DNA of 64,000 bases, from NCBI GenBank assembly GCA_002105175.1, contig MCGE01000031.1:422848-486847 (forward strand). The letters are read 5' to 3'. The stretch is from Absidia repens. Its lineage: Eukaryota; Mucoromycota; Mucoromycetes; Mucorales; Cunninghamellaceae. Below are positions 1 to 64,000 of the stretch, one piece after another. Below the pieces are notes generated by a model. That model saw only the letters and a program-made list of their open reading frames with translations. It searched no databases and was not told the origin of the DNA. Every line of letters starts with the position of its first letter. Position 1 is the first letter of the stretch. The position numbers and the translations under genes were made by a program.

Positions 1-389
1 CTTGGGTTCATGTACATTTTCAATAAAAACCATAAAAAAAAAAAAAAATCAATCCATCAATGGCATTAAGATTGAAAAATCAAAGTCAATTTTTTATTTT
101 GAATATTGCAAAAAACAAATATTGAGGGGGTAGACAATACTGATACTAAATAGAAATAATAATAATAATAATAATGAAGATGATGATGGCAATGATAATG
201 AGTTGATATAATCAGTTGAAGGGAGGGATATAATATGATAAAAAGGCATAGGAGTATATGACGAGGGGGGTGGCATTGGTAATGTGGAGGAATATTTTTC
301 TCTTTTTTTTTCATTGGTATGGGTTAAAAGGATAGTATATACAATAATAACAAATAATGGATTACGATCATGATAATAGTAATAATTTT
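1..389. other. AT-rich 3' flank of the bHLH gene
   Basis: No gene is seen here. The stretch lies downstream of the minus-strand bHLH gene and holds AT-rich sequence, an A tract near 37-48 and an (AAT)n microsatellite near 155-175. A minus-strand AATAAA-like signal (read from a plus-strand TTTATT near 92) could serve the neighbouring gene's 3' end. Frames that stay open here encode only low-complexity Tyr/Ser-rich peptides. Confidence 0.5.
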
Positions 390-1960
390 TCAACGGAATT
401 GGGGTAAAGGGTGGGATTGGAAGTTGGCAGTAATGGCGGGACGACTTGTTAACCGATGTGGAAGACCTTGAGTATTGGTGTAATTCACTGGTATAACTGC
501 ATGTTGATGTTGTGATAAGAATAAATTGGGGTGTTGTTGATGACTATATGCTTGATCTTCTTTTATCATAGCGTCTATATAAAACAAAAACAAAATAACC
601 ATATAAAGATGAGTCACCTTCCTTTTTTTTCACACGATGCCCTTTTGTTTTTGTTTTTTTTTTGCCACTCACTGTTAAAGTCACACGCTTTCATGTCCAC
701 ATCCTCTTCACTTGCTGTATGAATGTATGATGGATGACTATATTGATGATGCTGATGGGTTGGTGGTATTGATGGTGTTTCCGTGGTAGCCATAGTACCA
801 TTCGTAAAAAGTCCAGGATTATCAAAATTGGGTATAGGTGGTGTTGGTGAAGTTGTTGCATGATCTGCGGCATATGATAAAGAGGCGGCGGGGTGACTAA
901 ATGTTGAAGTTTGTTGAGACCAAAAAGTATTGCTGGTCGGCTGATGCCAAACTTCGGAAGAGAATGAAGATAAAGAAGGAGCATGTCTTATAGAAGAAGG
1001 ATGTTGGTGTGGGGTTGATTTTGTCAAACTTTCCGGCGTAGCAGATTGACGATGACGACGGGGTACTTGTTGTTGTTGTTGCTGAGGTTTTCGAGAAGTG
1101 GTGGGCATGGTGGTATGAAGTTGTTGATTATTACTATTTGGATCCAGAGTGAAACCATTTTGTGGTTTTTGCTGATGAGTAGTAGATAGAGATTGTGGTG
1201 TTGACGTAGTTGGAGGTGGTGAAGAGGCACCAGAAGAAAGGGATGATGTAGATGAAGCTTGGGTTAAAGGGAGAGATGTTGTGGGTAAAGGTGGTGTTGA
1301 GTTGGATGGAGCAAATACTGAAGGAGAAGTCGACCGAATACTAACTTGATCGTCTGAGTCGTCCATAGCATCACTATTCGCATCTTGCCCTGTCGTCAAA
1401 TGAGTCAATTGCTTCAATAATTGTCTGTTGGTATGGCGAAGGTCCTTGATTTCATGCCGATAACGATCTTCCTTTTGTATCGCATCTTTCACTACAACAA
1501 GGAAAGAAAGAGGTGAGTTACCATGAAACCTATATAATTGATCCCAAGAATACCCCATCTGCATCCTTTCCCTTTTTTTGTGCCGATAAAAAAAGACCAT
1601 ATTCTATTTTAGAATCTCAAGGTACTTACCGAATTCTAGAGTTCTTTCAATAATGGTTCCTTTGGATGGTCTTGTATCATGTTGAAGATTTGGCAGAAGA
1701 TGAGCTAATTGTTGAAACCTAGTATTGAGACCTTCTCTTCGAGCACGTTCGATAGCATTGTGTTCCGCTCGTTTTTCGGCTTTGGATTGTGCCCTAGATA
1801 AACAAATAAATTCAAAACGGATAGGTAAGACGAAATAAAGCACAAAAGTAAGTTATCCTTTTTTTGTAAATGAGGTTACCTTCGGTTAGTGCCACCCGAA
1901 GAAGATGTGGAGTCACGTCGGTGGTCATACATCACTATATAAATATAATTATGTAGTTAA

Positions 1961-1991
<31 letters not shown>

Positions 1992-2048
1992 AAACAACAA
2001 CATAGAAGAAAGGTAGTCAGTATTAAGGTACTTTATTCATATTTCATT

Positions 2049-2080
<32 letters not shown>

Positions 2081-2287
2081 ACCTTGCTGAGGATGTGATT
2101 GTTGCTGCTGTTGAAGAACGAGAGCTTGGTGATGTTGTAACATTTGATGGAATTGTTCGTTATTAGTTGAAGAGACTTCTGATGCAAACTGAAGGTCAAA
2201 TAATTGCTGAGAAGGGGCAGTATTTGAAGAGTTGGTGTAATAAGATGTATTGGATGTCGAGGTTGGCAGAGATGTAAAGGAGTCCAT
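390..2287 (-). CDS. bHLH transcription factor (475 aa, 5 exons)
   Basis: Nuclear DNA-binding regulator of the basic helix-loop-helix class. Exons on the minus strand are 2287-2083, 1934-1880, 1793-1630, 1491-673 and 574-390; together they make exactly 476 codons. The bHLH domain (about residues 95-150) starts with the basic stretch EHNAIERARREGLNTRF, then LAHLLPNL, a loop, and SKGTIIERTLEFVKDA. It spans exons 3-4 and is followed by a short coiled coil (IKDLRHTNRQLLKQL). The N-terminus has a Gln run and the C-terminal half is Ser/Thr/Pro/Gln-rich, typical of fungal activators. Exon 2 is only 55 nt. The basic region with His-Glu-Arg spacing suggests E-box (CANNTG) binding, which is family knowledge. 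Start chosen at MDSFTSL; an in-frame ATG five codons upstream is also possible. Targets are unknown. Confidence 0.88.
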
Positions 2288-3724
2288 TATCCTAGTGTGC
2301 AAGAAAAAAAAAGTAGGAGAAAAATGTCGGTGGTCAAAAAAAGAAAAGGTGAAAAAAAAAGAGTTAAGAAAAAAGGAAAGAGGAGAGAGAAATGAGGGAA
2401 GCGGAGGACAATGAAATTTATTATTTTTTTTTTGCCCTCAACTATTCCCAATGGCAACACAAAAGTCATGGGTCCAGCTTTTGCACACCACAGAAATAGC
2501 TAATTTCATATCGGTGGAAAGCATGTTAAGATAAAAGTACAATGGAGTGAAATGACATAGATCTTATTATCATTTACTTGCGCATCAAAATCACGATTTG
2601 ATCACTTATCGAACTGTACCTGAGGGATGATCCCCTTTTTTTTAAGTGTCGTTTAAAAGTATTATCCTAAAAGTCAAGTGGATCAAAAAAAAAAAAAAGG
2701 AGAAGAGAAGAAAGGTGTTAACCTTAACTAGAGAAGCCGACCACCAAAAGGTTGTACAACGTTCGTTAACAAGAGTCGGGACACTGTAATCGATACAAGT
2801 CAGTAAATTCCCATCATGTCGATATTTGAATTTACGCTCGAGCCAAATGTAGGCATGAATTTATTTGGTTTTCTAAATGTCGGTGTTCAAATACAGCGTC
2901 TATCTAATCTCAGTTATAAAGGATGGTGATGTCCTTATTTCCTTATATTAGTATACATCCTCTTTTCAAACTAATGCAAGAGTTATACCCGTTATTCCCT
3001 TTTCTGACATAGAGCGAGTAACCACAAGAAGAATCATGGGTACAATGCCACTAGAACAACCAGGCAGACTTAGTGCAACGTCAATTCTCAGAGCCCTTTT
3101 GCGTCTATTGTCGATCCATTACCCTTCCTGTCCAGTATCGTATAGCCAAAACCTTTTTTTTTTTCACACAGCTACCATCATCACTATAGCAATTTCTATC
3201 CCATGATGGTCAATATTATTGTCCAATCAAATGATGATATTATTTACATATTCCACACCGCATTACGCATCACCCTAAGTATCTTATACACACTAATACC
3301 CATTCAATACCAGCCATCCCATTTCATATTATTATTCCAAAGTCATTGTTAATTAGTCATAAATAAATATTGGTTTGTTTTTTATTGATATTCAAGTCAA
3401 AAGAGCAAAGAATGGGAAAAAGTATCCATACAAATTCCACCATTCCAGGTTCAAGAGTGGTATGGGAAAAAAAAAAAAGTCAAAGAAAGCAATTAATATA
3501 GGGGCGGGAGGGAGAAGAGAGAGGGAAATGCATGCAGTGTAAAAAAAAAAAAAGAGGTATGCAGAATAAAATAAAAAAGCCTAAAAACTAGTAAGAGAAA
3601 AAAAAAGTCAAATAATGAACATAAAGGATGCAGATAAATATAAAAAGGAGGTTGATGATGACAATAGGGGAAGGGAGACGGGGAAGAAGAGATAAACTAT
3701 AGTAGTAATACTAATCTACACCTT
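2288..3724. other. Intergenic, promoter of bHLH gene and 3' flank of C2H2 gene
   Basis: No coding region is recognised on either strand. The part near 2290-2450 is purine-rich and is the likely 5' UTR/promoter of the minus-strand bHLH gene. The remainder is AT-rich with several A tracts (2683-2698, 3468-3478, 3541-3553) and is the 3' side of the C2H2 gene. Confidence 0.5.
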
Positions 3725-4906
3725 TTACATATAAGAGGGCATACAGTTGCTGAATGAAGAAGTTGATGAAGGAGATGATAAAGAGGCGTTGGACGATGCT
3801 GAGGGAGAAAGATTGCTGCTGCTATTGGTGCTGCTCGCCAATTTTTCCTTGCTAGTGTGACGATGAATACGAATATGCTGGTTCAAGTTGTCAGATCGAG
3901 AAATCGTTTGGAGCATGATTGATAGGGACATTCAAAAGCTATAAATAAATAAAAATTAATAATTCTGTGACTACTGGCCATACACACTTTCAAGACTCTT
4001 ACGTTTTTCCAAAGTATGAATAGATCGAATATGACGTTTCAAATGTTCAGAACGTTTGAAGACCTTTCCGCAGTCATCATGCTTGCAGGTAAACATTTTG
4101 GACCCAATGGTTGGATTGCTGGAGACGCGGCGACCTCTTGATCTGCATTGCTTCACCTTCCCGGATTTTGTAAGCTTAACTTGAGACTGAGCTTGGCTAG
4201 TTGGTGGGGACATTGATGAGTTGGAGGAACGAGAAGATAAAGAATCCAAACGATCACGAGGCATCAGACCAGCGGTGTTCACGCCACCCGAAGGAGAAGG
4301 GGAAGAATCAATAAGGGGCATCATTTCAGAACCACTTCCGTTGAGACCCATTGGCGAGGAAGGACAAGTAGCTTGATAATCAAACATGGAAGGCATCAAA
4401 GTAGACATTACATCACCAGCTGAGTAAGACATGGACCTCTGCTGTTGTTGTTGGAAGTGAGGGTGGTTGATTGCAGTGACAGCTGAAGAGTAGCCCAATG
4501 AGGAAGGAGGAAGGATAGATCCATTATTATTATTATTGGAGTGGGGTTGAAGATAATCAGTTGGCAACATGTACGACGATGGCTGTTGTTGATGTTGTTG
4601 TTGATAGTAGGTCGCTTGTTCAATCATACTCATGCGTCGCTTTTGTTCGTCCAATGGATGTTGCTGAGGATGAAGGTGTTGATACTGATGTTGCTGTTGC
4701 TGGAAAATATAATCTTCGTAATCATTGGAAGGAGAAGGGGTTTGCTGTTCATAATCCGAAAGACTGGATTCGCTGTTGTTGGAGAGCAAGTCAGCATAGC
4801 TAAACCGACGCATATAATCCATTCCATTAGATAGTTCCAAGTTGTTGCAAAGACCTTCAGCACCGTCAAAAGTTGGGGTTTGGATATCGTTGTAGGGTGA
4901 GTACAT
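3725..4906 (-). CDS. Msn2/4-type C2H2 zinc-finger factor with an apparent 1-nt frameshift
   Basis: Two-finger C2H2 transcription factor of the stress-factor (Msn2/4-like) layout, with both fingers at the C-terminus. Exons: 4906-4003 and 3938-3725. Finger 1 (FTCKHDDCGKVFKRSEHLKRHIRSIH) is complete. The intron lies in the linker between fingers (donor GTAAGA, acceptor TATAG), and finger 2 starts PFECPYQSCSKRF. Its second half (SRSDNLNQHIRIHRH) is in another frame: the KRF-S junction at about 3898-3903 has TTTCT where TTTTCT is needed. The two exons sum to 1118 nt, one short of 373 codons. As written, the protein ends a few residues after KRF. The N-terminal 250 residues are Gln/Ser/Asn-rich with SPS/SSPSP sites. 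A homopolymer sequencing error is more likely than gene loss because both flanking frames are well preserved. Confidence 0.8.
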
Positions 4907-6452
4907 GTTGAAAGTGTAGAGATTCTAAAATGGACAAAAAAGATTAATCATTAAGAAATAAAAAAAAGGCGATAAAAGTATAATTAACTTACCAAATGAG
5001 AGAAAGAGATATGTAAACTTTTGGTAATTTTCTTTGTCAAAAAGAAAATGAATGTGGTGTATATATATATAAATTAGAAGTGGGAACTAGTTTATATTTT
5101 TTTGAGGGAGTAATAAAAGGAAAGGGAATCAATCAACAATGTATATTGAAGGAAAGTAATAAAGTGAATGAATGTGAGTGAGTGTAGAAAGAAAGAAAAA
5201 GAGTAATAAAGAAAAGAAGAAGACGGAAAAAGAAATCGTTTGATTTCTTTTTATATCCTGTAAAATTTAAAATCCCGACCCTCACAAGTTGTTTCTGTGT
5301 ATAGCCAACCTTCATTTCATTCTCTTTTTGCATAAATGATAGACTAATCAACAATTTCATTATCCATCATGGTAATAAAGCACGGGTAAAATACTAAAAC
5401 AAGTATAATCAGTGCTAATTATCCGGATCATCCTACCCGAATCCTTCAAAAGAGAGAAGAAGAGAAAATGAAAAAAGGGGGGCTAATCAAGAGACCTGAA
5501 AGAATAGGGGGAAAGAACGTAACTCATCATCACCATCATAAACGTACTCATCATACATAAAAAAAAAAAAAAAAAAAAAAAAAACTCGACATGAATTACC
5601 ATTTATATCTGAAGGATCGTCTTAATATTTGATTTTCCAAACTATCATTCTCATTCTTTTCATTCACCCACCAGTAAGCGGCTGGTTTTTTAAAAATAGA
5701 AGGGTAGGAGCGTGAGGATAGAAATATCATAAAAAAAAAAAAAAAAGCTTCACATGAACCTATCATTTTTCTTTGACAAGCATAAACCCTGTTGAATAAC
5801 AATCAATTTATAGAATTGACATCTCTTTGAACATACTATATGACTTACTTTACACACAATAAAAAATACATTTTCTGTTTATTTCATAAATACAGGCAAT
5901 AGTGTACATAAACTATCTCGATCAATATTAGATTATTCATTATTATTGAAACAATCATGCTAAATATACTTATAGTTTACTGTTTATGTGGCTTTAATAA
6001 ACTGTAACAAAGTTATTTATCATTCAGGGGGAGGAGGATGATAAGATTCCCTTTCTTATCCATTTGATTTCATGCGCCATTTATCCAAGTTCATTTTTTT
6101 AATATTTTGAATCACCGACACGCTTCACCAAGAGGGGGGGTGATGATATCAAGAGAAATAATAACAATAATAATAATAAAAAGTCAAAATGACAGTTGAC
6201 TAGTAAAATACAAGAAGAATAGGAGTCATTTAGCGCTTTTTATTATTATTATTCTGAATACGATAACGAGTCGATAAAAACTGACGACAAGAGAAAACAA
6301 AAACGGGGGGGGGAGGGCAAAGATTTATCATGGTATGTATCAGCACTTGCCTTTTTTTTTTTTACGTAGAAAAGAAAGATATCATCGTGAAACAATGAGT
6401 ACTAATGTTTCTCCTACCAGGCCTAAAAAAGACGGGATGTGGTCTTGGCCAT

Positions 6453-6485
<33 letters not shown>

Positions 6486-6804
6486 GGATCAAGGGCAAAA
6501 ATAGAACGAAAAAATCCGTTCCCCATATTCGTCTTGGCACAATGTGAACACAGACCTTTTTCATCAATTCATGCTGCAATGCATAATCATCATGTTTGGA
6601 AGTGATCGCTACTACGAATGCATAAATGTTAAAACATAACGATCGGTTTACATATTTGCTGAGTCTAATCATATCATACATATCATACGCAAAAAAAAGT
6701 CGTGATAAAAAGAAGAGTCATGCTTTATTGAAAACCATAATTGTATAAATAAATAAACTATAAGTCAAATAAGAGCTATATAGACAAACTAAAACACACT
6801 AACG
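4907..6804. other. Intergenic, promoter of C2H2 gene
   Basis: No gene recognised. The first ~500 bp is the likely promoter and 5' UTR of the minus-strand C2H2 gene and contains a (TA)n stretch near 5060. Long A tracts sit at about 5561-5584, 5730-5745 and 6457-6483. Open frames here are short, Phe/Lys homopolymer-driven and have no start context or splice partners. The last ~100 bp before 6805 is the 3' flank of the LMBD1-like gene. Confidence 0.5.
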
Positions 6805-9025
6805 TTAACTAATACTACGATGGTCTTGCGAACTAGAAGCGGATAGGAGTCCCTGATGTTCCAAGTCCTCCACGACATCATTGCCATCCACATTGCTCCG
6901 AGGTTGCCGGAATCCTGCCACCAACGATCCAATAAAAAACATCCCAATAAATGCCCATTGATAATAATAAAAGACAAGCCCAAGGAAAGGAGTATCGACC
7001 AATACACGGTCAATCAAAATAGAAGACATGGTTGGCGTACATAATTCTAAATCATAAATAAATGAAATAACTTTGTCAATATAATATTATCATGTAGCCT
7101 ATGATATGCAATGCGATGGTGGTAATTTTCTTAATAAATTCATTTTTTTTTATTGTCCTTACCAGTAGGTGCTTTCAAATCACAAGGGATAATATATTCA
7201 TTTCGATCAATGCAATCACGTTGTTCCCTTATCGTAGTGTAGTTGCACTATATAAAGTTTATATATATATATATATATATATATAATCACCAGTCAGTAA
7301 TATACAACAAAAACCTGGATTCCTGTCCAATTGCCTCTATCCCCTCCCTCTCCTTCCTAATGATTTTCTTACATAAACCTGACTTCCAAAATGGGCATAT
7401 CCAGGAGCAACGGTGGAAGTCAACGTGTAATTCAAAGCCAGAAGACTCAGCGTCAACATCATAGCCGTCACTAAGAGTCCTTGTGGTGTTGTGCCTCTTC
7501 TTCGTATACAATAAAGATTCATCCATAAAACCCGGACGCCGATATTAACAAGCCCTGATATGGTTGCCAAAAAATAGTAGAAGATCAATAACACCATAAG
7601 CACATAATCCAATGGGAACCACTAAAAAAAAAAAAAAGGATAAATCAAGTTAGTACGATATCATGTTTCTCTCCCCTAGGTTGCTTCTGAACCCTCTCCT
7701 TAAAATCGGTCACGTTTCTTACTTTGGATAGATTGACAAAGGTAAAGTTGATTGGGTTGAACAGGGCAGTTTGACTAATAATATATCCACATTGTCGGCC
7801 ACAAACAGAAGAAGAAACCTTGTCTATGCTATTGGGATCAAAAAAAAAAAAAAAAAAAAAAAAGTCAGCAAGGTCAGTTTCCATATTCAGAATTGTTTGT
7901 TACTTGCATTGTCAAAAGCATGGATATTACGATAATCCAACTAAACACAAAACAAATCACTCCAATAGCCACCTACATTATCGAAAGAGAGAATGAAAGA
8001 CAGAACGCAATAAGTAGAGTATGCGTTTTCTTTTCTAAATCATCCATATAGTTCTTATACTTACTTTAAACGGGCGGAGGAAGGTCAATACCTTTTGCCA
8101 AACATTCTTCTTATCTTCTTCGATACCCCTTAACCGTCGTGCCAGAATCCTAAAATACAAATGAAAAACAAAGTTTTCAAAACATTTTCATTATGCATTA
8201 CTGGCACATTTTTTTTCTTTCTCGTTTTCTTATTTTCATTGTGCGTTTTCGGCTTACCTTTCTTCGTCCTCCAGATTTTGCATTTTGCGATAATCACGTG
8301 TAGTAATCACCTTGTTGTTTCCAGCATACTTTGCTTCAAGTTCTCTTTGTCGTTCACGTACAATCAACAATTGATTCTCCACATTTTCATTTTCAAGATC
8401 CAATTTTTTCCTGCCTTTGATCAAAGCCATGGGAAAAAGAGATAGTCCAGGCGCCTAATACAATAAGATTCAACAGGTAGTAAGGGTGCATGAGGAGGAG
8501 GGTTGATAAATATTAATGCGTATTTTTGGGATTTCTTCCACATCAAGCCTACTTTACCGTATATCCAATCAAGATGAGCATACCAAGAAAGGCTAAACAA
8601 GCAATCACAAAGGCAATAGTTTTTTCGCCATCTAGAACGAGAGAAGTGTTAGTGTTGCGTAAACTACACTGCCCCAGTCAATTTCCATTTTTATTTTCTT
8701 TTTATTTTCCAACTTGCTTGATTCGATAAGGATTTTCTTGAAATAATCGAGATCTAGTTGAGGAGGAGGAGGCCGATTTGGCTTGAGAAACAAGGCAAAC
8801 AAAAACAAAACGCTGAAAATAGCCACAAAGAAGGAGGTATACTTGAAAGCAGTACGGATACGGTCACGACGAGACTGGTCTACCTCATCCCTTTCTTCAT
8901 AATAAAAATAGACAAATGGAATCAAAAAGAAGCAGAAGAAGCCAACCAGAAAATAGTGGCCTACAAAAATAGTAACTATGTCAACACAAGCACTGCATGT
9001 ATCCATGTTGATCCCTGCGTATTTT

Positions 9026-9061
<36 letters not shown>

Positions 9062-9442
9062 CAACTTACCATAATACATCCACTGCAAAACAAACATAAT
9101 ATTTTCAATTTTATCCGGGGTTGCCCATTTTTTCTTTAAGCCTGTCAGCGGGTCAACTGTGGAAGAAACAAGGAAGATATCAATAGGTAAAAGTGCCAAA
9201 CACGAAAGGGAGAGTCCCACAGCCAAAATAGTGGTAGTGGTGCTCAATACATCCCGGTCATGTTTATCTTGATAATACCGCGTGAATCCTATACTAAAGA
9301 CGAATAAGATCTTGTAGTGTATAACACAGAATAAGTGTAAGTAAGAAGCATCGTGGATGGCATCGATTGATTCAAGTATTTTTTTCCTTACTGCAGAAAC
9401 AACGCCGTATAGTGTCCAAGCAACACCAACCACAGCAGACAT
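6805..9442 (-). CDS. LMBRD1: LMBD1-like lysosomal/vacuolar cobalamin transporter (545 aa, 11 exons)
   Basis: Polytopic LMBR1-family membrane protein. Animal LMBD1 moves cobalamin (B12) out of the lysosome, so the vacuolar membrane is the expected site here (family knowledge). Exons: 9442-9392, 9310-9070, 8960-8718, 8631-8558, 8454-8258, 8149-8065, 7972-7908, 7828-7723, 7621-7373, 7247-7163, 7046-6805. They sum to exactly 546 codons; human LMBD1 is 540 residues. Recognisable blocks in order: ALLPIDIFLVSS, IPFVYFYYEERDE, LFPMALIKGR, the charged loop VRERQRELEAKYAG, VCGRQCGYI, WFPLDYVLMVLLIFYY, and C-terminal YYYQWAFIGMFFIG. Hydrophobic segments suit about nine helices. Introns 3 and 7 require GC-AG boundaries (donor GCAAGT) to keep the family frame, and intron 1 ends at a CAAG acceptor. 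The gene implies B12 handling, which many yeasts lack. Confidence 0.92.
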
Positions 9443-9783
9443 TGTAAATAATGGTAAGTGATATATAAAAACAAAAATGTAAAAGTGTACACAATTCAAA
9501 CTAGGTAGAAGAATGAGTTCAAAGAAAAAAAAAAAAAAAAAAAAGAGTCGCTGCGTAAAAAATGTGTCAACCGTATCATGCGCTGGGGTCGGGGAATCAA
9601 TCCATTTTTTGTGTGGTAAAGGTGTATATAATGTTTTTTGTTTTATTGTTTAAATACATCAAAAGAATCAAAATATGGGTAGGTGGTTTTTTTCTGTAAT
9701 CTATACTAGTAATGAAGGGTGTAAGGAAGAATAAGGGACTATGTATCTAGAGAGTAAAAGGGAGGGTGGGGGATGTAAAGGAT
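9443..9783. other. Intergenic between LMBD1-like and MRP51-like genes
   Basis: Short AT-rich spacer with an A tract near 9521-9544. It should contain the LMBD1-like promoter and the 3' UTR of the minus-strand ribosomal-protein gene. No gene is seen. Confidence 0.5.
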
Positions 9784-10740
9784 TTATTTCTTTTGGTTGG
9801 CAGAAGTGTTCAGTAAACCAGAAATGCGTTGCATAAGAGCTTGATGGTTGGGGTTGGGAAGAATATTGTCATCGTCGTTTACACGTAAGTCATGGAATCG
9901 AGAAGTTCGTCGGCCAAGGAACATATCTTGCAGTTCAGGTTCAGCGGCGGATCCATCCTTCTTGTTGTTAGAGTGTAAATTGAAGTAATTTTGGGTCAAA
10001 ATAGAGTTCATCGAAGATGGGTGATCTTGAAGGTTGACAGTGACTTCAGGACGACCTTGTTGATTGATTTGAGCATCCATCACATAGAATTCCCGCACAC
10101 GACGATCACCAGTATTGCGCAATCCTGTTGAGTTTCGACGAGAAAGTTTCGCCACCACGCCACCAATACCCACAGCAAGACCATCTGCATCCGAATTCAA
10201 GATACGACCTTGTACTGGGTAGTTCCATCCCACTTCATGATTGCTGTAGGTAGGTCCCACCACACCGCCATTTTGCTGCTGTTCCTGATCGTTGACAATA
10301 TCCTTGTTGAAGTGACACGAGAGATAATCATACACTTGTTCAGGGACCACTTCCTTGTTCTTCAAAGCCTGTTGGAAGGCTGGTGCTTGTTGACTAGCTT
10401 GTTTCAGGAACTGCTTGAATGCTCGAGGATTCATTGCTGCCACATTGTGTTGTACTTGTTCCCGTCGTGGTGATGGTGCCTTTGAATTGGGGAAATTTTC
10501 CTTCCAGCGCTTCAGAAAGAGAACTTGTGATTCGCCCGATTGCCATGGTGTTTGATGTTCTGCCGTATCCAAATCACCAACTGTCACGTAGCGCGTTCGT
10601 ACCACTGTTGGAAGTCCTCGCTTAAAGCCCCAGTTACCCATCTTTTTTGCCTTCTTGGGGGTCGTGTATACTTGAGGGAGCGTGCGATCGTAGGACGCTA
10701 ATCGTGAATGGCGTAATAATCCAGCAAACGTCTTGTCCAT
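9784..10740 (-). CDS. MRP51: Mitochondrial small-subunit ribosomal protein, MRP51 type (318 aa)
   Basis: Single-exon gene. The N-terminus (FAGLLRHSRLASYDRTLPQ, then GNWGFKRGLP) matches the signature of fungal Mrp51, a 37S mitoribosomal subunit component needed for translation initiation on mitochondrial mRNAs in yeast. Residues about 70-90 (WQSGESQVLFLKRWKENFP) continue the family pattern. The central part includes a Gly-rich segment (VGPTYSNHEVGWNYPVQGRI) and the C-terminus is polar. The start was set at the ATG giving MDKTFAGLLRH; the frame stays open upstream but encodes a non-conserved hydrophobic stretch. The first 25 residues are basic and Ser-rich, compatible with mitochondrial targeting. 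Length fits Mrp51 (about 340 residues in yeast). No introns are needed. Confidence 0.82.
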   Translation of the reverse strand: MDKTFAGLLRHSRLASYDRTLPQVYTTPKKAKKMGNWGFKRGLPTVVRTRYVTVGDLDTAEHQTPWQSGESQVLFLKRWKENFPNSKAPSPRREQVQHNVAAMNPRAFKQFLKQASQQAPAFQQALKNKEVVPEQVYDYLSCHFNKDIVNDQEQQQNGGVVGPTYSNHEVGWNYPVQGRILNSDADGLAVGIGGVVAKLSRRNSTGLRNTGDRRVREFYVMDAQINQQGRPEVTVNLQDHPSSMNSILTQNYFNLHSNNKKDGSAAEPELQDMFLGRRTSRFHDLRVNDDDNILPNPNHQALMQRISGLLNTSANQKK

Positions 10741-13296
10741 CGTTGTGTATGCAATGTATGTAGTAGGGAAGAGTATGGGGTCAATAGATAAATGAAGGGA
10801 TGAGTGAGCCAATGAAGAATGCAATACACACAGACAAAAAAAAAAGAAAAGAAAAGAAAAGCGGAGGAGACAAAAAAATAAAATAGCCGTGGACGACGAC
10901 AGGGGCTTGTATGTGCCACTGTCAGTCAATCCAAAAAAAAAAATAAAGCGGAATAAATAACTGGGTTTACAATTGTTCCAGTGCCAGAGGACAAGTAAAA
11001 GCACCCTCTGTGCGAGCCGCGTATCAGCGGACTTATATACAATGTACATCAATCCGGTATTCAGTGTCCTGGATTGTGGATAACAGGACAGAAAGAATCT
11101 CTTGCGTATGACATGAGAGAAACTAATGGGACATTTTTATTGAAGCACGTAAAAAGAGACATATTTTATTCAGTTGTAGATACAAACTATTGACAAAACT
11201 AATATTAAGCTAAGCTAAAAAAAGCTTCAAAGAGCCAACTAATGGTGTCCTAAATCCTAGATCCAAATTGAAAGGGGTTCCCCATGCATCTTGTAATCCC
11301 TGAGCCGAAAACGCTTCTAAACTAGTCCTGATACTATTCTAAGTCCAACATAACCCCATGGGAGTCACAATCATGAAGAATTAAGAAGGAAAAAGAAAAG
11401 GAAAGAGGGAAAAAATAAAAAAATGGACATAAATAAATTTCACCCAGGCTGGACTTGAAATATATTTTTTTATTTTTTTTTGGTGGATACTAAAAAGGAT
11501 CCCTCCTCTTTTTCGTTTTTTGACAGTGACTACTATCATTCAACATAACACTATAGTTCTTCTACTTTCTTGATATCTTTGTTTAGTTTAGTTTATTCTC
11601 CATTGTACCGTACAGTAGAGTAGTTTGTCACTCAGTATAGGATACCTTATCCTCTTCGAGTGGATTAGCTCACTTGAAGTTATGTTTATACTGCAGCAAT
11701 ACCCCTTCCACACCCGTACACTCTAATACACGCTCCTCTAATTGTCTTACATTTATATATGTGTCATAGTATTCTCATTAGAAGTTTAGTTGCTATGGTG
11801 TATATTTAAATCTGAATAAAATATTCCTTGTCTTTTGTTTTTCTATTGTCTCGCATACGTTTAGTTTGTCTTTTAAAATGGGTATATCTACACTGTACTG
11901 TACTATATGACACAGTGCTTATGCGTGTAGAAAAAAAATTCGCATGTGTGTGTGTGTGTGCGAATAAAAGAAAAAAAAGGATTAGATTGGAGTCAGCATT
12001 GGACACGCCTCGTGTTTAGTGCTTCATACTCTAGATGCATGAAAAAAGGATCGTGATGGACGCACAAAAAATAAAAAGCGATAAACGCATAAAAGTATGA
12101 TGATTAAAGGAAACATTTCGTTGTTACAATTCCTCGATCTCAACCAATATCAAATGCGAAAGGCGTTTTTCTTTTTGTAAAAAACAGAAAACACCTCATT
12201 GCCTACCATTTTTCCTTTTTCATCATATTTGCGTAGTTGACCGTTTTACTGTCAATTACAATATATATACGTAGCATTCCCTTGAGACGCAAATCATTTT
12301 TATGTTCTTTCTAGACTGTGCTATATTTCATATGTTTTATCTCGGGGCTGTATCGCTGTATATATTTTGGTGGTTTGAGCATACTCAACATCCAGTTCCC
12401 ACCGCGCCCTCCTTCGTTACATTCACGCCTCAAGTTCCGCGGGCTTTTTTTTTTTTTTTTTTTTTTTTTTTTGCCTGAGCATCCTAGTAAGCAAGGAACG
12501 CCAATTATATTGTTCAGAAGAGGCTGTTCAAACTGTTTTTAGGACCGAAAATCCTGTTTTCATATGAAATCGCGCACAAAAAAAAAGTTACGATGTGTTT
12601 TGCCCTTGATCTCTCCTGAACTTAGTCTCCCAGACCAGGGTCATTAGATGGGCGAGAATTATTCTTTTAGCTTCCCTTTTCACGAGTTTTTCCTTTTTTG
12701 TTATAAATATCTCTAAAGTAAAACTAATCCAAGGATCAAACCATTAAGCATATGCAGTTCAAACAATTAAAACAACATAGATTTTAAAACATTGAAACGT
12801 TATTTCAGCACTTTCTGTGTAGGATATATAATCATATGGAGTATGATCATGTGTTGAAAAGGAGATATGGAGTATATATAGGAGCATCTGATCTACAGGG
12901 TAGTTGTAACATCTGCATTAAAAAAAAAAAAAAGGGTTGCATCATTTAGAGGTTCTTAAGATTGATTCAAAATGGCAAAAGATCGTACACAAAAGACAAA
13001 TGATTTGTGGTGTGATAAAAAGTATATTTGTTTTATTAAAATTCATCAAAATCACCATGCAATAAAATAATAATAATAACGCTATGTAATAAGATATGAT
13101 ATCAATGATAGTAACTGAGGTAAACGAATTAAACAATTCTAAACATAATAAAAAATGAGGAGCATGGGAAGAGAAATAAAGAAAGAAAGAGAGAGAGAGA
13201 GAAAAACTATATCAACATTTTGATAATGATAATAATGGGATGAGAGGGGGAGAATTGGTAATAGGTTATGCTAAACAAATTCCAAGTGCAAATCCA
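10741..13296. other. Long intergenic region (holds one dispersed repeat copy)
   Basis: No gene recognised on either strand. The part near 10741-11050 is the probable promoter of the MRP51-like gene. A copy of the dispersed repeat lies at about 11090-11465 and is listed separately. A pyrimidine-rich zone (11480-11760), a T tract at about 12447-12472 and short (GA)n and (TAA)n runs near 13190 and 13065 fill the rest. Confidence 0.5.
11090..11465 (-). repeat. Dispersed repeat, copy A (non-autonomous element candidate)
   Basis: One of five related copies in the window. Shared blocks in plus-strand order are ACTAATGGGACATTT, AAAGAGACATATTTTATTCA, AATCCTAGATCCAAA, CATGCATCTTGTAATCCC and CTAAACTAGTCCTGA, ending near CTTGAAATATAT. 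Strand is given to match the Fanzor gene that carries copy E at its 3' side. This copy lacks the outermost left part seen in copies B, C and E. Its purine-rich stretch (about 11375-11420) is especially similar to copy E. No coding capacity. Confidence 0.75.
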
Positions 13297-15318
13297 TCAA
13301 AATCGTATTTCAATGTTGGGTCGATCCGAGTTTGGGGTTAGTGGTTGTTGACCTTGTGCAAAGCTTCCTTGACGTTGTCGGGGGAAAAATGACGAGCTGT
13401 ACTGGTCAGTTGTGCCTGATTTTGTTGATTTTGATATTGGTGGTTGCATTTGATGCATCAAGTTTTGATGCTGATGTGGTTCATTTGATGAGGTACTTTT
13501 GTAACTACTAGGTGACTTTACTGCTGGTTGTTGTTGTTGTTGCTGTTGCTGATAAATATGGTTACTGTTGTGATATTGGGAAGAGGAAGAGGTGAGAGAA
13601 ACAGGTGTATGAAGTCCTCCGATAGGGTGATCATCTATTGTCGATTGCCCAGAAATTGATTGTGTTGTTGACGATACTATAAGTGGAGAAGAAGGTGACG
13701 CTGATTTGGATGCTGACATAGCTAGCTGCTGTTGTTGAAGCATTTTTCGAGTATTGATCATGACCCGTAATGCTCTAATTTGTAGTGCTGTCCGGCATGT
13801 AAGTGCTGCTGTTTCATAAACCATACTTGCTGTTGATATCGTCAATATTTGGTGAAGTGCATGTGTCGTCAGTTGAATCAATCGTGGCATATCAAACATA
13901 TGAGCTAGAATCAAAAGCCGTGATAAAATGTTCGGTTGATGTTGCTGTGCTGTCATGAGATGATCCGTGTAGAGATACTGCAAGAAGGCCAATGTCACTG
14001 CATAGGATTCCGTAAACTGTAGTCTTTTTCTATATTGTTGTGTATGCCGATTCTTCAGCAAGTCCGCAAAATATGTCCATCGCTGAGCCAGAACGGTAGA
14101 GTTGATAGGAATAGATTTACGATCAGTTGAGATGATTTCCATGTCGGCCATATTGGGTTCGTTGAGCATACTGAGGCCAAGTTCTTGAGCAATGGAAGCA
14201 CATGTTGATTCTGGACGAGTGTAAATACCAAAAGCCTCCAAGTCCACAATGGCAACATGGTCAAAGTTGATCTGACGATGATTGTAATCCTCCAGCAAGT
14301 CCCTGTCCCGATTGCCCACAACATAAAATTTCTGTCGGTCATGGTGAAGAATGCCACGATTCCAAGATCCGGAGGACAAGATCGAGCCAGTGTCAACACG
14401 AACCCAAACAAGGTTTGCCAGATTCAAAGCCCAGAGATGAAAAGAGCGTTGGGTCGGTGTGAGGTAGGTGCCAGTCATGATCATATGGTGTCCTAGTAAA
14501 TGACCAGAGGGGAATCGAAGACCAGGTGGAAGAAGAGTACCTGACATATCGTCGGAATAATCTTTGAAAGTAACTGGATGATCCTGAAGAGGTCGACAGC
14601 TTTGCAAATCCCTTGTCACATCAGCAAAATTGTAATTGGAATAAATGCAGAGAGGGATGTCGGAGTTGTTGTCACTTTGAGACCACAGTGGTGAATTACC
14701 CTTGTTGATAGGAAGAGGACAGAAAGCGACAGCTCGATAGGCACCGTATTGCTGATCCACAGGGCCACCCTGAACCCACGCCGAGCGTTTCAAGTCGAAT
14801 ATGTTGATTTCGTTGATATATTGATTTGACATATCTTGACCGCCAATCACCATCAGTTTGTCATTGACACATTCCGCCAAATGCGCATATCTAGCTTGAG
14901 GAGTAAAGATACTAGGACTGACTTGAGGGTAAATCCATGAGAGTGTTTCCAAATCAAAGATACAAAGATCATCCAGCGCGCACAATCCTTGAGTGGCCGA
15001 ATTCCGATGAGCATGGCTCATTCCACCAAAAATCACCAGTGAATTGTTGTAAATATTGGCAGAGTGAAAATAGCGTCGTTGAGGGGGTGGAGCGGAGTCT
15101 GGAGGTCCAATGTGTCGTTCCCATACAAGTGTTGCAAGGTCGAGTACATAGAGATGATTCGTCATTTGTCGAGAGGCTACTAGTCGTCCTCCAAACACAT
15201 ACATATGATCGCCAACAATAGTCGTAGAGGCGCCGACCAGCGGTGGAGGTATTTCGCCAGTTGTGGACCTAGTTTCAGTCGTAAGGTCGGCTATAGATGA
15301 TTGCATGCCGGGCGTCAT
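13297..15318 (-). CDS. Kelch-repeat plus BTB protein (673 aa), Ral2/Mds3-like
   Basis: Single-exon gene. Residues about 25-360 form a Kelch beta-propeller: repeated hydrophobic-Gly-Gly strands are seen at MYVFGGRL, LVIFGGMS and KLMVIGGQD, with matching DL..L.W turns. A BTB-like domain follows at about 395-500 (DMEIISTDRKSIPINSTVLAQRW, then FLQYLYTD and LLILAHMFDMPRLI). The last 120 residues are Ser/Gln-rich with a (Q)9 run. Fungal proteins with Kelch then BTB include Ral2 (Ras activation in fission yeast) and Mds3/Pmd1 (TOR/pH and sporulation control), so a signalling or Cul3-adaptor role is plausible but inferred. It is divergent from the hydrolase gene with only 186 bp between start codons. 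An internal ATG 12 nt downstream is an alternative start. Confidence 0.85.
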   Translation of the reverse strand: MTPGMQSSIADLTTETRSTTGEIPPPLVGASTTIVGDHMYVFGGRLVASRQMTNHLYVLDLATLVWERHIGPPDSAPPPQRRYFHSANIYNNSLVIFGGMSHAHRNSATQGLCALDDLCIFDLETLSWIYPQVSPSIFTPQARYAHLAECVNDKLMVIGGQDMSNQYINEINIFDLKRSAWVQGGPVDQQYGAYRAVAFCPLPINKGNSPLWSQSDNNSDIPLCIYSNYNFADVTRDLQSCRPLQDHPVTFKDYSDDMSGTLLPPGLRFPSGHLLGHHMIMTGTYLTPTQRSFHLWALNLANLVWVRVDTGSILSSGSWNRGILHHDRQKFYVVGNRDRDLLEDYNHRQINFDHVAIVDLEAFGIYTRPESTCASIAQELGLSMLNEPNMADMEIISTDRKSIPINSTVLAQRWTYFADLLKNRHTQQYRKRLQFTESYAVTLAFLQYLYTDHLMTAQQHQPNILSRLLILAHMFDMPRLIQLTTHALHQILTISTASMVYETAALTCRTALQIRALRVMINTRKMLQQQQLAMSASKSASPSSPLIVSSTTQSISGQSTIDDHPIGGLHTPVSLTSSSSQYHNSNHIYQQQQQQQQPAVKSPSSYKSTSSNEPHQHQNLMHQMQPPISKSTKSGTTDQYSSSFFPRQRQGSFAQGQQPLTPNSDRPNIEIRF

Positions 15319-15504
15319 GATAATAAAATGAGTGTATATGTATATAAATCAAAGGAAAGTCTAAACCTCCTTATCCAAAAGACAGCGCACCTTATGAATT
15401 GAGAGAAAGAAAAGTAAAAGAAAGAGAGCAAGAAATAGAAAAAGGAAAAAAAGGAGTGCAAAAAAAAAAGTCGGGATTCGAATCTATACCCCAAATTCGA
15501 TAAA
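15319..15504. promoter_or_regulatory. Shared divergent promoter (Kelch/BTB and hydrolase genes)
   Basis: This 186-bp spacer separates the start codons of two head-to-head genes, so it must hold both promoters and 5' UTRs unless the hydrolase starts further in. It is purine-rich (AGAAAGAAAAG and similar) on the plus strand. No specific factor site is claimed. Confidence 0.45.
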
Positions 15505-16427
15505 ATGGTAGTCCAGGTCCAATCCCTTTTTCCTTCCTTTTTATTGTTATACTTTAATACCCACCTGATGACTTCATGCTCGACGTTTACTTACAATTCC
15601 ACTTTCGGCGTTTATGGTGACTTGGACATATATTCAAAAACAGCGGCCACAAAAACAACCCCCTTGGTAGTCTTTATCCATGGAGGTGCCTGGCGAAGTG
15701 AAGATAAACAAGATCACCGTCAACTTGCTTTAGACTTTGTAGAGCAAGGTTTTACTGTGGCTGTCACAAACTATAGGTAATAACACAAGAGTGCTTTGGT
15801 AATCATGTTCTAACAATAGCTTCTTTTTTGTCCAATAGACTCAGTCTACCTGATTTACCTGGCCAACAACCCACAGTACAACATCCAAACCATATACAAG
15901 ACACCCTCGAAGCCTTGATTTTTTTACATGACACACCACCAACCTCAACTTATGATAAGCAACAAATTTTTCTCGTGGGACATTCAGCAGGTGCTCATAT
16001 TGCGACAATGTTGGTGCTGGATCCTGAACTCCCCTCATTGAATTTTGTTCGTGGGGTGATAGGGGCTGATGGCATTTATGATCTCCCTTTATTGGTGAAT
16101 ACTTTTCCCACGTATATGGATTTCGTAAGCCAAGCATTTGGCCCAGATACTAGTGCTTATCAACAAGCATCTCCTATCAGCAAATCTCCTAGGCCATCTC
16201 CCTCCTCGTCTCCCTTGGTCCCAACCCTTATTATTCACAGTATGGATGATCAACTAGTGGACGTTGCTCAGGCCGAATCTATCTATCGTCACATGAAAGC
16301 ACTAAACTTCAATGTCACCTTGGATTCTACTTCGGTGAAAGGGGATCACTATGATATGATCAAATCAACCGCATTTGTCTCTCTTGTTTCCGGCTATATC
16401 AGCAATATCATGAGCGGTGACCATTAG
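15505..16427 (+). CDS. Alpha/beta hydrolase, kynurenine-formamidase/esterase-like (286 aa)
   Basis: Exons 15505-15776 and 15839-16427 (donor GTAATA, acceptor AATAG), 287 codons in total. The HGGAW oxyanion motif (near residue 59), the nucleophile elbow GHSAG (Ser near residue 143), and a late Asp (SMDDQLVD) and His (KGDHYDM) form a complete catalytic triad of the alpha/beta hydrolase fold. HGGxW is characteristic of the arylformamidase (Bna7)/steryl-acetyl-hydrolase branch, so hydrolysis of N-formylkynurenine to kynurenine in tryptophan/NAD metabolism is possible; a general carboxylesterase is the alternative. A second ATG at 15568 (MTSCSTF) may be the true start. The longer start would add a hydrophobic stretch (FPSFLLLYF) resembling a signal or membrane anchor. 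Confidence 0.8.
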
Positions 16428-16947
16428 TTTATAGGGTTAGTTTATAGGATTAGTTCATCTCTTTATATATCTTGTAGTGTAGTGTAGTGTAGTGTACGTA
16501 GTTTTTCGTTTTTATTATTATTATTGTATCAATCACAATAAAAATCTTGTACATCATATAATATAGTACTTTTGCACATATTTGGAGAAGGGTCGTGGGA
16601 AATAAAAAAGTCAATAGACAGGTACAACAACAAAAAAAGCTAAAATATACATGAATATTTTTGATGATGGAAGACAAATATAGGACTACAGCATATCTAT
16701 GATAAAACATATAATTAGCCGGGACATACAGCAAAGAACCAACGATAAAAAACACGTAATTCAACACATGTTTCTTTTTTTATTAAAAATAGTATTTCAT
16801 TAAAACCAACTAGTATATACAAATAATCAAAAATAACAGAAAAAAAAAAAAGATAAGAGGCAAAAAAGTAAAAAGTAAAAAAAAAATAAAAAAAATAACA
16901 ATAATAATAATAATAATAATATAAATATATCTATTCTAAACTACATG
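16428..16947. other. Convergent 3' flanks, hydrolase and Nhp10-like gene
   Basis: Spacer between convergent genes. It contains (TAGTG)n near 16475-16497, a plus-strand AATAAA at about 16538 and several A-rich runs, which suit overlapping polyadenylation regions. No gene seen. Confidence 0.5.
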
Positions 16948-18368
16948 CTATTGGGGAGAAGTATTTGTGATGGGACCAGAGGGTTCAGGTACTTGAGAAG
17001 GAGATTGGTCATTGGTTGTTTGAGGGACAGAGGTAGTCGTTTCCACAGCATCAACATTGGTAGCGATAGTGTCTGTTGTGGATGTGTTGGTAGGTAGCGA
17101 AATATTGGTAATAGAAGGTTGTTCGAGTGTTGAAGATACGTTCGTAGTCGCGACACTAGCATCGTCCATGATTGATCCACCATCCTCTTCATCGTCATCG
17201 TTTTCATCTCCTTCATCCACTTCGTCATCCTCGTCATCATCGTCATCTGCTCCACCTTGCAACATATCCACATCTTCTTCATAGTCTTGATTTTCAGCCT
17301 TGACCGCCGCACTGTTCATTTCCGAAACAGCAATTCTTCCCGCATCACCACCACCAGCTTCCTTGTATGATTTCATTGCCTTTTGATATTCTTCTTGTTC
17401 CTTGTCGTAGATATCATAATATTTCTATTTCAGAATAATTCCAAATGAGAGAATAAGAAATTGAGCTACTCTACTGAAACCATACTAAGAGATCATGATT
17501 TTACCTTTTTTTCATCATCCGTCATGGCTTTCCATTTCTGACCTAGTAAACGTGTGACTTCTCCCAAGTTTTCGGTAGGTAGTTCATCCTTGAAATTACC
17601 ACGTTCCATACGACAGTATAAAAAGAAAACGTTGCCAGGTCCTTTAGGTGCATTGGGATCCTTCTTTTTGCGAGGCATTGTTGGTGTTTCTTGAGACTTG
17701 CCAGATGCGTTTTTGGTGTTACCAGACTTGTCACCGTGGCGGACTCGTTTTCTTTTATGGGCGTGCTTCGATCGTGCATCAGACTAATATTGAGGCAAAA
17801 TAACAAAAAATGAGAATAGGAGAAGGGATGGGGATAAAAAAAAACGTAAAGCAAAAATAAAAAATAGTATAGACATACCAACAAGGATCCAAGACTAGTG
17901 CCTTCATCAGAGTCATCGCTGTCACTAGTTTCCATATGATCTTTGTGCGAAGAATAATATTGGTCGAGTTGTTCCAGTAATATACTATTTAATAAGAGTT
18001 TAAAGTAGTATGAGTCAAATTGTCATTGTATACATTTTCAGTTAAAATGTATTAGGACTTACAGGCGTTCCATTCGTAATCGCTTGACATGCCTTTGTGC
18101 TCGTACCAGCTTGGAGTGAATATCAGAGTTGTCCTATGTAAATATATAATAGAAATCAGTAAAACCCATATACAAATTCCAGTATAATAGAAATAGAGTC
18201 TTACTTGTTCTATTTCGTGTACCCGTTTCTTGAGTTGGTCATATTTCTTAATGATAGAGGCATCCACTACCATGTGCCAAACGAAAGAGTATGAATAGAA
18301 ATCAGTGAATAGATGTTATTTGCAGGTCATTGTTCTTTTCTACATGGCTTACAATCATGATTAGTCAT
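16948..18368 (-). CDS. NHP10: Nhp10-like HMG-box subunit of the INO80 remodeller (336 aa, 6 exons)
   Basis: Exons: 18368-18353, 18266-18205, 18133-18063, 17984-17879, 17783-17505, 17424-16948; they total 337 codons. The N-terminal helical region (IIKKYDQLKKRVHEIEQ, then KLVRAQRHVKRLRMERLILLEQLDQYY) matches the conserved helix of Nhp10 and animal TFPT, which docks on the INO80 chromatin remodeller. A Lys/Arg-rich linker follows (KHAHKRKRVR). A single HMG box spans about residues 125-195 (KDPNAPKGPGNVFFLYCRME...GQKWKAMTDDEKKKYYDIY). The tail is strongly acidic (DDDDDEDDEVDEGDENDDDEEDGG), then Ser/Thr-rich. The tiny first exon (MTNHD) is inferred from a good GTAAGC donor; an alternative start at 18273 (MVVDASII) would skip it. 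Confidence 0.78.
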
Positions 18369-19019
18369 AATGTCGTTCTTATATAAAGTGAAGGAATGGG
18401 ATAATAAAGATATATTGAAGGAGAAGAGGGAGAAAGAGAGGATAAAGAGAATAAGAAAGAAAAACAAAAGGTGGAAGGGGGGAAATAATAGAGCAAAAAA
18501 ATTAAGAAAGTCATATAGGTCGGAAAAAAAAAGAAGCCAAGTTTAAAGGTCAGTTTGACAGTATACGGTTGACTACTATGGATTATACAAGACTAAATGT
18601 AAAATAACGATGTTTTTATTTGTTTCCAGTATATAAATAATGACTAATACATACACAAGAAAACAAAAGCAGTAGCAATATTTCCATCTTTCCCAAACAT
18701 TAACCATGTATAATACCGAAAAAAAACAGACCAGTCCCAATTGACAATACGTTGGCCACAGTCAGTGTAATCCAATAGAAACAACCTTTTCATCGAATTT
18801 ATACTCTGGTTTTCATTCAAAGCAATGAATTAACCAGCTCTACATGTTCCTAGATATAAAAAGATAAAGACGAAAGACAAATAAATAAAGCAAAAAAAAA
18901 AAAAAAATAGCTAATGTATCAAACATTGCTACTGGTATTGGTAAAGATTGAAGACATACTAATTTTATTTTCCTTGTAGCAACGTGAAATAAAGTAATAC
19001 TAAACTATAAACTAAATTA
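18369..19019. other. Intergenic between Nhp10-like and lectin-like genes
   Basis: Promoter side of the Nhp10-like gene (purine-rich near 18410-18540) and 3' flank of the lectin-like gene. An A tract sits near 18892-18907. No gene seen. Confidence 0.5.
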
Positions 19020-20424
19020 CTACTTGAAGCCGTACTTTGATTCAATCAGGTTCATAGCCGCGCTTGTCGCCATAGATTGCATCAAGCCCTTCTTTTCTTG
19101 CTTTTTGTCATCATCGTCATCTTCGTCATCATCTTGACTACCACGTTCTTCAAATAGCTTCACCATCTAAAAAAATAAAGACAAAAAGTAATGCGTCGTA
19201 AGTTCACATCGTCAGTGTTCTTCATTTTTTTTTTGAATTTATGTCTTACTTCCGCAGCGGCAATAGATGCAACCACTTTTTTGAGAGTGCCATGACTAAC
19301 TTCTTCACCCTTTGCTTCTTGTTGTTTTTCCCAAATTTTGACAGCTTGATAAGCAACCGCACCAGCAAGCAATTGATGACTAGCATGCGACTTCTTTTCT
19401 TTGTACACCTTGTTGTGGGCATCATCCAATTCTTTTTCTTCTAAAATGTTCTTTTTCTTGTCACCCCAGCCGAACCAATTACCAAACCAAGCTTGCAAAC
19501 GTTCGCCTTTTCCATCTTCTTCTTCTTCGGGATCCACCACCTTGGGAGGGTCACCCAATTCAATGTTCCACCGTTGATTGAGGTTTTCTTCGCCTTCCTT
19601 ACGCTTGTAGACAATCACCCGAGCACCGGCTTCAGCTTCAGATTTTCGGATATCCACCACAACTTCAGGATCATTCAAAGTATAAATGTATTGACCGTCA
19701 TAGCCAAAACGTTGATCATGAGCCTATCCCCCCCATCACCAGAATATTGTTACACAAAAATGGTTGGTGACCCATCATAAAACTCGACAGAATATCAAGA
19801 AATCAACTTACATCGTCGGCTTCCTTCATTTGGTCCAAAAAGAGGCGTTCTTCACCAGTAAAAATAGCTATAAGAAAAAGAGAAAAACAAATACAATAAG
19901 TATCCGTTGATTTGATTTATGATATACGACTTTTACCTTTGAAAGTACCAGCTTTGCCGACATCCAACACAAGCCCAACTGCTTTGTTTGTCAAGAAACC
20001 TGTAACAAAATGTCCCAAAAATATAATGTGAACTAGTTAAGTACGCACTGCATGATACCCCGTATGCGCATCTCTGTTGTTTTATTTTACTTTCTTACCG
20101 TTTTGATGCATCCAAAGTTGACTATCTCGCTCAGGGGATTTTGGTTTCTTTTCAGCAGTAACGATGCTAGAGCCATCCTAATAATTTACATTCAATCCAA
20201 AACATAACAATAACAGTTAGTACAAACATTATATCTAAAAGGAGCCACGCTTTTTTCCTCAGAGAGGGAGTGCGTGTGCGTGACAAAGCACACCCACTCC
20301 GCCCTGTCTTTTTTGTTATATCGCACAGTACCTGTCCATTTTCACCTTCCAAAACGTCTAATACAAGACCATTTTGCTGGCTAATAATGTAAAAGTAACC
20401 AATAGGGAATTCAATAACTGTCAT
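19020..20424 (-). CDS. Ricin-B-type beta-trefoil protein with C-terminal DUF3759-like region (303 aa)
   Basis: Exons: 20424-20332, 20177-20099, 19999-19937, 19867-19812, 19723-19250, 19166-19020; they total 304 codons. Residues 1-155 form three beta-trefoil repeats with the QxW signature (DSQLWMHQNGF, NLNQRWNIEL) and GLVLDV strands, as in carbohydrate-binding ricin-B folds. No toxic catalytic chain is present; it is only a lectin-like fold. A charged linker follows (DPEEEEDGKGERLQAWFGNWFGWGDKK). The C-terminus (about 205-303) carries SHASHQLLAGAVAYQAVKIWE, the DUF3759 pattern of a small fungal helical domain of unknown role. No signal peptide is visible, so a cytosolic protein is likely. Ligand unknown. 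Five of the six exons are under 150 nt. Confidence 0.82.
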
Positions 20425-23101
20425 GGTATATAATGAAGTTGATGAAAAAAGAAGAAAGAAAACCAAAAATAATGGGAAGTGCGAGATTTTTTTTATTTTT
20501 TGATGAACCTGTGCAACTCTGAAAAGTTTAAATTTACATCCCGCACATCCCCACGCGTACCGCCCAAGCAAATCAATTTTGACGAAAGTATCATACGTTT
20601 TCACGTTATCTATTCAATAAACAACATGAAACCTCTTTTTTGTCACACTACTATTTCAAGCAGTGTTGCTCTTGTGACAGTAAGAATAATGAGTTTATTA
20701 TTGGCGCATCATTCTATCAAGGTTACTTACTATCCAAGCATTGCCTAGAGTGTTTTAAGTTTCAATTCAGACAAAGCGCATTTTATTCATGGCCGATGGG
20801 AACTAATTTTTTTTTTTTGAGACACCTATTTGAATCGTTGGGACGGCGTATTTTCTGGCGCACATAAAAAAAAAAGATGTCTCTGGTTCCCCCCCCCCCT
20901 CCAAAAAAAAGAGAGGTACAATCCAGTATCAAAATATTTTCACCTGCGAAAGCTCCCCTGAGAATCCATACTCTTTGTTAATAGTGTTGGTTAGTTTATA
21001 TCATTAATTTATTGTGGATAATAGTCTGCTATTTACTTTTTTTTTTTTTTTTTTTTTTTGGTACATGTCAATTATAACTCCAGCTCAGTAAAATGAGGGG
21101 AAATCCAAACCCACCGTAGTCTTACTATTTTGAGCGTATCTCCCAAGTCTAGTGCTACCTTGGAGGCTGAACACTGCGCTGGCAACACGGTCTAGATTGA
21201 TTGGCATATTCAGTGATGTAAACTGTCAACCAATCGATAGGTCACAACAATGGGGTCAACTAGTCATAATCAAGTTAGAAATCAGTGTGAAATTCTCTAT
21301 AGGGACGCCTACACACGCAGATATATTTATTTTTATTTATATAACTGGTCGAGAATAAATACATTACGACTATATAATGGGTCAAAGTATGTGCGGTAAA
21401 ACGATATATTTTATTGAAGCATATTGATAGATAGTTAAACTAAGACGAAGGGTTCATTGTAAATAGCGCTTCAATGAAAGGCTCTAGCGGGAGATTCATG
21501 ACGGAGGCTAACGTAAGAGCTCAAGAAATCCAATATTAATCTAAAGGAACCGGTGTAAAATAAAAGCTTACATATTGTACAAGGCATGATGAAGAATAAG
21601 AGTGTCTTTGTTTTTATTGAAACTCACCAAACGGTTTAATCAAATGGGATCGATAATATTAAAAAAAAAAGAAGGAATCAATTGCACAAGACATGAGGAA
21701 GAGACTAATGGGACATATTTCAGTGACGAAAGTAAAAGAGACATAACATATTTTATTCATATATAAATACACATTATTAACAAACTAACACTAAATGGAG
21801 CTAATGGAGGTTTCAAAAAACCAACAAATGGTTATTCTAAATCCTAGCTTCAAAATGAAAGGGTTTCCCATGCATCTTGTAATCCCTGAGCTATAAACCC
21901 TTCTAAACTAGTCCTGACACTAATCTAAATAGAATATAACCCCATAGAAGTTGAATGGTGAGAAAAAACTAAAAGGTAAAAAAAAAGAAATGGAATAGAG
22001 AGATCGGCGGGAAAAAAAAAAGAGTAAATAAAATCCACGTGGGCGGCATTTGAAATATATATTTTTAACAGTGTGCCAGGTAATGTTCCTCTGGCGAATT
22101 TGAAAAAGGAACATCTCTTTTTTTTTACAGCAATCAAAACCATAAAACATCACCAGCATTGTGGCTCTATTATTTCCTCGTTAGCGCCTTTACAATCGAG
22201 AAGGAGCAACTCGGACTAGTTTAGTGAATCTTTTAACATTAAAATAGGCAATATGCCCCCCGAGACACACTCCATTCACACACACACACGCCCTAATCGC
22301 CTCGGCTTTAGATATTATCATTAGATCTATTTAGTTTAGTGGTCGTAGTTTATGCGTACTTATGTCTAAATAAAATATGTCTTTGTATTTATTTTTACGT
22401 TATATCCTCTATCACTTGATATGTTTATTGTAGTCGAACTCTACAGTGTCCCGTATGTTCGTGTTGGAAAAAAAAAAAAAAAAAAAAAAGCCGGCAACCC
22501 GCTCAGAATAGACACATTTGAGTCCATTTCATCAATATCTACAATAACAAAAATAGACACCCCTTACCAGACACGATTAAAATACATATATGTATATTGC
22601 ATTTTTGTGAATTGGCGAATAAAGAATAAGGGTATCCCGATCCTTTTTTCTTAATTGATTTTGAATCAATAGTCGAAATTCATATCTATCGTATCATCTT
22701 GCAGTCAATCATATGTATAACCGAATTACAATATTTTCATACAACTTTCTAGTTCTCAAAAATTCCCAAAAACCAAATAAACATGTGCTTATTTTGGAAT
22801 TTATAAAAGTGGCTTCCCAACATGTAACAACGAGATTTCAGTTCCCGACTTTTTTTGTTTCAGGGACCAATACTGTGTAAATCTTTATTCATAACATAAA
22901 AAACAACATATGTAAGATAACTACTGTAAAATAAAACTATATAAAAGATACGTAAAGTGATTCACTCTGTCAGTGAAGTAAAGGAAAGGGAAGGGATAAT
23001 ATAGATATAAAAGAGAGCAGGGCAGGGAAATATTGGGTTCTATGTAAATAATGATAGGATTAAAATCTTGAGGCAAATGGAAAAAAAATCATAGAATCAT
23101 A

Positions 23102-23134
<33 letters not shown>

Positions 23135-23216
23135 AAAAGAAGCATATACAGACTAAAACTAGACGAATAAAAATAAAAAAGAAGAAGCATAATGCCAAAA
23201 AAAAAAAGGGCCATCC
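20425..23216. other. Long intergenic region (holds dispersed repeat copy B)
   Basis: No gene recognised. The first ~300 bp is the lectin gene's promoter. A C9/A8 pair lies near 20890, a T tract at about 21038-21059, and A tracts near 22469-22489 and 23106-23132. Copy B of the dispersed repeat occupies about 21370-22060. The last ~350 bp is the AT-rich 3' flank of the second bHLH gene. Confidence 0.5.
21370..22060 (-). repeat. Dispersed repeat, copy B (~0.69 kb)
   Basis: This copy includes the left part near GGTCAAAGTATGTGCGG, internal TTTTATTGAAGCAT and ACTAATGGGACAT modules, the core AAAGGGTTTCCCATGCATC with its partner AAACCCTTCTAAACTAG (21857-21903), and a right end CACGTGGGCGGCATTTGAAAT. 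The core can fold as a stem-loop because AAGGGTTT and AAACCCTT are complementary. The order of modules matches copies C and E. No open frame. Confidence 0.78.
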
Positions 23217-25251
23217 TTATTTCGATTCTGATGATGGAGAAGAAGCAACGATATCCATACTATCACTGACATTGTCGTCTTGTTCATCGCCAGATCCATG
23301 GGTCAAGTTTTGTATAACAGCATCCCGTTCTGCCAAGGTATCTTTGAGATGAGCAATATATTCATAGGCATACCGAAGTAAGAGGACTTTGGAGAGAGGT
23401 TTCAAGGCAGCCATGTCATCATCACCATCCCCATCTTGCTGATCGACCTTTTCTCGTTGTTGTTCGCGAATCACCTTGCTTGTCAAATCGGATTTTTCTT
23501 GACGTACCCGTCTTCCACTTCGCGCCGCAATCGATCGAACCATTCCTTTAGGGAGTCACGCCGTTTCTGTTCCGCGGCCTTGTGTGCTGTTCGTCGGACC
23601 TCAAGACCACTTTTGATTTGTGACGAAAACGCAATCCCCAGGGCTGCTGCTTTGCCCTCCATCAGATTTTGGTAGTTGGATCGTGTTGCCAAAATATGCT
23701 CCGCATCTTGCACTGTGGAAAGTCCTACTTGTTGACCGGTGGTGGCATGGAAGTGAGGTGGAAGGTGATGTTGACGATGATGATGTCGATTATCCGGTGT
23801 AAGACTAGGACTAATCAGTAATGGTTTGAGTGCACGAGGGGATGCATGGTTGTTGTTGCTGTTGTTGCTATTGGGGCCATTAGCTGATGTAGATGAATTT
23901 ACCTTCCCATCGTTATGACTATGAGAGTTCGATCGGCGTGTTTTCCTGGTGGCTTTGACAACAGCAGTATTGGTCGAGTCAACTGATTGTCTTGCTTTCC
24001 TTTTCCCACCTCTTCCACCACTTGCTGGAGGAGTTGTGATGGCAGAAGAAGAAGATGAGGACGAGGACGACGATGATGATGACGACGCTATTGACGTAAG
24101 TGATGGTGTGACAAACGAAGAAGTTGCATGATTATTGGAGTTCAACGTCGATGGTGGCTGGGGAATATTATCCAAATTGTCTGACATATCCATTTCGTTC
24201 ATTGCTGCCTTGGCGGTTACCGCAGGATAAGAGGGCGATGATGTTTTTGGTTTTTGTCGCTGTCGTAGGTTCATCAAAGATGCTGGAGTCACAGGTTCAA
24301 GCTTCCTAGGTTGTCGAAATACTTCATGGTGATTATTGGTAGGCTCTGTCGTCATGGTACCTGAAAATGGCCAAAAAAAAAAACCAAAAAAAAAAAAAAC
24401 AAACCATGAGTATTATTGCGTATATCATGCTTTTCCCTCCCCGAAAAAGTACCTTCCAATAACTCTGTCATGTAAGTGGACACATCCCTGACTGATTTGT
24501 GACCTTCAGCAGGCGTGGTACTGTCCCTGGAAGAGCTTTGTTGCTTTTGTAGTTCCGAAAGACGACGGGTGATCATCATTTTAGCTTTTTCCAGTTGCTC
24601 ATATTGTTCACATATTTGGTTCGGCGACATTTGTTCATAATTGGCTGATTTGGAAGAGGTTGCTGACGTGTTTTGGTATGTTTGCTGCTGGATTTGATGA
24701 TGGTGCTGGTGCTGGTGATATTCATGATTATTGTTCTGGTGTGGTTGATGGTGTTGATGGTTCGCATAATTTCGATCTCTTTGAGGCATCATAGCAGGCG
24801 ATGAGAGTGGCGAGAAATCGATATCATTCCCAATCGATCCATTTTGCAGTTTCTGATGATACGAGAAGGAAGGTGTGGTGGCCGGTGATATAAGGGGTGT
24901 CAAAATATCCTACATGAAAATATCAAATTGAGCGTTAAAGTCCTATATCAGTATCATAACCCTCCCGTTGGTACATACTTCTTGGTCAAAGTAGTCATTT
25001 TGTTGAGATATATGATATCCTGGTGTCGATGTCGGTTGCGAAGTTAGTGGTTCTGAAGTTGAAGCGTAGGTCGTGTTCATGAAGTTCATGTCCTGTGCAT
25101 TATCTTCTTGGAAAAGCATGTCCATTCTTTCATAAACGCCATTGGCTTGAGATTGCGGTGGTGGCTGCTGCTGTTGCTGTTGCTGTTGTTGCTGATTTGT
25201 TGTCATAGATCGCAACATATCAATGTCAAGCTGAAAATCAGCTAAATTCAT
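23217..25251 (-). CDS. bHLH transcription factor with an apparent 1-nt frameshift in the loop
   Basis: Exons: 25251-24979, 24909-24453, 24360-23217. The sum, 1874 nt, is one short of 625 codons. Helix 1 (RRTAHKAAEQKRRDSLKEWFDRLRREVEDGYVKK) reads to a stop at about 23483, while loop and helix 2 (LKPLSKVLLLRYAYEYIAHLKDTL) are in the next frame. The switch falls in a run of five A (minus strand) at 23494-23498. One extra A gives a continuous loop (VKKKSDLTSKVIREQQ), so a homopolymer undercall is the simplest explanation. A 29-nt intron there (donor GTACGT) would also restore frame but is improbably short. The N-terminus is Gln/His/Asn-rich, and a Ser run plus basic patches (GGRGGKRKARQ, KATRKTRRS) precede the bHLH. 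Helix 1 with HKAAEQKRRDSLKE resembles fungal E-box factors. Confidence 0.82.
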
Positions 25252-27797
25252 AACGAAGGTTCTTTGTTCTTGTTTTCAGAGATTTAGGTAAAATTGAGAA
25301 AGGGATTCAAAGAAGAAGAATAAAACGAAGAATCATAAGTCTTTTAATAAGAAGGAGGGGAGGGGATAGGAAGGAAAAAAAAACACCAAAATACGGGGAG
25401 AGGGTACTACTTTCATATCAAAGTAAAATAACATAACGTGAAAGAAATGGAAATATAAAAATAATCAAATCAAGTCGCTTCCTTAGAAAACGTGCCCACA
25501 AAACTTTCATGCGTTACACGAGGCATTTTGATTGGCTGGTTGTTTTGCATCCCAGCAGGGCCAGTATTGTCGATCTTGATTTCTTTCCATTTTTTATATG
25601 ACATATACGCTACAGTTTCACAAAATCACATAATGACAGGTGTCTTTTTAAAATAAGCAAAAACGCCAGCAAAGTTTTGTTTTTTAGGTGAAATTCATGG
25701 TTGCAGGAAAAATATTTGGGAAAGTAATAATCAACTGTTATTCTCTTTCAGGGGTAACAACTAGTGCCAGGCACATTTACAGGCTGTGGGATTTTAAGAC
25801 CTTTTTTTAAAGGCGTGAGGTTTTAGCGTAAAGGGGTTTTTCAGGCGTATCAATTCAACGGAGTGACTGAGAGACTCTATTTTCGACCGTCAACAAAAAA
25901 GGCATCCACTTGTTTACCACTCATGAATATTTAACCAAAATTTCTCACTGGTTCGTTTTTCTAATTATTTGTCTTTGCAAAGTTTAAGGGAAAATGTCGA
26001 GGAGAATTTCGTGAATTTAATTGACAAGTAAATGAGTAATTTTTGTTTAACTTTAACAGACAAGATAGATAATTGCTATAGACAATAATATCTATTATTT
26101 TATTTTTTACTACGTTAATTACCAACTACCCTTTTCTTTTGAGCACTATGGCGTAGGTCAACAAAAACAGAAAAAGCGACCCTTTTTTTTTTGTCAAGAA
26201 ATCTGGAGCCGCCAGTCAGTCACTCGGAGAGGAGAATGACTTATAATGACAGAAAGACAGTCAGATGTACTAATATGAATGGTGGAACGACCAGGAGAAA
26301 CAAAGCTCATAAGGTTCTTTTATTATGATGATGAGCTAGTCAGCATGCACGGGAAAAAATGCTTTAGACGCATGGATCATCTTAACTTCATTATTAAGAT
26401 TGGTCTATGATTAATAGGGTCAGGTTTGACATTAAGTGACCTAGGAATATCGAACAGTCGCTGGAACCTTAGGGGAATATAGTCATAACGGGGGGGGGAC
26501 TGAAAAGGCAGTTCTATAGTGGGACACTCACAAAAACGCTACAATAATGCTTCGAATACTATCAAACAGGTCAGAGGGCGACTAATAAAAAGGACATTTT
26601 ATTTAAAACTATTGATAAATACCAAACTAAAAATCCGGGGTTCATTATAATAAGGGGTCTAATGATGGCTGTAAGAAGGAGACTAAAAAGAGGTTTCAAA
26701 AATGGGCAGCATTGATCTAAAAGGACAGCTATAAAATAGGGATAACTGTACAGGGCCGTCAAGACGAGAAAGACTATGAATGGCTATCTAATATCAAGCG
26801 TAACAACCGTCAACACTAATCTGAAGGGGCGATGGTAAAAAGGGATCTGGTGTTTAAGACATCCAAGTGACTATTTGGAACATTTTTCATTGAATCAAGT
26901 AAAAAGAGATTTTTTTATTTAGATGTATATATAAAATATGGACAAACTAAACCAATGGAATCTTGAAAGTCACATAATGGTGATCCTCCTACATCCTGAA
27001 TCCAAAATGACAGGGTTTTCCATGCATGTTGTAATCCCTGATCTGAAAACCCTTCTATACTAGTCCTGATACTAATCTAAGTTCACCATAACCTCAAAGA
27101 AGTTAAATGGTGGTGAAAAAAAAGAAGGAGAAAAAAAGAAAACCAAAAGAAAGAGAGCGGAAAAAAAGGGAGTAAATAAAAAACCACGTGTGCGGGATTT
27201 TAAATGTTTCCATGTGTGAGGTTTTTTTGATTTTTGTCACTACTTGATAAATCCGCAGAAGTAACACATCAGTCAACATCGCTAACATCGTGGGTTCTTC
27301 TATCCTTTTAAAGCAACCTTCACAACTCGGCATCGGAGGTATGGTGCATATCTTCTAATGATGATTTTGAACCCACCGAAAAGCGATATAGTTATACTCT
27401 GACCCTTGACTATAGATAGCTTACTCTCTCTCTGATTGAACCTATACAGTGATTTAAATCTGCCAAGTATAATACAATAACGCATGTCACTGTATTGAAA
27501 AACGAAAAATAAATATAGAAATAAATAATTTAGTTGAGCCTTAGTAGGTTTGATAATTATACAGTACGTCAAATTAAACAAAAGTGTTCAAAAACGGTCC
27601 GGCTAAATATTTATGAGTAGGTTGGAAGAATTCATTTACTTTTGAATTGTGATTTTTCTGTGGTCGGAGTAATAATATTAATAACGATGTTCAGGGTTTC
27701 GCATGATTTTCTCCCCCTTCCTTAGTGAAACACCTTTGTATATGATGAGTGCAATTTTCTACGTTCTTTTTTTTTACAGATCACTACATTATTCATC
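25252..27797. other. Long intergenic region (holds dispersed repeat copy C)
   Basis: No gene recognised on either strand. The first ~200 bp is the promoter and 5' UTR of the second bHLH gene. Copy C of the dispersed repeat covers about 26560-27208. A G7 run occurs near 26491. The last ~120 bp precede the AT-hook gene and end with a T9 tract. Confidence 0.5.
26560..27208 (-). repeat. Dispersed repeat, copy C (~0.65 kb)
   Basis: Begins near GGTCAGAGGGCGACTAATAA and includes GTCAACACTAATCTGAAGG, TTTTTCATTGAATCAAGTAA, CATGCATGTTGTAATCCC and ACTAGTCCTGATACTAATC. It ends near CACGTGTGCGGGATTTTAAAT. The stem AGGGTTTT/AAAACCCTT is kept at 27010-27054. It is more diverged than copy B, and its right end carries a changed version of the GGGCGG.ATTTGAAAT motif. 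Confidence 0.75.
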
Positions 27798-28552
27798 ATG
27801 GAAAATTTTACAGGTGCCCATTCACCACCCTCAGACGAAGATCATCATGACGGAGATCATCAATACGCAATAAAAGTAAAGTAAAAATAAAAGACAGACA
27901 GCAGTATGCATAAATTTTTGAAACGCAATTCGTCAATATAAACTAGCTGGCCAACGCATTAAAAGTAAAATTGCAATATGCGCGGTTAAAGGTATCAAGT
28001 GGGATGACCAGTAAATCCTTCCAAGAGATAGAAGATGCGATGACGCCACGACCACCTACACCCTCTTCTCTTCATCGACAAGAAGATAACAATAAAATGG
28101 GAGAACAAGAAGAAGCTGCTGCCCGGACAATCATGATGTTGTCTTCAAATAGAGAAAAAGAGAAATTAAAAAATCAACAGCAACATGGGTCGTCAATCTA
28201 TGTACCTCCTGACTATGTCCCAACCTACTTCAAAGTGCCATCATCCCATGGTGTCCCGGAATATCAACATCACCGGCCCCATCCTTCAGATACATATCCC
28301 CCTTCTCTTTTTGATGTGGTTGCCAAAGATCAATCATATGTTCAAAAAAGTAGGGAGATGGGTCATCAACTACCTCGCCTTTCCCATGAAGCTAAATCCC
28401 GATACCATAAACATCAACGTAAAAAAAGCCATGAACATCAGCAACAAAACAACCACCCAGTTGTCACCGGCAAAGATCCTTTTCAATCCGTTCCCATCAC
28501 GAAACCATACACTGCACCTCGTCGTGGTAGACCCAAAAAATCAGCATCTTAG
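27798..28552 (+). CDS. AT-hook protein with a Whi5/Nrm1-like helix (227 aa)
   Basis: Exons 27798-27875 and 27947-28552 (donor GTAAAG, acceptor CTAG), 228 codons. A short amphipathic helix at residues 26-45 (KLANALKVKLQYARLKVSSG) is followed at about 85 by EAAARTIMMLSSNRE. This order resembles the small fungal G1/S repressors Whi5/Nrm1, which have a GTB helix plus a short hydrophobic motif; the match is weak and inferred. Low-complexity His/Gln/Pro-rich sequence follows, and the C-terminus ends in an AT-hook-like RRGRPKK that could grip the minor groove of AT-rich DNA. No other domain is visible. It converges on UBC13, with a ~40-nt A tract right after the stop codon. Existence of the gene is better supported than its function. 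Confidence 0.65.
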
Positions 28553-28561
28553 CGTTATAGC

Positions 28562-28605
<44 letters not shown>

Positions 28606-28747
28606 CAGATTCAAACAGAAAATATCTTTATTATATTCATAAATAATATAAATAAGAATAAAAACAAAGCAGATATATCTTCATATGCTATAGGAAATGA
28701 TAAAAGTCAAAAAAAAAAAAAAACACTAAGGAGAAATGAGGGGCAAA
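28553..28747. other. Convergent tails with a 40-nt poly-A tract
   Basis: This short spacer between the AT-hook gene and UBC13 holds one of the longest A tracts in the window (about 28562-28601), then AT-rich sequence with possible AATAAA-type signals for both strands. Confidence 0.55.
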
Positions 28748-29554
28748 CTACTGACTTGCGTATTGAATAGTCCAGCTACGTGCTATAGAAACAGTTCAAG
28801 AGAAAAAGTGAGAAGTGAATACCATATTCTCCTCGAGTGTCCTTGTACTGTTACTACTCTTCACTTACCGGTATTGATGGCCTCCTTTTCGTCTTCCTTC
28901 CAGTGTTGAGCAACATCATTTGCTAATGGATCTTCTGGGTTGGGGGCCGATAAAAGTGCTTGAATAGATAACAACACAGTCCGGATCTGTAAGGCCGGGC
29001 TCCATTTGTCTAAAGAAAAAAAAAACAAAGGAGTAATCAATAAGACTATCTGGCTGTGAAATCCATCCATTTTCAATACCTTTCAAAATATCAAGGCAGA
29101 TACGACCAAGTTTGTCAATGTTGGGGTGATATATTTTTGTCAAGAAGCGCACTTTAGGAGCTGCCATGGGATAGTCTTCAGGTAAAAATAATTCTAATCG
29201 AAACATACCACCTTCAAAAAGACAAATGGAACAAAAGGTCAGCGATGATTCTTGTCCACATCATGTAAGTTCATACTTCAGTTACTTACCTTCGAAGGGA
29301 GATTGATTTGGTCCAGCAATAATAACATCAAAGTAGCGCAGATTATCTTCATGAGGTGTGGCGCTTATTCCTGGGGCAGGATCAGCAAGAAGACGTTCAG
29401 TTTCCTATGTTATTATAAAAGATTGATTAAATTAGTAAATGTACAAGTATACTTTAAGATGATAATGCAAATCTTCAATTCACAAGAAACTTTGTTCTTT
29501 TTTCTTTTATATATTTGAATTGGATACCTTGAGAATACGTTTGGGAAGAGCCAT
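28748..29554 (-). CDS. UBC13: Ubiquitin-conjugating enzyme E2, Ubc13/UBE2N (149 aa, 5 exons)
   Basis: Exons: 29554-29528 (27 nt), 29404-29290, 29211-29080, 29009-28869, 28782-28748; they total 150 codons. The sequence follows Ubc13 throughout: [62 protein letters not shown] with the active-site Cys at residue 86, and [21 protein letters not shown]. Ubc13 pairs with an inactive Uev/Mms2 partner to build Lys63-linked ubiquitin chains in DNA-damage tolerance (family knowledge). The HPN motif near the active site is intact. Intron 2 must use a GAAG acceptor to give FEGGMF. Length matches the human (152) and yeast (153) proteins. Confidence 0.96.
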
Positions 29555-29909
29555 ATCAAGTATATGAGAAAAAGGTCAAAAGAAAAAGAAAAAGGAGGGG
29601 GCCATGGCGAAGTCAGAGAAAAAATGTATATTGAAATCCCGCAAAGGCAAAACCGAAATATCGACCCTCTGGCTTGGCAATTGCTTAGGGGCGAGATGAA
29701 CAGTAAAAATGGCAAAGAAAATGTGTTTATTTTATTGTGTAGAATTGATTTTCAAAAGCAAATATAAAAAAAGGGATATGAGAAGAAGAGAATAAAATGA
29801 TAATAGTATAAAATATAAATAAATAATAACATAAATACCAACACCAAAACTAATAAAAATGAGAATAAGAATATGAGCTATAAAAGAATAGACCCTTTTG
29901 GTCAGTGTA
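29555..29909. other. Intergenic upstream of UBC13
   Basis: A purine-rich segment at 29565-29625 is the likely UBC13 5' UTR/promoter. AT-rich sequence with AATAAA-like signals near 29763-29830 forms the 3' flank of the next minus-strand gene. No gene seen. Confidence 0.5.
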
Positions 29910-30434
29910 TCATAAAGGGGGGAATAAAATATGGGGAGGTGTGAGGCCAGAATCATCATCTTCAAGTAGGATAAAATCATCGGTTTCAAAGGCAAAATCA
30001 TCATCGCCAAGATGAACCGAGGGAGCGTTGGGTATCTGTAGAGCAGCGGCAGATCTTGGCAAAGTGTTGGAAGTGGTACTAGCACCAGTCAATAGTGCTT
30101 CTTCATTCCTTGTTGTATTGACTACAAATTGTTCAAGATCGTGAAATAAAATAGGATTTTGAGTATCAGTGGTGGGTTCGGTAAGAGCTACCTGCTGCTC
30201 CACACAGGGTATTGAGAAAGAAGAAGAGGAAGAAGATACGGGTGGTGGAAATGGTGGTGGGCGCAATAACCATAATTTTGGCTCGACAGTCGACACTGGA
30301 GGTGATGGTAATGACGAAGGTTGAATGAAATCCATGTTGTTCAATGAAGATTGTTCTAAAGCCGTTGTCGTTGACTGTGATGGACGTATAATATTCGTCG
30401 ACTGTTCATTCTTAGTGTTCGTCGTCGTTGTCAT
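29910..30434 (-). CDS. Hypothetical Ser/Thr/Pro-rich protein with acidic C-terminus (174 aa)
   Basis: Single open frame with an ATG start (MTTTTNTKNEQ) and a stop at 29910-29912. No known domain is recognised. Visible features are a Thr/Ser/Asn-rich N-terminus, a Pro run (LLRPPPFPPPV) next to a Ser run, a more ordered middle (ILFHDLEQFVVNTTRNEEALL), and an acidic/aromatic C-terminus (LGDDDFAFETDDFILLEDDD). The last element resembles an acidic activation or short-linear-motif segment, but this is only compositional. Codon pattern and length support a real gene. It lies in a run of minus-strand housekeeping genes without obvious functional linkage. Confidence 0.55.
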   Translation of the reverse strand: MTTTTNTKNEQSTNIIRPSQSTTTALEQSSLNNMDFIQPSSLPSPPVSTVEPKLWLLRPPPFPPPVSSSSSSFSIPCVEQQVALTEPTTDTQNPILFHDLEQFVVNTTRNEEALLTGASTTSNTLPRSAAALQIPNAPSVHLGDDDFAFETDDFILLEDDDSGLTPPHILFPPL

Positions 30435-31142
30435 GGTGGCGATATTAATGCTGCTACCAGTATAACGTTACGGTGTTGTATCAATTGTAAAGTTGGTAAA
30501 TAATATAAAGCCAAAAAGGAAGAGAGGGTAAACAATGTAAGAACCAATTTTATATAGTGAACGGTATTTTTTTTTTATTTCAAAAGAAATAAAAAAAAGG
30601 TGAGTGAGAAAAAAAAAAAAAAGAGATTGTGAAAAGAAACGAAAAGAAAAGGAAAGAAAGAGGAACACGTAGAATGAATGAATTTTCTAGTCCAGTCCCT
30701 CAAAATGTTAGATGTTCAAAAAAGGCGCAGCATGGTCCGGAAAGTGGAGAACTGTGTTACAACACCTTCTTACTCACTCTCTCTTCCTCAAGCGGTGTTT
30801 TAACATGTTCAGGAAAGGAGGAGGACTACTTGTCGATTTTACATTGAAAGAGGGTGCTCCTTAATGGATGAAGATAGATAATAAAGTACTATAGTGGTTT
30901 AGTGGCGGGATGATACAGCGCGTTATCAAGGATCTGGAGAAGGAGCAACACAAAACATGACTTGAATGATCTCAGTTTTCATAAATATCGAAAAAGTCAT
31001 TGACATCGAATTTTCTCGGTACAATTGACCCATAGAAGTTGTGCGATATTGTGTTCCACTTGCAGCATGAATGGGATTCCATAAGCTGGAATAAAAAGCT
31101 CAGGAGTAGAATTGAGATATGAAATCCTGTGATCCCATCCAC

Positions 31143-31185
<43 letters not shown>

Positions 31186-31573
31186 TGGCTGAGACTTCTC
31201 AACCAATTATCAAACTGATATATTCGCTTGATGGATGATAGTTAATTAATTGGTTAAATATAACAATATAAACGCAGTTCATCACTTCTACTTTAATATG
31301 ATTTTAAATGTTTGCGCTTATGCTATTTTTATTTTGTGTGGACAAGGTTGTATGTATGAGGGTATGAGAAGGAAGGAGAATAAAGGCAATTGCATGATAT
31401 AGAGTCATATATAACAAAACACTGATAACAAGTCAAACTAAACAATAGATAAAAGTTCTTGCAGGCAAAAAACCATGCTGTTTTTATTGTTGACTATGTA
31501 CAATAGATAAATAAACTAGTTGGGCTAACAAAAAAAAAAAGGTAACGATAACAATATACTATCTACACTGAAA
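30435..31573. other. Intergenic between hypothetical gene and RPB9
   Basis: No gene recognised. Contents: the promoter side of the hypothetical gene, purine-rich sequence (30580-30670), a ~40-nt A tract at about 31143-31182, and the 3' flank of RPB9. The frames around the A tract encode Phe runs and are artefacts. Confidence 0.5.
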
Positions 31574-32200
31574 TTAATCCGTCCATCGATGACCACAAAC
31601 ACGACTTCCACAAACGTAAAATAAGGTCATCTTGGCTTCAACACGTCTTGAAGAAGATTGAAAGAATACAGCCTCCGGATAGGAGCACCGAGGACACGAT
31701 ATGCTGGCCCGTGGCTAAATAGAAGAAACGAATATGAGCATTTTTTGTACTCGCAGTTAAATCAATCCAATCCAATCCGAAACTCTCCATTTATCCTGCC
31801 TTACCAAAGTAGGATCAGCACTGAGATCAGTCAAAACCATAGTTTGTTCTCTAAAAAAAAAAAAGAAAAGAAAAAAAAAAGCATCAGCAGCCACAGTATG
31901 TACCACATGATTGCCTGATCAATTTCAATACTTACGAAGGAGCATGTATGATTTCATGTCGGTACACACGCAAGTTGTCTGCCTTTTCCTGGAATTGGCA
32001 ATTTCTGCAAGAAAACATCAGCTGTCGAGTTGATTTATCTTCCCTTGGGTATAAAAGATTGTTGCTGTCAAGTTGATCGTATAAAAAAATACAGAACAGG
32101 TAAATAAATTTTATTAAAATAATAAAATTTTCAGTATAAACAATTTTCAATCAAAACAAAAGCAGTATTACCATTCAATGCAATATTTGAATGTGGCCAT
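31574..32200 (-). CDS. RPB9: RNA polymerase II subunit RPB9 (114 aa, 4 exons)
   Basis: Exons: 32200-32172, 32064-31936, 31850-31805, 31714-31574; they total exactly 115 codons. The N-terminal zinc ribbon reads [20 protein letters not shown] with the second Cys pair in FSCRNCQFQEKA. The C-terminal ribbon has CPRCSYPEAVFFQSSSRR, then TLFYVCGSRVCGHRWTD. The C-x4-C spacing in the last pair agrees with animal RPB9. Rpb9 supports start-site selection, fidelity and TFIIS-type transcript cleavage in the nucleus (family knowledge). Both zinc sites look intact. The first exon is 29 nt and splits a Cys codon. Confidence 0.95.
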
Positions 32201-32328
32201 GACAGAATAAGAGGAAGGACGTAAAAGGCAAAACGATGGGAAGGGGATAAAGATGTAGACAAAAAAAAAAAAAAAAAAGAATGAGGGATATAGAAAAAAC
32301 AAACCATTGAAACACCGCCTCCGGAATA

Positions 32329-33602
32329 TCAGTTTTTGCCTACACCTGAGAAAGTGGCCTTGACGACCATTGGTTGTAGCCAGTCATGTGTCGCCAGTTG
32401 GTTGAAAAGGAACGCTGAAACAGAAAGATAAAGTCGATCTTGCCAATGTCCCAATTGCCAAAGTTCCATATTGCGTTTTTGTCGTAAACAGCGCCTCGAT
32501 AGCCCGCCAAAGATATTGGAGGAAGATAAAGGCTCAAAGTGAATATCATCGTAGCCAGCTTGCTGAAGATACGCTTCATAAGTTGTTTGATCTACCAAAT
32601 TTTCTAAAGGTAAATGCATAGCACCACAAATGAGCTTGATTATTTGATGTTTCCACCCAGTCGCCGCCATCAAATTGTTTCGATCATGCAGGACCATATC
32701 GTAGAGCCCCAAATTTCCGCCTGGTTTCAAGTGCCGTGCGGATTCTGTGATAAATGTCCATCGTGTATCAAAATGATAAGCCGAATCGATGGATAATATA
32801 TGATCGAATAATTGCGTTGCTCTGTTGTTGTCATTCGTCATAAGAACTTTGTCCAATTCCACTGCCGATCCTTCAAGAAGTGTGATTCTACCCTGCTGCC
32901 GCTGGGGTAATTCTCGTAATCGATCCTGAGATAACTTCCATTGGATGTGTTCATTAGTGATGCCCTGTTAATAACACAAGAGTTAGTGTTGTGTAAAGCT
33001 GTATACCCTTTCCTAACCTCTGTTTTTTTTTTTTTTTTCTTTGACGACATTGTATTAACAGCAGTAGCATACTTACAGTAACTTGACAATCGAACCGATC
33101 TAACGAGATAAAAATACAAAACCCTATTTAGTATTATGCATGAATAGCATCATAAGCCTTTTTTTGAGAGGTTACCAGAAAGGAAAAAGCAAGAATCACC
33201 ACAGCCATATCCAACATCTATCAAAATATGAAAAAACAAGGAAGGTTGTTAGTGCGTTCCCTGTTTTCCCTGTTCCATCTTTGATTATTCGAGTTTACCG
33301 AGTATCTTGTCACCATCTTGAATTTCCAACTTGTTGGTCACAGCCAATACCAGTAGCTGACACGCTTCAAAGTAGTTCAAGGAGCTATCCACCCAGTATC
33401 CCATGTTACACCAAAATTGCTTGGGTGGAATATCTAAGTTGAGCCAAAAGTGTCGCAAGCCATACATATCACCTGTGGAAGAAGGACAATGCCACCAAAC
33501 GATCAAACCACATGCATGGAGATATAGTAGGGTGTCTTTGATCAAACCATCCGTACAAAAGTATAATATTGGCAGTAAGGATAAATAAAGTAAAATAAGC
33601 AT
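32329..33602 (-). CDS. Class I SAM-dependent methyltransferase, N-terminally anchored (334 aa)
   Basis: Exons: 33602-33299, 33217-33176, 33099-33077 (23-nt microexon), 32964-32329; they total 335 codons. The Rossmann motif I is built across two junctions: DKIL, then DVGYGCGDSCFFL (about residues 98-113), then DRFDCQVTGITNEH with motif II. Later blocks are FDHILSIDSAYHF, LKPGGNLGLYDMVL and QAGYDDIHFEPLS, the usual Methyltransf_11/25 order. Before the domain, FWCNMGYWVDSSLNYFEACQLL resembles the entry helix of lipid/sterol-type methyltransferases. The extreme N-terminus (LILLYLSLLPILYF) is hydrophobic and could anchor it in a membrane. Substrate unknown; a lipid or small isoprenoid acceptor is a guess. 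The start is the first ATG of the exon and an upstream exon cannot be excluded. Confidence 0.82.
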
Positions 33603-33965
33603 AATAGAAAGTAAGTGAACTAAGAGTTCTTAAAAAAATAAAACAAAGGAAAGGACTAACAGTGACAAAAAAGAAGGATGCTTCTTGACTTCTCAACGTC
33701 ATTTTATTTAAAACCCAGATAGATGATTTCGATGAGCGTGGGACATATGACCACAATTGAATGATTTGACCCACACTCTAATATGACCCCACGCACACAT
33801 CCCTGTCTCCCCTTCAAATAATCTAAAAGAATACAAGTATCATAACATATTTTTTTTATTCTAATAAACCACACGATTTTCGAAAAAAAAGGATGAATTC
33901 CATAATAAATCTATCTACACTACACGTTGATCTAACTAAACTTCCACTAGTTGGACATGGTTGTA
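33603..33965. other. Spacer between methyltransferase and RABL6-like gene
   Basis: Likely methyltransferase promoter plus the 3' flank of the RABL6-like gene, with a minus-strand AATAAA-type signal near 33850. A minus-strand frame through 33640-33770 encodes hydrophobic sequence but has no clear splice link to the methyltransferase. Confidence 0.45.
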
Positions 33966-36762
33966 TTAGCCCTCGATCTTGGTCTTGGTCTTGGTCTTGA
34001 CTGATTTGCTTTTCTTCTTTTTCTTTTTCTTGGTATCTTTGTCTAACCCCGTTGTGGTCTAATAAACAAAGTAAACAATCAGTTAGTAAGTGGGGAGACG
34101 AGGTTTTAATAATGAGTTTTTGTTGACGTACCGACTCGTGATCAGCAGAGATCACTACACCGCTTGATTCATTTTCATTTTGTTCCTGTTGCTTGTAATA
34201 TCTGTCTTCCCCCGAGCCAAATTCATGTTCATCATAGCTAGGTTGATACCAAGGATTGTCATGGTGTGATGCCCCACCTATTTCTTCATATCCACCACTT
34301 ACATCAGCGAAAGGAGATGAGTCTAAGCCTTGTTGGTGGTGAATGTCAGATATCGATGATAGGTAGGGAGAGTCCATGGGTCGAATAATATTGTCTTCAT
34401 CATCGCTGTCGGATTGTATGCCACCACCACTTATACCTGCTGTGCTATGTGCTGCCCAAACATCGTTTAATTCGCTTTTGAATGCTGGTGGTTGGTACAT
34501 ATAACGGTGATAGTCATTGCTGCTGTAATTAAAATCGTGGTCGTGTTCGTGTATTTGATTGTCTGCTGTTGTGGTATCATCTTGGGGAATCACCATGACT
34601 GTTGGTTCCTGGCTGATCCGTCGTTGGCGGGCCTGCATTGGAGTTTCTGGCCCCGTTTGTTGTTGTTGTTGCTGCTGCTGCTCCTGTTGTTGCTGTTGTT
34701 GCTGTTGGTAATATTCCACTGTGGAAACATCTTCATCTCTTGCTACCATAGGATTGCCGGGTATGTCGTCCTGCTCATCCTCTTCATTTCGACTGTTGGA
34801 ATTTGCTGTCAGTGGGGAATTGGTCACTATCTGTGTAGCAGCAGAATCATCACCAAACCAATCGTCTTCCAATAAGCCCGCATCAAATTGATCCACTACA
34901 GGCGGAGGTGTTTCTGATTTGACCAATGATCCTTTTTTCTTTTTCGTTTTAGTTGGTGCTGTGGGAGGTGAAGGAGTCTCTGAAGATCGGTCAAACTGTA
35001 ATGTGTTGTCTATTGAAGTGTGCTCATCTATATGGGAAATAATAGAGGGTGATAAGTTACAAGTTACAATTACAGATAGTTGAGTGACTCACGTTCAGTT
35101 GCAATAGCTTCAAGTTCTTCGTTCCAAGCCATTCTCATTGCGTCATGCTGTCTTGCCAAATGAGGGCTAGACGCTATTGTAATAAAAGAAACACACCAAA
35201 ATACGTTAACACACACCATATTGCTTCATAATAAACCAAGTTTTTACTTACGTTGATCAAAATTATCTTGGCCAGCACGACGTTGCATTAATTCAGGTAC
35301 ATCATCGTCCATGTCGAGAGTTTGCAGAAGATCCAAAATTTCTAAGGATTTCAATTCGAGTTGCTTCCGAAGGGTTTCCATCTATTGCGAAGAGGATAAC
35401 AACGTAAAAAGGCTAAATTTCTTTTGACGGTTTACTAACCATATTCCTCCCCACTTCATATGCAGTTCTTCCTTTTCTTACCATCAGTTCCAAAAATGGT
35501 ACACCAAAGTATTCATATATAAACTTGAGCCCCAGTCCTGTTTTCAAACTAGTTTCCATATATCGAATCAAGTTGGGTTTAATTGCTCCATTTTCGATTC
35601 GTCGTTTGTTGTGTTCATAGAGAGTAGCATGAATTTCTTCCAGGGTGACAATTCGCCTAAAAGATAATGATAAGTAAATAAAAAAAGACTAATGAGATAA
35701 GGTTGATTTCCGATAACTATACCACGCCATCTTACTTTTTGTCAGTGAAGTTTCCCTTTAAGTGCCACACAAAGCAAACAAACAAACAAATAAACAAATA
35801 AACAAAGGATTCATCAATCAGGATACAAAATAAATTATTGATAAATTCATAAGTTTTACTTACAAGTACTAACACCGCCACATTATCTGGAACTGAGGCA
35901 AGAGCATTGTTCACATAATCAAAGGTCCATTGCTTCGTCGTATCGAATATAAATAGGGCAGCATGGGCATTTCTATAGACATCCACCGTTGAAGCATCCA
36001 ACGCCATATCTGTTGATAACGATTCTTGCGTCTGTTCTGTTGTGACTGAGTCGGCGGTCTGGCCAGTGGTAGAGTGTTCTAATTTGATGCCAGTGTCCTT
36101 CTTGCTGTTGTTGTTATGCGCTTTATCCACCACATCCCAAAGCTCAATTTTAACCACATCATTTGAATCTATAGAAAATGTAAAGTAGTCAGTGTTTAGT
36201 TTCCATCAATACTCAATAAGTATAGAGTGTATGTATGTCCCATATATATACCTTTGTAATGCCAGGGTATATTGGCGACCTGAATTTGAGGTGTTGACTT
36301 GTAAGCTTCGTCGTCAAATTCGGCTCCTTGCAGACGATTGACTAATAATTGGGAAAAGAGAAAAAAAGTGAGACCTGAGAGTGATATGAATATGGAAGAA
36401 TAGGCATACTTACATAGAGTACTTTTTCCAGTCATGACGTCCCCTCGAATAACCATTTTCACTTCAATAAAAGATAGGCAAGTAGTACACAAGTAATTAG
36501 TAAACTCTATCAGAAAAAAAAACCCAGATGACTACTGTGGACTTACTATTATATTGTACACCTTTACGAAAAGCATTACTCATAGCCTTGAAAGGTTGAG
36601 TTGGTGCATAGTTGGTTGGTGTCGGCGACGATTGCTCCTATTGATAGATAAAAGAGAGAATTTTAGCAAAACATGTCAATGTTATACTTAAAAAAATAAA
36701 ATAAAATGGTTTTCCTTTTCTATTACAGTTTTTGTAGCACCGAAGGACCACCAAGAAGACAT
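33966..36762 (-). CDS. RABL6: RABL6 (Rab-like 6) GTPase homologue (654 aa, 11 exons)
   Basis: Exons: 36762-36727, 36637-36547, 36461-36414, 36341-36252, 36168-35864, 35755-35736 (20 nt), 35656-35482, 35381-35252, 35173-35093, 35027-34132, 34058-33966; they total exactly 655 codons. The N-terminal G domain shows FRKGVQYN, then KMVIRGDVMTGKSTLFNRLQG with the P-loop, IQVANIPWHYK, and IELWDVVDKAH. It continues with LFIFDTTKQWTFDYV and LGNFTDK. A RABL6-specific helical block follows (METSLKTGLGLKFIYEYFGV, FLELMMETLRKQLELK). The middle is acidic and Gln-rich and contains GNPMVARDEDV, matching GNPMVA in animal RABL6. The C-terminus is a Lys-rich tail (KKKKKKKSKSVKTKTK). Animal RABL6 is linked to cell-cycle control; the fungal role is unknown. 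Introns 2 and 5 end in GAAG/AAAG. Confidence 0.9.
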
Positions 36763-37005
36763 TATGGCAGTAGATGGTGAAGGTTGTGATCAAGTAAGAT
36801 GAAAAAAGGCAAAGAGAAAGACAGGATCAAGATTTGACATCGCGTTTTGATTTTAACCCCAGCACAAAAGTGGGTTTGAAAAAGTCGATTTTTTTTTTTT
36901 CGTCTTCTTTTTCTTCTCACACTCTTCGTTGCTTTCGTTGCTTCATTTTTCATCCTTCTTATTTTACCGGGAACGATATTTGAACTTGTGGATCTACCTA
37001 TTATC
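36763..37005. promoter_or_regulatory. Shared divergent promoter (RABL6-like and RNF5-like genes)
   Basis: Only 243 bp separate the two start codons. The spacer has a T11 tract near 36890-36900 followed by pyrimidine-rich sequence reading into the plus-strand gene. No specific element is claimed. Confidence 0.45.
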
Positions 37006-38180
37006 ATGGAAACCCATAACGACCAGCAAATTGATTCGTCACTTCGAAGAACCACTATTAATGATATCACTGAGGAGGACGAACAGCAGCCGCTCGAGGT
37101 ATCAAGACCAGAAACCCCAACGGCACACTCAACTATACAACAAGAGCAACACATAAATCACTCATCATCGGGATCTACTACAGAAGTGACAGAAGCAACA
37201 TCTACAATACCAACACCTACTTTTACGGAACGAAAGCGAAACAATTTCTCTTACAATGCAAACGAGCTTCGACGAAGAACAGCCTCTACTTCATCTTCAC
37301 AACTCAAAGACAGCACGTCGTCTGGTACGACTTGTTCACGACAAAAGCAAACCTCTACCACAACCCATAATACTAATAGTGACGATGGATTCTACGAGTG
37401 TAATATTTGGTAAGTTGACTTCTCAATTATTTTGTTGATACCTATTGACTAACTTGTATGTTTTATAGTTTTGATACGGCAACTTACCCTGTCCTGACGC
37501 TTTGTGGACACTTATTTTGGTAATAGACGATGTGGTATATTTTTACTATGCAAAGGGGGGAGGGATACTGACATGTGATATTTACATACTAATCCAATTT
37601 GATTTAGCTGGTCCTGCTTGGGCCAATGGCTGAATGCCCAGTCTCGCAATCCGACGTGTCCTGTATGCAAAGCTGGTTGTGGAAAAGACAAGGTCATTCC
37701 AATTTACGGGAGAGGGAGGGAGGAAAAAGATCCAAGGTAAGGGCAATAATAAGGAAAAAGCTTAATGTAGATGCATGTATTAATATGATATTACTTTCGT
37801 TTTGTTTTGCATCAATGTAGAAATGACCCATCCATACCTACTAGACCTGCTGGACAAAGACCTCCACCATTGCGGGACCCTAACCGACCAGGGACTACGT
37901 TTTTTGGGCAGAATCCTAGGGGTGGTACGTACAACTCGCGCAATGTTACATTTACTGGGGGAATTGGCTTATTTCCACTTGGTATCAGTTTTGTAAGTAT
38001 ATATTAGAAATATAATGATCACAGATTTTTTTGTATGCTGATATTTTCTTATATGACTAGAATTTTCCTTTTAATGGCCCGCCAACTGAATTCCAATCTC
38101 AAGCTCAACAGAATGCATTCATGTCAAGACTATTCCTTATGGTTCTTAGTTTAGTGATAGTAGCCATCATCTTTTACTGA
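37006..38180 (+). CDS. RNF5/RMA1-type membrane-anchored RING E3 ubiquitin ligase (291 aa)
   Basis: Exons 37006-37409, 37469-37519, 37608-37736, 37821-37992, 38061-38180; they total 292 codons. The first 125 residues are Ser/Thr/Glu-rich. The C3HC4 RING follows: [29 protein letters not shown], then NPTCPVCKAGC. Next comes DKVIPIYGRGREEKDPR, the stretch that follows the RING in RNF5/RNF185/RMA proteins. The C-terminus ends in a hydrophobic anchor (SRLFLMVLSLVIVAIIFY). Relatives sit in the ER membrane and act in ER-associated degradation, so this is the expected role. The N-terminal extension is longer than in animal RNF5 (about 180 residues total). All eight zinc ligands are present. An AATAAA lies about 180 nt after the stop. 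Confidence 0.92.
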
Positions 38181-39774
38181 TTGATATTTTCCTTTCCCTA
38201 TACTGTAATTGTTTACTTCTTACCTCCCTTTTTACCCAATAGACCATTAGTATCATATCCCCTACACACACACATGTACAAACGTACATACGCATCGCTT
38301 CACTCCTTGCTATCAATCCGCCTTTCCCATATCATTCTATATAGTGTTGATGAAATGAAATGAATAAAAAAATACCAATAAAGTCTCTATTATTTTATTA
38401 TTTTACTTCTTGTCTCTATATATCAGATGAGATGTCTGTTTCTTTTATATACATATATATTATTCCATACCATTGATTGATCTTTCTCTCTCCTTCATCA
38501 CTATTGTTTCCTTTTATCTTTTTTTCCTTATAATTAATGATTTAATCCGTGTCATACACTCATCATGCATCATCCCTATAATACAGTATTACTGTAGAAA
38601 CGTATATTACCGGTTTTGGAATAACGTTAGACCCTGGAATACCAATTCTTTTCTGGAGAATATTTGATTGTTGATTGTGAAATATCATAATTCAAATAAA
38701 GATTGGTATATGGAATGATAGAAGGCTAAATGCAAAAAAACAACTCGGCCTTTCAATGTCCTTTCAAAGGGTGAATTGGGGTTCAATAGGGTCTAGAAGG
38801 TGCATAGAGTCATTCCACAGCATCGACAATGTAGTGTGCAAAAATAAAAAAAAATTCCATTTTTCATAAGTACAGGCAAAGTACTGTAAAAATAATAAAA
38901 TTGTCTAATGAAATACTCTCAGACGTAACGCACAACAACAACGCATAAAAAACACACTACAGGCAATGGGGGTAGCGTGACGGAGACTATTGGATGATAT
39001 AAAGAATGTTCTACGCAAAATAAAGATCAAATATAATGGATATCTAATCTACTGTAAAAGCATATAAGACATGGGAAAGACAAAAGGCATATTTTATTTA
39101 TTTATTAATACGACAATAGTCAGCACTAATCGAAGGGGAGACGATGTAAAAAGGGATCTCTTGTATAAGACATCGGAGAGACTAGTGAGACAGTTTTTAT
39201 TGAAGGATATAAAAAGATACATACTTTATTCAACTATATATTTAAACTAAGGACAAACTATCAATAAACCTAGGCTAATGAAGATTCCGAAAGCCCAAAC
39301 AAATGGTGTTTTTAAATCCTGGATCCAAAATGAAAGGGTTTCCCCATGTATGCTGTAATCCTGATCTGAAAACCCTTCTAAATTAATCTTAATACCAATC
39401 TAATCCAACATAACCTCAAAGCATTTGAATGATGAGAAAAAAAAAAAAAAAAAAGGAAAAGGAAAAGAAAGAAAATGGGTGAAATAAAATACACGTGGGC
39501 GGCATTTGAAATATTTTCTGTGGGCCATTTTTCAAGATACATTATGTCTACAAACATCAGAATAACGATATCACCCACAATGACAATGTAATTTCGCTTT
39601 CCCGGTGATATCATTATTGCCGTCCCTACTGTGGTCCATTCCCCATTCTTATCCCCTTATCATAACGCTATATATCGATTTTATTAGTCAAATGGATGAA
39701 TAAAAAACAAAATAAGGATGGTTTTTATTGAAATAGAATCAAGGTATACAGTAAACTACATTTATACATATAAT
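38181..39774. other. Intergenic region (holds dispersed repeat copy D)
   Basis: The first ~250 bp is the RNF5-like 3' UTR with polyadenylation-type signals near 38361-38380. Copy D of the dispersed repeat lies at about 38990-39515. The final part is the 3' flank of the minus-strand stress-protein gene. No gene seen. Confidence 0.5.
38990..39515 (-). repeat. Dispersed repeat, copy D (~0.53 kb)
   Basis: Shared blocks are AAGGCATATTTTATTTATT, GTCAGCACTAATCGAAGG, GGGATCTCTTGTATAAGACA, TTTTTATTGAAGGATATAAA, TGAAAGGGTTTCCCCATG and TGAAAACCCTTCTAAATT, with a right end CACGTGGGCGGCATTTGAAAT identical to copy B. The AAGGGTTT/AAACCCTT stem is preserved (39332-39377). The leftmost module seen in B, C and E is not recognisable here. 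Confidence 0.76.
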
Positions 39775-41154
39775 CTAATAACCATCATGACTATTTATAC
39801 TAAGGGTATGCATTCCCTCAATCTCATCCACTTGCAATTGTCCATCACGTACACTTTGGCTCAATTTCTGAGCTCCAGTAAGCTTCTTGGTATACTTTTT
39901 CTTCTTCTTCTGGGGCCGAACTACCGATACAGGCACAGGAGATTTTTGGACCAAGTGAGTTGAAACGCCACCCATAAACATTCTACAATATAAATAAAGC
40001 AAAATAAAAATCAACATATAACAAAATAACATTTATCTTGTTTGAATAACCTTACCCTTTCAAAGCGCTTCTGCCTCTTGATCCACAAACAACCATTGTT
40101 AAAGGAATAGTTCTAATCAGATTGATAATCGATTCACGAGTTTGACCGGCAATAGAATAGATATTAATCTTGATGTTGTAGAGTAGCAAATGGCCCAAAA
40201 TGGACTTCACTTTGGATATCAACAATTTTGAGTTTCGATCCAGCTACGTAAAATAAAATAAAAAGTAAACAATTTTGTGAGAAACAAAATGACGATAAAG
40301 AGATAGCATGATCCTGATCCAGTTCTTTCGTACTGTATAAAACGTACCTCTTGCCATAAACGATATTTTTCCTCCTCATCCATATCATCCAAATCTTCAT
40401 CCAAGCCAATGACACTGACAACATGAATCACATCTCCAGACCGTAGCAGTGTTCCCATTGCCCATTCCATAGCATACGAGCTTTCTTCGCTGAAATCACA
40501 CGCCATCAAATACTTTCTTGATTTCTTGCCTAAATGCGCCGATGAGAGCCCATAATCGAGTTGTACCATAATTTGATCGGGATTGGTGATAGTGACAGGG
40601 ACATCCGAAAACACAAGTTCAGCAGGTCGACGGCGATGCGAAGAGGATCGATGTTTCCTCCCAACAAGTGAGTGCTCTCCCGTTCTGTCATCGTTGTCGT
40701 TGTCGTCGTCATTGCCATCAGTGGGGATCACGGTTGCTGTGGTTCCGGTCGTCGATGGTCCAGCATGTTCATAATCAATGACTCGATTTTTTTCAGTAAT
40801 TTCGTACAGTTGAGGATCTCGAATGGCCAAATCGTCTTCATAATCATCACTTCCGGGAGCATAAGATCGGTAATAAGGACCACGGTGATGAGGCGAAGGG
40901 GAGCGTTTAAAGCGTAAAAACCGAAGTCGTCTTCCACGTCCACTGTCTTCGTCTTCAGAGGAGGAAGAGCTGGAGTCATAGTCAAATGCATTAGGATCAG
41001 GTCGGTCTAGGATCACTGCCTCACGAACCTTAGTAGATGTGTCTTTGTTGAGGTCTTCGATTTCTTGTGCCAGTAAGCTGTCCAAATCCATGTTCGTATA
41101 AGTTAATGTCGGTGGTGGTGGTGGTGGTGAAGTTGATGATTGAGGAATGGTCAT
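39775..41154 (-). CDS. Universal stress protein (USP) domain protein (400 aa, 3 exons)
   Basis: Exons: 41154-40348, 40243-40056, 39982-39775; they total 401 codons. The USP domain occupies about residues 210-370. It starts with RKYLMACDFSEESSYAMEWAMGTLLRSGDVIHVVSVIG and ends with the ATP-binding signature GSRGRSALKGMFMGGVSTHLVQ, followed by SPVPVSVVRP. The Gly-x2-Gly-x9-Gly(Ser) pattern is intact, so nucleotide binding is expected. The first 200 residues are disordered: a Pro run, a phosphorylatable Ser/acidic cluster (YDSSSSSSEDEDSGRGRR), Arg/Ser-rich and Asp/Asn-rich parts. Fungal USPs of this build are thought to act in stress responses; no target is implied. It sits head-to-head with the F-box gene. 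Confidence 0.9.
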
Positions 41155-41539
41155 TTACGGCGGGAAAGGAAGAGGAAAAAAGGAAAAGAAAAAAAAAATA
41201 GAAGACGCTAAAAAATTAGAATGCACGGTACCGACACGCGGTGTTTGAATAAGCGAGCCTATCAAATCAAAATACCCAGTTTTTTCTGTAGCCATTGATC
41301 ATGAAAGGGGCTCTCTTTGTGGGTCAGTGCTAGCTGAGATTTGTGTTGAGACCACAATGAGAATGTTCATGCAGTATTTTCATCATAGTCAAGAATGGAA
41401 AAGGGATAACGTGGGTAAAGGAAAAGGAATTGCAGAAATAAAATTGCAGTGATCATAGAATTTTCACACGCATATTCATAATCTTTTTTATCAGACCTCC
41501 TTTTTCGTTTTATCAATATTTATTTATTTATTTTTGTTC

Positions 41540-41570
<31 letters not shown>

Positions 41571-41582
41571 ACTATATACTTG
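41155..41582. promoter_or_regulatory. Divergent promoter (USP and F-box genes)
   Basis: A 428-bp spacer between divergent start codons. A T-rich tract (about 41549-41570) lies directly before the F-box start, and purine-rich sequence precedes the USP gene. No specific sites are claimed. Confidence 0.45.
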
Positions 41583-43697
41583 ATGACGTTTGACCTACTT
41601 CCATATGAAATATTCCAACTAGTGGCATTATCACTTGGCCAAAAGAAGCAAGAGCTTGCTGAATGCTGTCTTGTTTGTACCGACTGGTTACCTCTCTTTA
41701 TGGAACAGCTTTATCTCAACATTACTATATGCGGACCACCAAGCTTTCAACATTTTTATACCTGTCTATCCACCCCAACATCGACACGCTACACTCGCCA
41801 TCGACAACTTCTCATTCGCACACTCTCAATACAAGATGGGAATATCAGTCAAGATGAAATGAACCACCTACCCAGACTCTGCCCAAGGTTGGAACAGCTG
41901 ACAATCGACGGTCGTGCTCATTGGGACCACGCCATGCCTTCTCTTTTCAACAAAACTAGTGGACAACAACAGAACAATGGTACAGAAGCATCAAAAGCAA
42001 TTGACAATACAACAAAAACGAATGCAACCTGGTGGCCTTATTTGAAGTCGGCTTGTATCCTGGCCACTAGTATTACGCCAACGGTGATGCAAAACGCTCC
42101 TCAGCTGACTCGACTTGCTCTTCGTTGTATGTTTGATGGGCGTTTGTCTCAACATCTTGTATCAGCATTGAAGCAGACACCACTCCTAAACTACTTGTCC
42201 ATTGACGAATGTGAATCCTCTCTGCAACAACTGGAAGCGATCCATGATGCCTGTCCCTCACTTATTCAACTGCGACTGGTACATACTATCATTGACAATA
42301 CAGACTATAACCCGTCAATCACACTACCGCCAACTTCAGCATCATCATCACACCAAAGAGTTAGTCGTGGAAACATCATAGCACCTTCTTCGACACTTCG
42401 CCAATTGATTTTACAAGAAGTAACCATTCTAGATGATGACTACAACCAACTCTCCGACTGGTTTATGTATATTGCAATGAAGTACCCTCGACTGGAATCC
42501 CTTGAATGGTGGCAAAAATCTCCACTTGGTCTGACCGACACGCCTCATATCGATACCTCTGTGGCATTGTATCTGACTTCTCAATGTCCTCTTCTTAGAT
42601 CGGCTCGATTATTCAACATCAATGTGGATTCTATATTTTATCATTCACTTTTGGAACGAACCCAGCAGCTCCATCATCCATTATCGTTATCGAATTCGCA
42701 GGTCAAAGAACTTGGAATGAATTATAGCTTAGATCTCGGTCACTGTGCACAACAACTCCAGTCATACCTTCTGTGGTGGAATGAAAAGGAATCACCGTTG
42801 GATTATATACCTCGCCTCCCGTCGTCTTTGGTCTCACTTCATTTGTCTGGACGCATGTGCTATAGCTCCTTCGACATGAATTTGATTTTCGATCAATGCC
42901 CTCATTTGGAATTCTTACAGTTGGATTTCGGCACTTTGGACCAGGTGGCACCAGAACATGCATATCAATGGAAAAAACAGCATCCTTTGAAACGACTGAT
43001 CATGGAAGAAGTCAAGTTCTCCGCACTTGCCTTCAAATCGGTTGCGTTCCGATGTCGGGATTTGATTGAATTGGATTTACTGGATTGCATATTGACGGAT
43101 GGTGAAGGGAATGTCAACATTTATCAAGGGGAAGGCAATACCGGCAGCAATAGCAACGGTAGTACTTTGGACAATGACGATGACGACGACAGTGATGGGC
43201 GAAATCACGGGCGACTTGTCTTTCCTTATCAGCACTTTGAAAAGGTCAAGCTTTGTGGATTTCGATTCGCTCTCAATCCATCCTTACGGGCGAAAACTGT
43301 GGGCATATATGAAATGGACAAAATACTACAACAGGAACGATGGTATTATCTCAGCCACCATGCTACTTTTTTATCTTATGTGCCGGTACACTCTTGTCGA
43401 TACAAACTTCCGGTGCACGCAATCAAACAGCACTGTATCGTAAAATCATTGCCCACGCCATCACCTTCATCAACATCAGCACCATCAAATCATGACGACA
43501 TTAATTATTCCTCCTCTCCTCTTCCTCCTCAACAACAACAACAACAACGTCTACTTGTACCGCCAACTGAATTAAATGCTCTACGGGAAATGCAACGACA
43601 ATATGGTAAATTTGGACGGGATGCGCCCTGTGCTGGTTACCTGACATTGGTGTGCCAATCCATCAATAGTCTGTATTTGGAAAACCGACGAATATGA
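41583..43697 (+). CDS. F-box protein with leucine-rich-repeat-like body (704 aa)
   Basis: Single-exon gene starting MTFDLLPYEIFQLVALSL. The F-box covers residues 1-45 (LLPYEIFQLV...ELAECCLVCTDWLPLFMEQLY), the Skp1-binding part of an SCF ubiquitin ligase. The body is a series of imperfect leucine-rich units (LPRLCPRLEQLTIDG, APQLTRLALRCMFD, TPLLNYLSIDECES, ACPSLIQLRLVH, CPHLEFLQLDFG, CRDLIELDLLDC), which normally bind substrates. Gly/Asn/Asp-rich (residues ~510-540) and Gln-rich (about 645) inserts are present. This two-part layout is common and expanded in Mucoromycota; the substrate cannot be read from sequence. An AATAAA occurs about 210 nt after the stop. Confidence 0.88.
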   Translation: MTFDLLPYEIFQLVALSLGQKKQELAECCLVCTDWLPLFMEQLYLNITICGPPSFQHFYTCLSTPTSTRYTRHRQLLIRTLSIQDGNISQDEMNHLPRLCPRLEQLTIDGRAHWDHAMPSLFNKTSGQQQNNGTEASKAIDNTTKTNATWWPYLKSACILATSITPTVMQNAPQLTRLALRCMFDGRLSQHLVSALKQTPLLNYLSIDECESSLQQLEAIHDACPSLIQLRLVHTIIDNTDYNPSITLPPTSASSSHQRVSRGNIIAPSSTLRQLILQEVTILDDDYNQLSDWFMYIAMKYPRLESLEWWQKSPLGLTDTPHIDTSVALYLTSQCPLLRSARLFNINVDSIFYHSLLERTQQLHHPLSLSNSQVKELGMNYSLDLGHCAQQLQSYLLWWNEKESPLDYIPRLPSSLVSLHLSGRMCYSSFDMNLIFDQCPHLEFLQLDFGTLDQVAPEHAYQWKKQHPLKRLIMEEVKFSALAFKSVAFRCRDLIELDLLDCILTDGEGNVNIYQGEGNTGSNSNGSTLDNDDDDDSDGRNHGRLVFPYQHFEKVKLCGFRFALNPSLRAKTVGIYEMDKILQQERWYYLSHHATFLSYVPVHSCRYKLPVHAIKQHCIVKSLPTPSPSSTSAPSNHDDINYSSSPLPPQQQQQQRLLVPPTELNALREMQRQYGKFGRDAPCAGYLTLVCQSINSLYLENRRI

Positions 43698-44817
43698 CAT
43701 GACATGACATGATGCCTCATGTATGCAAAAGATGTATATCTATTGGATGTCCTAGCGTAGACTGGATTGGATAGTATAGTATAGGGTAGGATAGGAATAG
43801 GTATGAAATTGATGGGTAGCTAGCTTTTTATAGTTTTATGATATTGTCTGTTGTATATTGTAGGAAAGTGTTTGGTAGTTTAGAGTTGTAAATCGTATAC
43901 TTTTATGAATAAACTATATCTTTGTACATTTTTTTTTTCTGTTGTCTTTTTACCATGGTTCTTGTATGTGTGTTTGTGTGTGTGTGTGTGAGTATTATAA
44001 TTCGAAAAGCTACTATATTTGGGTACAGAATTGAATGTGCATGGTTGGACAGCCACTTTTTTTAAAAGGCCGTCTGTTGTGTATATATTTATATATCGAA
44101 TACAAAGAAGATGAAATGACATCAGGGAAAAGATGAACCATTTATGACAGAATATCCACATGTTTTATGTGTTTTCCTTAAACATGGCACACATCTTATC
44201 TTTTTTTTTTTATCTTTTTGATTTCAAGGCATGGTTCTAAGGGAAAGAAATTTAATTTAGAAAAGGAAAAAGTCATTACCATTAACCATTACCATTGCTA
44301 TCATGCTTTTTCCCGATCGTCACGTTGCACTGAATGCCATGCGAACGTCCAATCCGGTGGTTTAAAAAAAATAACCCCGTTTTTCTGGGGTGAACAGCTG
44401 ATTAGGAAAATCCAACTCTCGAAGGTTTTTTATATTGTCATTTCTGCTTTTTTAAGCAACTGCTGTCAAGAAAAATAATTCAATGTAAAAAAAAAAGGAG
44501 TAGGTCGTGCGAAAGAAAATAGATGAAACATAAGCAATGGTCTGTGTGTTGCATGCTATTTTACAGAGGATAGACCTTAGGATAGTCTTTGAAGGGCGAG
44601 AGAAAAAAAGGCCCCGGCGGGATTTAAAATGTATTATTTATCAATGTGAACTATTTTTTTTCTATTTTCCTTCTTCTTCCTTTTTCTTTCCACTTCTTTT
44701 CATTTTTTTAAAAAAAAACATCTGCAAATTTTTACTCTTGTAGAATTGTATTGTACGCAAGGTAGGAGAGACAAAAATAGATTTTCTTTTTTCTTACTGA
44801 TAACAATTTTCTCAGAG
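43698..44817. other. Intergenic between F-box and MedA-like genes
   Basis: Holds the F-box 3' UTR, a (TG)n microsatellite near 43969-43990 and the promoter region of the MedA-like gene, with pyrimidine-rich tracts at 44650-44710. A plus-strand frame around 44290-44390 contains a single CxxC (RCTECHANVQSG) but has no ATG, partner exon or recognised domain. A GGCGGGATTTAAAATG near 44609 recalls the right end of the dispersed repeat without the rest of it. Confidence 0.45.
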
Positions 44818-47307
44818 ATGATACGTCAAACGCTGCCCTCTGTGCAAGGTGATACGGGTAAAGATAAAAATATATTGGAAAATACAATAGTTAAACAGGA
44901 AATTCTGTGAATATGCATCTAACTCTTTTTTTTATCTTTTTCATAGATAATAACGACAGCAGATGGACTGACCTGGAAAATCAAAAAATACAAGTGGCAC
45001 CAATGAATTCACCAAGAATGATCAAGATGAATTTAGCACCAGGACCAGCAGGAACAGTGGCAACGCTATGGATCGATGATTTGACTATGGGCCAATATAC
45101 ACCAAAACTCGCATTCAATGCGCTGATTGTGGATACTAAGGTGGTTCAGTCTCAAGGTGTCATAACGTTAGTCGCTACCGTCCCTTCACATCGCGAAACT
45201 CACTGCTCCACAACGACTGTGCCTATCTATTTATGTTTGCTCGAAGATGACGATGTGGTGGTTACCTGGCATATTACCGACTTTTCTTATGATGGTATAA
45301 TCAAACTGGAGGATTTGGATCAGGTGAAATGTGAAACGGCAGCTCCTCCTCATCCTTTTTTGTCTTCACCTCCAACCCCACCGATGACAGCAACAGCATC
45401 AACAGCGGTAGGAACAACGACAACCTCAGCACCAGTAACTCAGCGTATGCTCTCATCTCCTTACCATGAAGATTTTTACCAGTCTGCCTCATTGGAACCA
45501 TCCATGTCATCATTATCATCCACCTTACATGGTAATCAATACTCCAATTTATCAGTGCAATGCGTCTTATCTAATGGCAATGACAGTAAGTGTTACATAC
45601 ATTGATGCAACAATCATATGAAAATATACACCTGACACCAATAATATTTTAATTAACCAATCTTCTTCTTCTTTTTATTTGGTTTATTTATTAGGTTATC
45701 AACCGACTTCCCGACAACGAGCATCATCGATTGCCGATCTTCCCTACAGTGATGACACTCCTGGCTTCTCTGAAAATTCAAATTCCGGTTTCACAAACTT
45801 GCTTACAGAAAACTTTGATCCGAATACTACTCCCACCACCACGCTTCATTATGCGCCACGTGCGAATGTGATCAAACAGTTACAACAACAACCAACTTAC
45901 ATTCCCACTTTCACCGCTACCAGCAATATCAGTGCCCCAGGGTCGACCCATCATCACCTTCGCTACCACCCGATGCCATCAAATACAAGATCCCACTCTT
46001 TAGGCTCGTACAAGGCGAGTGGTCATCAGTCAAGCACATCCGTGGCAAGCTATCAACCTTATCCTGGGCTTATCAGTCGTGCCAATCTTGTCCTTTTGGG
46101 TGATTTGAATTCAATGACTCAAAACTGGTGTCCCGAGGAATGGCAATGCTTCCGGCGTCTGGTCCGCTTCTACCGTGAAAAGTCTGATCATGATATACGA
46201 TGCAGTTTTGAAAACGTCGCCCCCATTAAAGAGATACAACCGGATGAACAAAAAGCACCCCACACCACTCATATGGATGGAACACCGGTAGCACAACGAC
46301 AACAAATACAGCAACAGCCTGGTTCAACGACGCCAGCAGCAGCGGATTCCACGATGACGACGACGATATCCACGGTGATTTCCTGTATCTATTGGCCCGA
46401 GAAAAACGACTGGTTTATTACTTCGGTGGACTGCATTCATTTGCTGGAACACTTGATGGATCTCAAGTTCTCTGTGGAAGAAAAAAACCGTGTACGACGC
46501 AATTTGGAAGGATTTCGTCCCTTGACTGTCAGCAAAAGCAAAACGGACAGTGCCGACTTCTTCAAGCTTGTCATGTCGTTTCCCAACCCCAAGCCGAGAA
46601 ATATTGAAAAGGACCTCAAGGTGTTTCCGTGGAATACTCTACCTTACGCTTTGAAAAAAATCATCACCAAATACACCGCATCATCCTACGGCACAGCCAA
46701 TCTCACCAATGACATTAACAATAGTGGCAGACAGCGCCAGCGACAGCGTCGTCGATCTTCTCACCAGGACATGCCATTATCACCACTATCACCATCGTCA
46801 CCCACATCTTCACAGACGACAATATCATCCTTTGGCGCAGTACCTCAACCACCACCACCACCTCCTCCTTCGTCTTCATTACCCACACTATCCTCATCGT
46901 CCTCATCATCCATCTCGTCTGCTTCTTTTCCATTGTCAACTTCCTCATCAGCATTATCTCATCGACGTGCATCGGCTCCTTCTCATGATATTAACAATGC
47001 TAGTGATTATCGACCTTTGATGATGCCTTTTTTATCCATGTCATCTCCCACTACGATGACGTATCAACTTCCCCCACACTGTCGTTCTCTATCTACGTCC
47101 GACCCCATTGCTGCCTATCGCTTCAACACCACCCGACTTCCTCCTATGGATGACCCTTATACTTTACCTGACTTGCTCAATCCAAACCAAGCCGTTTCTC
47201 CTCCATCTTCTACCAACATCGCCAAAACGACCGTTACTACAGAGAACACTGCAGACATCGCCACAGAAACCAACAACAAGTCAAATGAGCAAAATGTCTT
47301 CCCATGA
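44818..47307 (+). CDS. medA: Medusa (MedA)-type developmental regulator (763 aa, 3 exons)
   Basis: Exons 44818-44857, 44947-45585, 45695-47307; they total exactly 764 codons. Residues about 35-125 form a conserved N-terminal beta-rich block (MIKMNLAPGPAGTVATLWID...LVATVPSHRE...VPIYLCLLEDD). The C-terminal conserved domain (about 385-545) is diagnostic: WCPEEWQCFRRLVRFYRE, ISCIYWPEKNDWFITSVDCI, FSVEEKNRVRRNLEGFRPLT, and FPNPKPRNIEKDLKVFPWNT. This matches MedA/Ren1/Acm1 proteins, which control conidiation, adhesion and virulence traits in ascomycetes. A role in sporangium or spore development here is an inference. Between and after these blocks are long Ser/Thr/Pro/Gln-rich stretches with poly-Pro and poly-Ser. 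The 13-codon first exon is predicted from a good donor (GTAAAG) and a matching phase. Confidence 0.9.
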
Positions 47308-48671
47308 TTTGGCACCAAACCCTTCTATAGCGAAGTGTATATACATATTGTCAATTTTATTATTATTATATACTTGTCCCCTTCCCCTACCCATTAGCAT
47401 CCCCATATCTTGTATATATATATACTTATCACGTAGCTTTACTATGCTCCCCATCTCTCTTTTTTTTTTTTTGCGACATTTACCGTCCCATATCAATCAA
47501 TCAAAATATAATAAAAAAGTCAATTTACATGAAATGAAAGTGATGGTATATATGTGTGTATATGAAAAGAAAAAAAAATCAATGTGGATGTTATTTGTAA
47601 TATGTAGAGTTTATTTATTTATGTCATGTAGGTCAAAATGAAGGCTATACTATATATAACTGTAACTAATAAAAATACAAATGCCCTAAAACAAAAGGAA
47701 GAGGCATGATATCATTCGTAAATGTATAAAGACTAGTCCTTTTCCATTATCCGCGTCGCTTGTCCAGGAAGAGTGCGTGGGTTCTACAAAAAGAAAAAGA
47801 AAAAGAAACTGGGGGACGTGCATGGAAATATCACAGACCATCGCCTCTAATCTAATCTTACGTTGTCTATCAGCTAGCTAGACCAGGAGGAAGAGCATTT
47901 TTGAAATGACCCGATCGTCGCACCAGTTCATTCGCCACCCTATCCAATGTCCGTGCGATGGTTCAGGAATGTCATTTGCACTTTTTCTACACCATACTGT
48001 ATCCAAAATAAAGTTGCATTAGTTTTTCATCCAACCATCACGTTCTTGCCGTCACCAACCTAGGTACCATCTGCCAAGGTGCATAGTACTAGTGAGTCGT
48101 TGCATCCATCGCTGTCCTTGCTGTTGACGGCTCATTAAGTGGTGTGCTTCCCAATATCTGTTCATGTTGAGCTTTGAAAGTGATTCAAGCAACATGTTGT
48201 TGTTTTTCTTAACGTGTCAGTTCCTGGAATAACAATCGGTCAGCATTCAAGTTCACCACCGCCACCACTACTGCTACAGTTGTTGTTGCTGTTGCTGCTG
48301 TTGGCGATGAGGTTCTGAAGGATCCAAAAGATTTATATATATCTCATGATGCATCGAAATGGTAATGGTTTATTGCTATTGAAGTACTGGTTTGTTGTTG
48401 TTGTTTGTTATTGTTGTTTCATGGTCTTTGAAATGGCGATGGAGGAGAGCCTTTTTTCTACGTGCGAGAGTTACCGATGTTGATGAAGGTGATGGAGAAG
48501 AGTTGTTGAAATAAACAGGTTTACGATAAAAATAGAATGACCAAGTATATCCACATTACTGTTGTTCTCGTTGTCAGATTCCACGCCAACTTTACGATTT
48601 TTCGGTGGACGGAAAAAGGTTCACGTCTGAAACGACTAAAGAGGAGTGACAAAATAAGTGAAATGAGAATG

Positions 48672-48704
<33 letters not shown>

Positions 48705-49055
48705 TGGTAATGTAGGGCAAAAAAGTTAACCGTGGGACAATTTTGCGGGTTGAAATAAAAGTGGGACGAGATGCGGTTCAGCTATGAGTCAAAAAAAAAA
48801 AAAAAATCGGGGAACGGACAACGGAAGACAGATTGCCGAGATCGGAATAGGTAATAATATATTCTTTATTATAATGACAACCAATAACAAAAAAAAATAT
48901 GGTAAAAAGTACAGTGATGATACAATAGGCTACACTAAAATAATAAAAAGTATATATATAAAAAAAAGGGATATGAGAAAGGACTACAAGTAAAAATGAG
49001 AGATCTAATAAACTAAGAGTGATGCAGGAAAGGAGGAGTAGAAGGGTTGTTAAAA
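47308..49055. other. Intergenic region with coding relic
   Basis: The first ~450 bp is the MedA-like 3' UTR (AATAAAA-type signal near 47511). A decayed coding relic occupies about 47870-48640 and is listed separately. A T tract at about 48679-48705 and AT-rich sequence complete the stretch. Nothing else is seen. Confidence 0.5.
47870..48640 (-). pseudogene. Broken protein-coding relic (unrecognised family)
   Basis: The minus strand contains several peptides with clear coding character in different frames. In order they are FRPPKNRKVGVESDNENNSN, VYFNNSSPSPSSTSVTLARR with KKALLHRHFKDHETT, a Gln run after NLLDPSEPHR, NMLLESLSKLNMNRYWEAHH, YGVEKVQMTFL and IARTLDRVANELVRRSGHF, ending ALPPGLAS-stop at 47870-47872. 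They are separated by frame changes and in-frame stops (for example TAG and TAA two codons apart after KPVLQ). No intron set restores one frame. Gln/Ser/Asn-rich composition resembles the local regulators, but no family is recognised. A decayed gene is likely; a real gene with many sequencing errors is the alternative. Confidence 0.45.
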
Positions 49056-49709
49056 CTAAGGTGATTTTGTAATCGTCTTCGCTGAAGCAGAGGCACTACC
49101 AAACAATCGGGGAGCATACTTGGCCCATCCCCAGGTATGAATCTTCCGGACAACGGCGGGAGTGATAGCAGTCGTGATAGCCAATCGAACAGGTAGCATC
49201 AGGGTCTTGTGAATACCATACGCCAGTAAGAAGATAGATGTCAATGAAGGTTTGCCATCGTCGTCCTCGCTCTCAATGGTAGATGGGGTATCTTTGTCAC
49301 TATTATCTTGCACTGCTGTGGGCTCGAATCCATACCGTTCCTTGATTTGATTGTATTTGTCCAGGACCGTCTTCTCCACCATTTTCACTTTGTCAGTCCC
49401 CATCATTTGGATAGCAGCCACTGTAAATCCAAGATCAACCATACCTATGGCAAGGTAAACAATCACTCCTGAAGGACCATATGTTCGGGCAAGTTGCTTC
49501 AATTTTCCTTCCGCTGCTGGCTTCACCGTTTGCTGTCCTGGTAATGCCGTTTTTGAGGTGACATCGTTGGTGGTATAATGACGCCGCCACAAGCCTTGTT
49601 GTTTTAAAGGAGATCCGCTAAACCTAGTTGAAGGACGAATCGAGGTCTGGATCCGATAGAACGGCTGACGGACGAGCGATTTTGAGAGAATGGATAATCG
49701 TTGAGACAT
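49056..49709 (-). CDS. FAM210/DUF1279 mitochondrial membrane protein (217 aa)
   Basis: Single-exon gene. The N-terminus (MSQRLSILSKSLVRQPFYRIQ...RRHYTTND) is basic and Ser/Arg-rich with no acidic residues, a convincing mitochondrial presequence. The DUF1279 core runs from KLKQLARTYGPSGVIVYLAIGMVDLGFTVAAIQ to LAYGIHKTLMLPVRLAITTAITPAVVRKI, the two-helix pattern of FAM210A/B and yeast Nat2. Between them lies a charged, disordered insertion (DNSDKDTPSTIESEDDDGK). Animal FAM210 proteins act in mitochondrial translation/energ metabolism; the yeast protein's role is poorly known. It is divergent from NAA15, with 202 bp between start codons. Confidence 0.88.
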   Translation of the reverse strand: MSQRLSILSKSLVRQPFYRIQTSIRPSTRFSGSPLKQQGLWRRHYTTNDVTSKTALPGQQTVKPAAEGKLKQLARTYGPSGVIVYLAIGMVDLGFTVAAIQMMGTDKVKMVEKTVLDKYNQIKERYGFEPTAVQDNSDKDTPSTIESEDDDGKPSLTSIFLLAYGIHKTLMLPVRLAITTAITPAVVRKIHTWGWAKYAPRLFGSASASAKTITKSP

Positions 49710-49911
49710 TTATTTGGAAGAGTAAAAAAAAAAAAAAAAGGACAGGGGGAATAAAAAAAAAAAAAAGTGAAAGAGATGCTGCCTTTTTATTTTGTGCCGG
49801 ACGGAGATTTTAGCCGTGACTGCAAAGAAACCCCTCCGGCAGAAAAAAAAAAAAATAGGTCGTCTTTTGTTCTCGTTTACCACTTTTTTCTATAACCATC
49901 CTTCGTTTATC
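49710..49911. promoter_or_regulatory. Shared divergent promoter (FAM210-like and NAA15)
   Basis: A 202-bp spacer with three A runs (about 49725-49738, 49754-49766, 49842-49855) between divergent housekeeping genes. Such poly(dA:dT) tracts commonly exclude nucleosomes, so they may open both promoters; this is inference. Confidence 0.45.
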
Positions 49912-52900
49912 ATGTCTTCCAACAGGGAATTGGCTCCCAAAGAAAGTGCCATTTTTAGAAATGTACTGGTAAGTCACCAACTTTTTTTTTATCTTCTCCT
50001 TTTCTTTCTATCCAAAGTAAAAACGCGAATAAAATATAACTCTTCCATTTTATTTTTATTTTTTACTCCTTTAGAAAAACTACGAACTTCGACAATACAA
50101 GAAGGGTCTCAAGTTGGCGGAATCCATTCTGAAGAAGTATCCTAACCATGGTGGTAAGTTTGTCTTGGAGAACACCCCATCTTTTTAAAAGACTAACCAG
50201 ACATGCTTTTCTCTGTCTAGAAACTCTGGCCATGAAAGGTATCTTTTTGAACAACTTGGACAAAAAAACTGAAGGATACGAATATGTCAAACTCGGTGTT
50301 CGCAATGACTTGACGTCGCATATCTGTAAGAACTTGAATTATTGGAAATAAGATTATTTGATACACAAGTGACTGATCCTTCCATCTTATAACTTGCGTT
50401 TTGCAGGTTGGCACGTTTATGGATTGATGCACCGAGCTGACAAAAACTATGCCGAAGCTGCCAAGTGCTACACCCAAGCTTTGAAATATAACAAGAACGA
50501 TGTCAACATCCTCAGGGACTTTGCCCTTATGCAAACTCAACTTCGTCAATACGATTCAGCTGCTGTAAGTGGTATATGTATATTTTGTTTATATAAGATG
50601 AAACACTCACCCCCATTTCTCTTTCCAATCTACAGGAAGCCCGTGCCCAACTTTTGCAACATCGACCCACGAACCCACCTTTTTGGATTGGATTAGCTGT
50701 TTCTTACCAAATGGCTGGTAAACCTGACAAGGCCTTGACCGTGTTGAAATCTCAGGAAGAAGCCATGAAGGTAAGGAAACCTCAAAAAAGTTAATCCATT
50801 TCACTCATCCCCTTCTTTTTGAATAGGATACACCTGTCAACTACGAACAATCCGAATTGCGTCTTTACCATAACTGTCTCATTGAAGAAACTGGCGATTT
50901 TGAAGGTGCTTTGGAACATTTGAACACCATCGAACCAAAAGTAACAGACAAGCGTAGTGTGAAGGAAAAGAGGGCCCACTATCTTAGTAAACTTGGCAAG
51001 GTGGAGGATGCGGAATCAACCTATCGTCTACTCATCAGCGAAAATCCTTATGACAGCCGCTACATTTCAAAACTTTTGCAATTGAAGGGCTTGGACAAAG
51101 GTAAAAAAAAAAAAAAAATATTATAAAACCGAATGATGCTTTATCTTTTTATTATTTGGATCCTTTAGATGATAAAAAATCAGAAGCAAACCAACTGTTG
51201 GCGGATTTACTTGCACAATACCCTCGATCAAAGGCAATCGAAGATTTGTCTCTCCATTATGCGGAAGATGATTCGTTCAAGGTGAAGGCTGTGGCTGCTA
51301 TCCAAAATGCTCTCCGAAAAGGTGTACCCTCTTTATTTGCAACCATGAAGAAATACTACTCGAATGAAAAGAAACAAAAGACAATCACCGAATTGGTCGA
51401 ATCTTATGTCACTTCCCTTGAAAAGAATGGATCCTTTGAAGAAAACGGTAAGTATCAAAAAAGAAAAAGAAAAAGAATCAATTGCAAACACGGCGGTAAT
51501 GTGTTCATCTTTTTTTTTCACCCTCTTCTAGGCTCCAAAGAGCCTCCTACTGCTCTACTATGGTGCCTTTATTATCTTGCACAACACTACGATTATCACC
51601 GTCAACTGGACAAGGCATTGTCGACCATTAACAAGGCAATCGATCATTCTCCAACCGTGGTGGAATTATACATGACTAAAGGCCGAATTTTGAAGGTAAG
51701 GAGGGATTCTAGAGAATCGAATTAGGATGATGGTGATTGACCTTTTGCTTCCTTTCTTTCTTTATCTTTTTATATTGCAGCATTCTGGAAAACCTCAAGA
51801 TGCCGCCAATGTGATGAACGACGCTCGTGAACTCGACTTGCAAGACAGATTTATTAATTCCAAATGTGCCAAATACATGTTACGTGCCGATCGTGTGGAG
51901 GATGCAGAAAAGACTATTGGCTTGTTTACAAGAGTAAGTTTAATTGAGAAGAAAAAAAAAAAAAAGGTGATCATAATAGAGTGATAGAATATGGTACTAA
52001 TGTTTTTTATTTATTCCTTAGCGAGAAGTAGAGCCCATCAAAGATATGGTGGATATGCAATGCCAGTGGTTTATGACTGAAGAAGGCTACTCATACGCGC
52101 GACAAAAGAACTATGGCAAAGCTTTGAAGCGATTCCAGGCGGTGGTTAAATTCTACGATGACTACTTTGAAGACCAATTCGACTTCCATGCCTATTGTCT
52201 TGGTAAGGCTACCTTACGTGCCTATGTGGATATGTTGCGATCTGAAGACCGAATGCGTGGCCATCCTTATTATGCTAAGGCTGCAAAGGGAGCTGTGGAA
52301 GTTTACCTGGCTATGGCGGATAAACCAAAAGAAACCTCATCCCTGGATGAAGCCAACATGACGGAAGCAGAAAAGAAAAAGGCTAGAAACAAGGCTCGCA
52401 AGGCAGAAATCAAGGCAAACAAAGAAAACCAGGACCCTGCTGCTGCTACCACTGCTACTGATGCCGCTGCCGTTGAGGATGCAGAAGACAAGAAGGAACA
52501 AAAGGATGAACAACACAAGAAGGATGGCAAGAAAAATGTGGATCAGGACCCTGAAGGCGACGCTTACTTGAAAACAACGAATCCATTGGAAGAAGCTTTC
52601 AAATTAGTAGAGCCTTTGACGCGATTGGCGCCCGGCAATGCTGACACTCATCTTTTGGCTTTTGATATCTATGTCCGTCAAGAAAAATGGCTTTTGGCAA
52701 TCAAATCTCTGAATACGCTTGCCCAATTGAACAAGAATCAACCTGAATTGAAGTCAAAGATCGATTATTGCAAAAATGCTGGTAAGTGCTGGATAAGAGA
52801 ATGGAAGCATAGTAAACAATTGACTGACCTTGCCAATTTTATCATTATCATTATTTTTTTGCTTCCTATAGTTGCTAAACCAATCACACCTGTTGACCCT

Positions 52901-52948
52901 CGTATCCAAACTCTTATTGATAGCCAACTTGCCAAACTCGTAGTTTAG
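49912..52948 (+). CDS. NAA15: NatA N-terminal acetyltransferase auxiliary subunit NAA15/Nat1 (746 aa, 11 exons)
   Basis: Exons 49912-49968, 50075-50153, 50221-50325, 50407-50564, 50636-50770, 50827-51100, 51169-51447, 51532-51695, 51781-51933, 52022-52781, 52872-52948; they total exactly 747 codons. NAA15 is the ribosome-anchored TPR scaffold of NatA, which acetylates protein N-termini exposed after Met removal (family knowledge). Diagnostic stretches: [97 protein letters not shown] and [21 protein letters not shown] Lys/Glu/Ala-rich charged linker (about residues 540-605) follows, as in other NAA15 proteins. It is about 110 residues shorter than the yeast and human proteins, mainly at the C-terminus. 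An AATAAA lies about 130 nt after the stop. Confidence 0.95.
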
Positions 52949-54197
52949 AATGTTTTTACTAGTTTAGTTGATTTCGTTTTTTGACCCCGTTTCTTCTCAC
53001 CCTTCTGCTTCATATTATTCTCCCATCGTATACTTTTTTATTTATTTCTTTATTGCATGTATTTATTGTACGAAGAATAAAAATAGACGTTTTTATATGT
53101 ATTTACATTGTGACTTGGTGTTCTTTTGGTGTTTGATGTTATCCTTTTCATATTGATACGTGGTGCATCAAATGTGTGTTATGTGTGTGTGCTGTTTTTG
53201 TGGTATTTTTTTGTGCAGAATAAAGGAAGAGCTATAGTACCCACCCCCTAAACCATTTACTGTATCATATTCCTGTTTGGAAGTGTACTTGGTTTGATCG
53301 TACGACACGATAAAATTCATGCATGCGGAGTTGACTACCAGCATGATCTATTGCCAAGACATCAATGTGTATGAAGAGTGATACTACGCAATAGACATTC
53401 CATGCGTCCATGGACTCAGTTGTTTTGTTTTGTTTTTTTATAGTTTTTTGTTTTGTTTTTTATTCTTTTTTATTTAGTAAACAGCTTTATGTATCGTCAT
53501 TGAAGAAGTGCAAAAATGGAATAAGTTGTGGAGGAAACACTCAATAGAATACACCGTATGTACTATAATGCACTCCTTGCCCTCCTACTTCCCCCCTTCC
53601 CGCCCTCGCACACATATATTCTGTTTACATAAACCATTGTCAACGTATAGAATATGACCAGGGTTATGTTGATGAGATTTATTTAACATGAAATCGATTA
53701 AAAGCCACATATACTTACACTATAAGAAAAGGGCTTTTTTTTTTTGGTACAAGATGACTTCCCGGTTCAGGGGCAGTTCGTACTGTAGTATTTGATTAGA
53801 GATTGAACCATGTGTATTCATATATTATCGTAATATGATGGTAGAAATAAAAGAAGAGTGGAATTTCGAAATTCAGTATATTGCATGCTATTGGTAATGC
53901 TTGAAATGGCTACAAAGGGGTTAAAAATTGGAGGGGGTGGGAGAGACCATTCTTTTTTTTTTTTTTTTTTTTGTTTCTCCGTGCTGTTAAATTTCCCGAT
54001 TCTGGGGTCCACTTTATTTTCCCTCTCTTTCACTTTATTTTTTCTTCTTTTTTCTGTCTTTGCTTCTTATTGTATTAGTCTAATACAATCATACCACCTT
54101 CTTTACCATATTAAGATACAACGATACATAATATTTGGAAACGGACCAACACCCTATTTATTTTTTTTATACATTACAACAAACTCGCACCATCACC
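52949..54197. other. Intergenic between NAA15 and Kin1-type kinase
   Basis: Holds the NAA15 3' UTR and the kinase promoter. A T tract near 53951-53971 and pyrimidine-rich DNA precede the kinase start. No gene or RNA is recognised in the middle part (53150-53850). Confidence 0.5.
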
Positions 54198-56728
54198 ATG
54201 GTGATTCCATATTTACTTGAAGATTGGCAACGCGAAGCGGACATTGTCACGATGGATGAACACTGTGTAGTCAAAGCAATTGGAAATTATATTCTGAAAC
54301 AAACTTTGGGTAAAGGCTCTATGGGAAAAGTCAAACTTGGTATTCATATTGTCACTGGTGAAAAGGTAATCAATAATAAGGATATATACCAACTGATTTA
54401 TGCATCATTTTTTGAAACTCATTTCGTTATTTTAATGCTATTCAATATCAATAGACTGCCATCAAAATCGTTCCCCGGGCTACTCGAAACCGAAAATTGA
54501 CACCAAAGGAATTATCAAGAGAACTGCGCGCTATTCGGGAAGGCCATCTTATGATGCTATTGAATCACCCTCATATTGTCTATTTACGGGATATGGTTGC
54601 TGGCAGCCATCACTATTATTTTATGATGGATTATGTTAGTGGTGGCCAACTGTTGCACTATATCGTCAAAAGAAGCTACCTTACGGAACAACATGCTCGC
54701 CACTTTTGCCGTCAAATGGTCAGTGCTCTGGATTATATGCATCGGAACTCGGTAGTACATCGCGATTTGAAAATTGAAAACATTCTGGTAGATAGCACAG
54801 GTCGCAACATCAAAATAATCGACTTTGGTCTGTCCAATCTTTTTTGTCCTGAGCGTCAACTCACTACCTATTGTGGTTCTCTCTATTTTGCTGCCCCGGA
54901 ACTCTTGAATGGCCGTCCTTACCGTGGTCCTGAAATCGACGTGTGGAGTCTTGGTGTAGTGCTTTATGTGATGGTCACTGGCTCGGTACCTTTTGATGAC
55001 AAATCTTTACCCGGATTACATGAAAAAATCAAACGTGCTCAAGTGGCTTACCCAGCGCATTTGTCTTCTCAATGTCATCAACTGCTTTCCACCATCTTCG
55101 TCGCCGAGCCGCAACAGCGCATCACTTTGGCTGATATCATCCGTCATCCTTGGCTCAACGACGGTCACTCTCGTTATATTCGCAATCACCTTCCGTTCCG
55201 CGAACCTCTATGCCTTCCATTGGATGAAAATGTTTTGAAACGAATGACTTATGGATTTAGCCTGGGTACTACTGACGATATTCGAATGAAGATGGAAGTT
55301 ATTTTGCAATCGTCCGTTTACCGTATCTCTGCCACTCATGTTTCTGATATTCAATCACTTTCTCTGAACAATCAAAAGAATAGCAGCAATTCCAGTATCA
55401 ACAACAATTCATTCTCCTCCTCCACCTCCCTCTTTATGAAATCTTGCAATCGACTGTCTGGGAAAAAATCGTGCAAGCGAGCTACCAACAACAAGGATGC
55501 GAGCCATATGATCTGGGGGTCTTACAATGATCCGCAAACAGTGCCAGCAGCCTATCATCCACTTTTATCGATATATTATCTTACACGCGAACGAATGGAG
55601 CGAATAGAGGATATCTTAACACCAAGAAAGCATCCGCCAATGGAACCAGCATCATCATCACCAGCAGCAACCTCAAAACCAACACTGTCATCCTTGGAAA
55701 ATACCATGGAAGATATACAATCGAAACATTTAGCTTCATCTCAGCAACCGAACCAAATGATAAAAAATGAAAGGGACGACAGCGAATGCTCGAAACGACA
55801 TATTCACACGAAACAACACCAACCGGATTACTGCAAGCATCGAACTTGCAACCTACCTCCATCGACATCTCCATTACATGCAGCAAAAACAAGTAAGCAG
55901 TCAAAATCTCATCATCACCAACGACTGTTAACATCATCATCATCCTCTTCAACACCAGGTTTAGCAGTAACATCTTCTCTTGTGTCATCGGCTCTGTCGT
56001 CGTCATCATCTACACACTCAACATTATCCTTTAATTCGGCTTTGAAAGCATGGACAACATCATCCTCTTCATCATCAACGACGCTACCCTTACCACAGAC
56101 CCTTGGAATAATTGATAGCAACAACATCAATACCACCAGATCGACACTGCCTTTTTCCTCAATCAAATCGACGACGGCAACGACGAAGCGGAAAATACCT
56201 TTATTTTTGAAACTTGGTGCATTCTTTAGACGAACACAGAAAAACCGAAGCCAGAAAGGCCACAACAATGGAAACCACCACAGACGCAAAAAACGTCAAC
56301 AGCGGCACCGACACCATTGCGACGTTGTGGATCGTCACTATCAGAACGCCAAAGTTACCCATCGACGACGATCTTCCCAGGCATCAGATACAAGTTTATA
56401 TGACGAGGATCAACAGCAGCAACCATTGGTACCGTCAACGTCGATTCATGAACGAAATACGAATACTCATCATGTGTCATTACTCAGTCCAACCGCATCA
56501 TCAGTTTCATCAGATTCCACAAAGACACCACGATTACGCCCAATGCCAATGACCCCTGACAAAAAGCACAACGACAGCGATGGGAATGGTACGGAGACGA
56601 CAAGGACAAACCGCCATAGACATGAACGCACACCTAGTTGGCTTTCTCGGAGACTCAGCACTTGGATGGACAATGCCCTTCTTTTGAATCGATCTACTTC
56701 GGGACTAGGTCAAACCAGGCGAAATTAG
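54198..56728 (+). CDS. KIN1: Kin1/MARK-type Ser/Thr protein kinase without visible KA1 tail (813 aa)
   Basis: Exons 54198-54365 and 54455-56728; they total 814 codons. The kinase domain (about residues 30-300) has all key elements: glycine loop LGKGSMGKV, catalytic Lys60 in TAIKIV, HRDLKIEN (Asp160), IIDFGLSN (Asp179) and FAAPELLNG. The activation loop TTYCGSLYFAAPE holds the LKB1/Elm1-type Thr. Similarity is highest to fungal Kin1 (polarity, exocytosis, cell-wall signalling). The remaining ~500 residues are low-complexity Ser/Thr/Gln/His-rich with basic patches (KKRQQRHRHHCD, FRRTQKNRSQKG). The C-terminus (SWLSRRLSTWMDN) does not show the KA1 lipid-binding fold normally ending Kin1. The basic stretches might replace it in membrane binding. 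A second in-frame ATG (MDEHC) lies 18 codons downstream. Confidence 0.9.
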
Positions 56729-58502
56729 AATTGAAGCCACTGTTATTTTGTAGAATAGTATATATTTATACATTAATTATTTAGTTAGCTTGTAGTGTAT
56801 TATTTTGTATATTACTCTTATATTTGTAGACTACGTTTTTGTTATTTCTTTAATAAAAGTTTTTTATTTCATCCTTTTTTTTTTTCCTTTTCTTTATTTG
56901 TGGAAACACGGTGTAATGTTAGTGGGGTGGATATGTGCGTTTTGGTAAGAGAGGAAAAAGAAAGCATGGGTTAAATGGAGCGGGTCCAAGGGGTTATTTT
57001 GAATGGGCTTTCTTTTCTTTTTCACGGGTACCATGTACATATGCTGTATTGAGGATGAATGGTCATGGAATTCAATTATAGGAAGTGTAAGTCGATGAGA
57101 GGTGAGCTATGGGGAGCCGAGAAGCACAAAAATAAAAGTTGGAATTCAAACGAATATATTGCTGCATGAATATGTCGACTGTTTGTTATATAGAAACGAA
57201 ATAATGAACCGGATGTACATCATACCCAGAACTTTGATACTTTAAAGAGAAGGAATATGCTGTCGACAAGGTCTTTGGTGACTGATCTGAATAGTTGATT
57301 AGCAAGAGGCTCGCGTTCCATATTGATTGATATTGATCTGCTAATCAGACGCAAGGGCTCCTGAGAGAAACATAGTTGTAGTGCAAGGGAAAATAATCAT
57401 TCGGTATCGTGATCGTTGCACTCACGGTTCAGACTAGGTTTATTTACATGGTTGATAGAGAAAGACCAGGCTTATACTTCATATCAAGTGACCTACAACT
57501 ACAAATCAAATGCTGAGGCATACCGGAAAACGTAGCACTACAAGGTTAGAAAGCAGGTGACTCCTAACACACTCATAAAATAGCCATGATAGTGGTTTTA
57601 CTCGTTATAAAATGGTTCAGAGAATGGGTAATAAAAAGGTATATTTTATTAAAGTATAGAGGGTCAATAGTAAATGAAAGGCGCAGGGCTCATTGTAACG
57701 AGATCTAATGGAAGTAGTATGATGAGAATGTTGGGACAGCTGAAGAATGTTCAACACAAACCATTACAAAAAGGGCTCTAATTTACTGTACATGGGATGA
57801 GAAATACTAAAGAAATAGTTTTTATGGAAACACAACGACGGTCAACATTAATCAAAAGAATCATCATCGTAAATCAGGATCTATTGCACAAGACATGAGA
57901 AGGACTAATGGGACATTTTTTCATTGAAGCGTGTAATAAGAGATATATTTTATTCAAATATAGAGTTTGACTATGGACAAACTATCAAACTAAACTAAAC
58001 TAAGCTGATGAAGGCTTCAAAACACCAACTGATGGTGGCTATAAATCCTAGATCCAAAATGAAAGGGTTTTCCCATGCATGTTGTAATCCCTGAGCTGAA
58101 ACCCCTTCTAAACTAGTCCTGACACTAATCTAAATCCAAAATTAGCCCATAGATGCCACAATTGTGAAGAATTAAAGAAGGAAAAAGAAAGAAAAAGCGA
58201 AAAAATAAATTTGGAAATTTTTGCAGACAAGCAATTCATAGGGCAGTTACAGCTTAGCTTTTCAACTTGAATTTGAGACGGAGTGTAAAATGGTTTTAGA
58301 CGATGGCAAAATAAAGTTGGGAAGGGAAGTAAAATAAATTGCGATGAAGGGAAAAGGTAATTGGGACAGGAGGCAAAAGTAGGTGAGACAAACAGGTGAG
58401 CCAAGATGAGAGTAAAGGAAAGTGTGAGTCCAAATGAAATATCTTTGTGTTTCATTTTCTTGTAACTTACGTGTATACATCAACACATATTTGTTATGTG
58501 GA
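56729..58502. other. Intergenic region 3' of the Fanzor gene (holds repeat copy E)
   Basis: The kinase 3' UTR (AATAAAA near 56851) is followed by sequence without recognisable genes. Repeat copy E covers about 57605-58215. The ~290 bp between copy E and the Fanzor stop codon is unlike the other repeat copies and is a candidate for the Fanzor 3' UTR or guide-RNA region. Confidence 0.5.
57605..58215 (-). repeat. Dispersed repeat, copy E, immediately 3' of the Fanzor gene
   Basis: Left part near GGTTCAGAGAATGGGTAATA. Internal blocks: GGTCAACATTAATCAAAAG, ATCTATTGCACAAGACATGA, ACTAATGGGACATTTTTTCA, ATATATTTTATTCAAATATA, CCCATGCATGTTGTAATCCC and TCTAAACTAGTCCTGACACT. Homology with copy A extends through GAAGAATTAA.GAAGGAAAAAG and then stops near 58215, where A-D continue straight to their right end but this copy continues toward the Fanzor gene. 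The stem AAAGGGTTTT/AAACCCCTT is at 58062-58107. Read on the minus strand it has several AATAAA signals, so it can also act as the nuclease gene's 3' UTR. Confidence 0.78.
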
Positions 58503-59428
58503 TTATTGTTCAGTGGTCGGTCTTGCCAACAGCCCAGGGCGTCTTCCAGCAGTGACAAGGTTCATAAAAGCGGCGCGCAGATTCCGAGATGCATTGGTGT
58601 CCCGTTGCCACACAGTGTTACAGCGACGACACGCTAACACTGCGTACATACGTTTCGCCTGTTCACCAGGTCGGGTAATCACCGAGTTCGTGAGCTTTCT
58701 GTGACCACATTTTGAGCATACTTGCGACGTACGATATTCATCCATATTCACAAAAACAAGTTTCCCAGACTTGTCCGCCTTTGACAAAAGATGTCGACAC
58801 TTGTCAGCAAGGGATCCTTCGCCTTTTTTATTTCTGCCGAACTTTGCGTCGCCGAAAACCACAATCGGTACCTTGTCTTTGTCATTGTTTATGGGAGCCT
58901 TTTTCCATTTCCTATGTATCAGAAATATGTACAACAGATGTTATTATGCCTTGCATATACATTTTTAAATTAAATAAACTTGCCTAAGCTTCGGCGGCGG
59001 CGGAGGAAGAGGAGGTGGATCATCAGTATCGTAAGACCTTGTTCGTCGTCGTCTTCTTTGTTGTGTCTGGCCAATATTTGATGATCTTTCCATGGCACCT
59101 GGTGGAGGTCTGTACTTGTGGCCGCCATCAATCAACACATTTACCAATTCGGCGTCCATCTTTTGTCTTCCTTGGTAATTGGCGAACTGCAGACCGAGAA
59201 TAGCCTCTTGCCCATAAAATTCAGTCAAAGGACTTAGCGCTTGTAATGATGATTGAATGTATGCCTGTATCCCTTCCAAATCAGTGGTTTTGTTTGTCGT
59301 TATTTGCGCCTCCACAGTTCGAATTGCCTCAGTTTTCAACATGTTGATTTTGTTGGACGTTTTTCTGAAGCCTGCACGAGTATAATATTCGATAGAGGAT
59401 ATACGTCGAATTTCATGACCTTAACACA

Positions 59429-59482
<54 letters not shown>

Positions 59483-62400
59483 TTAGAATGTCGTCTGTCT
59501 GCCATTAGATGTCCTTTTCAATTACTCTCTTGTTCGTGGTCAGTATCGACTTGAGCATCAGCATCAGCGTGGGCGGCAATATCAGCGTGGGCGGCAACAT
59601 CAGCGTGGGCGGCATCATCAGCGTGGGCGGCAATATCAGCGTGGGCGGCAATATCAGCGTGGGCGGCATCATCATCTTGGGCGGCATCATCATCTTGGGC
59701 GGCATCATCATCTTGGGCAGCTCCTAGCAACGACATTAGTAAATAAACCAAAGAAAAAAAGAAAAAGTCAATACATAAACAATAGTTCTTGTAGTAAACC
59801 ACCATAGCCACTTACCCTCCTGTTCCACTGCGTAATTGTAAACGTCATCACTTGAACCATTGCTAGCCACATAGATTGAATTCATGCCAGGATCTACACC
59901 CCACACATTCAAATACGGGAATTCCCACGCTTGGAAGTCTTCAGGTTGCAAATCAGGAAGAGCAGCATCATTTCGAATCGGCTTGTCGAAAGGGATTGAT
60001 ACAGAAAATCCGTTCGTCACGATGTACTTTGCAAATATCATCCCATTCCCTTTTCTGATTTTGTCAACGTTGAGGATGTTCGTCAATGTTTCATCGCCAT
60101 GGATATATTGTGTGAGGCCCACTGATCGAAGGATTTGCCCCATGGATATGTTGTCGATTTTGATGCTTTTCTTTGTATAGGACGGTTTCGGCACCAAGTT
60201 GTAAACTTGTTGCTTTTTCATCAAGTGATCGACTTCAGGTGTAAAGCATATTGGTAACAAATCCTGGTGGTGTTCAGGGTCCTGTAAGTATTCAACAGAA
60301 TGAAGAATTTGCTGGCGAGTGTTGGCGATGGTGTTTTGTAAGGATGTAAATGACAAGTCCGACAGGTACGATAATTGTTGGCGGTCAAGGTTGTCGTTTG
60401 TCGGTATAATTTGTTGTATTGTTTTTGCCAATTTTGACCGTCGGCGTCGACCTATTCTTGAGTTTTCATCAAGTCCACGTACTACTTCAAAGCACCAAGT
60501 GCGAGGAACTACGGTCTGTACTGGGTTTACTGCATTTGCGGTGTCGATATTGTGTTGGTCAAAAGCGCGGACAATGTTATAACCATACTTCGTGAAGATA
60601 TCGCAATGGCGAGAAATATATGCAGTTGACAGTTGCGTAGTCGAATTGTCTAGCAATGTTGCCGGTGCCCCCGCCTGTTGACAATAGTTGATCAAATTAT
60701 TCAGCAAATGACGATTTCCAAGTTGATCGTTGTCGAAGTATTGTCGTTGAGCTTCCAAAAATTGGCGATGTGGGTTGGTGTATGTATCCTGACGAGCGCC
60801 GAGATCATCAAGTAAGGGCCGTACCTCCATAATAGCAAGATCCAAGGAGTCAAGAAGTTCTTGCGTTTCCTGGTTGATGTTATCTGCGCCATCCACTTGC
60901 TGTTCCATCATCGTTTGCAAAGATGTCATCACACCGTTCACCATGCTGTCATTCCATCGTTCGTCGTTTAGCTGGTGTTGAAAACCGAAGTGATTTGAGA
61001 CATTCAATAGCAATTGGGTTGAAGCTTGGTACAGACGAAGCAGTTCCTGGAGTCTGGTGGATAATTGGATCAAAGAGGCAACAATCGTGGGATCCATGGC
61101 TTCCGCTACTTCGGTTGACATTGTTCCAATTCTTGAGATAGTGATTGTGATGACTGACCGAAGGCCGGTTTCCCTGTTCATGATACGTCCATGAAGAACA
61201 CCGTATGCATTTTCAACTTCTTTTCCAAGTGAATCAGTTTGTTCTTGTAGAGCAGCCATATTATAAACACACAAAAGGTCCACTTTCCCATCATCTAGTA
61301 CAGCATTTACATCGTCTTTTATTTCGTCAGTAATGCCAGGTTGAGACAAAGCATCAGAAGACACGATTGCAATATCCGCATTGTTGACCAGACTTGCTAG
61401 GATGTGAAGCCCCAATACGTTGCAAGTTTTTTCAATCGAATCCTATGAATACAATACATGGCGGTAAGTATCAAACATTGACCTCTGTATACTTTTATTG
61501 TATTGTATTACTTACCTTTTGTTGTTCCTGTTCTAATATTTGTTCTTCAGGATCCTGCTGCTGGAGAAGTTGCTGTTGCTGTTGTTGTTGATGCTGTTGG
61601 TTCTGGCGTTGCACCATTCGCTGACGAAGACGTAAAGAAAATAAATTTGACATCCACTGCGTAAAGTCCTCAACAATTCGATTTGTAAATTTTGTCGCAT
61701 ATTGGGCCAACATTGGAGTCAGAATACTCGCATACGCTTTTCCATGAATTTTTCGTACAAGAAAAGCTTGTCGGGACGCTTCTGTTGGATTCAGTTGCTG
61801 ATACACATTGTCGATATTCGTCGCCAAATCCATGCTGATTGAATTGTTGATGGTGATGTTGCTGCCAGTGACTTGTTGAAAGATAGCATAAAAAAAACTC
61901 ATCGTAAAGAGCTGTTTTGGTATGGGTTGGTGGTTCGTCAAAGAGTGATATAGATAAAATGTAATAAATAGGTGCACTTTTATGACTGTATCCCGAGTGT
62001 ACGAAACAACGTCGCTGATTCCCTGTAGAATTTGTTGATGATGATCCTGGTTTTCAATCCGCAGCAATGATTTCAGTCCCTGTTTCCGGCAAACCGTCGT
62101 CGTTTTACCCAATTCTTGTTGTACTTGTTGTAGTCGAGTCTGTTTCCGGAAGGGGCATTTTCGATTTGTTGATCGTGAATGAGTGGTTGCTGTTTCAAAG
62201 CTACGATGTTCAAGGCAAACCGGGCAAGAACGGACTGATTGCTTTTGACCAAGTTTTTTTCGCATTAAAGAGCCACCCCGTTTGGCCACCTTTTCGAGAG
62301 TACCTTGTTTGCGCTTACGCTTGGACCCAGCTAACTGTCTTGAAGTTGAGCCGCGAGTTGATAATGAGGAGGCATCACCGTCGCTGTTATCACTGTCGGT

Positions 62401-62670
62401 GTCATCATCGTTTTCCGCACGTCTTTGTTCATCTTCAGCTTTTTGTGTAAAAAAAGAAAGATTAGTAAGATTACCTTGTTTCTCATACTAATTTGTTTAG
62501 CACTTACCATGACGCAGGTTCGCTTGCTGTCGTTTCCACCGTTTTTTGTACATAATGATATCAAAAACTGTCATTCCTTCATAAGTTGTTAGGGGTTGAA
62601 TAACATCATCCTGTGTCATATCCATCAATCTAAGCAAGTCATCCTCGATAATCAATTGATTGGCGGCCAT
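58503..62670 (-). CDS. Fanzor-type RNA-guided endonuclease (TnpB homologue), 1,251 aa, 6 exons
   Basis: Exons: 62670-62508, 62438-61516, 61442-59816, 59723-59526, 59419-58984, 58911-58503; they total exactly 1,252 codons with no internal stop. RuvC-I is YLNVWGVDPGMNSIYVAS (Asp near residue 879). The segment RRISSIEYYTRAGF, a conserved VVFGDAKFGR, and DEYRTSQVCSKCG with CRRCNTVWQRDTNASRN give the Cys4 zinc ribbon (Cys 1181/1184/1210/1213) and RuvC-III (Asp near 1220). This layout defines TnpB-like nucleases; the length, introns and Lys/Arg NLS (GSKRKRK) point to eukaryotic Fanzor. Such enzymes use a guide RNA from the element's 3' end to cut DNA. An N-terminal Cys/His cluster (CPVCLEH...KCPFRK, from about 126) and a Gln run (about 340) are extra. 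Exon 4 is a coding minisatellite. Intron 5 is GC-AG. The RuvC-II Glu could not be assigned. Confidence 0.85.
59421..59481. repeat. (CA)n microsatellite joined to a ~40-nt poly-A tract in a Fanzor intron
   Basis: On the minus strand this is a poly-T tract followed by (TG)n ending TTAAG, directly before exon 5 of the Fanzor gene. It acts as an extreme polypyrimidine tract for that acceptor and is likely to vary in length. Confidence 0.8.
59560..59722 (-). repeat. Coding minisatellite, ~9 units of 18 bp, in Fanzor exon 4
   Basis: The plus strand shows tandem GCGTGGGCGGCAATATCA-type units then GCATCATCATCTTGGGCG-type units. On the coding strand they encode AAHADI/AAHADD/AAHADV and three AAQDDD hexapeptides, about residues 905-960. 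Every unit is 18 bp, so copy-number change would keep the frame. The exon therefore inserts an acidic, Ala-rich linker between RuvC-I and the rest of the RuvC fold. Confidence 0.85.
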
Positions 62671-63239
62671 ACTGATGATAGGGACCTGGAGGTATTGGTG
62701 TTTGTTAAAAAGAAAAGAAAACAAAACGCTGTTGCGGCTAAATTTGTGATTTTAGTCCAACTGGATTGTTCCTTGGGCGGAATTTGAAATGACTTGTTCC
62801 TGAATCGGACAAAAATAGAATTGAGAGTAGTGAGCACCAGAACTTTTGTAGATAAAGTCCAACTGTAGAGAAAGTTTATAAAAAATAAACTTGAAAGAGT
62901 AAAATAAAATAAAAAAGAAAAGTATTGACCTTTGTTGGTTCAATAAAAATAAGTGTATAACACACAGTAAAAATAAAAAAGAGGACTTGTAGTCACAAAA
63001 AATAAAAGAAAGTTTCTATATAGACGATAGAAACAAAATAAAAATAAGACAGTGGTTTGGTGGTTAAAAGCCTTTGTACTGAATTTTATAAAAAAGATTG
63101 AGATAAATATATGATAATAGATAGCTTAAGAAAAAAGAGAATTGGCGGGGGAAAGGTGGGGTATTTATACTAAAAATAAAGTGGCGGCGAGTACTGAACG
63201 TGATAAAAAAATATAAAAATAAAAATGATGATCGACCAG
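62671..63239. other. Promoter side of the Fanzor gene
   Basis: AT-rich with (A)n/(AAAT)n runs (62880-63010). No gene seen. A motif shared with the right ends of the dispersed repeats lies at 62775-62790 and is listed separately. Confidence 0.5.
62775..62790 (-). repeat. Repeat-end motif 5' of the Fanzor gene
   Basis: GGGCGGAATTTGAAAT differs at one base from GGGCGGCATTTGAAAT, where similarity among repeat copies B and D ends. It lies about 105 bp upstream of the Fanzor start codon. With copy E on the other side it may delimit the full-length element. A 16-bp near-match by chance in this window is unlikely but not excluded. Confidence 0.5.
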
Positions 63240-63490
63240 TATCCTAGACCGGATAGGAAATCAGCGGCTTCCTGTTTTCGTCCAGTTCGATACTTGATTT
63301 CAAAGTCATATTCAGCCAAGTATTGGATCCATCTTGCTACAATACCAGATACTTTGGGTGATTGTACCAACCATCGTAAAGGTGAGTGGTCTGATATGAC
63401 AGTGAATTTTTTGCCAAGTAAATAAGGCCTGAATAGTTGCAGGCTCCATACTAGGGCGAGACATTCCAATTTAGTAGCACCGTAGTTTTG
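63240..63490 (-). pseudogene. Ty3/Gypsy retrotransposon RNase H relic
   Basis: The minus strand encodes NYGATKLECLALVWSLQLFR, then YLLGKKFTVISDHSPLRWL and IQYLAEYDFEIKYRTGRKQ with AADFLSGLG. This is the RNase H segment that follows reverse transcriptase in Ty3/Gypsy pol (TKxExLA and TDHxxL patterns). Upstream the frame meets a stop at once, and downstream it runs into AT-rich non-coding DNA. No reverse transcriptase, integrase or LTR is visible within the window, so this is a truncated fossil. Confidence 0.8.
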
Positions 63491-64000
63491 TTGTCAATGG
63501 AAGATTCAGTTGATTTATATTGTTACAAATATACCCCAATCAGCCAATAGAGGAAGATATTGTATGAGTCATCTTTTTACAAACACCCCATTTCCCCTCC
63601 TCCCCGTTCATACGAGTATTCACAAATACAACATGTCTACTGTGAGTATTTCTCTTCCACAACACAACGCTACTATACCCTACAAAGCAATATAATACAT
63701 ACTCTACAAAAACAAATCAACACATACCCTACAAACAACACAACATATACCCTACAAACAACACAACATATATCCTACAAACAACACAACATATACCCTA
63801 CAAACAACACAACATATACCCTACAATATATAACAACACATATCCCTCAAAGAATAGTATATTTAACACGAAAACAACACACGTATTCCACAAAAACAGC
63901 GTACACAAATATTTTTTCAAATGTGATTTTTTTATTGCAGTGACATGATAAAATAGACGGTAATAGTAAAATAAGAGACAATATACTGTATAGTAACATA
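63491..64000. other. Window end: tandem repeats and AT-rich sequence
   Basis: No gene recognised. A ~23-bp tandem repeat occupies about 63675-63850. Frames that stay open through it encode Thr/Asn/Gln-rich repeat peptides and are by-products of the repeat. Confidence 0.5.
63675..63850. repeat. Tandem repeat, ~23-bp unit, about 6 imperfect copies
   Basis: The unit is TATACCCTACAAACAACACA plus ACA. Central copies (63727-63825) are nearly identical and the edges are diverged. Units abut directly with no unique spacer, so this is a minisatellite and not a CRISPR-like array. Confidence 0.85.

Follow-up and report, generated by a model that had tools for sequence, protein, structure and literature searches.

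Fanzors are eukaryotic RNA-guided nucleases, and their role for the transposons that carry them is unsettled. The locus described here, found in a window of 64,000 nucleotides (the whole stretch of Absidia repens DNA that was analysed), raises the questions of whether a long spliced reading frame encodes such a nuclease, what carries it, and what it might do for its carrier. The locus belongs to a young family in its genome: 11 copies are full-length, and one more has an internal deletion but keeps its right end. The ends can be identified, and the insertions show an orientation-specific signature that would predict a target-adjacent motif. With such a family, ends and signature, the idea that the transposon is retained through RNA-guided cutting becomes directly testable; the enzyme itself is about twice as large as usual, and its RuvC insert provides a natural length series.

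Gene structure and Fanzor identity

The gene lies on the minus strand and is predicted to comprise six exons, which join into 3,756 nt (1,252 codons including the stop, 1,251 aa) with every junction in phase. Exon 1 (62508..62670) has the start codon at 62670 and a GTAAGT donor, and exon 2 (61516..62438) encodes a KRKRK basic signal (aa 94-98), a CxxC...H...C cluster from aa 126 (C126) and a Gln run. The central region in exon 3 (59816..61442), presumably in the position of REC/WED, ends in the RuvC-I motif GVDPG with D879. An in-frame 18-bp (6-aa) tandem repeat in exon 4 (59526..59723) falls between RuvC-I and the alternative Glu, and exon 5 (58984..59419) extends the RuvC insert, terminates in a basic and poly-Pro stretch and has a GC donor. 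Exon 6 (58503..58911) encodes G1136, the alternative Glu E1174, the Cys4 ribbon, D1220 of RuvC-III and the stop. The introns measure 69, 73, 92, 106 and 72 nt, four being GT-AG and the last GC-AG, and their end dinucleotides are identical in all 11 full-length copies. Since these intron ends are kept throughout the family and exon 6 scores well against PF07282, the predicted exon chain is not a product of chance. A sequence-only reading of this DNA had described the six-exon, in-phase frame of 1,252 codons, which joining the exons confirmed, with no mention of the GC-AG intron; the GVDPG, Cys4 ribbon, RDTNASRN, KRKRK, N-terminal Cys/His cluster and Gln run that it listed were all located in the translation.

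Motif reading of the translation gives a RuvC signature of D879 in GVDPG, E1174, and D1220 in RDTNASRN, the last of these (RD) following a ribbon formed by C1181, C1184, C1210 and C1213. The published Fanzor rule describes a RuvC-I with DPG and, six residues ahead of the ribbon, an alternative Glu for RuvC-II (PMC10711439), and the arrangement E1174-YRTSQV-C1181 places such a Glu at that distance. D879, E1174, the four Cys and D1220 are kept in 11/11 full-length copies. The RuvC-II acidic residue, which the earlier reading had proposed to locate by structural superposition, can thus be assigned to E1174 from the sequence, using the published rule; AlphaFold models of single exons were too poor (pLDDT 49.2 and 33.5) for placing it from a fold, and a Foldseek search with the first of these poor models returned nothing relevant. 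A profile-HMM check of the translated exons, also proposed earlier, matched exon 6 to PF07282 (8e-12, 45.6 bits against a cut-off of 26.3) and to TnpB profiles at about 1e-7 (8.5e-8 to 1.5e-7, under those profiles' whole-protein cut-offs).

The search expression of PMC10711439, DPG-x(120,160)-E with a ribbon loop of 12-18, which is not given there as a requirement for activity, matches the protein only with widened spacing, because the insert of exons 4 and 5 and a long ribbon loop bring the distance from DPG to E to 292 and the loop to 25. The TDG motif of the WED domain, called characteristic of Fanzor1 in the part of that paper available, is absent from the whole 1,251 aa, which makes the assignment to Fanzor1 less secure than that to Fanzor in general. 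No homologue of the protein was found at E 0.01 among 5.8 billion proteins, and a scan of viral contigs for relatives gave eight stretches fitting a pattern, none of which was confirmed. Sequence comparison with the PDB yielded three chance-level matches for the full-length protein, none a solved Fanzor, and exon 6 alone matched 28 entries weakly (E up to 10, best E 0.045), several of them TnpB or Cas12; no Fanzor was matched by either query.

Another contig of the same genome (C1) contains a distant relative in which the N-terminal cluster, RuvC-I GVDPG and the ribbon recur in this order across ~4 kb, and which, in our reading, also keeps the Glu; the shared order of cluster, RuvC-I and ribbon indicates that the long N-terminal half is a genuine part of the gene. 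The identification as a Fanzor with an open frame is supported by the motifs, the profiles, the comparison of copies and this relative, and it bears out the one made from the letters of the window. Fanzors are usually 600-700 aa long, so that at 1,251 aa the present protein is oversized, about twice the usual size, which is a new point; Fanzors as a kind are already known.

The carrier transposon and its copies

The gene sits in a transposon of ~6.5 kb (~16.5 kb in two copies) with 26-bp inverted repeats adjoining TA. The right repeat of the window copy (58250..58280) has a 5-bp insertion or duplication near its outer end and abuts a TA at 58248..58249, and the left repeat lies outside the window because the element runs beyond the window end, which is also the contig end. 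On the minus strand, an LTR of a high-copy retrotransposon, labelled Ty3-type by this analysis (62766..63176), ends ~95 bp ahead of the start codon of the Fanzor gene and is a possible promoter source for the gene. Also inside the element are an open frame that encodes a fragment of retrotransposon RNase H (63170..63493, minus strand; PF17917, 1.1e-18) and, in its 5' part, a 23-bp tandem repeat (63659..63845).

All 12 right ends terminate at GCTG-TA and are flanked by 11 different sequences, and every left end read comes after a TA. The seven copies with both ends read have TA on both sides (7/7), from which duplication of TA on insertion is inferred, and their left repeat starts with CAG in five (TAG in C15a and GAG in C15b). 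In nine left ends, 19-20 codons remain from the very end of a tail that follows DDE_3 matches at other places. Based on the repeats beside TA and this transposase tail, we read the element as a probable non-autonomous carrier of Tc1/mariner type; its repeats, TA and multiple copies are those of a eukaryotic (non-IS607) transposon. Inside the short element, no DDE/D transposase of the IS630-Tc1-mariner group was found; a transposase search that covered the DDE_3 family only gave no autonomous partner with the same repeats, nor was any DDE_3 match listed on C5, where the stretch beside the left end was read for a transposase. A DDE_3 match does occur on C8, ~1.2 kb beyond the right end of the copy there and outside the element.

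The sequence-only reading had pictured one intact gene amid relics. That picture was incomplete, and a lone intact gene was rejected once 11 full-length copies had been found: the window copy is a member of a young multicopy transposon family, in which frames are open in four full-length copies, namely the window copy, C56, C39 and C8, and broken in seven. The 18-bp repeat inside RuvC spans 144-252 nt, or 8 to 14 units, across the 11 copies, a multiple of 18 in nine of them, and this length-variable repeat is a new point. Among 97 single-step codon variants no stop occurred (a neutral model built here gives 4.4%; p 0.013) and 38 were synonymous (p 0.025). Variable columns by codon position (33, 27 and 43) did not differ significantly (p 0.15), and introns were not significantly more variable than exons (p 0.29). 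Signs of purifying selection at the sequence level are weak. The earlier suggestion that the gene may be active stands as a possibility, with four copies open, and is unproven, given the weakness of these signs.

Insertion sites and a candidate guide RNA

An A/T pair (WW) stands beside the left end in 13 of 14 cases, compared with 3/11 at right ends (p 0.002) and 4/22 at control ends (p 1.5e-5), the latter taken from a related, not identical, repeat family and perhaps not independent because many share ACTA or similar. This one-sided A/T preference is a third new point, and it is possible that it represents a target-adjacent motif of about 5'-WWTA. Known target-adjacent motifs are ~4 nt long; the left-flank bias is wider, reaching about -9.

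By position and by analogy with other Fanzor1 loci, a candidate omega (guide scaffold) RNA may be read from 58250..58400 on the minus strand, and the flank beyond 58248 would then serve as guide. Folding of the right-end RNA is not unusually stable (z -0.57), and the right end is almost invariant across the 12 aligned copies, a near-identity that leaves no usable covariation. Rfam returned four matches, all under gathering scores.

Proposed mechanism, rival explanations and known systems

We consider it probable that a DNA transposon of Tc1/mariner type, not itself autonomous, carries as its cargo the gene of an oversized RNA-guided nuclease of Fanzor1 type. The element would be mobilised by a DDE_3 transposase acting in trans, and the spliced mRNA would give a nuclear protein that binds a guide RNA. 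This RNA would be transcribed from the right end (3' UTR and terminal repeat), with the first bases of the right flank as guide. The protein would then cut an empty site matching its own flank, whether left behind by excision or present on the sister or allelic chromosome, and repair templated by an occupied copy would restore the element, leading to retention or spread; the left-flank preference would be the target-adjacent motif. More tentatively, and in our estimate doubtfully, these genes may form a giant Fanzor branch (>1,200 aa, N-terminal Cys/His cluster) with an acidic RuvC repeat varying in length by copy, in which RNA-guided activity shaped carrier survival by retaining only insertions whose WWTA-like left flank matched their own motif. 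The RuvC repeat might modulate nuclease loading or the binding of a partner, by analogy with the FRI domain of PpFz1, which binds one.

It is very improbable that the carrier belongs to another transposon class, or is a retrotransposon with a captured Fanzor, the terminal repeats being incidental. In the long copy C56, frames for protease, RT and RNase H do lie upstream of the gene, related LTRs stand to either side, and the LTR family is abundant, but the uniform right ends in different flanks and the left ends after TA speak against this, as do the interrupted RNase H and the three C56 frames scanned, among which no integrase was matched. Moreover, Ty3 in Spizellomyces Fanzor loci is described, in the part of PMC10432273 available, as a sign of past Ty3 transposition. 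A retrotransposon as mover was rejected on the 26-bp repeats and TA at the ends. Less remote, and still unlikely, is the view that the gene descends from Fanzor1 but has become a passenger without a nuclease role, the transposon being moved by a mariner-type transposase alone and some copies of the gene being intact only because they are young. The seven broken frames, the non-significant codon-position and intron-exon comparisons and the freely changing RuvC repeat would suit a passenger; the whole catalytic residues in 11/11 copies, the lack of stops, the synonymous excess, the one-sided flank bias and the DPG, ribbon and (as we read it) Glu retained by the C1 relative argue against it. The closest contest concerns the left-flank bias itself, and the view that it reflects target choice by the transposase, not the Fanzor, falls only a little short of an even chance. 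In its favour are the extent of the bias to about -9 and two Fanzor-free short elements with the same repeats, which also have AA before the left TA and in which three of the four right-flank bases adjoining TA are A/T. A transposase should, however, favour both sides alike because the repeats are near-symmetric, and right flanks (3/11) are no different from control ends (4/22; p 0.66), a family that is related only and perhaps not independent.

The favoured reading, a Fanzor1-type nuclease as transposon cargo, can be set beside elements known from the available parts of published accounts. Fanzor1 elements of Mucorales (MCi of Mucor circinelloides, ROr of Rhizopus and PBl of Phycomyces; Bao and Jurka 2013, PMC3627910) are likewise multicopy and several kb long, and MCi-2 resembles the present family in having 11 copies that are near-identical over a 3' part of 6 kb and variable in their 5' parts. 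Compared by description, they are MuDR-like with 9-bp duplications or unclassified without terminal repeats, unlike the mariner-type repeats and TA seen here. SPu-1 / SpuFz1 of Spizellomyces punctatus is also multicopy, with terminal repeats and TA, and no transposase was found between its repeats either. Some of its loci hold Ty3, and a conserved CA ahead of the left repeat fits, together with TA, the CATA motif; at 633 aa in a single frame and a ~2.1 kb element, it differs from the 1,251 aa, six exons and ~6.5 kb found here (PMC10432273, PMC3627910). PpFz1 of Parasitella parasitica is also a Fanzor1 with an insert in RuvC (the FRI domain, ~100 aa), which is a folded domain binding cyclophilin, whereas here an acidic repeat of 6 aa, variable in extent, is joined by additional sequence with a basic and poly-Pro end (PMC11423790). 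The mariner Fanzor elements PUl-4, PUl-1 and PGv-1 similarly have Fanzor1 within terminal repeats flanked by TA, and PUl-4 encodes Fanzor1 only; their hosts are Pythium and an algal virus, and PGv-1 and PUl-1, unlike the present element, also encode a transposase (PMC3627910).

The Fanzor gene and its relatives

The Fanzor gene occupies 62670 to 58503 on the minus strand of the window, and its six exons join without a break to encode 1,251 aa, exactly the coordinates and frame proposed by the sequence-only reading. Four of its introns are GT-AG and the fifth GC-AG, and these intron-end dinucleotides are identical in all 11 full-length copies in the genome. A profile search with the exon-6 frame bore out the assignment, matching PF07282 over its cut-off (8e-12), as well as NCBIfam TnpB profiles (8.5e-8 to 1.5e-7) and Cas12f2 (4e-6), the four NCBIfam matches lying under cut-offs set for whole proteins. 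Fanzor is distinguished from ordinary TnpB by a RuvC-I DPG and a RuvC-II Glu relocated six residues ahead of the ribbon (PMC10711439, partial text). Both features are present: D879 lies within GVDPG and E1174 is six residues ahead of C1181, the first Cys of the Cys4 ribbon, after which the RuvC-III Asp, D1220, is located. D879, E1174, the four Cys, D1220 and G1136 are retained in each of the 11 full-length copies. The DPG-to-Glu (292) and ribbon loop (25) distances fall outside published Fanzor search spacings, no TDG motif was found in the window protein, and structure prediction with fold search, using single-exon models, gave no help.

Bao and Jurka listed two more residues conserved in Fanzor1, G500 and E536 of SPu-1-1p (PMC3627910, partial text). 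Compared by spacing, G1136 and E1174 are 38 residues apart versus 36 for that pair; their correspondence is only suggestive, since another source numbers the metal-binding Glu in SpuFz1 as E541 (PMC10432273, partial text).

Fanzor1 proteins are mostly 600-700 aa long (PMC11423790, partial text). Judged from sequence, the unusual size of the window protein, remarked on earlier, appears genuine, and is backed by a second, distant Fanzor-like gene on another contig (C1:1074150-1078250, pieces L059-L061), in which an N-terminal Cys/His cluster, RuvC-I GVDPG and a ribbon follow in the same order across ~4 kb. Identity to the window protein is 24% in the Cys/His cluster, 36% in RuvC-I and 37% across 70 residues of the ribbon (45% across a shorter stretch). 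Ahead of the ribbon this gene reads NEAYTSK, then a likely intron adjoining the ribbon; on our own reading it would retain the alternative Glu. Exon-6 relatives occur on C24 (61% identical) and C34 (48%), both alignments starting at R1116, the exon 5/6 junction; the C34 relic is interrupted by a stop and no longer has the Glu, while the C24 stretch is open, with Asp replacing Glu and Asn replacing the last Asp. Diverged matches to the ribbon region, each with stops, were seen at C67:576363, C78:256358 and C36:169500, with weaker places besides; these are remains of other Fanzor-like genes or, for the weakest, chance.

The carrier transposon and its retrotransposon part

Typical left ends of the element show TA-CAGGTTTTCCGGTTGAACTTGAGACG; at right ends a related sequence stands in inverted orientation, with TA after it. 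The window copy has its right end at 58250 (TA at 58248-58249), its left end lying past the contig end; a contig that starts within a Fanzor-type 5' end (L058, C47:1-620) could be the missing part, with ~235 bases unassembled between. Of seven copies with both ends read, six span 6,409 to 6,565 bp and a deletion copy (C15b) 4,255 bp; the C26 copy spans ~7.8 kb by repeat-pattern positions. The left repeat starts CAG in five of the seven, TAG in C15a and GAG in C15b, and all 12 right ends finish GCTG-TA, with 11 distinct flanks, one common to C32 and C34. Allowing at most two mismatches, the genome contains 29 occurrences of the repeat pattern and a reversed control none.

Two short elements of 753 and 764 bp (L049 94-846; L050 94-857) have this repeat at both ends, adjoining TA. 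A 155-aa frame in L049 gave no Pfam DDE match; its end resembles (47-58% identity) sequence that on C35 and C46 immediately follows matches to DDE_3 transposase, and nine Fanzor-type left ends retain the last 19-20 codons of this transposase tail. A related repeat (CAGT...TTGAGACG, at most two mismatches) occurs 113 times, with DDE_3 matches directly inside it on C48 and C35. From the terminal repeats beside TA and the DDE_3-tail remnants we therefore conclude that the element is probably a mariner-type carrier depending on transposase from elsewhere; a search for DDE_3, the one transposase family covered, turned up no autonomous partner sharing the element's repeat. A DDE_3 match (C8:576731-577000, 244-aa frame) lies ~1.2 kb beyond the right end of the C8 copy. 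At C5:433739-436367, perhaps a deletion derivative, a Fanzor-type left end is followed 2.2 kb inward by a 99% identical long terminal repeat (LTR), with no Fanzor core match.

The retrotransposon part, which we take to be Ty3-type, comprises in the window an RNase H fragment (63170-63493, profile match) and an LTR (62766-63176) of a high-copy family, for which a genome similarity search gave 417 first-look candidates, 40 of them scored. LTRs within the Fanzor element are mostly 98-100% identical to that of the window (95% in C32 and C3), versus 93-95% for the other listed copies. The LTR ends ~95 bp ahead of the Fanzor start and may therefore supply its promoter. Upstream of the gene, the long C56 copy encodes protease, RT and an RNase H, the last of these being interrupted by ~1.2 kb; the frame at the expected gag position had no Pfam match, and three scanned frames no integrase match. 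Left ends in C32 and C3 lie ~16.5 kb from right ends and, with interiors partly read, are inferred to be the two ends of one element each; a short-unit minisatellite interrupts their left repeat (L056, L057) after CAGGTTT, the outer TA-CAGG being retained.

Copy family and selection

The PF07282 search of the genome returned 13 loci, 12 of them alike, and a core-DNA search 11 long matches (98-100%) plus three fragments. Frames are open in the window copy, C56, C39 and C8, and not in C12, C15a, C34, C32, C26, C3 and C79; C15b, an internal deletion, retains the right end and the final 225 codons, counting the stop. Exon 4, between RuvC-I and E1174, consists of an 18-bp repeat and varies from 144 to 252 nt, a multiple of 18 in nine of 11 copies. 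Outside it, 97 single-step codon variants comprised 38 synonymous, 59 nonsynonymous and no stops, against 28.1%, 67.5% and 4.4% expected under our own neutral model (transitions weighted fourfold). Purifying selection is thus weakly supported, by the synonymous excess (p 0.025) and the absence of stops (p 0.013), but neither the distribution of variable columns over codon positions (33, 27, 43; p 0.15) nor the variability of introns compared with exons (p 0.29) indicated significant constraint.

Fanzor1 in Mucorales and in mariner-type elements (PMC3627910), Ty3 in Fanzor loci (PMC10432273) and Fanzor1 carrying a RuvC insert (PMC11423790) are in print already. Searches of mostly subscription-free literature returned only PMC11423790 and PMC3627910 for Fanzor in Mucor or Rhizopus, only PMC3627910 and PMC10711439 for Fanzor with transposon, fungi and mariner, and no paper for TnpB in Mucoromycota. 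No Fanzor of 1,251 aa whose RuvC contains a repeat varying between copies was met in the portions of the Fanzor literature examined.

Insertion-site bias and a proposed mechanism

The two bases preceding the left TA were A/T at both positions (WW) in 10 of 10 left ends at first count, versus three of 11 right ends; the degraded C38 end (AG) and the pair of short elements (AA in both) were outside this count. WW also stands at three more left ends, those of C47 and of the long C32 and C3 copies, giving 13 of 14 with C38 counted (p 0.002 versus right ends). The control was a set of 22 ends (four WW) from the related repeat family that lacks Fanzor, namely those among 80 matches with TA retained and an exact repeat-pattern match; the left ends differ from it at p 1.5e-5, and the right ends do not (p 0.66). 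The A/T bias extends to about -9 and marks a candidate target-adjacent motif, short of proof. SpuFz1 requires a CATA motif, and SPu-1 elements likewise have a conserved dinucleotide, CA, ahead of the left repeat (PMC10432273).

Going by anatomy and statistics, the most likely mechanism is one in which transposase from elsewhere would mobilise the element, Fanzor with a predicted right-end RNA would cut next to the left-flank motif at sites that match the right flank of the copy, and repair from an occupied copy would restore the element. Small duplications or filler just within the final AAGCTG were seen in four of 12 right ends, in the window copy (58250-58262), C12 (the longest), C8 and C15a; these may be repair scars near the guide RNA's putative scaffold/guide junction.

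A diverged repeat (about 71-78% identity) at 57877-58205, just beyond the right end in the window, also lies next to several of the other copies, in some cases inverted or on the opposite side; the element possibly inserts into or beside one repeat family. The window also holds a 751-aa open frame without Pfam match (41442-43697) and, by profile matches, pieces of ordinary eukaryotic genes at 9784-11136 (Mrp51), 13297-15348 (Kelch/BTB), 45622-47307 (DUF7082), 52022-52948 (NatA auxiliary subunit) and 54455-56728 (protein kinase).
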